IMG/VR virus record: IMGVR_UViG_3300043640_000096
Coordinates: 1 to 41,094 of that record
Length of the DNA stretch: 41,094 bases
Direction: 5' to 3' (one strand)
Source of the DNA: a virus
Shown here: positions 1 to 41,094 of the stretch, piece by piece
Layout of the letters: each line of letters starts with the position of its first letter
Position numbering within the stretch: position 1 is the stretch's first letter
Notes under the pieces: model-generated
Database searches by the model: none
What the model was told of the DNA's origin: nothing
What the model saw: the letters and a program-made list of their open reading frames with translations, nothing else
Program-made: the position numbers and the translations under genes

Positions 1-1
1 G

Positions 2-88
2 GACCTGGACGACCTCCGGAGCCAGATCCAGGCATGGCGCGACAGCGCCGACTACAACCCCGACGACGACGAAGCCCCCGGCCAGTGA
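2..88 (+). CDS. 3' end of MerR/Xis-like DNA-binding protein (partial, same gene as 40826-41053)
   Basis: Only the last 28 codons are present, ending ...DDDEAPGQ at a TGA (86-88). They are identical to the end of the gene at 40826-41053, because the window ends overlap. This is not a second gene copy. The stop codon lies in the loop of a terminator-like hairpin (74-99). Confidence 0.85.
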   Translation, partial: DLDDLRSQIQAWRDSADYNPDDDEAPGQ

Positions 89-99
89 AGGCCGGGGGC
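74..99 (+). terminator. hairpin overlapping the stop codon of the Xis-like gene
   Basis: Perfect 10-bp stem GCCCCCGGCC (74-83) / GGCCGGGGGC (90-99) with loop AGTGAA, which contains the TGA stop of the gene. There is no U-tract, as is common for actinobacterial terminators. The same hairpin is present in the right-end copy (about 41039-41064). Confidence 0.6.
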
Positions 100-119
100 G
101 GAAGTTGCTGAAGTTAGAA

Positions 120-150
120 GGGCCGGTCGAGTTCGCACCCCGACCGGCCC
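120..150. terminator. second hairpin, probable bidirectional terminator
   Basis: Perfect 10-bp inverted repeat GGGCCGGTCG (120-129) and CGACCGGCCC (141-150) with an 11-nt loop. It lies between the rightward Xis-like gene and the leftward small exported-protein gene ending at 250, so it could stop transcription from both sides. The window ends exactly at the end of the left arm (129/41094). Confidence 0.55.
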
Positions 151-249
151 GTTGCTAACGAACACCGCCCTGGCAGGCGGATGACACCCAGGAGAACCTT
201 CGTGAACCCCAAGACATCCGCGCAAGCGGCGTTCGCGACACGCCGGATC

Positions 250-435
250 CTACCGGCGGTCGTAGGCGGTAGCGGTCACGGCAGGCGCCCCACCGACGCT
301 CGTGGCCCCGGTGTCCGCCGTCGGGCTGAGCAACGCCGACGCACCGACGAGGGCGAACAGGACAGCGGCGACGATCGTGCGCGTCGCCGAGCAGGCGAAC
401 GACACCTTCGTCTTCGACGGCTTCGTGGCTGACAT
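250..435 (-). CDS. small exported or membrane peptide (61 aa)
   Basis: ATG start with a GAGAGG ribosome-binding sequence about 9 nt upstream. The protein has a short basic N-terminus (three Lys in the first 10 residues), a hydrophobic segment at about 20-37 that reads as a signal peptide or single membrane anchor, then a low-complexity Ala/Thr/Gly tail. There is no recognisable domain. It lies downstream of the other exported protein in the leftward lysogeny region, so it may be expressed from the prophage and act at the cell envelope. That role is inference from position only. Confidence 0.55.
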   Translation of the reverse strand: MSATKPSKTKVSFACSATRTIVAAVLFALVGASALLSPTADTGATSVGGAPAVTATAYDRR

Positions 436-539
436 TGCTCGCGCCTCTCAGGGTGGGTTCATAGCTCGTATCGGAGCGGCGGCCCGGCCAGTTACCGGAC
501 GCGGGCGACTGTCGAGGATCTGTCCAGTTGGCTCGGGCC

Positions 540-572
540 GGGTGGCTGCCGCACCCCGTGAGACAGCCACCC
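540..572 (-). terminator. hairpin after the exported protein gene
   Basis: Perfect 9-bp stem GGGTGGCTG (540-548) / CAGCCACCC (564-572), 7 bp past the stop of the leftward gene at 579-1124. It is placed as a terminator for that gene. The rest of 436-578 shows no gene; it holds only the leader of the 61-aa gene. Confidence 0.55.
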
Positions 573-578
573 GACGCT

Positions 579-1124
579 CTACTGCACGTCCACCTCGGTG
601 ACGTGAGCCTTGAGCTTGGTGGAGCTGGACGGGGTCTGGGCGATCACCTCGTCGCCGGTGCACTGACCCGCCACACAGTCGATCGTGTGGACCTGCGCGC
701 CGCTCTGGTCGCCGGTCAGGTCGTAGGTGATGCTCAGCGTGACGTCGTCCAGATCCGACAGGTCGCCCCCGTAGGTCACGCTCGCGTCGGCCGTGATGTT
801 GCAGCCAGCCGAGCCGAAGCACTCCTTGTCGGTGGTCTTCATGGCGATCGTGAAGTCGGCGGCGCTGAACGTGGGCGCGTCGGTGGTCGGCTCGGGCAGC
901 GCGGAGAAGTCCCCCGCGGGAACGCCGGCCGGCGTGACGTTGCTGGCCGGACCGGCAGGCTGGCCGCCTCCGGCGATACCGCCCGCGACACCGAGGACCG
1001 CGATGACACCGACGATGCCGCCGAGGACCCATGGCCACTTGCGGTGCTTCTTCGGCGCGGGCGGAGTGGCCTGCGGCTGCCACGACGGCGGCTCCCAGCC
1101 CTGCGGATACTGCGATTCGGACAT
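579..1124 (-). CDS. membrane-anchored or exported protein next to integrase (181 aa), candidate lysogenic-conversion/exclusion factor
   Basis: The Pro/Gln-rich cytoplasmic N-terminus (1-25) and the basic KKHRKW stretch precede one hydrophobic helix (about 31-52). An outside domain follows with four cysteines (C102, C108, C150, C155), which could form two disulfides. The start is the ATG at 1124, 8 nt after a GGGGAG ribosome-binding sequence; the reading frame is open further upstream but lacks one there. This Pro-rich-tail, one-helix, exported-domain layout is common in actinobacterial envelope proteins of unknown function. Its place beside int, in the direction expressed from a prophage, suggests a lysogeny-stage product such as a superinfection-exclusion protein. 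No sequence feature proves this. Confidence 0.7.
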   Translation of the reverse strand: MSESQYPQGWEPPSWQPQATPPAPKKHRKWPWVLGGIVGVIAVLGVAGGIAGGGQPAGPASNVTPAGVPAGDFSALPEPTTDAPTFSAADFTIAMKTTDKECFGSAGCNITADASVTYGGDLSDLDDVTLSITYDLTGDQSGAQVHTIDCVAGQCTGDEVIAQTPSSSTKLKAHVTEVDVQ

Positions 1125-1180
1125 GAAATTCTCCCCAGATGAGTGATGCACTGTGATCGTGCGGATGTTGCGGATAGTTA

Positions 1181-1210
1181 CCGGGTGGTGAGACATCGGC
1201 TATCACCCGG
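1181..1210. promoter_or_regulatory. inverted repeat upstream of the exported-protein gene
   Basis: CCGGGTG (1181-1187) pairs with CACCCGG (1204-1210) across 16 nt, about 60 bp upstream of the ATG at 1124. It may be an operator or part of the leader of that gene. No convincing -35/-10 pair could be assigned, so this is weak. Confidence 0.25.
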
Positions 1211-1257
1211 CGTGTGTCGATGCTGGTTGGCGGGCAGTGGGCGGGGCTACGGTGAGC

Positions 1258-1294
1258 GCGGGGACCTCGGCGGTAACAGCGCCGAGGTCCCCGC
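1258..1294 (-). terminator. strong hairpin downstream of integrase
   Basis: A 15-bp perfect stem, GCGGGGACCTCGGCG (1258-1272) / CGCCGAGGTCCCCGC (1280-1294), with a 7-nt loop. It lies 75 bp past the integrase stop codon and before the next leftward gene, so it most likely ends the repressor-integrase transcript. It lacks a U-tract. The attachment site may also lie in this 1125-1368 gap, but no att core can be recognised from one sequence. Confidence 0.65.
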
Positions 1295-1368
1295 CTCGTC
1301 GGGGTGGATCGGCCGGATGGTGGGCCGCGGCTCCGGGGTCCGGGGAGCAAGCGCGTCGGCACCATGGG

Positions 1369-2319
1369 TCACCTCCTTCGTCGTCGGGTTTCCAGTAGGC
1401 CGAGCGCTGTGCCGTGGCTGGTCGCCACCTCGCGGGCTCGGTCCGAGTTGATCTCGGTGTAGAGCGCGGTCGTCGCCGGAGTGGCGTGACCCATCATTTC
1501 CTGCACCACACGCAGATCAGCCGACACATCGAGCGAGCGCGTCGCGAACGAGTGCCGCAGCTGGTGCGCGGTGCACGTGATGCCCAGACCACGCAGGTGA
1601 TCACCCACCACATTGGACACGTACCGGGGCGTCACCGGGTGACCGTCCGGCCAGCGGAACAGGCGGCCCTGCCGATCCATCCACGGCCGCAGCAACGTCA
1701 CCAGCTCGCCGTCGACCGGGATGACCCGCTCCTTGTTGCCCTTCCCGATGACCACCAGCCGCGGCTTGTCATCGTCGATGATCCAGTCCCGGCACATCCA
1801 CGCCACCTCACACGAACGCAGCCCGGCGTAGCGCATCAGCGCGAGCCAGCAGCGCAACTCGTTGCTGGGGCAGTAGATGAAGGCCCGCATCACGTCCGGC
1901 TCGGGCACCGGCCGCGGCCGACGAGCGGGGACCTTCGGGGCGACCAGATCCTCGGCCGGGTCCACTTCTATCCAGTGCATGATCCGCTTGGACCAGCGGA
2001 AGTAGCAGCGGACTCGGGCCAGGTCGCCGGCGACCGTGCCGGCCGCGTTGGTGGCGATCGAGTGCTGCCATTTGAGAAGATCCTCGGTCGTTGCGTCGAG
2101 GACCCGGATCGGGTAGAGGACGTCCTTGAGCTTGCCCAGCGTGTAGTAGTAGTTCTCGATCGTGCGTTCACTGAGCTTGCGAGCCCGAAGTGCGTCGAGG
2201 TAGGTCTGGATGGCGGCCTCGCTGTCGGGCGATTGACGTAGCGGCATAGCCCCAGAGTGTGCGCGTCGTCTACGCCGTTTGTCCGGTTCGATACCGGCCA
2301 GCAGCATTTGGTCAGCCAC
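1369..2319 (-). CDS. int: tyrosine-type site-specific integrase (316 aa)
   Basis: Catalyses integration of the phage circle into the host chromosome through a Tyr-DNA intermediate. All catalytic residues are readable: Arg168 (YAGLRSCEV), Lys193 (GKGNKERVIPV), His252 and Arg255 (HQLRH), His278 (MMGHA) and nucleophile Tyr287 (ALYTEI). A SAM-like core-binding domain spans about 30-120, with ERTIENYYYTLGKL typical of that domain; the C-terminus is RRRRR. The start is the GTG at 2319, 6 nt after GGGG and inside the 3' end of the repressor gene (8-nt overlap), which suggests translational coupling. Internal ATGs at residues 5 and 25 are alternatives. A strong hairpin follows the gene. This is the only integrase in the window; no serine integrase was seen. 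Confidence 0.95.
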   Translation of the reverse strand: MADQMLLAGIEPDKRRRRRAHSGAMPLRQSPDSEAAIQTYLDALRARKLSERTIENYYYTLGKLKDVLYPIRVLDATTEDLLKWQHSIATNAAGTVAGDLARVRCYFRWSKRIMHWIEVDPAEDLVAPKVPARRPRPVPEPDVMRAFIYCPSNELRCWLALMRYAGLRSCEVAWMCRDWIIDDDKPRLVVIGKGNKERVIPVDGELVTLLRPWMDRQGRLFRWPDGHPVTPRYVSNVVGDHLRGLGITCTAHQLRHSFATRSLDVSADLRVVQEMMGHATPATTALYTEINSDRAREVATSHGTALGLLETRRRRR

Positions 2320-2809
2320 ATTTCACCCCAATGGCCGCCGGGTCATTTCGCTCCCCGGATCGTTGGTCCAGGTAGAGGCGTAGGTCCACAACCCTGCCCG
2401 TACCAGCGAGGGTGCGCGCAGGCCGATTGAGCTGCGGAAAGAGGATGATCGTGGCGTCGCCATCAGCGTCACCACAACGGCGAGTTGACCTGAGAGTGCC
2501 CCCTTGAGGAGTCCCCCCGTCAGTGCCGGTCGCGGCCAGGAATGGCTCCGTGTCCATGGTCTCGAAGTACGCCACGAACTCACTCGTGCGCCGGCCGAAT
2601 ACCAGTGGATCGGCCAGGCCGAGCACGTTCGCGAACGTGACCATGTCGGTCGTCGTCCAGTCCTGCTTGCCATTCGCGAGCCGATTGATAGACGCGGCGT
2701 CCCTGCCGAGATGACGGGCCAGCCGAGCTTGGCTGATCCGTTTCATCTCTAGCGCGAGTCGCAGGTTGTCGCCCATCTGTCGGCGCATCTCGCTCACATC
2801 CATGGCCAT
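2312..2809 (-). CDS. XRE-family immunity repressor (165 aa)
   Basis: DNA-binding repressor expected to hold the prophage silent. A lambda-repressor-type helix-turn-helix covers about residues 14-65 (RISQARLARHLGRDAASINRLANG). The C-terminal half is Gly/Arg-rich, with no LexA-type Ser/Lys protease, so induction by self-cleavage is unlikely. The start is taken as the ATG at 2809, with a second in-frame ATG two codons on; no good ribosome-binding site precedes it. A -35-like TTGACG lies at 2839-2834 on the minus strand, but the -10 is unclear. The gene runs leftward, divergent from the Cro-like gene, and overlaps int by 8 nt. CTTGAG/CTCAAG half-sites fill the intervening region and are its likely targets. 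Confidence 0.8.
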   Translation of the reverse strand: MAMDVSEMRRQMGDNLRLALEMKRISQARLARHLGRDAASINRLANGKQDWTTTDMVTFANVLGLADPLVFGRRTSEFVAYFETMDTEPFLAATGTDGGTPQGGTLRSTRRCGDADGDATIILFPQLNRPARTLAGTGRVVDLRLYLDQRSGERNDPAAIGVKCG

Positions 2810-2825
2810 AGCGTGACACAAGACC

Positions 2826-2849
2826 CTTGAGACCGTCAAGGATCTTGAT
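2826..2849. promoter_or_regulatory. candidate operator for repressor autoregulation
   Basis: Alternating half-sites CTTGAG (2826-2831), GTCAAG (2835-2840) and CTTGAT (2844-2849), each 3 bp apart. The inner pair forms TCAAG-GAT-CTTGA. They lie just upstream of the repressor start and overlap its -35-like TTGACG, so binding here would affect the repressor's own transcription. The half-site sequence matches the operator at 2886-2911. Confidence 0.6.
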
Positions 2850-2879
2850 CAGACTCACTCGACTGGAGTCTTTTCACTC

Positions 2880-2911
2880 TTGACCCTTGAGCCATGCTCA
2901 AGTATCTTGAG
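2880..2911 (+). promoter_or_regulatory. early rightward promoter with embedded operator
   Basis: -35 TTGACC (2880-2885), a 17-bp spacer and -10 TATCTT (2903-2908). The spacer begins with CTTGAG (2886-2891) and ends with CTCAAG (2897-2902). Another CTTGAG (2906-2911) makes a perfect 6-3-6 palindrome, CTCAAG-TAT-CTTGAG, over the -10 box. Expected transcription starts at about 2914-2916, at the ATG (2915) of the Cro-like gene, so that message is probably leaderless. A near copy occurs at 9461-9492 (28 of 32 positions identical). Confidence 0.8.
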
Positions 2912-2914
2912 CAT

Positions 2915-3133
2915 ATGACGACCCCTATGGCACGCCACGCCACCTACGCCCTCGGTCAGGACGTAGTCGAGTGGCTGGCGCGACGACGCGAAGCAGGCTG
3001 CACCTGGGAGGAGCTGGCGACACAACTCGCCCAGGCCACTGGGGGTCAGGTCAACACGACCTACGAGACAGTCCGCACCTGGCTGGGCGCAATGCCCGCC
3101 GGCCCGCGGCCGCCTGTCGAGCAGGCGTCATAA
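2915..3133 (+). CDS. Cro-like small DNA-binding protein (72 aa), probably leaderless
   Basis: First rightward gene of the early operon, divergent from the repressor. Residues about 27-57 (CTWEELATQLAQATG then TTYETVRTWLG) read as a helix-turn-helix, which fits a Cro or early-switch protein. The start is the ATG at 2915. An upstream in-frame ATG at 2894 lies inside the promoter spacer, upstream of the expected transcription start, and is rejected. No ribosome-binding site is needed if the transcript is leaderless, as is common in Actinobacteria. A hairpin follows 7 bp past the stop. Confidence 0.7.
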   Translation: MTTPMARHATYALGQDVVEWLARRREAGCTWEELATQLAQATGGQVNTTYETVRTWLGAMPAGPRPPVEQAS

Positions 3134-3140
3134 CGCACAA

Positions 3141-3171
3141 CGCCCCGGCGACCACGTGGATCACCGGGGCG
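3141..3171 (+). terminator. hairpin after the Cro-like gene
   Basis: CGCCCCGG (3141-3148) / CCGGGGCG (3164-3171), 8-bp stem. The loop contains the palindrome CCACGTGG (3152-3159), which could itself pair. It may partly terminate the early transcript and so act as an attenuator before the rest of the operon. Confidence 0.5.
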
Positions 3172-3176
3172 GAGCG

Positions 3177-3208
3177 AGCGAAGGACCGGCCACCAACCGG
3201 CCTTCGCT
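3177..3208 (+). promoter_or_regulatory. second hairpin, possible attenuator or leader structure
   Basis: AGCGAAGG-A-CCGG (3177-3189) pairs with CCGG-CCTTCGCT (3197-3208) with one bulged A and a 7-nt loop. With the preceding hairpin it makes a two-hairpin element in the 113-bp gap before the gene at 3247. It may be an anti-termination target or processing site; function unknown. Confidence 0.4.
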
Positions 3209-3246
3209 GAACAGCTTACCGAACGACCCGAGCGAAGGACACCACT

Positions 3247-3525
3247 ATGGCCACCACCGACCCCGACAGAGAGATCAGCGCCAAGCTGGCCGCCGCACAC
3301 CACGCGCTGGCCGCCCTCACCACGCCCATTGTCGTCGCCGCGGACTTCTCGTGGGAGCACCACTGGTCCGCGATCGCCGCGACCGAGACCGAGATCGCGC
3401 TGCTGCACCAGCAGCGAGCCGACCGCGAGCCGGCTGACACCGAGGCCGCGGCGTGCGCCGCGCACTACCACCGTAGGGCCACCACCAGTCGCAAGTGGGC
3501 GGCCCAGGCTGCGGTGCAGTCGTGA
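3247..3525 (+). CDS. hypothetical protein (92 aa)
   Basis: ATG start with a GAAGGA ribosome-binding site 8 nt upstream. Mostly helical and Ala-rich, with His pairs (HH at about 18-19 and 38-39) and a charged central region. No domain recognised. First gene after the two-hairpin leader; its TGA overlaps the GTG of the next gene (GTGA), so the following genes are probably translated in series. Confidence 0.65.
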   Translation: MATTDPDREISAKLAAAHHALAALTTPIVVAADFSWEHHWSAIAATETEIALLHQQRADREPADTEAAACAAHYHRRATTSRKWAAQAAVQS

Positions 3526-3779
3526 TCGCCACGGTTACGGGGCGCCACGCGAGACCGCCGTCGCTGGTCACGTTCCTCCGCTGGGTGATCGCCTGCCTGG
3601 ACGCCTGGATTCTGGGCGCCACCGGCGGCCGGCACGAGGCAGCTGTCCGCCCCGTGGCACCGCGTCCCGAGTTCGGCGCCGACCCGGAGTGGGGCGACAC
3701 CCTGCGCAGCTGGGCCATGGACGGCTGGGACCGCGCGATGTTGATGCCGTCGTCCGACGACGCCGACGGCGGTGCGTGA
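3522..3779 (+). CDS. hypothetical protein (85 aa)
   Basis: GTG start overlaps the previous stop as GTGA. A moderately hydrophobic stretch at about 18-33 (LVTFLRWVIACLDAWI) may be an amphipathic or membrane-associated helix; the C-terminus is acidic. Not recognised. The next ATG overlaps its TGA by one base. Confidence 0.6.
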   Translation: MIATVTGRHARPPSLVTFLRWVIACLDAWILGATGGRHEAAVRPVAPRPEFGADPEWGDTLRSWAMDGWDRAMLMPSSDDADGGA

Positions 3780-3937
3780 TGGCCAGGGAACTGCCGAACC
3801 AGGCCACCCGCAAAGAGATCAAGGCGTCGATCGCCAAGCAGGTCAAGGAGATCACGCACTCCGACCAGACCGCGCTCGGCATCTCCACCGACGACGCCCT
3901 CGACGCCATCCAGCGCGGCAGGGAGGCAGGCAAGTGA
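3779..3937 (+). CDS. hypothetical small helical protein (52 aa)
   Basis: Starts at the ATG that shares one base with the previous TGA (TGATG). Lys-rich N-terminal half (ATRKEIKASIAKQVKEI) and acidic C-terminal half; predicted all helical. No family recognised. The coding frame is supported by G/C-rich third positions and tight stop-start coupling on both sides. Confidence 0.6.
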   Translation: MARELPNQATRKEIKASIAKQVKEITHSDQTALGISTDDALDAIQRGREAGK

Positions 3938-4095
3938 TCGCCTCCTTCTTGCACACCTGGGCCACCATCGGCCACCACGCCGGACCGGTGGCCTTGCACG
4001 TCGGCCCGTTCGTACTCCTCGCCCTGGCGCTCATGTGGTTCCGCCGCTGCCTGCGGAACCTGCGCCGCGACAACCACCCACGGGGGAAGCGATGA
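3934..4095 (+). CDS. small single-pass membrane protein (53 aa)
   Basis: GTG start overlapping the upstream stop (GTGA). One hydrophobic segment at about 19-35 (GPVALHVGPFVLLALAL) is followed by a basic tail (RRCLRNLRRD), which suggests an N-out/C-in inner-membrane peptide. Ends overlapping the nuclease start (ATGA). Function unknown. Confidence 0.6.
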   Translation: MIASFLHTWATIGHHAGPVALHVGPFVLLALALMWFRRCLRNLRRDNHPRGKR

Positions 4096-4901
4096 CCACC
4101 ACAACGCGCCGCCCGGCCAAGGCCGCACCCAAGCGCACGTCCGGCTACTACAACACGCCCGGCGGCAAGCTCATGTCCGTCACCACCATCCTCGGCGCCG
4201 GCATCCCCAAGCCCAACCTCGTCCACTGGGCCGCACTCGAAGTCGCCAAGTCCGCCGTCGACAACCTGCCCACGCTCGTCAAGGTCCGCGGGCAGCGGCA
4301 GCGCGACGAGGCCGTCAACTGGCTCAAGCGCGCCGCCGAGTCCAAGCGCGACACCGCCGCGAACCTCGGGTCCGCCGTCCACGCCGCGGTCGAGTCGCTG
4401 ATCCTCGGCGAGCCGAAGGCCGAACCCACCGACGACCAGCGCCCGTTCCTGGCCGCGTTCGACCGGTTCTGCGCCGACTGGCGGCCGCAATGGGAGGCGA
4501 CCGAGATGGTCGTCGCCAACCCGGACGACGGCTGGGCGGGCACCGCCGACTGGTGGGCGACCATCCCCGGCCTCGGCGCGGCGCTCGTGCTCGGCGACTG
4601 GAAGACCGGCAAGGGCGTCTACGCCGAAGCCGCCTTGCAGCTGTCCGCGTACCGGCGGGCCACCGTGGGGTGGCTGAAGGACGGCACCCAGGTCGAGCCG
4701 CCGCACGCCGACCGCGCCGTCGTCGTGCACCTTCGGCCGGGCAAGTACCCGGACACCGGGTACCGCGTGGTGCCGCTGGACACCAGCGACGCCGCCTACG
4801 CCGCGTTCCGCTCGGCGCAGCAGGTGGCCGAGTACGTGAAGACCCTGGCCGACCAGCTCGTCGGAGACCCCATCAGTCCTGTGGTTGAGGCGGTGGCGTG
4901 A
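4092..4901 (+). CDS. RecB/Cas4-like PD-(D/E)XK nuclease (269 aa)
   Basis: Predicted DNA exonuclease of the RecB/Cas4 nuclease superfamily, probably used in phage recombination or replication. The motif series is readable in order: GSAVHAAVE (His97, Glu101), GTAD (Asp153), GDWKTG (Asp169, Lys171) and QLSAY (Gln183, Tyr187). These are the His, GxxD, GDhK and QxxxY motifs of the family. No cysteine cluster is visible, so it lacks the Fe-S site of true Cas4. The start is the ATG at 4092 (ATGA overlap). It is followed by a small Cys-rich gene and the gp3-like gene, so they may form a DNA-processing unit. Confidence 0.85.
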   Translation: MTTTTRRPAKAAPKRTSGYYNTPGGKLMSVTTILGAGIPKPNLVHWAALEVAKSAVDNLPTLVKVRGQRQRDEAVNWLKRAAESKRDTAANLGSAVHAAVESLILGEPKAEPTDDQRPFLAAFDRFCADWRPQWEATEMVVANPDDGWAGTADWWATIPGLGAALVLGDWKTGKGVYAEAALQLSAYRRATVGWLKDGTQVEPPHADRAVVVHLRPGKYPDTGYRVVPLDTSDAAYAAFRSAQQVAEYVKTLADQLVGDPISPVVEAVA

Positions 4902-5065
4902 TGGATCTGTGCAAGTGGTGCACCGACTCATGCGTCGTGCACGGCGACGGCTGCGACGAGATGCAGCAGTGGATGGAGTACTGGGACGGCTTGAGCGACG
5001 AGGACAAGCGCGACGAGATGCGCTCGATGGATGCCTACACGAACTCGATCCGAGGGGAACGGTAA
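4901..5065 (+). CDS. small Cys-rich protein (54 aa)
   Basis: Short gene between the nuclease and the gp3-like gene. ATG at 4901 shares one base with the previous TGA; the TAA (5063-5065) overlaps the next ATG. Residues 4-18 hold four cysteines (CKWC, then C11 and C18 with His14), a possible zinc knuckle. The rest is acidic and helical (EMQQWMEYWDG). Function unknown; perhaps an accessory to the adjacent DNA-processing proteins. Confidence 0.65.
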   Translation: MDLCKWCTDSCVVHGDGCDEMQQWMEYWDGLSDEDKRDEMRSMDAYTNSIRGER

Positions 5066-6090
5066 TGCCGATCATCACTCTCCAGCGCCGTTCCCGCGAG
5101 CTTGGCCGGATCCGCACGGGCCAGGTCGTCAAGGGCAACAACGGCCGCTCGCGTCCGTCCAAGCTCGACCGCTTCCGGCTCACCAGCCCGTCGAAGGATC
5201 TGCTCGACAAGGTGGCCGCCCTGTACGGCGGCACCGTCGAGGCGTGGACCCCGCAGAACGGCGGCCCCTCCCAATGGGAAGTCGTCACCGAAGCCACCCG
5301 GCTCCCCGTCCTCGTCCCGCCGCAGCCCGTGTCCCAGTACTTCGAGCAGTGGTCCGGCGGTGGCTGCGTCCGCCGCTGCGACGGCGAGCGCGAGCTGCTG
5401 TCCGACCAGCCGTGCCTGTGCTCCGTCGACCCCGCCGAACGCGACTGCAAACCCACCACCCGCCTCAACGTGGTACTGCGCGACGTCGAAGGCATCGGCG
5501 TGTGGCGCCTGGAATCCCACGGCTACTACGCCGCCACCGAACTACCGGAGGTCGCCGAGTTCCTCGCCCGCGCCGCCGGCTACGTCCAAGCGTGGCTCAC
5601 GCTCGAAGAGCGGATCGTCAAGCGCAACGGCGAGACCCGCCGCTTCATGGTCCCCGCCCTCGAAGTAGACATCACCCCGGCCCAGTTGATGGCCGGAGGC
5701 GGCCAGGTCGCCGCGATCGAGTCCTCACCCGGTGCGGCCGTGCCCGCGTTGCCGGCCGCACCGGTGAAGTTGGACATGGACTCGTTCCTCACCGCCGTCG
5801 AGGCAGCCACCACGGTCGCCGACGTACGCGCGCTGTGGAAGGAAGCCGCCGCGTCCGGCGTGCTGGACGAGGACGTGACGGCCGTGCTGAAGGCGAAGGC
5901 CGACCGGCTCGCCGTCCCGGCCGCGGCGTCCGGTGACCCGGACGAGATGTGGCAGCGGGTGCTGCGCAGCGCGCCGGACGGCTGGACCTCGCAGCAGTTG
6001 GAGGAGCACTTCGAGCAGACCGTGGGCGTCGACGCCGGGTCTGCGACTGCCGCCGAGATGGTGGCCTACCTGGAGAAGGTGACGGCATGA
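5065..6090 (+). CDS. phiC31 gp3-like (recombination directionality factor family) protein (341 aa)
   Basis: Start ATG 5065 (TAATG overlap). The N-terminal 210 residues match the phiC31/phiBT1 gp3 type: MPIITLQRR start, RFRLTSPSKDLLDKVA (37-52), YGGTVEAW (54-61), RLNVVLRDVEGIGVWRLESHG (about 133-153) and RFMVPALEVDITPAQL (193-208). Cysteines C101, C105, C117, C119 and C128 suggest a metal site. Residues 215-341 are a linker plus a helical extension absent from the short phage factors. In phiC31 this protein switches a serine integrase to excision. Here the only integrase is a tyrosine enzyme, so a different or broader DNA role is likely; the nuclease neighbour suggests replication or recombination. 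Confidence 0.8.
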   Translation: MPIITLQRRSRELGRIRTGQVVKGNNGRSRPSKLDRFRLTSPSKDLLDKVAALYGGTVEAWTPQNGGPSQWEVVTEATRLPVLVPPQPVSQYFEQWSGGGCVRRCDGERELLSDQPCLCSVDPAERDCKPTTRLNVVLRDVEGIGVWRLESHGYYAATELPEVAEFLARAAGYVQAWLTLEERIVKRNGETRRFMVPALEVDITPAQLMAGGGQVAAIESSPGAAVPALPAAPVKLDMDSFLTAVEAATTVADVRALWKEAAASGVLDEDVTAVLKAKADRLAVPAAASGDPDEMWQRVLRSAPDGWTSQQLEEHFEQTVGVDAGSATAAEMVAYLEKVTA

Positions 6091-6287
6091 CCCACGCACT
6101 CGCGGTCGCCTGGTTCATCATCTCGGCCTGCGTCGCCGAGTCCGGCCTGTCCCCGCTCACCGTGCTCGCCTGCCTGCTGATCACCGGCGGCTGCTTCCTG
6201 GCAGCCGGTGCCCTGTGGCGCATGGAGCGCAACGAGCGGTCCGCCCAGGTTGTCGAGGACGCCACCAGAGAAGAGGTCCAGCTGTGA
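6087..6287 (+). CDS. small two-helix membrane protein (66 aa)
   Basis: ATG overlaps the previous stop (ATGA). Two hydrophobic segments at about 3-18 (HALAVAWFIISACVAE) and 22-44 (SPLTVLACLLITGG...AGALW), then a charged cytoplasmic tail. Unknown function. Ends overlapping a GTG that begins another reading frame. Confidence 0.6.
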   Translation: MTHALAVAWFIISACVAESGLSPLTVLACLLITGGCFLAAGALWRMERNERSAQVVEDATREEVQL

Positions 6288-6462
6288 CCCAGTTGCGCGT
6301 CCGGCCGCTCTACGGACGCCGTGCGCGGCGTGCGGACAGGCCGCCAACGGCATGCTCACCGAAGTTTCCTGGACCCGCGTCTACCACCAGGCCGCCATTC
6401 AGCCCTGCGACATCGGCACGCCACCACGCTGGGCCTCCAAGCTGCGCAAGCAGGACATGTGA
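6250..6462 (+). CDS. small zinc-finger-like protein with unclear start (possible frameshift)
   Basis: Strong coding signal from about 6319 to the TGA at 6460-6462: PCAACGQAANGMLTEVSW then YHQAAIQPCDIGTPPRW, with C-x2-C and a third Cys, like a small zinc ribbon. No in-frame ATG or GTG lies at the expected GTGA junction (6284). The coordinates use a TTG at 6250; alternatives are GTG 6208 or ATG 6352. The GTG at 6284 is in another frame, so a one-base shift near 6310 would join a normally placed start to this frame. The start is therefore uncertain. Confidence 0.45.
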   Translation: MSRTPPEKRSSCDPVARPAALRTPCAACGQAANGMLTEVSWTRVYHQAAIQPCDIGTPPRWASKLRKQDM

Positions 6463-6662
6463 CCGCCCGCCGCCGCCCGTGGGGAGCCTGCCCCACCAGC
6501 AAGATCCGCTGGCGCAACCGCAAGGCAGCGCTCGCAGCGATCGACACCCACCGCAACCGGTGGCGAGGTCCGCGGGAAGCGTTCCCCAACCTGTGGGTCT
6601 ACCGCTGCCCGGCGTGCAAAGGCTGGCACTTCACGTCCAAGCCGCAGGAAGAGGCGTCATGA
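6459..6662 (+). CDS. small CxxC/WH protein (67 aa)
   Basis: GTG start overlapping the previous TGA. Basic N-terminus (TARRRPWG) with Cys11, helical middle, and C-terminal YRCPACKGWHFTSK (about 49-62) with Cys-x2-Cys and a nearby His. Such short CPxCxxWH proteins are widespread in actinophages, without known function; metal binding is likely. Ends overlapping the whiB start (ATGA). Confidence 0.65.
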   Translation: MTARRRPWGACPTSKIRWRNRKAALAAIDTHRNRWRGPREAFPNLWVYRCPACKGWHFTSKPQEEAS

Positions 6663-6979
6663 CCACCACCGAGCCACGCACGCCGCGCGACAGAACCCCG
6701 CGGCTGAGGGAATCGGCCTCGCTCGTCATCCACCGCGTCGACGTGTCCTGGATGGACCGCGCGGCGTGCCGGGACGAGGAACCCGAGCTGTTCTTCACCG
6801 GCGGCGACCACGACATGACCGACCAATGGCGCACGATCGAGGCCCGCTCGGTCTGCCGGCTCTGCCCCGTCCAGGTCGAGTGCCTGCGCTACGCCATCGC
6901 CATCAAGGCCGACGGCGTGTGGGCAGGCACCACACCCCAGCAGCGCAAGGCGCTCGAACCCAAGCAGGCCACCGCATGA
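6659..6979 (+). CDS. WhiB-family transcription regulator (106 aa)
   Basis: WhiB proteins hold a 4Fe-4S cluster and regulate transcription with the main sigma factor in Actinobacteria. The four ligands are Cys37, Cys66, Cys69 and Cys75 (C-x28-C-x2-C-x5-C), and the turn motif GVWAGT is at about 86-91, followed by a basic tail. ATG 6659 overlaps the previous stop. Phage WhiB copies (for example TM4 WhiBTM4) can act as dominant versions of host WhiB2 and can block superinfection; whether this one does is inference. The family strongly supports an actinobacterial host. Confidence 0.93.
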   Translation: MTTTEPRTPRDRTPRLRESASLVIHRVDVSWMDRAACRDEEPELFFTGGDHDMTDQWRTIEARSVCRLCPVQVECLRYAIAIKADGVWAGTTPQQRKALEPKQATA

Positions 6980-7221
6980 CCGGCGACGACCTGACGCAGG
7001 CACTGCTGCCCGCACTCACCGACCTGATCATGGCCGTGCACACCCACGACCGCGACGCCGTCGCCGAGGCGTTCAACGCCGCCTCCGCCGTCACCGGTGA
7101 CCCACTCGCCGCCGCCACACACCTCGCCGTACTCGGCGCGGCACTGGGACGGCCAGACCTGACACTGCGCGTCCAGCTCGGCTGGACCGTGCTCGACCCG
7201 ATGGGAGCGCTCAACGCATGA
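6976..7221 (+). CDS. hypothetical helical protein (81 aa)
   Basis: ATGA overlap with whiB. All-helical Ala/Leu-rich protein (LLPALTDLIMAVHTHDRD, then AATHLAVLGAALGRPD) with no cysteines and no known motif. It lies between WhiB and the replication protein, so it might regulate or assist either; no direct evidence. Confidence 0.6.
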   Translation: MTGDDLTQALLPALTDLIMAVHTHDRDAVAEAFNAASAVTGDPLAAATHLAVLGAALGRPDLTLRVQLGWTVLDPMGALNA

Positions 7222-8024
7222 CCTGGTTCAAGGTGGACGACGCCTTCTACCGTGGCCGCAAGGTCCGGCGGCTCGGCGTCGACCGCATCCCCGCCGTCGG
7301 GGTATGGACGCTGGCCGGCAACTGGGCCGCGGACAACCTGGAGAACAACATCGCCGACGGGTTCGTGCCCTGGGAGATCGTCCAGCAGTGGGACCCGAAA
7401 CGGCGCTACGCCAAGCGCCTCATCGATGTCCACCTGTGGGACGAGGTCGAGCACGAAGGGGAACCGGGCATCCAGTTCCACGACTGGGCCGACTGCAACC
7501 CGACCAAGGAGGACCGGGCCGCCGAGCGGGAAGTGTGGCGCGCCAAGAAGGCGGCACAGCGGGCACGCAAGGAACCATCCGAAGATCCACTGTCCCCAGG
7601 GGACTCCCCCGAGACACCACCAGAGACTCCACCGGAGAGTCCACCAGAGACTCCCGAGGGAGTCCACCAGGGAGTCTCGAAAAGTTCCGGACCCCATTCC
7701 CGTCCCGTCCCGTCCCGTAGTACTGGGTCACCTAGGGGGGTTAGTCACGTAAGTAGCCGCGCGGGCGAAGAACGCCCCCCCGAACGCTGCCCCAAGCACG
7801 CCAACGACACCGATCCGCCGCCCTGCGGAGCCTGCGCCGACGCTCGTCGTGCCGCGGCACGCTGGGACGAGACCCACCACCAAGACGCCAAAGCCGCCGT
7901 CCGGGCCTGCACGCTGTGCGACGGCGACGGCTGGCGCTACATCGACCCAGCCCTCCGCAGCCACGGCCTCCGATCCGGTCCCGGCGCTCGCTGCGACCAC
8001 GTCCGCGAGCCGGTCAACGCATGA
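7218..8024 (+). CDS. replication initiator-like protein with central repeats and C-terminal zinc fingers (268 aa)
   Basis: The N-terminus MTWFKVDDAFYRGRKVRRLG, continuing through VGVWTLAGNWAADN, is the winged-helix-type domain seen in phage replication initiator/replisome-organiser proteins. A basic helix (about 97-118) leads to a Pro/Glu linker with PETP repeats (about 131-147), then a low-complexity Ser/Arg stretch. A C-terminal region carries cysteines C191, C203, C206 and CTLCDGDGW (about 231-239). The linker is encoded by 12-bp direct repeats and a CCCGT run, as in lambda O where the origin lies inside the gene. No helicase loader is visible next to it. Start ATG 7218 overlaps the previous stop. 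Confidence 0.7.
   Translation: MTWFKVDDAFYRGRKVRRLGVDRIPAVGVWTLAGNWAADNLENNIADGFVPWEIVQQWDPKRRYAKRLIDVHLWDEVEHEGEPGIQFHDWADCNPTKEDRAAEREVWRAKKAAQRARKEPSEDPLSPGDSPETPPETPPESPPETPEGVHQGVSKSSGPHSRPVPSRSTGSPRGVSHVSSRAGEERPPERCPKHANDTDPPPCGACADARRAAARWDETHHQDAKAAVRACTLCDGDGWRYIDPALRSHGLRSGPGARCDHVREPVNA
7611..7679. repeat. 12-bp iteron-like direct repeats, candidate replication origin
   Basis: Units spaced 12 bp apart: GAGACACCACCA (7611), GAGACTCCACCG (7623), GAGAGTCCACCA (7635), GAGACTCCCGAG (7647), then GGGAGTCCACCA (7658) and GGGAGTCTCG (7670). The core is (G)AG-A/G-GTCC or ACTCC. They lie in frame in the middle of the replication protein gene, just before a CCCGT repeat and a locally less GC-rich stretch. 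Confidence 0.5.
7699..7718. repeat. four tandem CCCGT pentamers beside the iterons
   Basis: CCCGT repeated four times without interruption. Downstream (about 7715-7760) the gene uses codons rare elsewhere in this phage (AGT, ACT, TCA, CCT, GTA), the sort of compositional break expected for a DNA element rather than a conserved protein segment. Together with the iterons this is a plausible origin core. Confidence 0.45.
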
Positions 8025-8218
8025 CCGACCGCCGCCTGCACGCCGTCCCGGCCACCGTCGCCGAAGACCTCGCCGCCCAAGACGCCTCACTCGACGAGAA
8101 GTGCCCGCGGTGCGGCGCCGAACGCGACGCCTACTGCGTCAACGACCAGACCGGCCAGCACCTGCACAACCGCACCAGCCACTGGCAACGACTACCCACC
8201 ACCAAGGAGCGCTCATGA
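8021..8218 (+). CDS. small zinc-finger protein (65 aa)
   Basis: ATGA overlap. KCPRCGAERDAYCVN (27-41) with Cys28, Cys31 and Cys39, followed by LHNRTSHWQR giving histidines. This CPxCGA...C...H layout matches a common actinobacterial small zinc-finger family of unknown role. Possibly a DNA-binding accessory in replication, judging only by neighbours. Confidence 0.7.
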   Translation: MTDRRLHAVPATVAEDLAAQDASLDEKCPRCGAERDAYCVNDQTGQHLHNRTSHWQRLPTTKERS

Positions 8219-8922
8219 TCCGCATCCCCACCCGCGACCTCGTCGGCCTGCTCACCGACCTCGCGCTCACCGCCGCCGACCCGGCCACCGCCGGAGCCAC
8301 AGCCGGCGTGCTGCTGCACACGGCCCGCGGCTACCTCGGCGGCTCGCCCGGCCAGGTCGATCTGTTCGTCGGCACCTCGACGGACGGCGTGATCCTGGGC
8401 CACGCACACATCGCGTGCTCCGGTCAGGACGAGCCGATGCTGTGGCCCATCGCCGCCGTCAAGGACGTCATCGCCGTGCTCAAGCCGAAAGCGAAGATCG
8501 ACGACCACGTCACCGAGATCACCCGCGAAGGCGACGACATCACGCTCGCCGAGGACCCGGACCTGTTCGGCGAAGGCGCCCGGTTCACCTTCGGCGGCCT
8601 CGACCCGGTGGAGTGGCCCACCGAGGACGCGCGGCAGATGCTCGCCGAGATCAGCATGTCGCCGCCCGAAGGCAGCCAGCCACCAGCGCCGCGCATCGAC
8701 TTCCTGGCCGCCCGCCTCACGCCGTTCCTGTCGATCGCCTCGCGTCGCAAGGAGATCCTGCAGACGTTCCGCTACCACCAGCGGCTGCCGATGAGCGTGC
8801 AGATCGGCGACCACTACCGCGGCGTCGTCAACCCGTTCAGGTTCAACGACGAGAAGCCGACCGCCGGTTACGCGCCCTCGGGCGACGTGTTCCCGCTCGT
8901 GCTCGACGGCGTGCCCGCGTGA
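8215..8922 (+). CDS. hypothetical protein, possible sliding-clamp-like (235 aa)
   Basis: ATGA overlap. N-terminal MIRIPTRDLVGLLTDLALTA, the segment VDLFVGTSTDGVILGHA (48-64) and a C-terminal beta-rich part resemble the repeated fold of DnaN-type clamps in arrangement only; no diagnostic motif is conserved enough to be sure. Residues 70-160 include an acidic region (EDPDLFGEGARF). It sits between the replication protein and RusA, so a replication role is likely. The clamp call is tentative. Confidence 0.45.
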   Translation: MIRIPTRDLVGLLTDLALTAADPATAGATAGVLLHTARGYLGGSPGQVDLFVGTSTDGVILGHAHIACSGQDEPMLWPIAAVKDVIAVLKPKAKIDDHVTEITREGDDITLAEDPDLFGEGARFTFGGLDPVEWPTEDARQMLAEISMSPPEGSQPPAPRIDFLAARLTPFLSIASRRKEILQTFRYHQRLPMSVQIGDHYRGVVNPFRFNDEKPTAGYAPSGDVFPLVLDGVPA

Positions 8923-9404
8923 GCGCCGAACCCCTGCCGCTCGCCCTGGCCACGGACGCGCTCGTCGTGTTCGTGGCCGGGCGGCCGGCCCCGCAGGGCA
9001 GCAAGCACGCCCGCCCGATCTACCGCGGCCGCGGCGACGCTCGCGAGTTCACGGGCAAGGTGGCGCAGGTCGAGTCCAGCAAGAACGTCGGCACCTGGCG
9101 CGACGACGTACGCACCGCGCTGCTCGACGAGCACGGCCAGCCCCGGTGCGTGCTCGGCGATATGCCCACCGGCGTCCGCCTGGAGTTCGTCATGCCCCGC
9201 CCGACCAGCACGCCCAAGCGATCCACGCCCGCAGCCATCCGCAAGCCGGACCTCGACAAGCTGGTCCGCGCCGTGTTCGACGCGATCACCAGTTCCGGCT
9301 GCATCGCCGACGACGCCCGCATCGTCCAGCTCAACGCCTCCAAGCGGCTGGCGGAGCTGGGTGAGACCGCCGGCTGCCACATCCGGATCGAGGCGCTGGC
9401 CTGA
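8919..9404 (+). CDS. RusA-family Holliday junction resolvase (161 aa)
   Basis: Cleaves four-way DNA junctions as a Mg-dependent dimer. The family signature is clear: KPDLDKLVRAVFDAI (109-123) with Asp111 and Asp113, then IADDARIVQLNASKR (129-143) with Asp131, Asp132 and Lys142. An N-terminal beta strand with PAPQGSKHARP (24-33) is also typical. GTG start overlaps the previous stop (GTGA). It is the last gene of the first early operon and is followed by a perfect palindrome. Confidence 0.9.
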   Translation: MSAEPLPLALATDALVVFVAGRPAPQGSKHARPIYRGRGDAREFTGKVAQVESSKNVGTWRDDVRTALLDEHGQPRCVLGDMPTGVRLEFVMPRPTSTPKRSTPAAIRKPDLDKLVRAVFDAITSSGCIADDARIVQLNASKRLAELGETAGCHIRIEALA

Positions 9405-9430
9405 CCCGACGCGGAGATTCAACCCCGAAG

Positions 9431-9450
9431 CAACCCGTTGCAACGGGTTG
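9431..9450. terminator. perfect 20-bp palindrome between the two early operons
   Basis: CAACCCGTTG followed directly by its reverse complement. As RNA it would form a stem with almost no loop, so it may be a protein-binding site rather than a terminator. It sits 10 bp upstream of the -35 of the next promoter and 26 bp past the RusA stop, so either role is possible. Confidence 0.5.
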
Positions 9451-9460
9451 AGGCTAACGC

Positions 9461-9492
9461 TTGACTCTTGAGATGTGCTCAAGTATCTTGAG
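9461..9492 (+). promoter_or_regulatory. second early promoter with the same operator
   Basis: -35 TTGACT (9461-9466), a 17-bp spacer bounded by CTTGAG (9467-9472) and CTCAAG (9478-9483), -10 TATCTT (9484-9489) and a further CTTGAG (9487-9492). 28 of 32 positions equal the element at 2880-2911, with identical spacing. Unlike the first copy, transcription would start about 25 bp upstream of the ATG (9521), which has a GAGGGAG ribosome-binding site. Confidence 0.8.
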
Positions 9493-9520
9493 AGGCACAC
9501 CAAGAGCGAGGGAGCACCAG

Positions 9521-9769
9521 ATGACCACCACCATCCTCAGCCGCGAGTTCATCGAGGCGTTCGGCGACGACGACATGACTGACGCCGAGATCCGCGAGTT
9601 CTGCGTCGGCAACTCCCACGCACTGGTGGTCGCGGAGTACTCGTCCACGTCGGCCCGCTGCGCCTGCGGTTCGACGCTGACGCTGCTGGCCAACGGCCGC
9701 TGGGTGCATGGCAGCACCAAGAGAGTCGCGTGCCCGCCCTACGAGTGCGAGTGCGGCCGTCGCCACTGA
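9521..9769 (+). CDS. small Cys-rich protein (82 aa), first gene of second early operon
   Basis: ATG 9521 with ribosome-binding site GAGGGAG. The N-terminal 35 residues are helical and acidic (DDDMTDAEIREF). The C-terminal half is a zinc-ribbon-like domain with CACG (47-50) and CECG near the end. Unknown function. As the first gene under the repeated repressor-type promoter, it would be made together with the Cro-like protein. Confidence 0.7.
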   Translation: MTTTILSREFIEAFGDDDMTDAEIREFCVGNSHALVVAEYSSTSARCACGSTLTLLANGRWVHGSTKRVACPPYECECGRRH

Positions 9770-9848
9770 CCACCCGCCTGGACGAAACCGCGTGAGCGGT
9801 CGCCGGAACAGAGGCCGGCCTGACGAGTCCCGAACCGAGGAGCCCCCG

Positions 9849-10070
9849 ATGACCATCTCCTGGACCCGCAACGCGGACGGCACCGGGACCACCACTCACG
9901 CCGACGTGCCCGCGGCGCCCATCCCCAACCCGGCCCGTGTCGAGGTCCGCGAGTCGCCCCGCGAGACCGCTGCCCGTCTGCTGGCCGACCACCGCACCGC
10001 CTGCATCCACGCCAAGGACGACGGGCCCTTCGACCCCCGCGACGACGAGCCCACCGACTACGAGAAGTAG
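9849..10070 (+). CDS. hypothetical protein (73 aa)
   Basis: ATG 9849 with GAGGAG 7 nt upstream. An in-frame GTG at 9792 would add 19 residues but lacks such a site. N-terminal Thr-rich strand region, then a helix with RETAARLLADHRTACIHAKD (about 38-57) and an acidic end. Not recognised. Confidence 0.6.
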   Translation: MTISWTRNADGTGTTTHADVPAAPIPNPARVEVRESPRETAARLLADHRTACIHAKDDGPFDPRDDEPTDYEK

Positions 10071-10077
10071 GAGCGAC

Positions 10078-10416
10078 ATGACCACCGACGGCTTCGACAG
10101 GCCGACCGACGTGACCGAACTCGACCTCGCGTTCCCCGGCGCCATCCGCGCCTTGATGCCTCCGTACTACGACATCCCGAAGGACTTCCGGGGCGGCCTG
10201 AGTGGATCCGGCGACGCCAAGCCGTGGCGGCAGTTGCAGGCGGAGTGGATGTTCGTCGGCATTACGAAGGACGCCGTGACGCCCAAGACGGGCATCGACG
10301 TCAACAAGGCGTGGCAGCACCTGTCGTGTGTGCAGCGCTCGTTCGAGCCGAAGCACCAGCACAAGGAAGCGGCTGTGGCGTGGCTGATGTCGCGCTGGTT
10401 CGACCTGACCACCTGA
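10078..10416 (+). CDS. hypothetical protein (112 aa)
   Basis: ATG 10078 after TAGGAG. Conserved-looking core: AWQHLSCVQRSFEPKHQHKE (about 80-99), then AVAWLMSRWF at the C-terminus. The residue mix suggests a folded globular protein, but no family is recognised. Confidence 0.6.
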   Translation: MTTDGFDRPTDVTELDLAFPGAIRALMPPYYDIPKDFRGGLSGSGDAKPWRQLQAEWMFVGITKDAVTPKTGIDVNKAWQHLSCVQRSFEPKHQHKEAAVAWLMSRWFDLTT

Positions 10417-10452
10417 CCCCCTGACCACTCGCACCACCGAAGGGACCACCCG

Positions 10453-10794
10453 ATGAGCGCCGCCACCCTGCCCACTCTCGCCGAGCACATCGACGAGCAC
10501 GACCTGTCGTGGGCCCACATCCACGACCACCACAGCAAGCTCGCGGTTCAACTGTCCGACGGCGCATTCGAGGACCTGGCCCGCTGGGCCGTGACGTTCG
10601 AGGCGGACGCGATGTGGAGGGTCGGAGACTTCCGCGGAGAAGCGGACGGCTGCTGGCATGTGCACGCCATCGGCAGCGTGGACGGCGACCTGGAGGTGTG
10701 GTGCGCGGTGCCCGCCGACTTCGCTCCGAACGCCGAGGCCCTGGAGCAGCGGCTGAGGATGGCCGCGACCGCCGCCGACCTCGCCGCCCGCTGA
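10453..10794 (+). CDS. hypothetical protein (113 aa)
   Basis: ATG 10453, ribosome-binding site GAAGGGA 9 nt upstream. Alternating strands and helices with His-rich HIHDHHSKLAVQLSD (about 22-36) and a Trp-rich middle (MWRVGDFRGEADGCWHVHAIG). Not assigned to a family. Confidence 0.6.
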   Translation: MSAATLPTLAEHIDEHDLSWAHIHDHHSKLAVQLSDGAFEDLARWAVTFEADAMWRVGDFRGEADGCWHVHAIGSVDGDLEVWCAVPADFAPNAEALEQRLRMAATAADLAAR

Positions 10795-10811
10795 CCCGAG
10801 AGGACACCCCG

Positions 10812-11231
10812 ATGAGCGACAACCGCAGCCTCGCCGAATCCGCCCAGCGCGCGCGTGACGCCAGCCGGATCGCTGAGCAACTCACGCCGCCGACAGTGGC
10901 CAGCTTCGTCGCAGGCACCCTGCGCCGCTACGCGAACGCGCTGGACAACGGCCACGGCCAGGGAAGCCACCTGTGGGAGCCGATGGTGGACGACCTGCTG
11001 GCTGGCGGCGAGGACGGCGACAAGCCGCACACCGACAACGACGGACCGCGCGTCCTGCGTGACCGCGACGGCAACCTGTGGACGGTCGTGTTGCCCACCG
11101 TCGTCAGCCTGCGTGAGTACCACGGCGAGACGCCATCGGTGTCCATGCAGGTGAACATCGAGGAAGTGCGCAAGCACTACGGCCCGCTGTCCGAGGTTCC
11201 CGCTGCTGTGTCCCCGGCAGGTGAGCGGTGA
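10812..11231 (+). CDS. hypothetical protein (139 aa)
   Basis: ATG 10812 with GAGAGGA ribosome-binding site. The helical N-terminal half (ARDASRIAEQLTPPTVASF) is followed by a strand-rich part with VLRDRDGNLWTVVLPTVV. No catalytic motif visible. Its TGA overlaps the next GTG. Confidence 0.6.
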   Translation: MSDNRSLAESAQRARDASRIAEQLTPPTVASFVAGTLRRYANALDNGHGQGSHLWEPMVDDLLAGGEDGDKPHTDNDGPRVLRDRDGNLWTVVLPTVVSLREYHGETPSVSMQVNIEEVRKHYGPLSEVPAAVSPAGER

Positions 11232-11455
11232 GCCGCCGCCGTATCGAGCGCCTGCGCTGGCGCATCGCCCGCCTCATCAACGCGCTCCCTGGCCCGCTCG
11301 CGCAGTGCTGGCCGCCCCTGTGGTCGTGGGTCCAGGACGGGCCCACCGACGGCAATCGGCTGCCGTGGGCCCGCGTGTCCCCGTACTGCCGACAGGACCG
11401 CGACGAGATCGGCCTCTGCTACTGCGGCAAGTTGCGCGCCCAGTCCACCCGCTGA
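11228..11455 (+). CDS. small basic protein with C-terminal CYCGK (75 aa)
   Basis: GTGA overlap with the previous gene. Arg-rich N-terminus (SRRRIERLRWRIARL), Trp-rich centre and a C-terminal short cysteine motif (LCYCGKLR) with one more Cys at about 54. The basic helix suggests nucleic-acid binding. Not recognised. Confidence 0.55.
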   Translation: MSRRRIERLRWRIARLINALPGPLAQCWPPLWSWVQDGPTDGNRLPWARVSPYCRQDRDEIGLCYCGKLRAQSTR

Positions 11456-11516
11456 CCACCTGTCCGGCGAGGCCCCGCACCCCGGCCCCGCCACCCCGAC
11501 ACGACAAAGGAACGAC

Positions 11517-11906
11517 ATGACGACTATCGAGACCATCCGCGACTGGCTCATGACGATGGGCGGCAACCGGTCCATCGGCAACGACGACACATACGAGAAC
11601 AGCGAGAACGCCGAGGAGGCCCTGCGCGCCGTCGCCGACCTCCACGCCGAGGTCCGCATCTTCGACGAGTGCGAACACGAGCACACCGAGGACGACGTCA
11701 AGGCCGGTCGCGCGTTCAACGTCTCCGAGGTCGGCTACGTCTGCCAGGACGGCTACCGCTACTCGATCTGCCGCGAGTGCTGCCGAGACGGCGACTACCA
11801 GACCGAGGGCTGCGCCACCTACCACGAGCACACCGCCGACGGGCCGCAGTGCCCGACTGTGCACGCCATCGCCCAGAAGCTGCAGATCGTGCCCGTCCCC
11901 GCCTGA
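11517..11906 (+). CDS. Cys/His-rich protein (129 aa)
   Basis: ATG 11517 with AAAGGAA ribosome-binding site. Seven cysteines (52, 76, 85, 88, 89, 99, 112) and several histidines (54, 56, 103, 105, 116) point to one or two zinc sites; SICRECCRDGDY is the densest part. Acidic N-terminal helix. No family recognised. Confidence 0.6.
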   Translation: MTTIETIRDWLMTMGGNRSIGNDDTYENSENAEEALRAVADLHAEVRIFDECEHEHTEDDVKAGRAFNVSEVGYVCQDGYRYSICRECCRDGDYQTEGCATYHEHTADGPQCPTVHAIAQKLQIVPVPA

Positions 11907-11949
11907 CCCCCGTCTCACCTGACCCACCCCGAACCTGGAGGACCGCGGC

Positions 11950-12255
11950 ATGACAGCAATCCGCAACGTCCCGATGTTCGACAAGCCCGCCGAGCAGCCG
12001 GTGCAGCTCAGTGCGCACCTGGCCGCGTTCGCCTACCTCCTGGCCCGCGGCGAGACGGCGAAGTGGACGCAGATCAAGCTCAAGACCTACCGGCCGTGCG
12101 AGGAGTGCGCCTGGGTGCAGCACGAGAGCCGCGGCGACTTCGGACCGAAGCGGCAGGCGAAGCATCGCCGCCGGCACCCGATGGGCCCGCAGCTGGAGCT
12201 GTGCACGGCCCACATGAAGCTCTGGAAAGAACGCGACGAGAGGGATGCGGCATGA
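11950..12255 (+). CDS. small zinc-finger-like protein (101 aa)
   Basis: ATG 11950 after CTGGAGG. Helical N-terminus, then RPCEECAWVQHE (Cys50, Cys53), a very basic stretch (KRQAKHRRRH, 68-76) and LCTAHMK (Cys85, His88). The C-x2-C...C-x2-H order fits a zinc ribbon with a basic arm, likely nucleic-acid binding. Ends with ATGA overlap. Confidence 0.6.
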   Translation: MTAIRNVPMFDKPAEQPVQLSAHLAAFAYLLARGETAKWTQIKLKTYRPCEECAWVQHESRGDFGPKRQAKHRRRHPMGPQLELCTAHMKLWKERDERDAA

Positions 12256-12740
12256 CTGAGCCGGAGATCGACTGGCAGGGGCGACACGCCAGGCTGCTCG
12301 AGACTGCCGAGCGTCAGGCGACCACTGCGCGCGAGCAAGCGGAGCGCATCCGCGAGCTCATCGGCGACCGCGACAAGGCTCAGTCGCAGACCGAGGCGGC
12401 CTACGACCTGGCCGCGCAGTACGCACGCAAAGCCGGGCACGACATCGACCGGGACGACGTCCTGCGGTACATCGAGCAGTACTGGGCGATGCGCAGCGGC
12501 TTCGAGAAGCGGACGACCGAGCTGGAGACGTTCCACTGGGACGTGCACCTGATAGCTACCGAGTTGACGCAGGGCATGCAGGCCGGTCGCGCCGGCGACG
12601 TGTCGGGCGCTGAGCTGGCGGCCAAGATCGTTGCCCGGATCAAGGCGATCAGCCCGTACGGCGGCAGGCAAAAGGCGGCCGAGCTGTTCCCGCGGCCGAC
12701 GCCGCCCGCCGCCCAGACGTTGCTCGAGGAGGCATCGTGA
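12252..12740 (+). CDS. coiled-coil hypothetical protein (162 aa)
   Basis: ATG overlaps the previous stop. Residues about 10-60 form a long charged helix (ARLLETAERQATTAREQAE) with coiled-coil character. More helices follow, ending in a Pro-rich tail (FPRPTPPAAQ). No cysteines. Possibly oligomeric; function unknown. Confidence 0.6.
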   Translation: MTEPEIDWQGRHARLLETAERQATTAREQAERIRELIGDRDKAQSQTEAAYDLAAQYARKAGHDIDRDDVLRYIEQYWAMRSGFEKRTTELETFHWDVHLIATELTQGMQAGRAGDVSGAELAAKIVARIKAISPYGGRQKAAELFPRPTPPAAQTLLEEAS

Positions 12741-13183
12741 TCCCCGTCCCTGGCCCCACCGCCAACCCCAACCCCATCGAACGAGACGACCTGGTCAGCT
12801 TCGAGTACTGGGCCGAGTGGCCCGGCGGGTGCGTGACGGAGACCGCCGAGTTCACGCGGGCCGAGTGGGACGCGATGACCCCGGCAGAGCGGATGCAGGC
12901 CATGGACGACGCAGGCGCCACGCTGCTCGGAAACCAGGGCTGCAGCTACGGACACAACTACGAGCCAGACGAGGTCGCTGCCCCAGCGGCACAGCCGGAC
13001 ACGCGCGTGGCCGAGCTGCGTTCCATCGCCCGCGATCTGGACGAGACCCGCCAGGAGTGGCGCGAGACCGACGGCCGGACGTTGCGCTCGTCAGCTCTGG
13101 GCCATGCGGTCGCGGTGCTGCGGGACCGTGCCGACGAGATCGAGTCCGCCGCTCTTGCGGCACTGAGGGGGAAGCAGCAATGA
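12737..13183 (+). CDS. hypothetical protein (148 aa)
   Basis: GTG overlaps the previous stop (GTGA). The first domain (about 1-75) has a Trp-rich strand region and CSYGHNYEPDE. A short PAAQP linker follows, then a helical domain with ELRSIARDLDETRQEWRET. The linker resembles those repeated in the gene at 13568, suggesting modular shuffling in this operon. Confidence 0.6.
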   Translation: MIPVPGPTANPNPIERDDLVSFEYWAEWPGGCVTETAEFTRAEWDAMTPAERMQAMDDAGATLLGNQGCSYGHNYEPDEVAAPAAQPDTRVAELRSIARDLDETRQEWRETDGRTLRSSALGHAVAVLRDRADEIESAALAALRGKQQ

Positions 13184-13329
13184 CGTGGGACTGCACGACG
13201 TGCCAGCGTTACGCGGCGCTCGTCCCGACCGAGCAGCCGGGTGTGTACCGACCCGTTGAGTACGCCAAGGACGGCTTCACGCTGACCGACGTTCCGCACA
13301 TCTGCATGCCAAGGGAGGCTGGCCGGTGA
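13180..13329 (+). CDS. small Cys-containing protein (49 aa)
   Basis: ATGA overlap. MTWDCTTCQRYAAL gives Cys5 and Cys8; HICMP near the end adds His41 and Cys43. This would make a single zinc site in a 49-residue protein. Unknown function. Confidence 0.55.
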   Translation: MTWDCTTCQRYAALVPTEQPGVYRPVEYAKDGFTLTDVPHICMPREAGR

Positions 13330-13571
13330 CAACCGACGAGAACGGATGCCCGCACGGCGCAGGCCCGGACGACGACTGCACTGCCTGCGCGTCGGAGGCG
13401 ATGTGCGCGGCCACGCCAGGCCGCAAGTTCGAGAAGGAGTCCGAGGAGGCATGGAACGCCGCCGTGGACTGGCTGATTAACAGCAGGCACACCGGCGACC
13501 CCACCATCCAGGACGCCTTCTGGGGGATCGTGGACGGCCGCTACTCCGTGGAAGGGGCTGACAAGCGGTGA
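13326..13571 (+). CDS. small Cys/His protein (81 aa)
   Basis: GTGA overlap. N-terminal GCPHGAGPDDDCTACASE (7-24) carries Cys8, His10, Cys18 and Cys21, a compact zinc-finger arrangement. The rest is helical (EEAWNAAVDWLI). Unknown function; next gene starts by GTGA overlap. Confidence 0.6.
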   Translation: MTTDENGCPHGAGPDDDCTACASEAMCAATPGRKFEKESEEAWNAAVDWLINSRHTGDPTIQDAFWGIVDGRYSVEGADKR

Positions 13572-14635
13572 CTACCGACGACAAGGCACGCGCTGAGATC
13601 GACCGCGCGGTGGCCATGGGCGCGACTGGCGGTCACGTCTACGACCGTTGGGTGTCGCCGCTGCTGGCCGAGCGGGACAAGGCGCGGGACGCTCACCTGC
13701 GCCTTGCGCGGGCGCTGGACATCTCCCAACCGGCGACGTGGGACGAGATGATCGGTGCCGCCCGATCGGCCTGCCGCGAGCGCGACCGGCTACACGAGGA
13801 GCAGCAGGACCTGCAACGCGATCGGTTGCGGGTGCACGCCGACAACCGGTTGCTGCTGTGGCTGCACGCCGAGGCGCAGTGGCAGCGGGACCAGCTCAAG
13901 GCCGCTGTCTCGCTGATCGAGTCGTGGTATGCGTCGGCGGCTAAAGCTGCGCACCAGATCGTCCGGCTTCCGGGCGTGGCCGCCCAACCCGCCGAGCCGC
14001 CGGACCAGACGATCCCCTCGTCTCCGGCTCTCCGTGCGCGGGTGCAGACCGACGAGTGGTGCCATGCCGGCCACGCGCCTGCCGCCCAACCCGCCGAGCG
14101 GACCGTGAAGAGCAGTGAGCCGCAGGTGTCAGATGACTCCTGCGGCTCACCAGCCAAGAATGCCGGGTCCCTAGGCTGCGGAGCCAGCGTAACACCAGCT
14201 CCCGGGCCTGCCGCCCAACCAGAACCACAGGACGAGCCGGTCCGGGAGCGCGATGTCGTGGACTTCCTGCTCGCCCGCTACGAAGCGCCCCGGACAGCGC
14301 ACTGCACCGGGATCTCATCCGATGCGCTCGCCTACTACGCCGCAGGTGGACGCGCGGAACCGAAGTTCCCGGGCGAGTACCCCTACGACCGGGGCGACCT
14401 GGCCGCCTGCGAGAAGACCTACGACATGGCCCCTGCTGCTCTCCAGGAGCGCATGAAGCCCGTGCTGGACAAGTTCCGGGACTCGGTGCTTGGCCGTCCC
14501 GCCTCGTCCGGGACCGCCACGGAGCCGCGCTGTCCCGCCTGCGCTCACCCGATGCCCGACCCCGGCGAGTGCGAGAACTGCGCAGCCAACGGCGGTACGG
14601 CACACGACCCCAAGGAGCACACCGATGGCGAGTGA
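13568..14635 (+). CDS. large modular accessory protein (355 aa) with linker repeats and zinc finger
   Basis: GTGA start. An N-terminal helical domain with coiled coil (about 60-100, RERDRLHEEQQDLQRDR) reaches about 130. Three related AAQPAE/AAQPEP linkers follow (about 138, 173 and 214). Between the second and third is a stretch of rare codons that includes a 12-bp perfect hairpin (14115-14150). The third part has EPKFPGEYPYDRGDLAACEKTY (helical, seen as a stand-alone motif in other actinophage proteins). A C-terminal zinc finger, CPACAHPMPDPGECENC, ends the protein. It reads like two or three genes joined. Function unknown. Confidence 0.65.
   Translation: MTTDDKARAEIDRAVAMGATGGHVYDRWVSPLLAERDKARDAHLRLARALDISQPATWDEMIGAARSACRERDRLHEEQQDLQRDRLRVHADNRLLLWLHAEAQWQRDQLKAAVSLIESWYASAAKAAHQIVRLPGVAAQPAEPPDQTIPSSPALRARVQTDEWCHAGHAPAAQPAERTVKSSEPQVSDDSCGSPAKNAGSLGCGASVTPAPGPAAQPEPQDEPVRERDVVDFLLARYEAPRTAHCTGISSDALAYYAAGGRAEPKFPGEYPYDRGDLAACEKTYDMAPAALQERMKPVLDKFRDSVLGRPASSGTATEPRCPACAHPMPDPGECENCAANGGTAHDPKEHTDGE
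14115..14150. repeat. 12-bp perfect hairpin inside the coding region
   Basis: GTGAGCCGCAGG (14115-14126) / CCTGCGGCTCAC (14139-14150), 12-nt loop. It looks like an intrinsic terminator that was absorbed into the reading frame. It lies in a stretch with atypical codons, next to a repeated PAAQP-coding linker. Confidence 0.6.
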
Positions 14636-14915
14636 CGAGCTCACCGCAGCAGCCGAGCGGGCGGACGAACTGTGGCCCGGACCGATCGCCTGGGCTGTCA
14701 ACGCCCGCCTGAACTACAGCCTGAACGACCACAGGCGCCACGAGTTGGCCGCCGCCGTCCTCGCCCTGCCAGCGCCTGTCCCGGCAGACCGGGAGACGCT
14801 GACGAAGGTGATCGGCGACCTGTCCAACCACAACCCTTTCCCCGAGGCCGAGGACATCGCCGACGGGCTGCTGGACGCCTACCACGTGACCGCCAAGCAG
14901 GGAGACGACAGGTGA
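14625..14915 (+). CDS. hypothetical protein (96 aa)
   Basis: ATG 14625 with AAGGAG 7 nt upstream; overlaps the previous gene by 11 nt. Mostly helical (ELTAAAERADELWPGPIAW, then RHELAAAVLALPAPVPADRE) with a central Trp/Pro turn. No motif recognised. Ends with GTGA overlap. Confidence 0.6.
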   Translation: MASDELTAAAERADELWPGPIAWAVNARLNYSLNDHRRHELAAAVLALPAPVPADRETLTKVIGDLSNHNPFPEAEDIADGLLDAYHVTAKQGDDR

Positions 14916-15097
14916 CGATCAAGCTGCGGACGTTCAAGGTCACGAACCGGGTGTGCGCTCGATGTGGCCGTGTCGGCTCGCGCGGCTTCCGCCACACGCT
15001 GAAGGGCGACTACGTGTGCGCCTCGGTGACAGCGTGCGAGAACCGCCAGTACCAGGCGCACCGCCGCGAGGAAGCCGAGAGGACGTGGTGGAAGTGA
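14912..15097 (+). CDS. small zinc-ribbon protein (61 aa)
   Basis: GTGA start. CARCGRVGSRGFRHT (15-29) with Cys15 and Cys18, then YVCASVTACEN with Cys36 and Cys42, and a basic C-terminal helix. A four-Cys zinc ribbon, probably nucleic-acid binding. Unknown role. Confidence 0.65.
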   Translation: MTIKLRTFKVTNRVCARCGRVGSRGFRHTLKGDYVCASVTACENRQYQAHRREEAERTWWK

Positions 15098-15483
15098 GCG
15101 GCGTGCCCAGTGACCTCGACCGGGCGATCCGGGAACGGCTGGCAGACCGGCGGCAGCAGATGGGCGACCTCTCGATCTCCGTCATCCGGGCCGTGCTGGA
15201 CGAGCACCCTCGCTCGCTCGCCATCGCGGGCGAGCTACCGGAGCGGTTCGGCGAGGGCCGCTGTGCCTACTGCCGCCTCGGCGAGCCGATCCGCCGCTAC
15301 CAAGGCCACCTCAACGGCAGCCGACGCAAGGTGCCGATGCACGACCACGTCGACCCGCACCCGTACTGCTCCACCTGCCACACCACGACCGACTACGAGG
15401 GCTACGCAGGCTGGCCGTGCGCCACTGTCAAGGCCATCGCCGTCCGTCTGGGTGTGGCCGGCGAGCGAGGAGACGAGACGTGA
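15094..15483 (+). CDS. hypothetical Cys-rich protein (129 aa)
   Basis: GTGA start at 15094. N-terminal helices (1-50), then GRCAYCRLGEP (Cys57, Cys60) and HPYCSTCHTTTDY (Cys92, Cys95), plus Cys109, with several histidines. This split zinc site resembles HNH-like or zinc-ribbon folds, but the HNH catalytic triad is not evident. Unknown. Confidence 0.6.
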   Translation: MSGVPSDLDRAIRERLADRRQQMGDLSISVIRAVLDEHPRSLAIAGELPERFGEGRCAYCRLGEPIRRYQGHLNGSRRKVPMHDHVDPHPYCSTCHTTTDYEGYAGWPCATVKAIAVRLGVAGERGDET

Positions 15484-15644
15484 GCCGCTGCGAGGGCCAG
15501 CACATGTGGCAGATGCGCACGGGCAAGCCGATGCGCTGCGCTGTCTGCGGCCGTCTCGCCCTGCCACGCTGGCGGTACTGGCTCTCCCGCGCGCAGACAC
15601 GGGTCGCGATCGTCCGGGGCACGGTATCCAGGTGGCTGCCGTGA
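15480..15644 (+). CDS. small zinc-ribbon protein (54 aa)
   Basis: GTGA start. Cys4, His8, then MRCAVCGRLALPRW with two more cysteines, followed by a basic helix (RAQTRVAIVRGTVSRW). Compact metal-binding protein of unknown function. Confidence 0.6.
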   Translation: MSRCEGQHMWQMRTGKPMRCAVCGRLALPRWRYWLSRAQTRVAIVRGTVSRWLP

Positions 15645-15763
15645 CCGCGGGCGACATCACCGGCACCGTGATCCTGTCCCTCCTGACTGTCGGGTGGGCC
15701 ATCGCCGCCACCCTCTACTACCTCGCCGGACGCCGCGCACAACGCCAACTGGAGGACGCATGA
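15641..15763 (+). CDS. small single-pass membrane protein (40 aa)
   Basis: GTGA start. Nearly the whole protein is one hydrophobic helix (about 8-29, TVILSLLTVGWAIAATLYYL) with a basic cytoplasmic tail (RRAQRQ). Unknown function; the next gene also encodes a one-helix membrane peptide. Confidence 0.55.
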   Translation: MTAGDITGTVILSLLTVGWAIAATLYYLAGRRAQRQLEDA

Positions 15764-15909
15764 CCGACCTCGATACCACCACCAGCAAGCCGCCAGCCCC
15801 GCTCTGGGCGAAGATCACCGTCGGCATCTTCGGCACCCTGCTGCTCGTCATCCTGGCCGGCCTGCTCACCCTCGCCGCCATCGGCATCTGGCGGTCGGTG
15901 CTCGCATGA
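15760..15909 (+). CDS. small single-pass membrane protein (49 aa)
   Basis: ATGA start. A Thr/Pro-rich N-terminus of about 17 residues precedes a long hydrophobic helix (about 19-44, ITVGIFGTLLLVILAGLLTL). With the preceding gene it forms a pair of one-helix peptides that could act together in the membrane. Unknown. Confidence 0.55.
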   Translation: MTDLDTTTSKPPAPLWAKITVGIFGTLLLVILAGLLTLAAIGIWRSVLA

Positions 15910-16202
15910 CCCGCCGGATCTGGAAGGAGAACGGCGTCTGGCACGCCGACCTAGGGCCGTGGGGCGTTCAGCGCTGCGCCACGTGGGAGGTGGCAGTGAT
16001 GCTGCTCGGGTATCGCGGTGGCACGGTGCGGATGCGACGGGGGCGAGACGGTGGGATTGTGATCGACGCTGTCCCGCATCCCGAGGCGGCCGTCGCATGC
16101 GAGACGTTGGATCAGTACAGGGATGCCGTCCGGGACTCTGCACGAGCTAGCGCTCAGGCCATGGCCGACTTGTTTCAGAAGAGGGCGGCAGCATGCTCGT
16201 GA
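15906..16202 (+). CDS. hypothetical protein (98 aa)
   Basis: ATGA start. Beta-rich N-terminal half (RRIWKENGVWHADLGPW), helix with CETLDQYRDAVRD in the C-terminal half. No known domain. Overlaps the next gene by 10 nt. Confidence 0.55.
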   Translation: MTRRIWKENGVWHADLGPWGVQRCATWEVAVMLLGYRGGTVRMRRGRDGGIVIDAVPHPEAAVACETLDQYRDAVRDSARASAQAMADLFQKRAAACS

Positions 16203-16840
16203 GATCCTGCGTCATCCCTGGCTGCCCCGGCCGCACCGAACTGGAGCCGGACGCGCACGCCTGCCCCGACTGCCAGACCCGCCTCGTCCGCAAGCTCGCC
16301 GAGATCGAGGACTACCTGACGATCGTGTCCCCGGTGACCGGCCGCGGTGCACCCGGTCCTCGGGCGAAGGGCTTCGGCTCCCGACCACCGCTGCGGCTGG
16401 ACGTGGTGGCGATGCTGGACCCGCGCACGGAGATCAACGGCGACGGCCCGGAGGACCGGCTGGACGAGGTGCCGAATGTCGGGGCGGACCTGCTCGGCTG
16501 GCTGCGCGTGCTCATCGACGAGTACCCCGGTCGCATCGGGATTCCCGGACAGGCACCCGGCGTCGGCTGGGCGGTCGTGCTGATCCGCACGCACATCGGC
16601 TGGATCGCGACCCGCCCGTGGGTGGACGAGTTCGCCGCCGACATCGGCCGCGTGCACAGCGCGCTGCGGCAGGCGTGCGGGGACCAGCCGCCCAGGTCGC
16701 TGGGCTCGTGTCTGGACGCGGCGTGCGGCGGTCAGGTGTACCGGCGCAGCGACGACCCGCACGACATCCGGCTCCGCTGCGACCGATGCCGGACGACCTA
16801 TTCTGGACTCGAACTCGTCAAGATCAGGAGCGCGTCATGA
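16193..16840 (+). CDS. conserved-type actinophage protein with two zinc ribbons (215 aa)
   Basis: The N-terminal ribbon uses Cys6, Cys11, Cys24 and Cys27 (CVIPGC...CPDC). The C-terminal ribbon uses Cys173, Cys178, Cys196 and Cys199 (CLDAAC...CDRC). The middle (40-165) is mixed, with LRLDVVAMLDPR and VGWAVVLIRTHIGWI. This layout of zinc ribbons flanking a helical core recurs in actinophages as an uncharacterised protein. Possibly a DNA-binding regulator. ATG 16193. Confidence 0.65.
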   Translation: MLVRSCVIPGCPGRTELEPDAHACPDCQTRLVRKLAEIEDYLTIVSPVTGRGAPGPRAKGFGSRPPLRLDVVAMLDPRTEINGDGPEDRLDEVPNVGADLLGWLRVLIDEYPGRIGIPGQAPGVGWAVVLIRTHIGWIATRPWVDEFAADIGRVHSALRQACGDQPPRSLGSCLDAACGGQVYRRSDDPHDIRLRCDRCRTTYSGLELVKIRSAS

Positions 16841-17022
16841 GCAGGATCGACAACAGCACCATCCGATTCGACAGCCCCGCGACGGTGAGCGAGTTGATCG
16901 AGGCGCTGACGGAGCTGCGCGACAAGTACGGCGCTGGCGAGATGCTGGTGCGGGTCGACACTTACGTCGGCGTCAGCACGAAGGGCAATCGCGTCAAGGG
17001 CGTCACGGTGGCCCAGTCATGA
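16837..17022 (+). CDS. hypothetical protein (61 aa)
   Basis: ATGA overlap, ribosome-binding site AGGAGCG. One helix (TVSELIEALTELRDKYG) followed by strands (MLVRVDTYVGVS). Small alpha/beta protein, not recognised. Confidence 0.55.
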   Translation: MSRIDNSTIRFDSPATVSELIEALTELRDKYGAGEMLVRVDTYVGVSTKGNRVKGVTVAQS

Positions 17023-17222
17023 CCGAGGGCATCGGACCGTCGGTTCCGTTCACCGACGACGACTACACGATCAGGCCGGACTACATCTCGCCGGATCGGA
17101 TTCACGTGAAGCGCCGCGACGGTCGGACGGTTGCGTTCGCGGTCGGCGAGCACGTCACGTTCGCTGAAGTCAAGCGCGCGATGGCGGAGGCTGACGCGAA
17201 CTTCTTGGGCGGTCCAGCGTGA
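17019..17222 (+). CDS. hypothetical protein (67 aa)
   Basis: ATGA overlap. N-terminal acidic strand region (TDDDYTIRPDYISPDRIHVKR), C-terminal helix (FAEVKRAMAEADANF). No motif recognised. Confidence 0.55.
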   Translation: MTEGIGPSVPFTDDDYTIRPDYISPDRIHVKRRDGRTVAFAVGEHVTFAEVKRAMAEADANFLGGPA

Positions 17223-17392
17223 CCCGCATCCCGGCCGCCGCTGCCCTGCTGCTGCTCGCCGGCAGCGGCATCGTGGTCTCCCCGGCGACGCTGCGGTCCT
17301 GGAAGCTGCGGAAGCACCTGAGCGCGGGGCGCGGCTACGACCCCGGCGAGCTGCTGGCATTGGCGCAACGACGAGGGATGGTGGCGGCATGA
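17219..17392 (+). CDS. small HTH DNA-binding protein (57 aa)
   Basis: GTGA start at 17219. After a hydrophobic N-terminal helix, the segment IVVSPATLRSWKLRKHLS (18-35) and RGYDPGELLALAQRR (38-52) has the layout of MerR/excisionase-like winged HTH proteins (helix, turn, recognition helix, wing, Arg-rich end). It may control the junction between the early and late operons, since it is the second-last gene before the terminator. Confidence 0.55.
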   Translation: MTRIPAAAALLLLAGSGIVVSPATLRSWKLRKHLSAGRGYDPGELLALAQRRGMVAA

Positions 17393-17673
17393 GCATTCAG
17401 ACCCGCAAGGCAGACGGCATGATCCGGCAGTACTGCCAGTGGTGCGAGGACGGATACGGCCACGAGTTCAACCCGCACGGGCCCTGGCTCACGCCCACCT
17501 CGGAGCACCTGGCCACGTCCGAACGGCTCGAACGGGCGCACAACAACATCCACCACGCGCCCGCGATCCTGAAGGCGAAGGTAGACCTCGGCGGCCGCGC
17601 CGTGGCGCTGGACCCGTCCTCGCCGCAGGCCGCCGTCGAGTCGTGGCGACGGTCTCAAGGCGACACACCTTGA
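17389..17673 (+). CDS. hypothetical protein (94 aa), last gene of second early operon
   Basis: ATGA start. MIRQYCQWCEDGYGHEF gives a C-x2-C pair with a nearby His; the rest is helical with His-rich AHNNIHHAPAIL. Unknown. The stop codon sits on the first of two CTTGACGC repeats. Confidence 0.6.
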   Translation: MSIQTRKADGMIRQYCQWCEDGYGHEFNPHGPWLTPTSEHLATSERLERAHNNIHHAPAILKAKVDLGGRAVALDPSSPQAAVESWRRSQGDTP

Positions 17674-17686
17674 CGCAACTTGACGC
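17669..17686. repeat. CTTGACGC direct repeat, 10-bp period
   Basis: CTTGACGC at 17669-17676 and again at 17679-17686. One helical turn apart, so it could be a protein-binding site, or a -35-like pair at the early/late junction. No -10 box follows at good spacing. Confidence 0.35.
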
Positions 17687-17728
17687 GCAGGTCAGCGACG
17701 TGCAACGCTGACCACGCGCGTGAGCCAT

Positions 17729-17757
17729 GCCCCAGTCGATCTCAACCCGGCTGGGGC
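17729..17757 (+). terminator. terminator between early and late operons
   Basis: GCCCCAG (17729-17735) / CTGGGGC (17751-17757), 15-nt loop, followed by TTCGT. It is placed 56 bp after the last accessory gene and 24 bp before the first late gene. No clear late promoter was found. Confidence 0.6.
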
Positions 17758-17781
17758 TTCGTCGTGCCGGGGGGGGTGACC

Positions 17782-17988
17782 ATGAACGCCTGGCTGTCGG
17801 GGCTGGCCCAGAACCTCGTCGCCTCCGCCATCGCCGGAGCCATCGTGTGGGCCTGGGCGCACCGCCACATCCGCCGCCTGCACGACCGCATCGACGGCCT
17901 GCACGACCATCTCGACGAGATGGTGGGCGACCCGCAGGGTGAGCACGCCGCCACTCAGACCTTCCCCGTCGTTGGAGGTGACCTGTGA
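17782..17988 (+). CDS. small membrane/coiled-coil protein (68 aa), first late gene
   Basis: ATG 17782 after a G-rich GGGGGGGTGACC leader. Hydrophobic segment at about 8-27 (AQNLVASAIAGAIVWAWA), then a His-rich helix (HIRRLHDRIDGLHDHLDEM) with heptad spacing. Membrane-anchored coiled coil of unknown role. Ends by GTGA overlap. Confidence 0.6.
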   Translation: MNAWLSGLAQNLVASAIAGAIVWAWAHRHIRRLHDRIDGLHDHLDEMVGDPQGEHAATQTFPVVGGDL

Positions 17989-18218
17989 TCACGCACCCGC
18001 TCCTGTGCCACTGCGGCGATCCGGCCACTCACCAGGCGCACCGCGACGCCACCGACGACGAGACCGCCGCCAACCTCGCGGCCATGGACTCCTGGCGCAC
18101 CGCGCAGGGCCTCGACCCGCTGCCCGCCGACGCCGCCATCCGCACCGCGACGCACTCCGTGCCGGTATTCACCTGCTGCCCGCACACCGACGACTGCCCG
18201 TGCGAGTCCGAGTCGTGA
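17985..18218 (+). CDS. Cys/His-rich protein (77 aa)
   Basis: GTGA start. LLCHCGDPATHQAHRDA (6-22) and, at the C-terminus, TCCPHTDDCPC provide two metal-binding clusters. Directly upstream of the putative small terminase. Unknown; no HNH motif could be read. Confidence 0.55.
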   Translation: MITHPLLCHCGDPATHQAHRDATDDETAANLAAMDSWRTAQGLDPLPADAAIRTATHSVPVFTCCPHTDDCPCESES

Positions 18219-18805
18219 GCTGCGAGAAGTGCGGCCAGGACCACGGCGGCAAGTGCACCGGGCACAGCAAGCGCACCAAGGCGAAGTGCAACGCGGCTCC
18301 CATGCACGGCCAGGACATCTGCCGCATGCACGGCGGCCGAACGCGGCAGGCACTCTCTGCCGCCAAGGACCGCCTCGACGAGCAGCGCTACGCCATCGAA
18401 CTCGGCCGCCTCACCGGCCTTGAGGGCGCACCGTCGCCGGTCGACAACCCGCTCACCGAGCTGGCCCTGATCGCAGGCGAGGCCAGGCGGTTCATGCAGT
18501 GGTGCCGCGGTCGCCTCACGCAGCTGCAAGAGGACCAGCTCCGCTACGAGGACGCCAAGGGCAGCGAGCAACTCCGCTCCGAGGTCGCCCTCTACGAGCG
18601 GGCCATGGACCGGTGCGCCACCGTGCTGGCCACCATCGCCCGCCTCGGCATCGACGAGCGGCTCGTCGTGATCGAGGAACGCAAGGCCGCCATGGTCGTG
18701 GCCGCGATCCAGGCCGCGCTCGACGCCGCCGACGTGCCGCGCGACAAGCAGGCCGCGGCGAAGAAGGCCGCGGCCAAGCACCTGCGGCTGGTCGACGCGA
18801 GCTGA
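18215..18805 (+). CDS. putative terminase small subunit (196 aa)
   Basis: GTGA start. N-terminal zinc-like region with Cys3, Cys6, Cys14, Cys25 and Cys36, and the HGG motif (ICRMHGGRTRQAL, 35-47). This Cys...HGG start is typical of the small terminase or packaging-associated protein encoded before terL in many actinophages. The rest is helical: coiled coil at about 98-135 and a Lys/Ala-rich tail. It would recognise phage DNA for packaging. Its position just before terL is the main support. Confidence 0.65.
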   Translation: MSCEKCGQDHGGKCTGHSKRTKAKCNAAPMHGQDICRMHGGRTRQALSAAKDRLDEQRYAIELGRLTGLEGAPSPVDNPLTELALIAGEARRFMQWCRGRLTQLQEDQLRYEDAKGSEQLRSEVALYERAMDRCATVLATIARLGIDERLVVIEERKAAMVVAAIQAALDAADVPRDKQAAAKKAAAKHLRLVDAS

Positions 18806-18816
18806 GGGGGCGGCAT

Positions 18817-20268
18817 GTGGACGCTCTCGCCCGTGCCGCCGCCCAGCTAGAGGATGACGCCGAGCACGGCGTTGCGTCCTACCCGAGCCCCGGCTCGCTG
18901 GCTGCCGCAGTGTTCCCCGGCACCGTGCACACCACGGCCCTGGAACTGCTCGACGAGGAACTGGTCGACGTCGCCGACGGGACCACGCCCCGGCTGATGT
19001 GGTTCATGCCGCCGCAAGAGGGCAAGTCGCAGCGAGTCAGCAGGTGGTTCCCGCTGTGGATGCTGATCCGCAACCCGGACCTGCGCGTCGTCATCGCCTC
19101 CTACGAACAGCGGATCGCCACCCGGTGGGGACGCGCGATCCGCAACGAGATCAAGGCCCACCCCGAGTTGGGCCTGCGCATCAAGGCCGACACCGGTGCC
19201 GCGCACGAATGGGAGATCGCCGACCACATCGGCGGCGTCTACTGCGTCGGCATCGGCGGCGCGCTCACCGGCCGCCCCGCCGACCTCGTCATCATCGACG
19301 ACCCCGTCAAGGGCCGCGCCGAGGCCGACAGCGAGGCGTACCGCGAGGACGCCAAGGAATGGTGGTCAGAGACGCTCAACGCCCGGTTGGGCGAGAACAC
19401 GCCCGTCGTGCTGATCATGACCCGCTGGCACCAGGACGACCTCGCCGGCTGGCTGCTCGCCGAGCACCCCGAGGACTGGCGCGTCGTCAACGTGCCCGCG
19501 CTGGCCGACCACGACCCCGCCAAGGGTGAGACCGACCCGCTCGGCCGTGAGCCCGGCGAGTGGCTTCAGTCCGCCCGTGGGCGCACGGTGGGCGGCTGGG
19601 AGATCCGGCGCCGCAACTTCGGCGAACGCGGCTTCACCGCCCTGTGCCAGGGTCGACCGGCACCGGCCGAAGGCGGCATGCTCAAGCGCGGCTGGTGGCG
19701 CTTCTACCACGTGCCGATGGCCCGCGAGCAGGGCGACGGCAGCATGCACGTCACCGACTTCGACCAGCTTGTCCAGTCCTGGGACATGACGTTCAAGGAC
19801 ACCGCCGGCACTGACTACGTCGTCGGCCAGGTGTGGGGTGTGCGCGGCGTCAACGCCTACCTGCTCGACCAGGTGCGCGACCGCATGGACTTCCCCACCA
19901 CCTGCCGCGCCGTGCAGGCATTGAGCGCGAAGTGGCCGCAGGCGCACGCGAAGCTGATCGAGGACAAGGCCAACGGTCCTGCCGTCATCGTCCAACTGTC
20001 CAGCGTGGTCGGAGGCATGATCCCGATCAACCCGAAGGACAGCAAGTCCGCCCGCGTCTCCGCCATCTCGCCCTACGTCGAGGCCGGGAACGTCTACCTA
20101 CCCGACGCGCAACTCGCGCCGTGGGTCGGCGGACTGGTCGAGGAGGCCGCCAGCTTCCCGACCGGCAGCCACGACGACCAGGTGGACTCCATGTCCCAGG
20201 CGCTCAACAGATTGATGGTCAATGCAAGCGCGGCGGCCAACTTCCTCAACCAGCTGACCGGGGGGTAA
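18817..20268 (+). CDS. terL: terminase large subunit (483 aa)
   Basis: Packaging ATPase-nuclease. Walker A PPQEGKS (65-71), Walker B LVIIDD (157-162), motif III MTRWHQ (201-206). Nuclease acidic residues are in SWDMTF (Asp323), LIEDKANG (Glu382-Asp383) and SHDDQVD (Asp453, Asp454). Normal length for the family. Start is the GTG at 18817, after GAGGGGG; an ATG overlapping at 18815 is in another frame. It lies directly between the small terminase and the portal. Confidence 0.95.
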   Translation: MDALARAAAQLEDDAEHGVASYPSPGSLAAAVFPGTVHTTALELLDEELVDVADGTTPRLMWFMPPQEGKSQRVSRWFPLWMLIRNPDLRVVIASYEQRIATRWGRAIRNEIKAHPELGLRIKADTGAAHEWEIADHIGGVYCVGIGGALTGRPADLVIIDDPVKGRAEADSEAYREDAKEWWSETLNARLGENTPVVLIMTRWHQDDLAGWLLAEHPEDWRVVNVPALADHDPAKGETDPLGREPGEWLQSARGRTVGGWEIRRRNFGERGFTALCQGRPAPAEGGMLKRGWWRFYHVPMAREQGDGSMHVTDFDQLVQSWDMTFKDTAGTDYVVGQVWGVRGVNAYLLDQVRDRMDFPTTCRAVQALSAKWPQAHAKLIEDKANGPAVIVQLSSVVGGMIPINPKDSKSARVSAISPYVEAGNVYLPDAQLAPWVGGLVEEAASFPTGSHDDQVDSMSQALNRLMVNASAAANFLNQLTGG

Positions 20269-20272
20269 CCGC

Positions 20273-22420
20273 ATGTCGCGTCGCCTCGGTCTGCGTCGTC
20301 CCCGCGTCGCCGGGCACATGCCCGCCGGGCCGCTCGTCAAGGCGTCCTCCCCGACGTCCCTGCCGGGCGGCCTGGCGCTTCCCTCCGGATCGTCCCTCAC
20401 CGACGCCACGTCGATGCTGGGCGCGCTGCAGGGCCGCACCGCGGGCGCCGTCAATGGCGCCGTGCCACTGGACCGGGCGCACGACTTCTTCGCCCTGTTC
20501 GGCCCCGGCGCACCGCTGTTCCCGTCGCCGCTCAACTCCGTGAATCCGGCGACGCACCAGCAGGACCCGCGGCAGACCGAATATCCGGTCAGCTACAACA
20601 TCCTGAGCAACGACAGGCCGGTGCCGTGGTCCACGCTGCGTGCCGCCGCCGACCGGGTCGACATCATTCGGCTGTGCCTGCGCACCCGCAAGGACGAGCT
20701 GACCGAGATGGACTGGACGTTCGGCTTCACCGCCGACGCCAAGGTCCAACTCGGGATCTCGTCGCCCAACGCCGAGCGGCACATGCGCATCGAGTACGAC
20801 CCGATCATCAAGAAGCTCAAGCAGTTCTGGTCCATCCCGGACCGCACGAACGACCTGAGCTGGCCCGAGTGGTTCGGGATGATGCTCGAAGAGCGGTTCG
20901 TGTTGGACGCCACCACGATCTACCCGCGCATGACCTACGGCGGCGACCTCGCCAGCCTGGAAATCATCGACGGGTCCACCATCAAGCCGCTGATCGACGA
21001 GTACGGCAACCGGCCCATGCCGCCCGCGCCCGCCTACCAGCAGTGGCTCTACGGCTTCCCCCGCGGCGAGTACACCGACAACGGCGCGTCCGACACGTGG
21101 GAGGGCACGGCCGGGTCGCTGGTCTACAAGCCCTACACGCGCCGCACGCAGTCCCCGTACGGCTTCCCGGAGGTCGAGCAGGCCCTGGTGTCCGCCGAGG
21201 TGTACCTGCGCCGCCAGGACTGGATGCGCCAGGAGTACACCTCCGGCACCACGCCCACGTCGTTCCTGAAGACCGACGCACAGATGACGCCCGATCAGTA
21301 CCGGGCCTGGAACGTCGTGCTCAACGACATGCTGTCGGGCAGCACGTCCGACCGGTACCGCACGACCGCGCTCCCGGCCGGGTTCGACCCGGTGCTCAAC
21401 CCGGACGTGGCCGAGCGGTACAAGGCCGACTACGACGAGTTCCTCGTCAAGTTGTTGTGCGCGCACATGGCCACCCAGCCCAGCGAGATCGGCTTCACCC
21501 CGTCCAACGGCCTGGGTGGCGCTGGTTTCTCCGACGGGCAGGAAGACGTCACCTATCGCAAGTCGCTGCGGCCCACGACTCGATGGGTGACTGGCATCGG
21601 CAATCAGGTGTCGACGCAGTACCTCACCATGCCGCCCGAACTCACTATGCAGTTCCTGGGCATGGAGTCCGAGGACGAGGACACCGCCGACGACGTGTCG
21701 CAGAAGCGGGTCGCATCCGGACGGATGACCCTCAACGAGGACCGCGACCGGCAGGGGCTGCCGCGCTACACCTTCGTCGAGGCCGACATGCCGCAGCTGC
21801 AGACCGCTCGCGGCATCGTGTTCCTCGACGGCGCCAGCAAACTGGCCGCACCGGGCGTGGAGATCGGCCCGGCGCAGGCCCCACCGACCGGCGCGACGTC
21901 TCCGGTGCCCCCCGACGGGGACGCCGCGCCGCCAGCCGACGACCAGCAGGACAACGACGCGGACAACGCGGCGGACGATTCAGCGTCCGATAAGGCGCCG
22001 CCGCAGGTCGACGAGCTTGCCGACGCCGACAAGGTGGACGCCTTCAAGCGTGGCCAGAACGAGACCAAGGCACCGCGCGGCAAGCCGTCCGAGCCGTCCC
22101 GACCGAGCGCACCGCAACCGGCCGCACCTCCCTACCCGGCCGACCCGAAGAAGTCCGAGGAGCTGGCCGCGTTCGGCCGGTTCCTGGCCAAGCGCGGGAA
22201 GCTCACCCGGCCGTTCGCGTTCACCGCGCTGGACAAGGCCGACGCCGACGAGCTGAACGCGCTCGCCGCGACCCAGCCCGACGCGGCCCGAGAGCGTGCG
22301 ACGGAGCTGGCCAAGGCCAGTGATGCCGGGGGGCGAGACCGAGCGCCTGCGGGCGCACGACGCGGTGACGAAGGCAGCTACGCCGGCTATCCGCTCCATG
22401 CTCCGGGCGCAGGTCCCTAA
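20273..22420 (+). CDS. portal protein (715 aa)
   Basis: Dodecameric ring at the capsid vertex. Core at about 100-530 with typical portal segments: RVDIIRLCLRTRKDELTEM, SLEIIDGSTIKPLIDEYGN, an SPYGFPEVE region and TPSNGLGGAGFSDGQED. Then come an Asp/Pro-rich linker (about 545-590), a second low-complexity stretch and the end motif FGRFLAKRGKLTRPFAFTAL. The last 98 nt overlap the MuF gene in another frame and have poor third-position GC, so the natural C-terminus or a fusion is open to question. ATG 20273 after GGGGGG. Confidence 0.88.
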   Translation: MSRRLGLRRPRVAGHMPAGPLVKASSPTSLPGGLALPSGSSLTDATSMLGALQGRTAGAVNGAVPLDRAHDFFALFGPGAPLFPSPLNSVNPATHQQDPRQTEYPVSYNILSNDRPVPWSTLRAAADRVDIIRLCLRTRKDELTEMDWTFGFTADAKVQLGISSPNAERHMRIEYDPIIKKLKQFWSIPDRTNDLSWPEWFGMMLEERFVLDATTIYPRMTYGGDLASLEIIDGSTIKPLIDEYGNRPMPPAPAYQQWLYGFPRGEYTDNGASDTWEGTAGSLVYKPYTRRTQSPYGFPEVEQALVSAEVYLRRQDWMRQEYTSGTTPTSFLKTDAQMTPDQYRAWNVVLNDMLSGSTSDRYRTTALPAGFDPVLNPDVAERYKADYDEFLVKLLCAHMATQPSEIGFTPSNGLGGAGFSDGQEDVTYRKSLRPTTRWVTGIGNQVSTQYLTMPPELTMQFLGMESEDEDTADDVSQKRVASGRMTLNEDRDRQGLPRYTFVEADMPQLQTARGIVFLDGASKLAAPGVEIGPAQAPPTGATSPVPPDGDAAPPADDQQDNDADNAADDSASDKAPPQVDELADADKVDAFKRGQNETKAPRGKPSEPSRPSAPQPAAPPYPADPKKSEELAAFGRFLAKRGKLTRPFAFTALDKADADELNALAATQPDAARERATELAKASDAGGRDRAPAGARRGDEGSYAGYPLHAPGAGP

Positions 22421-23015
22421 CGTCACCGCACTGGCCAAGGCGGTCGTCGCCGAACCGGGCAAGGTGAAGACGCTCGTCCGCAAGGCCATGGCCGACCCGG
22501 ACCCGTCCGCGCTCGAAGCGCTGTACCGCAAGGCGTGGAAGGCGGGCACCACCGCGGCCGAGGCCATCACCGGCACGGCGAAGGCCGACGCCGCGACCGC
22601 GACCCCGTCGGTGCTGGCCGAGCTACTGAAGCTGGCCGGTGCCATCTGGGGATCGATCGCGGACTGGACGGGCGACCGGATCGCCACCGTCGTCACCGAG
22701 GCGCTCTCGTCCGACGACCACGCCGACGTCCGCTCGATCGCCAAGCAGATCAACGCGGTGCTCGACGACCCGGACCGGGCGCACATGATCGCCCAGACCG
22801 AGTGCACCCGCGCCATGACCGGCGCCGCACTGGCCACCTACAAGGACTTCGGCGCCGAGCAGATCGAGTTCCTGACCGCGGACGACACCGATGTCGACGA
22901 CCTGTGCGCGGCCAACGAGGACCACGGACCCATCGACATCGACGGCGGCACGTTCCCGAACGGGATGCCACCGGTCCACCCGCGGTGCCGCTGCACCGTC
23001 ATCCCAGCAGAGTGA
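22323..23015 (+). CDS. MuF-like head morphogenesis protein (230 aa)
   Basis: Minor capsid protein of the Mu gpF type, usually inside the head. The C-terminal signature is clear: AQTECTRAMTGAALATYKD (157-175), FLTADDTDVDDLCAANEDHG (183-202), PPVHPRCRCTVIP (216-228). ATG 22323 has AAGG 6 nt before it. The gene overlaps the portal by 98 nt in the +1 frame, and in the overlap this frame, not the portal frame, shows the phage's codon pattern. A fusion by slippage on GGGGGGC (22328-22334) is possible. Confidence 0.85.
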   Translation: MPGGETERLRAHDAVTKAATPAIRSMLRAQVPNVTALAKAVVAEPGKVKTLVRKAMADPDPSALEALYRKAWKAGTTAAEAITGTAKADAATATPSVLAELLKLAGAIWGSIADWTGDRIATVVTEALSSDDHADVRSIAKQINAVLDDPDRAHMIAQTECTRAMTGAALATYKDFGAEQIEFLTADDTDVDDLCAANEDHGPIDIDGGTFPNGMPPVHPRCRCTVIPAE

Positions 23016-23022
23016 GGACGCC

Positions 23023-24339
23023 ATGGCTGACGCCTTCGGCTTCGTGCCCATCAGCAAGTTCGAGAAGACGGACGACGGCACGCTGATCGTCGAGGGTCCC
23101 GCCACGGACTCGAACATCGACCGCGACCTGCAGATCGCCGACCCGGCGTGGCTGTCCAAGGCCATGCCGAAGTGGTTTACGGACCCCGACGGGGCCAACA
23201 TCCGCGAGCAGCACGACGGCAAGCGCGCGGTCGGCACGGCGATCCACTACGAAGAGCGCGACGGCGGCCAGCACTGGATCAAGGCCGAGGTCGTCGACCC
23301 GGTCGCGATCAAGAAGGTGGAGAAGCGCGTCCTGCGCGGCTTCTCCTTCGGTGCCCGCAACGCCCGCGTCGAGGTCGACAAGGCCGCATCCGGCGGCCGG
23401 ATCGTGTCAGGCGACATCTTCGAGGTGTCCCTGGTGGACCGGCCCGCCAACCCCGGCTGCCTGTTCACCGTCGCGAAGGCCGACGACGGCAACGCCCTGC
23501 AGCCGGTCGAGACGCCCGAGCTGGTCGAGAAGGAAGCGAAGTTCACGCCGACCGAGTTCGCCGAACTGCTCAAGACGCTCGGCAAGACGCCCGCCCCGGT
23601 CGAGAAGCGGGACGCCAAGGCTGAGCGGATCGCCGCCGCCAAGGGCGTGCTGGACCAGGTCCGCCCCCTCGTCCCCGGCGCACTGCTCAAGGCCGACGGC
23701 GACGACCCGGCGTTCGACCCCGACACAGAGGCGTCCGACGTGGACGCCGGAACGTCGGCAATTGCCGCCATCGCGCGGCTCATCATCTCCGAAGCAGAGG
23801 GCCTGGCGGCCGGGCGCATGGAAGAGCTGTGGGACATCCGGCTCCTCATCGACGCCGCCAGCGCGCTGCAGTGCTTCGTGGGCAACGAAACCTACCAGGA
23901 GGCCGAACTCATGTCCGAGACCGGAAAGGCCGACGAGGCCACGACGGAGACCGGCACTGAGCCGGCCCCCACCGACGCCAACAAGGACATCACCACCAAG
24001 ACCGAGGCCGCGCCCGAGGGCGAGCCCACGGAGACCGAGACCGCGAAGACCGACGACACGGACGACGCCATCACGAAGGCCATGAAGCCCATCCTGGACG
24101 AGCTCGCGCTCGTGAAGGGCCGCTTGGCAGAGGTGCTGGAGACCCCGCAGTCGGGCGGACCGGTGCGTACCCGCACCACCACCCAGAAAGCCGTGAGTGC
24201 CAAGGGCGACGAACTGCGCCGCGAGATCGACCTCTGCAACAACGCCATCCCCGTCACCGGGGGCGACGTGCAGAAGGGCTACCGCGAGCGCCTGAACACC
24301 GCCAAGGCCGAGCTGGACAAGCTCGACGGCGCTGCCTGA
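23023..24339 (+). CDS. capsid maturation protease with C-terminal scaffold domain (438 aa)
   Basis: XkdF/prohead-protease-like N-terminal domain (about 1-155): REQHDGKRAVG with His64, VLRGFSFGARN with Ser108, and EVSLVDRPANPG (134-145), the usual end of this protease domain. Which Ser/His act in catalysis cannot be settled by eye. The second half is Glu/Thr/Ala-rich and ends in a charged helix, as in scaffolding proteins. A nested start at 23911 would give the scaffold alone. Located between MuF and the capsid gene, as expected. Confidence 0.85.
   Translation: MADAFGFVPISKFEKTDDGTLIVEGPATDSNIDRDLQIADPAWLSKAMPKWFTDPDGANIREQHDGKRAVGTAIHYEERDGGQHWIKAEVVDPVAIKKVEKRVLRGFSFGARNARVEVDKAASGGRIVSGDIFEVSLVDRPANPGCLFTVAKADDGNALQPVETPELVEKEAKFTPTEFAELLKTLGKTPAPVEKRDAKAERIAAAKGVLDQVRPLVPGALLKADGDDPAFDPDTEASDVDAGTSAIAAIARLIISEAEGLAAGRMEELWDIRLLIDAASALQCFVGNETYQEAELMSETGKADEATTETGTEPAPTDANKDITTKTEAAPEGEPTETETAKTDDTDDAITKAMKPILDELALVKGRLAEVLETPQSGGPVRTRTTTQKAVSAKGDELRREIDLCNNAIPVTGGDVQKGYRERLNTAKAELDKLDGAA
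23897..23902 (+). promoter_or_regulatory. internal ribosome-binding site for nested scaffold
   Basis: Perfect AGGAGG, 8 nt before an in-frame ATG (23911), inside the protease gene. It is stronger than the ribosome-binding site of most genes in this window. Confidence 0.7.
23911..24339 (+). CDS. nested scaffolding protein (142 aa), in frame within the protease gene
   Basis: In-frame internal start with a perfect AGGAGG at 8 nt. The product begins MSETGKADEATTETG, is strongly acidic and Thr/Glu-rich for about 70 residues, then has a helical, charged end (RREIDLCNNAI, then RLNTAKAELDKLDG). This is the lambda C/Nu3 arrangement, where the scaffold is made separately from the 3' half of the protease gene. 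No separate scaffold gene exists before the capsid gene, which supports the call. Confidence 0.7.
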   Translation: MSETGKADEATTETGTEPAPTDANKDITTKTEAAPEGEPTETETAKTDDTDDAITKAMKPILDELALVKGRLAEVLETPQSGGPVRTRTTTQKAVSAKGDELRREIDLCNNAIPVTGGDVQKGYRERLNTAKAELDKLDGAA

Positions 24340-24352
24340 AAGGGAGCCAGCA

Positions 24353-26125
24353 ATGCCGAACGTCATCAAGGCTGACGCCACCGAGAAGCTGTTCGGTGGC
24401 GCGAATGAAACCGCTGTCGAGAAGTCGCAGCGGCGCGACCGCTACATGATCGCCCTGGCCAACGAGCCGTGGGCGCGCGTCGACAACATGGGCCGCACCG
24501 TGGCCGGCAACGTGCAGCTCTCGCAGTCCGAGAAGTCGGACACCGGCACGCTGCTGAAGCTGGAGCACATCGAGGACGCCTCCGCGCGTCTGCGTTCGCT
24601 GCTCGCCGACGACACCATCAACAAGGCCCTGGGCACCGACCAGATCGCCGGCATCCAGGCCGCACTGGCGACCACGGGCGACATCCAGAAGGACATCTCG
24701 CTGTCCTCGCCGATCGCCGCCAACGCCGCCGGTCAGCAGGGCCTCGTCCTGTACGACCTGCACGGGCCCGCCGAGGAACTGGTGCCGATCGACACGCCGC
24801 TGCGCAACAGCTTCCCGCGCACCCAGGGCGTCGGCACCTCGTTCCAGTACAAGCAGATCACCGGGTTCACCAACGCGCAGACCGGCTCCGGTCTGCCGCT
24901 GATCCACCCTGGGATCACCGACACCACGCAGACCAACTTCAACGTCGGTGGCGCCGGTACGGCGCTGGCCTACAACCGGCCGCCGAAGATCAGCTACACC
25001 GGCCAGAACCTGCAGGCCGCGTACTTCCAGTTCGGCCTGTCCGATGAGGTCACCTGGTCCAGCTTCTTCGCCGGCCAAGGCTTCCAGGACGTCCGCCAGC
25101 TCTCCCAGACCTCGACGATGTACGCATCGTTCCTGGGCGAGGAGCGGATGACCGCCTACGGTCGCGGCACCTCGGCCAACGGCTACAGCGGAGCAGTCGC
25201 CGCACCGGCCAGCGTCGCGGTGACCGTGTCCGCCACGGGCGGCACCATCCCCGCGGGCACCACCTACTTCGTGGGTGTCGCCACCCTTACCGGGTTCGGC
25301 ACCTCGACCGCGGTGTGGTCCGCGTCGACCACCACGACCGGCTCGACGAGCAGCCTGGCTGTCGCGTGGCCCTCCGTGCCAGGTGCCCTGGGCTACCAGG
25401 TGTTCCTGTCGCGCACCGCCGCGACCGCGGCCACGTCGTTCTTCGTGGGTACCGCGGGCTCCTACGCGGGCGTGTTCACGAACGCGACGACCGTCACCAG
25501 CTCGGCGTTCACCGTCACCAGCTCGCCGACCGCTGGCGCGACCCCGCCCACCACCGACCAGTCGGCACAGGCGTCGGGCTACGACGGCATCCTGCCCATC
25601 ACCATGGGACCGTCCGCCGGCTACACGAAGAACCTGCAGACGACCCTGGACAAGCTCAACCCCGGCTCTGAACTGCAGGCGGCGTTCGCCGCGCAGTACG
25701 CGCTCAACCTGGCCAACCCGGACCGGGTGATGCTCAACGCGCTGGACCGCAAGCAGCAGTCCGACACCATCAAGTCGGTGGGCAACCCCAACGGCTACCG
25801 CATCACGATGGACATGGACAGCCGCTCCGGCCGCATCCTGGGCGAGATCGTCACCGGCATCCAGAACGAGTCCACCGGCAAGGAAGTCGACCTGCAGGTC
25901 CACCCGTACTGGCTGCAGGGCACCATGTCGATCCTCACCGACACGCTGCCCTTCCCCAACAGCAACGTTCCGAGCTGCTGGGAGTACCGCAACGTTCAGG
26001 ATTACATGGGGATCGACTGGCCGACCATGCAGCTCTCGTACGACTTCTCGACGTACTGGTACGGGACGTTCTTCTGCCACGCCCCCGCGTGGCAGGCGTC
26101 GATCACCGGCATCCAGGCGGGCTGA
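24353..26125 (+). CDS. major capsid protein with inserted Ig/FN3-like domain (590 aa)
   Basis: Placed directly after the protease/scaffold gene, with AAAGGGAG before the ATG, as for HK97-fold capsids. N-terminal part (1-280) includes FPRTQGVGTSFQYKQITG (154-171); C-terminal part (405-590) has LDKLNPGSELQAAF and the PYWLQGTMSILTDTLPFPN region. Residues about 283-405 are Thr/Ser/Ala-rich beta strands, with SLAVAWPSVPGALGYQVFLS (334-353) matching the FN3/Ig pattern (W...GYxVFxS). This insertion would sit on the capsid surface. A strong terminator follows. Confidence 0.88.
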   Translation: MPNVIKADATEKLFGGANETAVEKSQRRDRYMIALANEPWARVDNMGRTVAGNVQLSQSEKSDTGTLLKLEHIEDASARLRSLLADDTINKALGTDQIAGIQAALATTGDIQKDISLSSPIAANAAGQQGLVLYDLHGPAEELVPIDTPLRNSFPRTQGVGTSFQYKQITGFTNAQTGSGLPLIHPGITDTTQTNFNVGGAGTALAYNRPPKISYTGQNLQAAYFQFGLSDEVTWSSFFAGQGFQDVRQLSQTSTMYASFLGEERMTAYGRGTSANGYSGAVAAPASVAVTVSATGGTIPAGTTYFVGVATLTGFGTSTAVWSASTTTTGSTSSLAVAWPSVPGALGYQVFLSRTAATAATSFFVGTAGSYAGVFTNATTVTSSAFTVTSSPTAGATPPTTDQSAQASGYDGILPITMGPSAGYTKNLQTTLDKLNPGSELQAAFAAQYALNLANPDRVMLNALDRKQQSDTIKSVGNPNGYRITMDMDSRSGRILGEIVTGIQNESTGKEVDLQVHPYWLQGTMSILTDTLPFPNSNVPSCWEYRNVQDYMGIDWPTMQLSYDFSTYWYGTFFCHAPAWQASITGIQAG

Positions 26126-26140
26126 GTCCCAGACGCACAC

Positions 26141-26176
26141 ACGACCCCCGGTCCAGGCGCTCCTGCCGGGGGTCGT
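26141..26176 (+). terminator. terminator after the capsid gene
   Basis: ACGACCCCCGG (26141-26151) / CCGGGGGTCGT (26166-26176), 11-bp perfect stem, 14-nt loop, followed by GTTGTG. It would lower expression of downstream tail genes relative to the capsid. Confidence 0.7.
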
Positions 26177-26202
26177 GTTGTGCCCCATGCAAGGAGCGCG
26201 CC

Positions 26203-26457
26203 ATGCCCGACCGACTCGTCATGCCCTTCGGTGCCACCGAGATCCGCGGCACCGACGGCACCAAGCGCACCTACCGGCCCGGTCCCGGCGGGACGGTCGT
26301 GCCCCGTGACGCCACCGACGCCCGCGCGCTGCGTGCGCACGGCGCCGTCCTGGCGGGCATAGCGAACGGCGCGGGCGGCCCCGGCCGCACCTGTCAAGCG
26401 TGTGGGTTCCGTGGCTTCTTCCATACCTGCGGCCGATGTGGAGGCGAGTGCCGATGA
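26203..26457 (+). CDS. small protein with C-terminal zinc finger (84 aa)
   Basis: ATG 26203 with AAGGAG 7 nt upstream. Beta-rich first 60 residues, then TCQACGFRGFFHTCGRCGGEC (about 63-83) with five or six Cys in a zinc-knuckle arrangement. Located between capsid and connector. A minor head protein is possible; unknown. Confidence 0.6.
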   Translation: MPDRLVMPFGATEIRGTDGTKRTYRPGPGGTVVPRDATDARALRAHGAVLAGIANGAGGPGRTCQACGFRGFFHTCGRCGGECR

Positions 26458-27299
26458 CGACACCGTTCCTGCTCGGCTCCTACCTCACGATCGAGGAGTA
26501 CCTGGCCGCGCCGACCGCACTGCAGACCAACAACCTCGTGCCGAGCGCCGACCAGGCCACACAGGACGCCGAACTGGCCGGGATCATCGGCCGCGCCTCC
26601 CGGTGGATCGACTCGGTCGCCCGCCAGCCGCTCTACGCCACGGCGACGCTCAACCAGCTCGACTCGGACGCGCGAATCCGCGACGGGCAGATCATCGTGC
26701 ACGGCCACCAGGACCGCGTGAAGGCCGTCACGGCGTTCGCCTGGGGCGTCCGGTTCACCACGCTGACCACGCTGACCAACCCCGACTGCTGGATCGAGGA
26801 GAACCGCGTGCGGGTCTCCCTGTCCAGCGGCGGCCTCGTCTGGTCCGGCGCGCTCAACATCGGCCAGCCGATGGGCGGCTGCGCCTACGTGCAGTGGTCC
26901 TACGTCGCGGGCTGGGTCACCACGCGCCTGTCCGGCGACCAGGACTCGGGCGACACGGTCGTCACCGTCGACAACCCCAACGGCGCCGTGCCGGGCACGC
27001 TCCTCCGGTTCGTCGATGGCGCCGTGCAGAGCACGTACAGCGTGCTGTCGGTGTCAGGTAACGCCATCACCCTCTCCGCTCCGCTGGCCGAGGGCTGGCC
27101 GGCCGGGACTGGCGTGTCCGAGGTGCCCGACGACATCAAGGAAGCGGCCGTGCTGGTCGTCTCCCACTACATCAAGCAGCGCAAGGGCTCCGGCGTCGTT
27201 ATGTCCCGCACGCCCACCAACGCCGCGGCCGACGAGACCGGCGGCGAACTGGCCATGGCACAGCCCCTGGCCGAGCGGTACCAGCGGATCACGCCGTGA
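26454..27299 (+). CDS. head-tail connector/adaptor (281 aa)
   Basis: ATGA overlap. Helical N-terminus (TIEEYLAAPTALQ, then ELAGIIGRASRWIDSVARQPL) typical of HK97 gp6/SPP1 gp15-like adaptors that join the portal. Central beta region (VTTRLSGDQDSGDTVVTVDN) is unusually long for such adaptors. C-terminal helix ends in ERYQRITP. Position after the capsid supports the call; the sequence alone is only moderate evidence. Confidence 0.65.
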   Translation: MTTPFLLGSYLTIEEYLAAPTALQTNNLVPSADQATQDAELAGIIGRASRWIDSVARQPLYATATLNQLDSDARIRDGQIIVHGHQDRVKAVTAFAWGVRFTTLTTLTNPDCWIEENRVRVSLSSGGLVWSGALNIGQPMGGCAYVQWSYVAGWVTTRLSGDQDSGDTVVTVDNPNGAVPGTLLRFVDGAVQSTYSVLSVSGNAITLSAPLAEGWPAGTGVSEVPDDIKEAAVLVVSHYIKQRKGSGVVMSRTPTNAAADETGGELAMAQPLAERYQRITP

Positions 27300-27817
27300 G
27301 CGCCGAGTCCGTGCAGCAGGCGATCGCCGACTACATCACGGCCGCCGCCATTCCGAAGCTCATGCAGTGCTTCGCGGTCCCGCCCTTCGACCTCGAAGAC
27401 GTCAACCAGGACGCGCTCACCCCCGCTGGCCAGACCTCGTCCGGCATCGCCGTCGTCTACACCGACAGCGACGACGAGGAAGGCGCCGACACGTCGATGG
27501 ACGGCGCGGGCGGACGCCGCGTGTGCACGTACCAGATCTCCCTGGAGGTCATGTACTGGGACGTGTCCGGCGACTACCAGGTGGCGATGGGCGCGTACGA
27601 CACGGCGATCTCCGCGATCAAAACCGCGCTGCGCACCGACCCTCAACTCGGGACCGCCAGCACGCCGGGAGTCTCCGGCAACGGCGGCATCATCCAGGCC
27701 GCCTACTCGCGCCTGCACGTCGAGCGCGGGCGTCCCGTGCTGCTCGGCGACGGCAACGCGCCGACGCGCTGGGGCGCCGTCCAGTTCCCTGTCGAGACCT
27801 ACGAGTTCAGCACCTGA
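27296..27817 (+). CDS. putative tail terminator/head-tail completion protein (173 aa)
   Basis: GTGA overlap with the adaptor gene. The alpha/beta protein starts with SVQQAIADYITAAAIPKLM, has an acidic loop (DSDDEEGADTSMDGAGG) and ends with a strand VQFPVETYEFST, a form seen in gpU-like tail terminators. Position between adaptor and tail tube agrees. No decisive motif. Confidence 0.55.
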   Translation: MSAESVQQAIADYITAAAIPKLMQCFAVPPFDLEDVNQDALTPAGQTSSGIAVVYTDSDDEEGADTSMDGAGGRRVCTYQISLEVMYWDVSGDYQVAMGAYDTAISAIKTALRTDPQLGTASTPGVSGNGGIIQAAYSRLHVERGRPVLLGDGNAPTRWGAVQFPVETYEFST

Positions 27818-27827
27818 GAGGTGAACC

Positions 27828-28205
27828 ATGGCCACCGCCCACGTCTACAACGGCGAGCCGCGCGACTACCCGACGCTCGGCTTCCACGCCGATCCCGGTG
27901 ACATCGCGTGCTTCGAGGGCCGCGCGCCCGACGAGCGCTGGTCGCCCTTCGAGGGTGACGCACCCGGAGACGCCCGCGAGCTGCCCGGTGTGCCCGACGA
28001 GGCACCCAAGCAGCCGAACAAGGCCGCCAGCGCCGCCGCATGGACCGCGTTCGCCATCGTCGATGGCTCGTTCCAGGTGGCCACCGGCACGCACCCGGAC
28101 GCCGCCAGCCGCAAGGCCATCGTCGACCACTACACCGCGGCCGACGGCGAGCAGCCCAGCGACACCGACCCGAACGCCGGCGAGCCGGCCAACACCCAGG
28201 AGTAG
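27828..28205 (+). CDS. hypothetical structural-region protein (125 aa)
   Basis: ATG 27828 with GAGAGGTGA ribosome-binding site. Beta-rich start (HVYNGEPRDYPTLGFHADPGD), Pro/Asp linker, short helical middle (ASAAAWTAFAIVDGSFQVATG) and an acidic C-terminus. It lies just before the tail tube gene; may be a minor head-tail protein. Confidence 0.55.
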   Translation: MATAHVYNGEPRDYPTLGFHADPGDIACFEGRAPDERWSPFEGDAPGDARELPGVPDEAPKQPNKAASAAAWTAFAIVDGSFQVATGTHPDAASRKAIVDHYTAADGEQPSDTDPNAGEPANTQE

Positions 28206-28208
28206 GCC

Positions 28209-29201
28209 ATGCCGACGATCACGGGCAGCACTGCGAGCACCTTCAAGACAGTCCTGGGCATCGCGAAAGAGCCGCAGCCCGCGACCGGCACGCTCGTCCC
28301 GCCGACCGACTTCATCCCGGTCCGCAAGTTCGACGTCAAGAACACCGTCACCAAGCTGCTCGACCAGTCCTGGCGCGGCGCGATGGTCGAGACGACCGGC
28401 GTCCAGAACGGAACCCAGTCGGCGTCCATCGCCATCGAGGGTGACGCCTTCCCTGACACCATCGGCTACTACGTCGTCGGCATGCTCGGCGACCTCGCCA
28501 CGGTCGGCTCGACCGCGCCCTTCACGCACACCGTGGCGCTGCTTAACAGCGGCAACGGCCAGCCGGTCAGCTACTCGATCACCGACTCGGACTCGTTGTC
28601 CACTCGCGGCTACGCCTCGACCCGGTGGACCGACTTCTCGCTGACCTACGACGCCAGCAAGTTGCTGACCTACTCGGCGACCGGCCTGTGCTGGGCCACG
28701 CAGGGCACCGGCAGCGCGCCCACCCAGTCGTACTCGACGATCCTGCCCGCGCCGTCGTGGGAGTGCGCCGCCAGCTACGGCGGCAGCGCGACCGGTGTCG
28801 TCCAGTCCGCCGAACTGTCGTGGAAGCGCAGCGGTGCGGAGGCCATCTTCACCCTGCAGAACTCGCAGAACCCCTACGAGATCCACGTCGGACAGATCAC
28901 CCTCGTCTCCAAGATCACCATCGTGGCAGCCGACGAGACCTGGCTGACGGACTACCTCGCCGACACCACCAAGCCGCTCGTGCTCAACATGACCCCGGCA
29001 GGGTCCGCGGCCACGCAGATCCAGGTCACCATGACCGGCCACAACCTGCAGAACGTCAACAAGAGCAAGGGCAAGAGCTACATCGAGTTCGAGGTCGAGG
29101 GCCTCGCCGTCGGCAACACCGTCGACGTCGGCACATCGGCCGGCTACTCGCCCTGCAAGGTCGTCCTGCAGAACGCGAAGCCTTCCGGCACCTACGCCTG
29201 A
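28209..29201 (+). CDS. major tail tube protein (330 aa)
   Basis: Forms the tail tube. Ser/Thr/Gly-rich beta protein with features of actinophage tail tubes: IPVRKFDVKNTVTKLLDQSW, IAIEGDAFPDTIGYYVVGML (about 75-94) and AELSWKRSGAEAIFTLQN. The last part, KGKSYIEFEVEGLAVGNT, closes the fold. It lies immediately before the frameshifted tail chaperones, the diagnostic position for the tube gene. Confidence 0.78.
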   Translation: MPTITGSTASTFKTVLGIAKEPQPATGTLVPPTDFIPVRKFDVKNTVTKLLDQSWRGAMVETTGVQNGTQSASIAIEGDAFPDTIGYYVVGMLGDLATVGSTAPFTHTVALLNSGNGQPVSYSITDSDSLSTRGYASTRWTDFSLTYDASKLLTYSATGLCWATQGTGSAPTQSYSTILPAPSWECAASYGGSATGVVQSAELSWKRSGAEAIFTLQNSQNPYEIHVGQITLVSKITIVAADETWLTDYLADTTKPLVLNMTPAGSAATQIQVTMTGHNLQNVNKSKGKSYIEFEVEGLAVGNTVDVGTSAGYSPCKVVLQNAKPSGTYA

Positions 29202-29225
29202 TCCACCCAGCAAGGAGCGCCCACC

Positions 29226-29648
29226 ATGCACGACATCAACCTTCCCTCCGGGGCAACCGCCACGATGAAGGACTCCGACGACCTCACATACGGCGACCGC
29301 GAGGACTTCCTCGCGTCCATGCGGATCGACCTGGACGGCAAGGCCCAGGGAGTCACCGGCGGCCGGATCATGGCCGACATGGAGCGCGGCCTCATCTCGG
29401 CGGCCGTGGTCGCCTGGACCGTCACGCACCCGACGACCAATGCGGCCCTGCCGATCCCGTCCGTGTCGCCGAAGTCGCTGCGGGACCTGAAGAACAAGGA
29501 CATCCAGGCCCTCTACGGCGACGCCCGCAACCTCAAGGACGACCTGTTCCCGGAGGACTTCGGGCCGGACAGCGCCGTCAAGAAGGACCCGGCGACCGGT
29601 GAGCTGACGACGAACACCGAGTCCCCTACTTCGCCCTCGGTCGCCTAG
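29226..29648 (+). CDS. tail assembly chaperone, short form (140 aa)
   Basis: Chaperone for the tape measure protein (lambda gpG-like). ATG 29226 with AAGGAG. Helical protein with MRIDLDGKAQGVTGG and KSLRDLKNKDIQALYGDAR. Near the end, CCCCT (29623-29627) allows a -1 shift that gives a longer form ending at 29869. The 0-frame stop is TAG 29646-29648. Confidence 0.8.
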   Translation: MHDINLPSGATATMKDSDDLTYGDREDFLASMRIDLDGKAQGVTGGRIMADMERGLISAAVVAWTVTHPTTNAALPIPSVSPKSLRDLKNKDIQALYGDARNLKDDLFPEDFGPDSAVKKDPATGELTTNTESPTSPSVA

Positions 29649-29869
29649 AACGCTACCTGCGCTCAGGCGATTCGAGGGCACTAGAGGCCGTCCCGCATCG
29701 CGTCCAGAACATCTACGAGACGTACAAGATCATGCGGATGTTCCCCGGCATCGACCACCCGGACGGGGTGAAGCGGCTGCCGGGGTCGTTCGTGGAGTGG
29801 TCCATCCAGATCGACCTCATCGAGCGGCAGATCGAGGCCGAGCGCGAAGCGAGGCGGTGGAGCACGTGA
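29627..29869 (+). CDS. tail assembly chaperone extension (T part) reached by -1 frameshift
   Basis: The -1 frame is open from just after a TGA at 29600-29602 to the TGA at 29867-29869. A convincing protein follows the shift: YFALGRLERYLRSGDSRALE, later IYETYKIMRMFPGID and a Glu/Arg-rich end (ERQIEAEREARRW). No start codon of its own is placed well. The shift is proposed where tRNA-Pro on CCT (29625-29627) re-pairs with CCC (29624-29626), giving a fusion of about 214 residues. The G/GT arrangement of long-tailed phages is well established. Confidence 0.7.
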   Translation, partial: YFALGRLERYLRSGDSRALEAVPHRVQNIYETYKIMRMFPGIDHPDGVKRLPGSFVEWSIQIDLIERQIEAEREARRWST

Positions 29870-30351
29870 GCGACATCCGCATCACCTTCGACGGGGTGGA
29901 CGCGCTCGTCGCGGCCATCAACGGCCGCGCCGACCGCGGCCCCGACATGGCCAAGAGCACGGCCCAGAAGATGGCGCTCGCGTTCATCGCCGAGGCCAAA
30001 CGCAACGCCACCGGGCCGGCCCGCATCGCCGGGCGGGAACGGCGCACCCGCGGCCGCAAGGGCAAGCCGTCGCAAACCCTGTCGTGGGGTGCGGGCGGTC
30101 CGGGCGTGGTGAGCGGCTTCATGCGCGGGTCCATCCAGGTCCGCACCGACGCGGGCGCGGGCGGGCGATGGGAGACCACCGTCCACCCGTCCGGCCCGTA
30201 CTACCGCCGGCTCGAACTCGGCTTCACCGGCACCGACTCGCTCGGGCGCCGCTACGCCCAGCCGCCCTACCCGTTCATGCGGCCAGCCCTGGCCACCGTG
30301 CGCGCCAAGGCCGCCGGGATCGCTCGCAAGGGATTCGCCGACGCAGCATGA
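29866..30351 (+). CDS. HK97 gp10-like tail completion/minor tail protein (161 aa)
   Basis: GTGA overlap with the chaperone extension. ITFDGVDALVAAINGRADRG at the start and the C-terminal PYYRRLELGFTG...YPFMRPALATV (about 107-142) match the HK97 gp10-like family, which helps close the tail-proximal end. The usual place of this gene is before the tail tube; here it comes after the chaperones, which is less common. Confidence 0.68.
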   Translation: MSDIRITFDGVDALVAAINGRADRGPDMAKSTAQKMALAFIAEAKRNATGPARIAGRERRTRGRKGKPSQTLSWGAGGPGVVSGFMRGSIQVRTDAGAGGRWETTVHPSGPYYRRLELGFTGTDSLGRRYAQPPYPFMRPALATVRAKAAGIARKGFADAA

Positions 30352-30366
30352 GAGAGGCGGTGCCCG

Positions 30367-32793
30367 ATGGCCGACGAACTGCCTCCCGTCGTCGCCCGGC
30401 TCATCGCGGACACCGCCGACTTCGTCACGAAGATGCGCGCCGCCGGGCAGTCCGCGAAGGACTCGCTCGACGACGCCTCGTCGTCCATCCACGACGACAC
30501 CTCGTCGATGCGGACCGACTTCGACGACACCGCCCAACGGTCGGACAACCTCGGTGTCCGCCTCGGGCAGGCGTTCTCCAACCTCGGCAGCGCCATCGGA
30601 TTCAAGGTCGCATCCGCGTTCGGCGCGTTCAAGCACGCCGAGGACGACGCCGCCAAGAGCGCCGAGGACGTAAAGAGCAAGGTCGGGGAAGCGGACCGCT
30701 CCCTCGACGACCTCGCCCGATCGGCGGCAAATGCCAGTCAGGGCCTGTGGGCCATGACGCAGAACTTCGGCAACGCGGGCGGCGCGTCCGACGCGCTCAA
30801 GTCCCACGTGGGCATCATGTCCGCGGGCATCGTCTCCGCGATGGGCCCGCTGTCCGGCGCGCTCGCACTCGGCCCGGTCGCCCTGTTCGCCGGCATCGGC
30901 ATCGCCGCCGAGAAGTCCAACAAGACAGTGGACGCCGCGACGAAGTCCATGGCCAGCACGGTCAAGACGACTCTGGCCTCAGCGTTCACACCGATCGTGC
31001 CGGTCATCGCCGGGGTGATGAAGGAAGTCCAGGGCGCGGTGAAGACGCTCGCCCCCGTCTTCCGACAGGCAGCGCAGGCGATCGCGCCGATCATCGGCAC
31101 GCTCGGCGACACGTTCGTCAGCCTCGGCACGATGCTCGTGCAGGGCCTCGCCCCGGTGCTGCGCTCCGTCACGCCCGTGATCCAAGCCGTCTCCAACGGG
31201 CTCATCACCCTGGTCAACGGGCTGATGAACGTGTTGCAGAACCTCAACTTCTCGGGCGCCGCAGCCGGGTTGAACATGCTGTTCAACGCGCTCGGCCAGA
31301 TACTGCCGATCCTCGGGCACCTGATCAACGCGCTCGTGCCGCTGGGCAACGCGATCCTCTCGGCGGTGCTGCCGCCGTTGCTGGACCTGGTCAGCTCTCT
31401 GGAGTCCGCACTGGAGCCCGTGATCCGCGCGATCACGCCGCTCGTGAAGCCACTGGCCGGCGTGTTCGTCGCGCTCGCGCAGACGTTCATGGCCCTGTTC
31501 CAGGCGATCGCCCCGCTCATCGGCCCCATCGTCCAGCTGATCACGACGATGCTGGGCATGGACACCGTGCTCGAAGCGCTGCAGCCGCTGTTCGCCGCGG
31601 TGTCGCGGGTCATCCAGTCGCTGATGCCGATCATCCTGCAGATCGCGGCCGTGGTGTCCGGCGCACTCACCGCCGCGTTCGTGGCCATCGCGAAGGCACT
31701 CGCCCCGATCATCCCCGTGCTCGGCCAGGTAGCGCGCACTCTGCTCACCGCACTGCTCACGGTCGTCAAGGCCCTCGCGCCGATCCTGGGTCAGCTGGCC
31801 TCGATGCTCGGGATGATCCTCAAGGCCGTGGCGCCACTGCTGCCGCCGCTCGCCCAGCTGGTGTCCACTGTGCTCACCGCGCTGCTCGCGATCCTCAAGC
31901 CGCTGATGCCCGCCATCATGGCGATCGTCAAGGCGCTCATCTCGATCCTGCCCGCCGTGATCCCGATCATCAACATCGTCAGCCAGCTGGTGGTGGCCAT
32001 CTCGCCGCTGCTGGTGATCCTGGCCAAGCTGGTCGCCGCGATCATCGGCCCCGTCGTCGCCGTCCTGGCCGTCGCAGTCACCGCCATCCTCAAGGTCGCC
32101 GCCGCGTTCCTCGGCCCCGCGATCCAGGCGGTCCGCGACTTCGTGACCATGATCAGCGGGTTCATCTCCGGCGTCCTGCAGATCTTCAAAGGCCTGTGGG
32201 AGTTCGTGTCCGGCGTGTTCACCGGCAACTGGTCGCGGGCCTGGCAGGGCATCAAGGACATCTTCGGCGGCGTGTTCAAGGCAATCGGCTCGATCGCCAA
32301 GGGCATCTTCAACATCGGCGCCGACATCATCCACGGCCTGATCGCGGGCATCGAGTCCGCCGTCTCCGGCCTGTGGAACATCATCACGTCGATCGCCTCG
32401 GGCATCAAGAACGTGTTCAAGGGCGCGCTGTCCATCTTCTCGCCCAGCCGCGTGATGGCCGACGAGATCGGCCAGCCCATCGTCGCCGGTATCGCCAAGG
32501 GCATCACCGACAACCTGCACCACGTCGTGAACGCGGCCAACCAGGTCAAGGGCGCCGCACTCGGCGCGCTGTCCGGCACGGCCAGCCTCGGCGTCACAGC
32601 GGGCGGCCAGATGCTCCCGGCCGGCGCGCTGGGCTCCGGCTCACCGCCGGTCCAGGTGTTCGTCCAGGGCTCGATCATCGACACCCAGGGCCTGTTCCAG
32701 GCCGTGCAGACCGGGACACTGCGCAACCGCAACAACTCCAACCAGAACGGCCTGCAGTCCACGTTCCGGCGACCGGCAGGAGCAGCGGCATGA
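30367..32793 (+). CDS. tape measure protein (808 aa)
   Basis: Sets tail length: about 808 residues predicts a tail of roughly 120 nm at 1.5 A per residue. N-terminal helical part (1-130) with Asp/Ser-rich coiled coil. A very long hydrophobic stretch (about 150-610) of loose repeats in the form LxPVLxxVxPxI follows, for example LAPVLRSVTPVIQAV. Then come FKGLWEFVSGVFTGNWSRAW (about 610-630), the classic SIFSPSRVM motif (about 690) and a Gly/Gln-rich end. ATG 30367 after AGAGAGGCGG. Confidence 0.92.
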   Translation: MADELPPVVARLIADTADFVTKMRAAGQSAKDSLDDASSSIHDDTSSMRTDFDDTAQRSDNLGVRLGQAFSNLGSAIGFKVASAFGAFKHAEDDAAKSAEDVKSKVGEADRSLDDLARSAANASQGLWAMTQNFGNAGGASDALKSHVGIMSAGIVSAMGPLSGALALGPVALFAGIGIAAEKSNKTVDAATKSMASTVKTTLASAFTPIVPVIAGVMKEVQGAVKTLAPVFRQAAQAIAPIIGTLGDTFVSLGTMLVQGLAPVLRSVTPVIQAVSNGLITLVNGLMNVLQNLNFSGAAAGLNMLFNALGQILPILGHLINALVPLGNAILSAVLPPLLDLVSSLESALEPVIRAITPLVKPLAGVFVALAQTFMALFQAIAPLIGPIVQLITTMLGMDTVLEALQPLFAAVSRVIQSLMPIILQIAAVVSGALTAAFVAIAKALAPIIPVLGQVARTLLTALLTVVKALAPILGQLASMLGMILKAVAPLLPPLAQLVSTVLTALLAILKPLMPAIMAIVKALISILPAVIPIINIVSQLVVAISPLLVILAKLVAAIIGPVVAVLAVAVTAILKVAAAFLGPAIQAVRDFVTMISGFISGVLQIFKGLWEFVSGVFTGNWSRAWQGIKDIFGGVFKAIGSIAKGIFNIGADIIHGLIAGIESAVSGLWNIITSIASGIKNVFKGALSIFSPSRVMADEIGQPIVAGIAKGITDNLHHVVNAANQVKGAALGALSGTASLGVTAGGQMLPAGALGSGSPPVQVFVQGSIIDTQGLFQAVQTGTLRNRNNSNQNGLQSTFRRPAGAAA

Positions 32794-35600
32794 CGCCACC
32801 CCCGGTCGTCTGGGACGAGGCCATCGCGTTCCCCTCCAGCGCGGACGGCACCGCCGGACTGCCCATCTACTGGATCTCCGTCGCCGAACGGGTGCGAGAC
32901 CAGGCGTCCACCTCGCGCGGCAAGCAGTACGAATGGGACCAGCAGCAGGCCGGGAACTACCAGCCCACCCTCATCAACACCGACCAGGCCCTGCTGCCCA
33001 CCAACACCGCCTCGCCCTACAGCCCGAACGTGCTGCCGCGGCGGCCGTACCGCAAGCGGTTCCAGTTCCCCGCCACCCAGCAACTGCTCACGGGCGATCA
33101 GGCCACGATGGGCGAGGCCACCGGCTTCCCCGCGGGCACGCTCATCACCGCGTTGCCGCTGGCATCCGCCTACGACGCCAACGCCCAGCTCGTCACGTCC
33201 GGCACCGCGTTCCAGGGCACGCTCGTCGCCAGCGCGTCCATCCCCACCAGCTCGACGCTCGGCGGCGACATCTTCGGCGGCAGCGGCTGGACCGTCCACA
33301 CGGGCGCGGCGCACACGTTCAGCGGCTACGTGCGCATCCCCACCGGCACGCAGAACCTGTCGATGATCCCCGTGCTGCGCTGGCGCGACACGAACGGCAA
33401 CGTGCTCGCCACCTCGTCGGGCACCCCGACCACCATCACCGCGGGCAGCGCGACGTGGGTCCGCCTGTCCGTGTCCGCCACGCCGCCCTTCGGGGTCGCG
33501 GGCGGCGGGGTCGCGATCGTGCTGAACACGAACACCACGACCACCGAGGCCGTGCAGACCGACGCCTGGCAGATCGAGCTGGCCGCCGCACCGTCCACGT
33601 GGGTCCAGCCCGGCGTGTGGGGCTCGATCATCAACGGGTGGACCGACAGGTGGCCGCAGGTCTACACGCTCGGCGGCACCTACACCACCACCACGCCCAT
33701 CGTGGTCGACACCTTCGCCCGGTTCTCGCAGGTGTTCCCGCTGCCCCCGTTCTACAGCGACGTCCTCGCCCTGAACCCGACGTTCTTCTACCCGCTCGAC
33801 GACCCGCAGGGCTCCACGGTGTTCCGCGAGCTGACGGGCAACGCCAACCCGGCACCGATCTCGGCAGCCCCACGCGGGCCGGGCACGGTCGCGGGCGGCG
33901 ACAGCATCCAGGCGACGATCCCCGCCGGACTCTTCCTGGGCGCGCCGGGCCCCGCCGTCAAGATGACCAACCCCAACCTGCCGGCGGCCGCCTTCTCGCA
34001 GAGCTGCTCCTGCATCGAACTCGACCGGGTCGGCATCACCGGGCCGCCGGAGACCGGCGGCTGGACGCGCATGATCGCGTTCAACAACACCGTGGCCGGC
34101 GGCAGTCTCTGGGTGGGACAGAACGCCGGTTTCGAGTTCACCAGCGCGCAGGGCTTCTTCATCTCCGGGAACGGCGGCGTCGAACTCGAAGGCGCCACCA
34201 CCGACCCGATCTACAGTCCAGGCGCCGGCCAGTGGACCGACGGCAACTGGCACCTGATGTTCCTGACCAACTCGACCAACGGCCTGACCTTCACCGTCTA
34301 CGTCGATGGCGTCCAGCAGTTCACCAGTACCGCGGCAGTCAACCAGACCCCGAAGGGGATCGTCGCCGACGCGGTCGGTGCGACCATCGACCCAGGCGGC
34401 GGCGGGTTCAACACCGGCTACAACGGCGACGTCGCCCACGTGGCCGAGTGGCCCGTCGCTCTCTCGTCGGCGCAGATCGTCAACCTGCACACCTCGTGGC
34501 GCCTCGCGTGGCAGGGCGACAGCTCCGGCGACCGGTACAACCGCATCCTCAACTGGTCCGGGTACACCAACGCCCGGTTCGTGCCCGACGGCGCGACGCA
34601 GGACATGGGCCCGGCCACCGACGTGGACGGCAACACCGACACCTTCACCCTGCTGAACAACGTCACGACGACCGAGAACGGCAACCACTACATCAGCGAG
34701 TCCGGCGTCGTCACCTTCGAGCCCCGGACGGTGCGCTACAACCAGCTCTCTCCGACGTGGACGTTCGGTGCGAACGCCGCGGCCGGGGAGCTGCCGTACG
34801 CGGACGTGGCGTTCGACTTCGACCTGGACCACGTCACCAACGACACTCAGATCACGCAGCAGATGACCAACCAGGTGTTCACCGCGTCCGACCCGGTGAG
34901 CCAGGCGACGTACGACACGCTCACCCTGCAGCGCACCATCAACGTCACCAACCCGCTGGAGTGCGTGGACGCCGCGACCTACCTGGTGAACCGGTACTCG
35001 CAGCCGCTGTTGCGGGTCGACTCGATCACGCTCAACCCGTCGCGCACGCCCGCACTGTGGGCCGTGCTGGCCACCATGGACATCTCGGCCCGCATCCGTG
35101 TCAACGTCCGCCAGGTCGGCACGCCGACCTCCACGCCCACCATCACCTTCGACGGGTTCGTCGAGCAGATCGCGTGGACAGTGGACGCCAGCTCGGGCGA
35201 CACGCTCGCCGTGTGCCAGGTATCGCCCGCCGACCTCAACCTGTACTGGGTGCTGTCGGCGCTACACACCACGGTGATCACGCCGGTCACGGCGGGCGCG
35301 ACTGCGGTCATCCTGGCCGCCCTGCCCGACTCGGCCAGCAACCCGGCGAAGGCGTCGTTCTGCTTCGGCCTGCAGATGACCCTGGACCCCGGCACAGCCA
35401 ACGCGGAGACCCTGACGGTGGCGTCGTTCTCGGCGACCTCGCCGGGCTACGTGGCCTTCACCGTCACGTTCACCACGGCCATGGCACACAACCACGGCAA
35501 CGGAGCGCTCGTGTGCGAGAAGCTGCCCGCCGGGATCACCGACCCGACCACATGGGACATCGCCTCGATCCTGGGCACGTCCACCACCCTGGCCTACTGA
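32790..35600 (+). CDS. large minor tail/distal tail protein with lectin-like (LamG) domain (936 aa)
   Basis: ATGA overlap with the tape measure gene. N-terminal region (1-110) may attach to the tail. Next is a beta domain at about 120-280 (TFSGYVRIPTGTQNLSMIPV, carbohydrate-binding-module-like). A concanavalin A/LamG-like domain spans about 331-565: it starts FFYPLDDPQG, contains WHLMFLTNSTNGLTFTVYVDG and ends with VAEWPVALSSAQIVNLHTSW. The last third resembles a baseplate/tail-tip domain. It probably combines distal tail and receptor-binding roles, since no separate Dit gene is seen. Confidence 0.75.
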   Translation: MTPPPVVWDEAIAFPSSADGTAGLPIYWISVAERVRDQASTSRGKQYEWDQQQAGNYQPTLINTDQALLPTNTASPYSPNVLPRRPYRKRFQFPATQQLLTGDQATMGEATGFPAGTLITALPLASAYDANAQLVTSGTAFQGTLVASASIPTSSTLGGDIFGGSGWTVHTGAAHTFSGYVRIPTGTQNLSMIPVLRWRDTNGNVLATSSGTPTTITAGSATWVRLSVSATPPFGVAGGGVAIVLNTNTTTTEAVQTDAWQIELAAAPSTWVQPGVWGSIINGWTDRWPQVYTLGGTYTTTTPIVVDTFARFSQVFPLPPFYSDVLALNPTFFYPLDDPQGSTVFRELTGNANPAPISAAPRGPGTVAGGDSIQATIPAGLFLGAPGPAVKMTNPNLPAAAFSQSCSCIELDRVGITGPPETGGWTRMIAFNNTVAGGSLWVGQNAGFEFTSAQGFFISGNGGVELEGATTDPIYSPGAGQWTDGNWHLMFLTNSTNGLTFTVYVDGVQQFTSTAAVNQTPKGIVADAVGATIDPGGGGFNTGYNGDVAHVAEWPVALSSAQIVNLHTSWRLAWQGDSSGDRYNRILNWSGYTNARFVPDGATQDMGPATDVDGNTDTFTLLNNVTTTENGNHYISESGVVTFEPRTVRYNQLSPTWTFGANAAAGELPYADVAFDFDLDHVTNDTQITQQMTNQVFTASDPVSQATYDTLTLQRTINVTNPLECVDAATYLVNRYSQPLLRVDSITLNPSRTPALWAVLATMDISARIRVNVRQVGTPTSTPTITFDGFVEQIAWTVDASSGDTLAVCQVSPADLNLYWVLSALHTTVITPVTAGATAVILAALPDSASNPAKASFCFGLQMTLDPGTANAETLTVASFSATSPGYVAFTVTFTTAMAHNHGNGALVCEKLPAGITDPTTWDIASILGTSTTLAY

Positions 35601-35609
35601 GGAGGCGCT

Positions 35610-36146
35610 ATGCCCGTCGGTGTACCGGTACCGGCCAACGGCGTCGCCGGAGTCGACGTGTCCGCAGCGTTCTGGAACGCGCAGGTCCGCGACGCCATCA
35701 CGTTCCTGGCCAACCCGCCGCACTGCGTCATGTACCAGACGGTGTCGCAGGCCATCACCGGCAACACCGCGATCCTGTTCGACACCAACGAAATCGACTC
35801 GTACGGCGGACACTCGACGGTCACGAACACGGCGCAGTACGTGGCGCAGGTCGTCGGCTGGTACCAGTGCAGCGGCGTCGTCGCGTTCAATGCGAGCGGC
35901 ACGGCGGGGTCGACGCGACAGGCCATATGGTTCAAGAACGGCGTCGCAGTACCCGCCGCTGCCGCGACTACCTGGGCGCAGGCCGTGACCTCCGTGAACA
36001 CGTCACCCGCGTCAGTGACGCGCGAGATCTTCCTGAACGTGGGCGACTTCGTGTCGCTCCTCGGCAGCGCTACGGATGCCGCGCACACGCAGGCAGCCTC
36101 GGTGTCCGTCGCCTGCATGGCCACGATCCGATGGGTGCACTCATGA
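35610..36146 (+). CDS. tail fibre-knob-like protein (178 aa)
   Basis: ATG 35610 with GAGGAGG. Short N-terminal helix (VDVSAAFWNAQVRDAITFLANPP) that looks like a tail-attachment segment. The beta-rich domain that follows, VMYQTVSQAITGNTAILFDT then YSGGH-type strands, resembles C1q/TNF-like trimeric knobs. Likely a trimeric receptor-binding component. ATGA overlap with the next gene. Confidence 0.6.
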   Translation: MPVGVPVPANGVAGVDVSAAFWNAQVRDAITFLANPPHCVMYQTVSQAITGNTAILFDTNEIDSYGGHSTVTNTAQYVAQVVGWYQCSGVVAFNASGTAGSTRQAIWFKNGVAVPAAAATTWAQAVTSVNTSPASVTREIFLNVGDFVSLLGSATDAAHTQAASVSVACMATIRWVHS

Positions 36147-37378
36147 TCACGACAGAGGCCGACCTGCAAGCAGCGCTCCTGCTCGGCGGCGACATCGTGT
36201 GCGACCCGACCGTCACCATCGCGCTCGACGCCACGATGGTCGTCGGCGTGCCGAACACGCGCCTGCTCGGCGGCACGTTCACCGTCGCCACCGGGCCCGC
36301 ATTCCAGGTCACGGCGAGCGACGTCGAGATCGCCGGACTGTCCATCACGGGCCCCGGCGGCACCACCCTGGACGCGACCCAGAAGCTGATCTACGTGCTC
36401 GGCACGAAGGCGGCACCGCTGTTCCGGGTGGACATCCACGACTGCCGCCTAACCGGGTCGGTGTCCGACTCAGTGTGGATGGAGTGGTGCGTCGACTCGA
36501 CGGTGCACGACAACGTCATCACCTCGTTCCTCGACTCGGGCGTCATGGTCGTCTCCGGCGACCGGGTCTCCGTCACCGGCAACGCCATCGCCGACGGACG
36601 CATCGCCACCGGCGCGGTCGAGGTCTACGGCATCGCCTTCACCGACCTCACCAACCTGGCGGCCGACCGGTCGAAGCACTGCATCGTCGCGAACAACTCG
36701 GTGCGACTGATCGACTGGGAGGGCATCGACACGCACGGCGGTGACGGCATCGTCGTCACCGGCAACAGCGTGACTGCCTGCCGCCGATCCATCGCCCTCG
36801 TCACCGGGTCGGCCAGCCGGATCACCGCGCCCACCGGGTGCGTAGTCACCGGCAACGCCATCGACGCCGCCGGCTGCCGCGTCACGGCGGACATCGGCAT
36901 CTTCCTTGCGGGCATCTCCGGCACGCCGGCCAGCGCCACGATCACCGGCAACCGGATCGCTGGCTACGACGGCACCAGTCAGACCCCGATCTCGACCAGC
37001 AATTGGGACCGCGCCAACACCTTCGTCGGCGGCAACAGCCGCCCACACGTCCCCTGGACCACAGTCACCCTGGCCGGCGGCTGGACCGCCAACACGTCCT
37101 TCCCGCCGCAGTACATGGTCGACGGCAACACCGTCACACTCCGCGGCGGTGCCATCCCGCCCGCCGGGGGCATCTCCGGACACCCCGGCATCGGCACGCT
37201 GGGCAACGCGGCCGCCTGGCCCGCGACGCGCGACTTCTACGCCACCACAAAGGGCAGCTCGGCCACCGCTGGGATCGGCGTGCTCAACGTCGACGTCGAC
37301 GGCAGCTTCCGCGTCGAGTACGGGTCCACGAGCGACACCTTCACCTACTGGCTGACTGGCTCGTACCAAGCAATCTGA
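36143..37378 (+). CDS. right-handed beta-helix tail protein, possible depolymerase (411 aa)
   Basis: ATG 36143 overlaps the previous stop. Repeated turns typical of parallel beta-helices (PbH1): VTGNAIADG, VANNSVRLID, VTGNSVTACR, VTGNAIDAAG and ITGNRIAGYD, between about 135 and 280. C-terminal beta domain with VTLAGGWTANTSFPPQYMVD. Such proteins are often tailspikes that cut or bind surface polysaccharide; no catalytic residues could be picked out. Adjacent tail proteins support a receptor role. Confidence 0.75.
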   Translation: MITTEADLQAALLLGGDIVCDPTVTIALDATMVVGVPNTRLLGGTFTVATGPAFQVTASDVEIAGLSITGPGGTTLDATQKLIYVLGTKAAPLFRVDIHDCRLTGSVSDSVWMEWCVDSTVHDNVITSFLDSGVMVVSGDRVSVTGNAIADGRIATGAVEVYGIAFTDLTNLAADRSKHCIVANNSVRLIDWEGIDTHGGDGIVVTGNSVTACRRSIALVTGSASRITAPTGCVVTGNAIDAAGCRVTADIGIFLAGISGTPASATITGNRIAGYDGTSQTPISTSNWDRANTFVGGNSRPHVPWTTVTLAGGWTANTSFPPQYMVDGNTVTLRGGAIPPAGGISGHPGIGTLGNAAAWPATRDFYATTKGSSATAGIGVLNVDVDGSFRVEYGSTSDTFTYWLTGSYQAI

Positions 37379-37407
37379 CCCTGTCCGCGACCGAGAGCGG
37401 AGATGAC

Positions 37408-37617
37408 GTGCTCAATGGAATCGCGGGCCTCATCACCGCAATCGCCGCGCTCATCGGTGCCGTGTCCACACCGTTCTGCGTGATCTACATGGTCAACCGC
37501 ACCGGGAAGCGCGAGAGACCCGCCGCCGCCCAGGCCGGTATCGACCTGGCCGCACCCGTCCCCCCGGCCGTTGCCATCACCGAAGCCATCATTGAGGCGA
37601 GTGATCCGCATGACTGA
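37408..37617 (+). CDS. small membrane protein (69 aa)
   Basis: GTG 37408 with GGAG about 6 nt upstream. One long hydrophobic stretch (about 3-27, NGIAGLITAIAALIGAVSTPF) then a basic segment (NRTGKRERP) and an acidic, Pro-rich tail. It sits at the start of the lysis region, so a holin-like or lysis-regulating role is possible. Overlaps the collagen-like gene by 8 nt. Confidence 0.55.
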   Translation: MLNGIAGLITAIAALIGAVSTPFCVIYMVNRTGKRERPAAAQAGIDLAAPVPPAVAITEAIIEASDPHD

Positions 37618-38293
37618 CAACGAACGCATCGTGGCCAAGGCGGCCGAGCAGGCCCGCGAGACCGGCGCACGCCGAGTGATCCTCGCGTTCGCCGCAGCGG
37701 GCGGCGCGTTCGCCATCGTGCTGTTCGTGCTCGTGCTCGTGCTGCGCGGACAGGTGGACGACGTGTCAGTCCAGCAGTCGACCGCTGCGGGTGCCGCGCA
37801 GGAGTTGGCGCACCAGGTCCGTCAGCTCGGCGCGACCCCGGTCGTGTCGCCACCCACCCCGATCGTCGGACCGACCGGCGCGCAAGGCCCGGCCGGACAG
37901 AACGGTGTCGCAGGCAGCGAAGGCCAGCCCGGACCCAGCGGTCCGCCCGGCGCCAATGGTTCGCCGGGATCTACCGGGAACCCTGGCGCGCCAGGCGGCG
38001 CGGGCACACCGGGCCAGCAGGGCACCGACGGGCAAGACGGCGCGCAGGGGCCTGCCGGTCCAGCTGGCCCCGCCGGACCGCAGGGCGACCAGGGACCGCC
38101 TGGGGCCGACGGCGCCGACGGTGCTCCGCCCGCGGCGTGGACGTGGCAGGACCCGACCAGCGGCATGACGTTCACCTGCACCCGCGACAGCGGCTCGCCG
38201 GACTCGGCCCCGACCTACACGTGCAACAGCGACTCGACGGACCCGACGTCCCCACCGCAGCTGAGCGACCTGCTCGGCGTGAACAAACACTGA
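37610..38293 (+). CDS. membrane-anchored collagen-like protein (227 aa)
   Basis: ATG 37610. Cytoplasmic N-terminus (1-21), one transmembrane helix (about 23-46, VILAFAAAGGAFAIVLFVLV), a helical stalk (50-75), then 29 uninterrupted Gly-X-Y triplets (87-173), e.g. GPTGAQGPAGQNG. The C-terminal domain has two cysteines (FTCTRDSG and PTYTCNSD). Collagen repeats are usual in phage tail fibres, but the membrane helix is not. It lies between the small membrane gene and the peptidase, in the lysis region, so it may form a trimer anchored in the host membrane. Confidence 0.8.
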   Translation: MTDNERIVAKAAEQARETGARRVILAFAAAGGAFAIVLFVLVLVLRGQVDDVSVQQSTAAGAAQELAHQVRQLGATPVVSPPTPIVGPTGAQGPAGQNGVAGSEGQPGPSGPPGANGSPGSTGNPGAPGGAGTPGQQGTDGQDGAQGPAGPAGPAGPQGDQGPPGADGADGAPPAAWTWQDPTSGMTFTCTRDSGSPDSAPTYTCNSDSTDPTSPPQLSDLLGVNKH

Positions 38294-38303
38294 GGAGCGC
38301 CAC

Positions 38304-39011
38304 ATGACCAACTTCCGGTACCTCAAGGAACTCTCCGACAACCCGCACCGCCTCGGCCGCCACCAGATCCACGACACCCTCGACGCGCTGCCCGAGCGGC
38401 AGCTCGAAGACGTGCTCGACCTGGCCAAGCAGCCCAAGACGGTCCAGCACGCCGAAGCGCAGCCCGTGTTCGACCAGGGTGACCTCGGCTCCTGCACGGC
38501 GAACGCCGCGTTGGGCGTGCTCGTCACCGCCCCGTTCGCCAAGGCGGGCGTCACCTACACCGAGGCCGACGCCGTCGCGCTGTACGAGCTGGAGACCAAG
38601 CTCGACGACAGCCAGATCCCCGGCGAGTACCCGCCGGACGACACCGGCAGCAGCGGCCCGTGGTCCATGATCGCGCTGGAGAAGGACGGCAAGGTCTCCG
38701 GCTTCCGGCACACCCGGTCCGCGCACACCGCGCTCGTCGCGCTGAACGACGGCCCGATCTCCATCGGCATCCCGTGGTTCCAGTCCATGTTCACCGTGGA
38801 CGCCGACGGCTTCATCACCGTCGACCGGGACTCCGACGTCGCAGGTGGCCACGAGGTCGCGCTGGTCGGCCAGAACGCCGACGAGAAGTGGGTCGACGTC
38901 CGCAACTCGTGGGGCGAGTCGTGGGGCACCGAGGGCCACGCGAAGCTGCGTTACGCCGACCTGCAGTGGCTGTTCAGCCACGGCGGCGACGCCGTACAGC
39001 CGACGCTCTGA
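38304..39011 (+). CDS. papain-like (C1A-type) cysteine peptidase, candidate endolysin (235 aa)
   Basis: ATG 38304 with GAGGAG. The full papain catalytic set is readable: Gln58 and Cys64 in FDQGDLGSCTANAALG, His183 in GGHEVALVG, Asn201 in VRNSWGESWG. There is no signal peptide. The proregion of about 45 residues may be absent or short. In the lysis region next to a predicted cell-wall hydrolase and a holin, it could cut peptidoglycan cross-links or act on host proteins. C1A peptidases are uncommon as phage lysins; the lysis role is inference. Confidence 0.75.
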   Translation: MTNFRYLKELSDNPHRLGRHQIHDTLDALPERQLEDVLDLAKQPKTVQHAEAQPVFDQGDLGSCTANAALGVLVTAPFAKAGVTYTEADAVALYELETKLDDSQIPGEYPPDDTGSSGPWSMIALEKDGKVSGFRHTRSAHTALVALNDGPISIGIPWFQSMFTVDADGFITVDRDSDVAGGHEVALVGQNADEKWVDVRNSWGESWGTEGHAKLRYADLQWLFSHGGDAVQPTL

Positions 39012-39856
39012 TGCTCGGCCTCTGGCTCGACTACAGCCAGGGTCGCCCGTCCGGCGCCGCGCTCAAGGCGGCCGGAGTCGCGGGTGTCATGCGCTACGTC
39101 GGCGTGGGCGGCAGCAGCACGCTGCCCGCGAAGCGGCTCACCGCGGCCGAACTGGTCGACCTCACCGGGCACGGGCTGATCGTGCTCGGTGCGGTCGAGT
39201 CGAGCACCACCCGCTCCAACGCCGGGCGCACAGCGGGCATCGCCGACGGGAAGGCCGCACTCACCGACCCCGTCACCAAGACGCTGCCGATCCTGTTCGC
39301 CACCAACGACCAGCCCGAGTGGTCGCAGGCCAACGTGGACTACGCGGCCGGGTTCCAGTCGATCGTCGGCCGCGCCCGCACGGGCGTGTACGGCTTCGGC
39401 CCGTTCCTCTCCGCCTGTCACGCGGTCGGGCTCGGCTCCGTCTACTGGCAGGCCGGGCCCGCACCATCCCGCACCGGCACCGCGGCGCTCGTCCACTTCT
39501 GGCAGCGCCAGGGCGGCGCAGTACAGGCCGCCGACGGACCCACCTCGCCGACCGTCATCAGCGTCGCCGGAGTCCCGTGCGACCCCGACAACCAGCTGAA
39601 GGAGCTGCCCACCATGACCACGCCCGCCGACATCGTCAACTTCCAGTACACCGTGGACTCGCAGCCCGAGGAGTCCCTCGGCCGCCGCATCCAGCGCACC
39701 GAAGAGATCGTCGCTGGCCTGGCGACCACGGTTGGCTCCATCGCCACCGCAGTCGCCGACCTCAAGGCCACCGTCCTCGCCACCCAGCAGCCGGCCACCG
39801 TGATGACCGGCGAAGCCACCGTCACCGTCCAGCTCACCCCAGGAGCGTCAGCATGA
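39011..39856 (+). CDS. DUF1906-type glycoside-hydrolase-like lysin (281 aa)
   Basis: ATG shares a base with the previous TGA (TGATG). N-terminal TIM-barrel-like domain (about 1-190): WLDYSQGRPSGAALKAAGV (5-23, with Asp7) and the segment GLIVLGAVESSTTRSNAG (56-73, with Glu64), as in DUF1906/GH25-like hydrolases of actinobacteria. C-terminal region (about 205-281) includes a helix (GRRIQRTEEIVAGLATTVGS) likely to bind wall or oligomerise. Together with the peptidase it gives two separate lytic activities. Confidence 0.75.
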   Translation: MLGLWLDYSQGRPSGAALKAAGVAGVMRYVGVGGSSTLPAKRLTAAELVDLTGHGLIVLGAVESSTTRSNAGRTAGIADGKAALTDPVTKTLPILFATNDQPEWSQANVDYAAGFQSIVGRARTGVYGFGPFLSACHAVGLGSVYWQAGPAPSRTGTAALVHFWQRQGGAVQAADGPTSPTVISVAGVPCDPDNQLKELPTMTTPADIVNFQYTVDSQPEESLGRRIQRTEEIVAGLATTVGSIATAVADLKATVLATQQPATVMTGEATVTVQLTPGASA

Positions 39857-40134
39857 CCAAGCCCGTCAACATCGTCATCGCGGACGTGGAGAAGTTCCTC
39901 GCCGCGTTCAAGAACCCGCAGACCGCGGTCACCGCACTGGCCGGACTCATCTCCGCCCTCGGTGCGTTCGGCATCCTGCAGGCCCCGCTGGTCGGGTGGC
40001 TGCAGGGCGTCCTGGCCGCCATCGCCGCGCTGATCGTCGCGCTGCTGGCCAAGCCGGTCACCGCCGCGCTCGTCAAGCGCGCAGCACGCAAGGCCGGTCC
40101 GGCGCCCGCACCGCCCACCACGCTCGCGGCCTGA
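39853..40134 (+). CDS. holin (93 aa)
   Basis: ATGA overlap with the lysin. Two hydrophobic helices (about 25-43 and 47-68) separated by a short loop, then a basic tail (KRAARKAGPAPAPP). Size and position directly after the lytic enzymes fit a class II holin that releases the endolysin at the end of infection. Confidence 0.75.
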   Translation: MTKPVNIVIADVEKFLAAFKNPQTAVTALAGLISALGAFGILQAPLVGWLQGVLAAIAALIVALLAKPVTAALVKRAARKAGPAPAPPTTLAA

Positions 40135-40146
40135 CCGACACGAAGA

Positions 40147-40197
40147 GGCCCCCGCGCTCAGACTCCGGACCACAACACGGAGTCGGGCACGGGGGCC
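40147..40197. terminator. late-operon terminator, nested double stem
   Basis: Outer stem GGCCCCCG (40147-40154) / CGGGGGCC (40190-40197), inner stem GACTCCG (40161-40167) / CGGAGTC (40178-40184), then CTTTCG. It lies between the convergent late operon and the leftward gene ending at 40253, so it probably works in both directions. Confidence 0.75.
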
Positions 40198-40252
40198 CTT
40201 TCGCGCGCCCGCAGGACGCAACCTGCACCTTTGGGAGGAGGGCGCGCGAGCC

Positions 40253-40681
40253 TCACTGCGGCAACTGGCAGTCCTGTGGCTGGACCTGCTCCATCTCCGG
40301 GTCGATATCCCACGCGCACGCCTGCCACGTCCGGGCCTTCGTGTAAGCCAGGGCGGCATCGTCGTAGCCGATCAGCGGCAGCTCGCGCACGGCGAGGCGG
40401 CGGGCCCGGTCCATCATTTCCTCGGCAGCCTCGCGGCAGTCGCGCGCGGTGCGGAGCACGCTGGCCGCGTCGTCTCGCACCTGCGCCCGTGCGATGTGCA
40501 GGTCCCGGCCGAACAGATCGCGGCGGCTCTCATCGAATCGGGACATCTGCCGCTCGGCCATCGCGTAGCTCAGCCAGCGGGCGATCAGGGCACGACGGTG
40601 GTCAAGGCTGCGCTGTCGGCGGACATGGTCATCGACGTCGGCCTGTGGATCGACAGCGGGCGCGCGGTTCGTCCTCATGGG
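40253..40681 (-). CDS. hypothetical leftward protein (142 aa)
   Basis: ATG at 40681 with GAGGAGAGG directly upstream; a longer upstream reading frame would run through the repeats and is rejected. Mostly long charged helices (HRRALIARWLSYAMAERQM, then DDAASVLRTARDCREAAEEM). Unknown. It is divergent from the MerR/Xis-like gene and shares its control region, so it may belong to the lysogenic state. Confidence 0.6.
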   Translation of the reverse strand, partial: PMRTNRAPAVDPQADVDDHVRRQRSLDHRRALIARWLSYAMAERQMSRFDESRRDLFGRDLHIARAQVRDDAASVLRTARDCREAAEEMMDRARRLAVRELPLIGYDDAALAYTKARTWQACAWDIDPEMEQVQPQDCQLPQ

Positions 40682-40719
40682 CCTCTCCTCGCGGAGTTGG
40701 TGGGTGGCCGGACCGGTCA

Positions 40720-40734
40720 ATCGTTGCACACGAT
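40720..40734. promoter_or_regulatory. operator-like inverted repeat 1
   Basis: ATCGTT-GCA-CACGAT: 6-3-6 inverted repeat with one mismatched pair, about 40 bp upstream of the leftward gene's start. The half-site equals that of the repeat at 40804-40818 in reverse order. Confidence 0.5.
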
Positions 40735-40763
40735 GCAGTCGATGGAACAGATGGAGTCGATGG
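40732..40763. repeat. two 14-bp direct repeats, 18 bp apart
   Basis: GATGCAGTCGATGG (40732-40745) and GATGGAGTCGATGG (40750-40763), 13 of 14 identical. They lie between the two inverted repeats in the divergent region and could be binding sites for the MerR/Xis-like protein, whose family often binds tandem sites. Confidence 0.55.
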
Positions 40764-40803
40764 GGACATTGGGAACGTCGCCCGAACGGAGCAATCGCAG
40801 GCA

Positions 40804-40818
40804 AACGATGCGATCGTT
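40804..40818. promoter_or_regulatory. operator-like inverted repeat 2
   Basis: AACGAT-GCG-ATCGTT, perfect 6-3-6 palindrome ending 7 bp before the ATG at 40826. It overlaps the alternative ATG at 40808, so binding would block expression of the MerR/Xis-like gene. Confidence 0.6.
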
Positions 40819-40825
40819 GCTGGTC

Positions 40826-41053
40826 ATGAGCCCACCACGCCGCCGACTCGCGCCCACCGGAGACGTGGCCGACGAACTGGGCATCGACCGATCCACGCTC
40901 GTCCGCTGGTGGCAGCGTGGAATCGTCACGCCCGCGTTCGTCACAGTGGGCAAGCACGCACGGTGGGACCTGGACGACCTCCGGAGCCAGATCCAGGCAT
41001 GGCGCGACAGCGCCGACTACAACCCCGACGACGACGAAGCCCCCGGCCAGTGA
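40826..41053 (+). CDS. MerR/excisionase-like winged-HTH protein (75 aa)
   Basis: Small DNA-binding protein: basic start (SPPRRRLAPTG), then DVADELGIDRSTLVRWWQRG (13-32) and the wing/second part VTVGKHARWDLDDLRSQIQ (39-57), the usual MerR/Xis layout. Acidic tail. Start at ATG 40826; ATG 40808 is an in-frame alternative inside the palindrome. In the circle it lies just before int, separated by terminators and two leftward genes, so a role as excisionase for the tyrosine integrase, or as a second regulator, is likely. Its 3' end is repeated at window positions 2-88. Confidence 0.65.
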   Translation: MSPPRRRLAPTGDVADELGIDRSTLVRWWQRGIVTPAFVTVGKHARWDLDDLRSQIQAWRDSADYNPDDDEAPGQ

Positions 41054-41094
41054 AGGCCGGGGGCTGAAGTTGCTGAAGTTAGAAGGGCCGGTCG
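40966..41094. repeat. terminal direct repeat, copy 2 (matches 1-129)
   Basis: Same 129 bp as the window start, with T at 41065 in place of G at 100. Carries the end of the Xis-like gene and its terminator; the window stops after the left arm of the second hairpin. Confidence 0.9.

Follow-up and report, generated by a model that had tools for sequence, protein, structure and literature searches.

In a temperate actinophage (IMG/VR record IMGVR_UViG_3300043640_000096), nearly the same short element stands beside a presumed immunity repressor gene and again 6.6 kb away, raising the question of whether one repressor could control two operons of the phage in the same way. We addressed it across the window, i.e., the whole stretch of DNA analyzed, which is 41,094 nt long.

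One promoter-operator ahead of two operons

Comparing positions 2880-2911 and 9461-9492, we found 28 of the 32 bases identical and the spacing equal, exactly as the initial annotation had claimed; first-order Markov sequences as long as the window (100 in all) gave best matches of 18-21 of 32 to the first copy (site A). Both copies were also recovered by a sigma-70 consensus scan of positions 1-16000 that was blind to this finding: it returned exactly two promoters, beginning at 2880 and 9461, where 0.5 were expected, each scoring 9 of 12 consensus bases with 17-bp spacing. The elements are laid out as follows.

2880-2908, plus strand: promoter A, with the -35 hexamer TTGACC (2880-2885), a 17-bp spacer and the -10 hexamer TATCTT (2903-2908)
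9461-9489, plus strand: promoter B, with TTGACT, 17 bp and TATCTT; predicted start at ~9496
2877-2911, plus strand: candidate composite operator O-A, a degenerate palindrome (2877-2891, at the -35) and a perfect one (2897-2911, at the -10), 5 bp apart
9458-9492, plus strand: candidate composite operator O-B, a degenerate palindrome (9458-9472) and a perfect one (9478-9492), 5 bp apart as in O-A

Each site thus consists of two 15-bp palindromes, perfect over the -10 and degenerate over the -35 (2 mismatches at 2877-2891 and 3 at 9458-9472), whose centers lie 20 bp, or about two helical turns, apart. The perfect CTCAAG-TAT-CTTGAG palindrome that had been proposed to cover the -10 is present in both copies, and the 17-bp spacer reads CTTGAG-N5-CTCAAG precisely as described. 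Throughout the window, perfect CTCAAG-N3-CTTGAG occurs at these two positions only. When up to three mismatches were allowed, 21 sites were observed against 10.4 expected (sd 3.5); with up to two there were six, five of them inside the two control regions and the sole exception at 18410.

The four differences between the copies fall on the last base of the -35 and on three of the five linker bases, and similarity ends at the edges of the element. Since the changes are confined to these positions and the perfect palindrome is invariant, the pattern points to selection on binding and promoter bases rather than to recent copying. A recent duplication of the element was accordingly rejected, as homology stops at the element ends and the linker differs. 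That one promoter-operator is present twice, ahead of two operons, is well supported.

A third composite site, the candidate repressor and the first gene

The genes and sites around the two elements are listed below.

2312-2809, minus strand: presumed immunity repressor, 165 aa, with an N-terminal XRE/Cro-C1 helix-turn-helix (residues ~5-65)
2817-2849, no strand assigned: candidate composite operator O-rep, just ahead of the repressor ATG (2809) and made of imperfect palindromes at 2817-2831 and at 2835-2849 with a 3-bp gap
2915-3133, plus strand: opening gene of operon 1, placed where cro would be; 72-aa product with three predicted helices
3247-9404, plus strand: rest of operon 1, including the five genes that follow
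4092-4901, plus strand: exonuclease
5065-6090, plus strand: Gp3-like recombination directionality factor
6659-6979, plus strand: WhiB
7218-8024, plus strand: replication initiator
8919-9404, plus strand: RusA
9431-9450, plus strand: perfect 20-bp palindrome CAACCCGTTGCAACGGGTTG between operons 1 and 2
9521-12255, plus strand: start of operon 2, small genes nearly all without a family match, continuing towards the terminase

Beside the repressor gene, the initial annotation had placed related half-sites at 2826-2849. Their relatedness to site A holds (GACCCTTGAG matches at 10 of 10 positions and TCAAGnATCTTGAnCA at 14 of 16), but they are more than half-sites: two 15-bp palindromes, with one mismatch in 2817-2831 and two in 2835-2849, make up a third composite, and two such palindromes arose in 0.015% of local dinucleotide shuffles. 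Because O-rep does not line up with the hexamers of promoters A and B, the shared sequence exceeds a promoter consensus. Its position at the start of the repressor gene makes autoregulation of the repressor through O-rep likely; no convincing promoter for the repressor itself was found by sequence.

The repressor gene, whose stop codon falls within the region where the integrase gene (1369-2319, minus strand) starts, was assigned to the XRE helix-turn-helix proteins through PHROG matches to transcriptional repressors (7.5e-9 and 2.5e-8), with the Pfam match to HTH_31 (9.8e-6) falling below the cut-off at 26.2 bits against 27, HTH_26 at 6.4e-4, and the XRE fold matches being weak (HipB, C.BclI and P22 c2 the best; best E 2.9e-3). 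In a single-sequence AF2 model, the helix-turn-helix was usable over residues ~10-60 only and the C-terminal 100 residues gave nothing; Pfam did not recognize this C-terminal part as a CI/LexA peptidase. Using tblastn, no match to the repressor was found in phage records, nor was there one in viral or genome contigs. As this XRE-type gene adjoins composite copies and has one at its very start, the simplest reading is that the two operons share a repressor, with the adjacent XRE-type protein as the likely ligand of the palindromes.

The first gene of operon 1 had been called Cro-like, a label that did not hold up as a family assignment. Its 72-aa product is modeled by AF2 as three helices (mean pLDDT 67), and neither Pfam, PHROG nor structure comparison placed it in the Cro/XRE domain; lacking a helix-turn-helix family match and any significant structural match, the protein is Cro-like by position and predicted three-helix fold. 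One distant homologue, 43% identical (L066), was the only one that turned up across phage records and the viral and genome contigs. This protein might nonetheless be the main ligand, a Cro-type feedback repressor that late in the lytic cycle lowers expression of the two operons, while the XRE repressor acts elsewhere or at some sites only. In lambda, CI and Cro have common operators, and here the gene comes first behind promoter A and encodes three predicted helices; with no match to a helix-turn-helix family or structure, and with O-rep at the repressor start compatible with either reading, we judge it unlikely that the 72-aa protein takes this role from the adjacent repressor.

The two operons begin differently. 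The -10 of promoter A ends 7 nt ahead of ATG 2915, so the mRNA of the first gene would be leaderless (an alternative in-frame ATG, 2894, lies inside the promoter), in contrast to operon 2, which has a short leader with the ribosome-binding site GAGGGAG at 9508-9514. The first gene of operon 2 (9521-9769) encodes 82 aa with a cysteine-rich C-terminal half, and the operon heads towards the large terminase subunit (18499-20268). Between the operons, the palindrome at 9431-9450 has no T run, and the RNA around it folds at z = -2.2; it is possibly an attenuator or terminator, or else a site for an unrelated protein, and could weaken read-through from operon 1.

Several other features of the window were observed. 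Its ends (1-129 and 40966-41094) carry a 129-base repeat with a single difference (position 100, G versus T), which includes a hairpin and the 3' end of a small helix-turn-helix gene, lies away from the repressor gene, and may reflect circular-assembly overlap or a duplicated attachment site. Five copies of a degenerate 19-nt repeat resembling GCAnnCGATG occupy 40717-40819, four of them spaced in 9-bp steps. They lie just ahead of a gene for a 75-aa MerR/excisionase-like protein (40826-41053) and are possibly a second set of regulator sites. Near the lysis region, a papain-family (C1) cysteine protease gene (38304-39011; Pfam E 2.6e-9) is followed by one whose product is glycoside-hydrolase-like and resembles Rv2525c; such cargo is unusual in a phage.

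The operator in relatives and in known systems

Related phages had been suggested as a place to look for the 32-bp pattern ahead of both operons. A search with the composite pattern came out negative: related contigs lack it, and phage records and the viral and genome contigs yielded no relative sharing this repressor or operator. The composite pattern matched once in IMG/VR, at a contig end and at chance level, and eight times in unrelated taxa among 84,980 GTDB genomes, about the chance expectation.

With the site unseen in related phages, its partner protein is not nameable by comparison, and the palindrome might instead be the site of a host regulator or an activator, the operons answering a host signal and not a phage repressor. 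We consider this very improbable, as a host regulon should yield more than those chance-level GTDB matches, none of which is titled actinobacterial, and as the sites cluster beside the phage repressor gene. That the promoter alone was duplicated, the palindrome being a by-product of TTGA-containing hexamers with no regulatory role, is scarcely credible even though the -35 and part of the -10 share bases with CTTGAC/CTTGAG half-sites, given that the symmetry is perfect at both sites, that all variable bases lie outside the perfect palindrome, and that the repressor start has two more palindromes, a pair seen in 0.015% of local shuffles.

Control by the phage's own XRE-type repressor can be set against known systems. 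Judged by the Gp3-like gene, the Streptomyces phages mu1/6 and VWB are the closest named phages, and both carry the integrase, repressor, divergent first gene, exonuclease and Gp3-like protein in the same order. In mu1/6, a TTCTAC-N7-GTAGAA dyad spans the spacer and the -10 of the first promoter; VWB has the related GTAGAAATGTG at its first promoter and a CTTCTACTT/AAGTAGAAG dyad at the repressor start. These operators are unrelated in sequence to CTCAAG/CTTGAG, and unlike the present phage, neither has a second copy of its first promoter before another operon. VWB also bears 10-bp repeats of the CTCACTGA type both at attP and between the repressor and the first gene (L082:59-178 and L082:2457-2491), which suggests a protein common to the integration and immunity regions.

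Among loci found through the replication initiator, four have other repeated promoter-like elements (L054, L057, L060 and L079), those of L060 and L079 being divergent promoter pairs. One related viral contig has the same promoter and leader twice, 9.7 kb apart (L054:5102-5155 and L054:14764-14817), with conservation extending into the 5' untranslated stretch. Another has four promoter-leader copies on the minus strand (GTAACTnATACnTACGTTAC region, L057:17292-19413), each adjoining the start of a small gene, an arrangement that resembles start-associated repeats. Repeated promoters thus occur in the wider group, which does not imply control by a common repressor.

The best precedent, and a tested one, is mycobacteriophage BPs, which the present case appears to work like. 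Its repressor, gp33, whose operators are OR, ORep, O6, O27, O55 and O61, binds five regions, one of them at its own gene, and regulates four promoters; it recognizes a 12-bp palindrome and a degenerate partner 5 or 8 bp off (PMC4557955). In both phages, the repressor gene diverges from the early lytic operon, a short perfect palindrome is joined by a degenerate partner (with a 5-bp gap at several BPs sites), and composites lie at the repressor gene and at the first lytic promoter, PR in BPs, where further promoters down-regulated in the lysogen also carry them (PMC4557955). At the level of sequence, the same operator is found here at an early lytic and at a further phage promoter, and the perfect-plus-degenerate arrangement recurs with a copy at the repressor gene, the gaps being 5 bp in O-A and O-B and 3 bp in O-rep, where both palindromes are imperfect. 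The two phages differ in operator sequence (CGACATATGTCG in BPs), in the number of regulated lytic promoters (four in BPs versus two found here) and in placement, with OR lying between the -35 and -10 and the perfect palindrome here over the -10. Immunity in BPs also depends on integration, which trims the repressor because attP lies within its gene; no attP was located in the present phage.

In lambda, too, a single repressor, CI, uses one type of operator for two lytic promoters as well as for its own promoter (summarized in PMC4557955). The present lytic promoters, in contrast to those at OL and OR, are 6.6 kb from each other and point in the same direction; each site has two palindromes instead of three, and the repressor's C-terminal part is not recognizable as the peptidase that CI carries.

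Several repressor-type sites per genome are also a feature of L5 and other cluster A mycobacteriophages, whose 20-30 asymmetric stoperators lie mostly away from promoters (PMC6550527). Here, the three composites are symmetric and all lie in control regions, and a stoperator reading was rejected, the sites being too few and symmetric. The proposal of a small regulon, one repressor for two early operons, is partly supported, being upheld in its twin promoter-operators. A multi-promoter regulon within a phage is already known (BPs, L5, phiC31 and lambda); the second copy itself is without counterpart in mu1/6 and VWB.

Proposed control of the two operons

The composite sites (three in all), both promoter matches and the gene context are read directly from the sequence, and from them we infer which protein binds, that it represses the operons and regulates its own gene, that operon 1 starts leaderless, and that transcription pauses or stops ahead of promoter B. 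The XRE-type repressor (2312-2809) would bind paired palindromes of consensus CTCAAG-N3-CTTGAG. In the lysogen, one dimer per palindrome would sit side by side over the -35 and -10 of A and B, excluding RNA polymerase, and a single repressor would in this way probably silence both operons. At O-rep, it would tune its own synthesis. Upon induction, promoters A and B would open together, A driving the first regulator and the recombination and replication genes and B the small accessory genes, so that operon 2 would be independent of read-through from operon 1 past 9431-9450. We hold this scheme as a whole, with an XRE repressor acting through composite operators on both operons and its own gene, to be quite probable. 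A more tentative and rather doubtful extension is that the duplicated promoter-operator replaces antitermination, operon 1 being stopped or weakened at 9431-9450 and transcription restarted at B, with both operons released simultaneously without an N-like protein.

These results provide a concrete candidate operator and three testable sites for an otherwise unstudied actinophage immunity system. Together with BPs, they suggest that paired palindromes at several promoters are a recurring actinophage solution, and since the second copy is absent from the nearest named phages, such regulons may be easily gained or lost.
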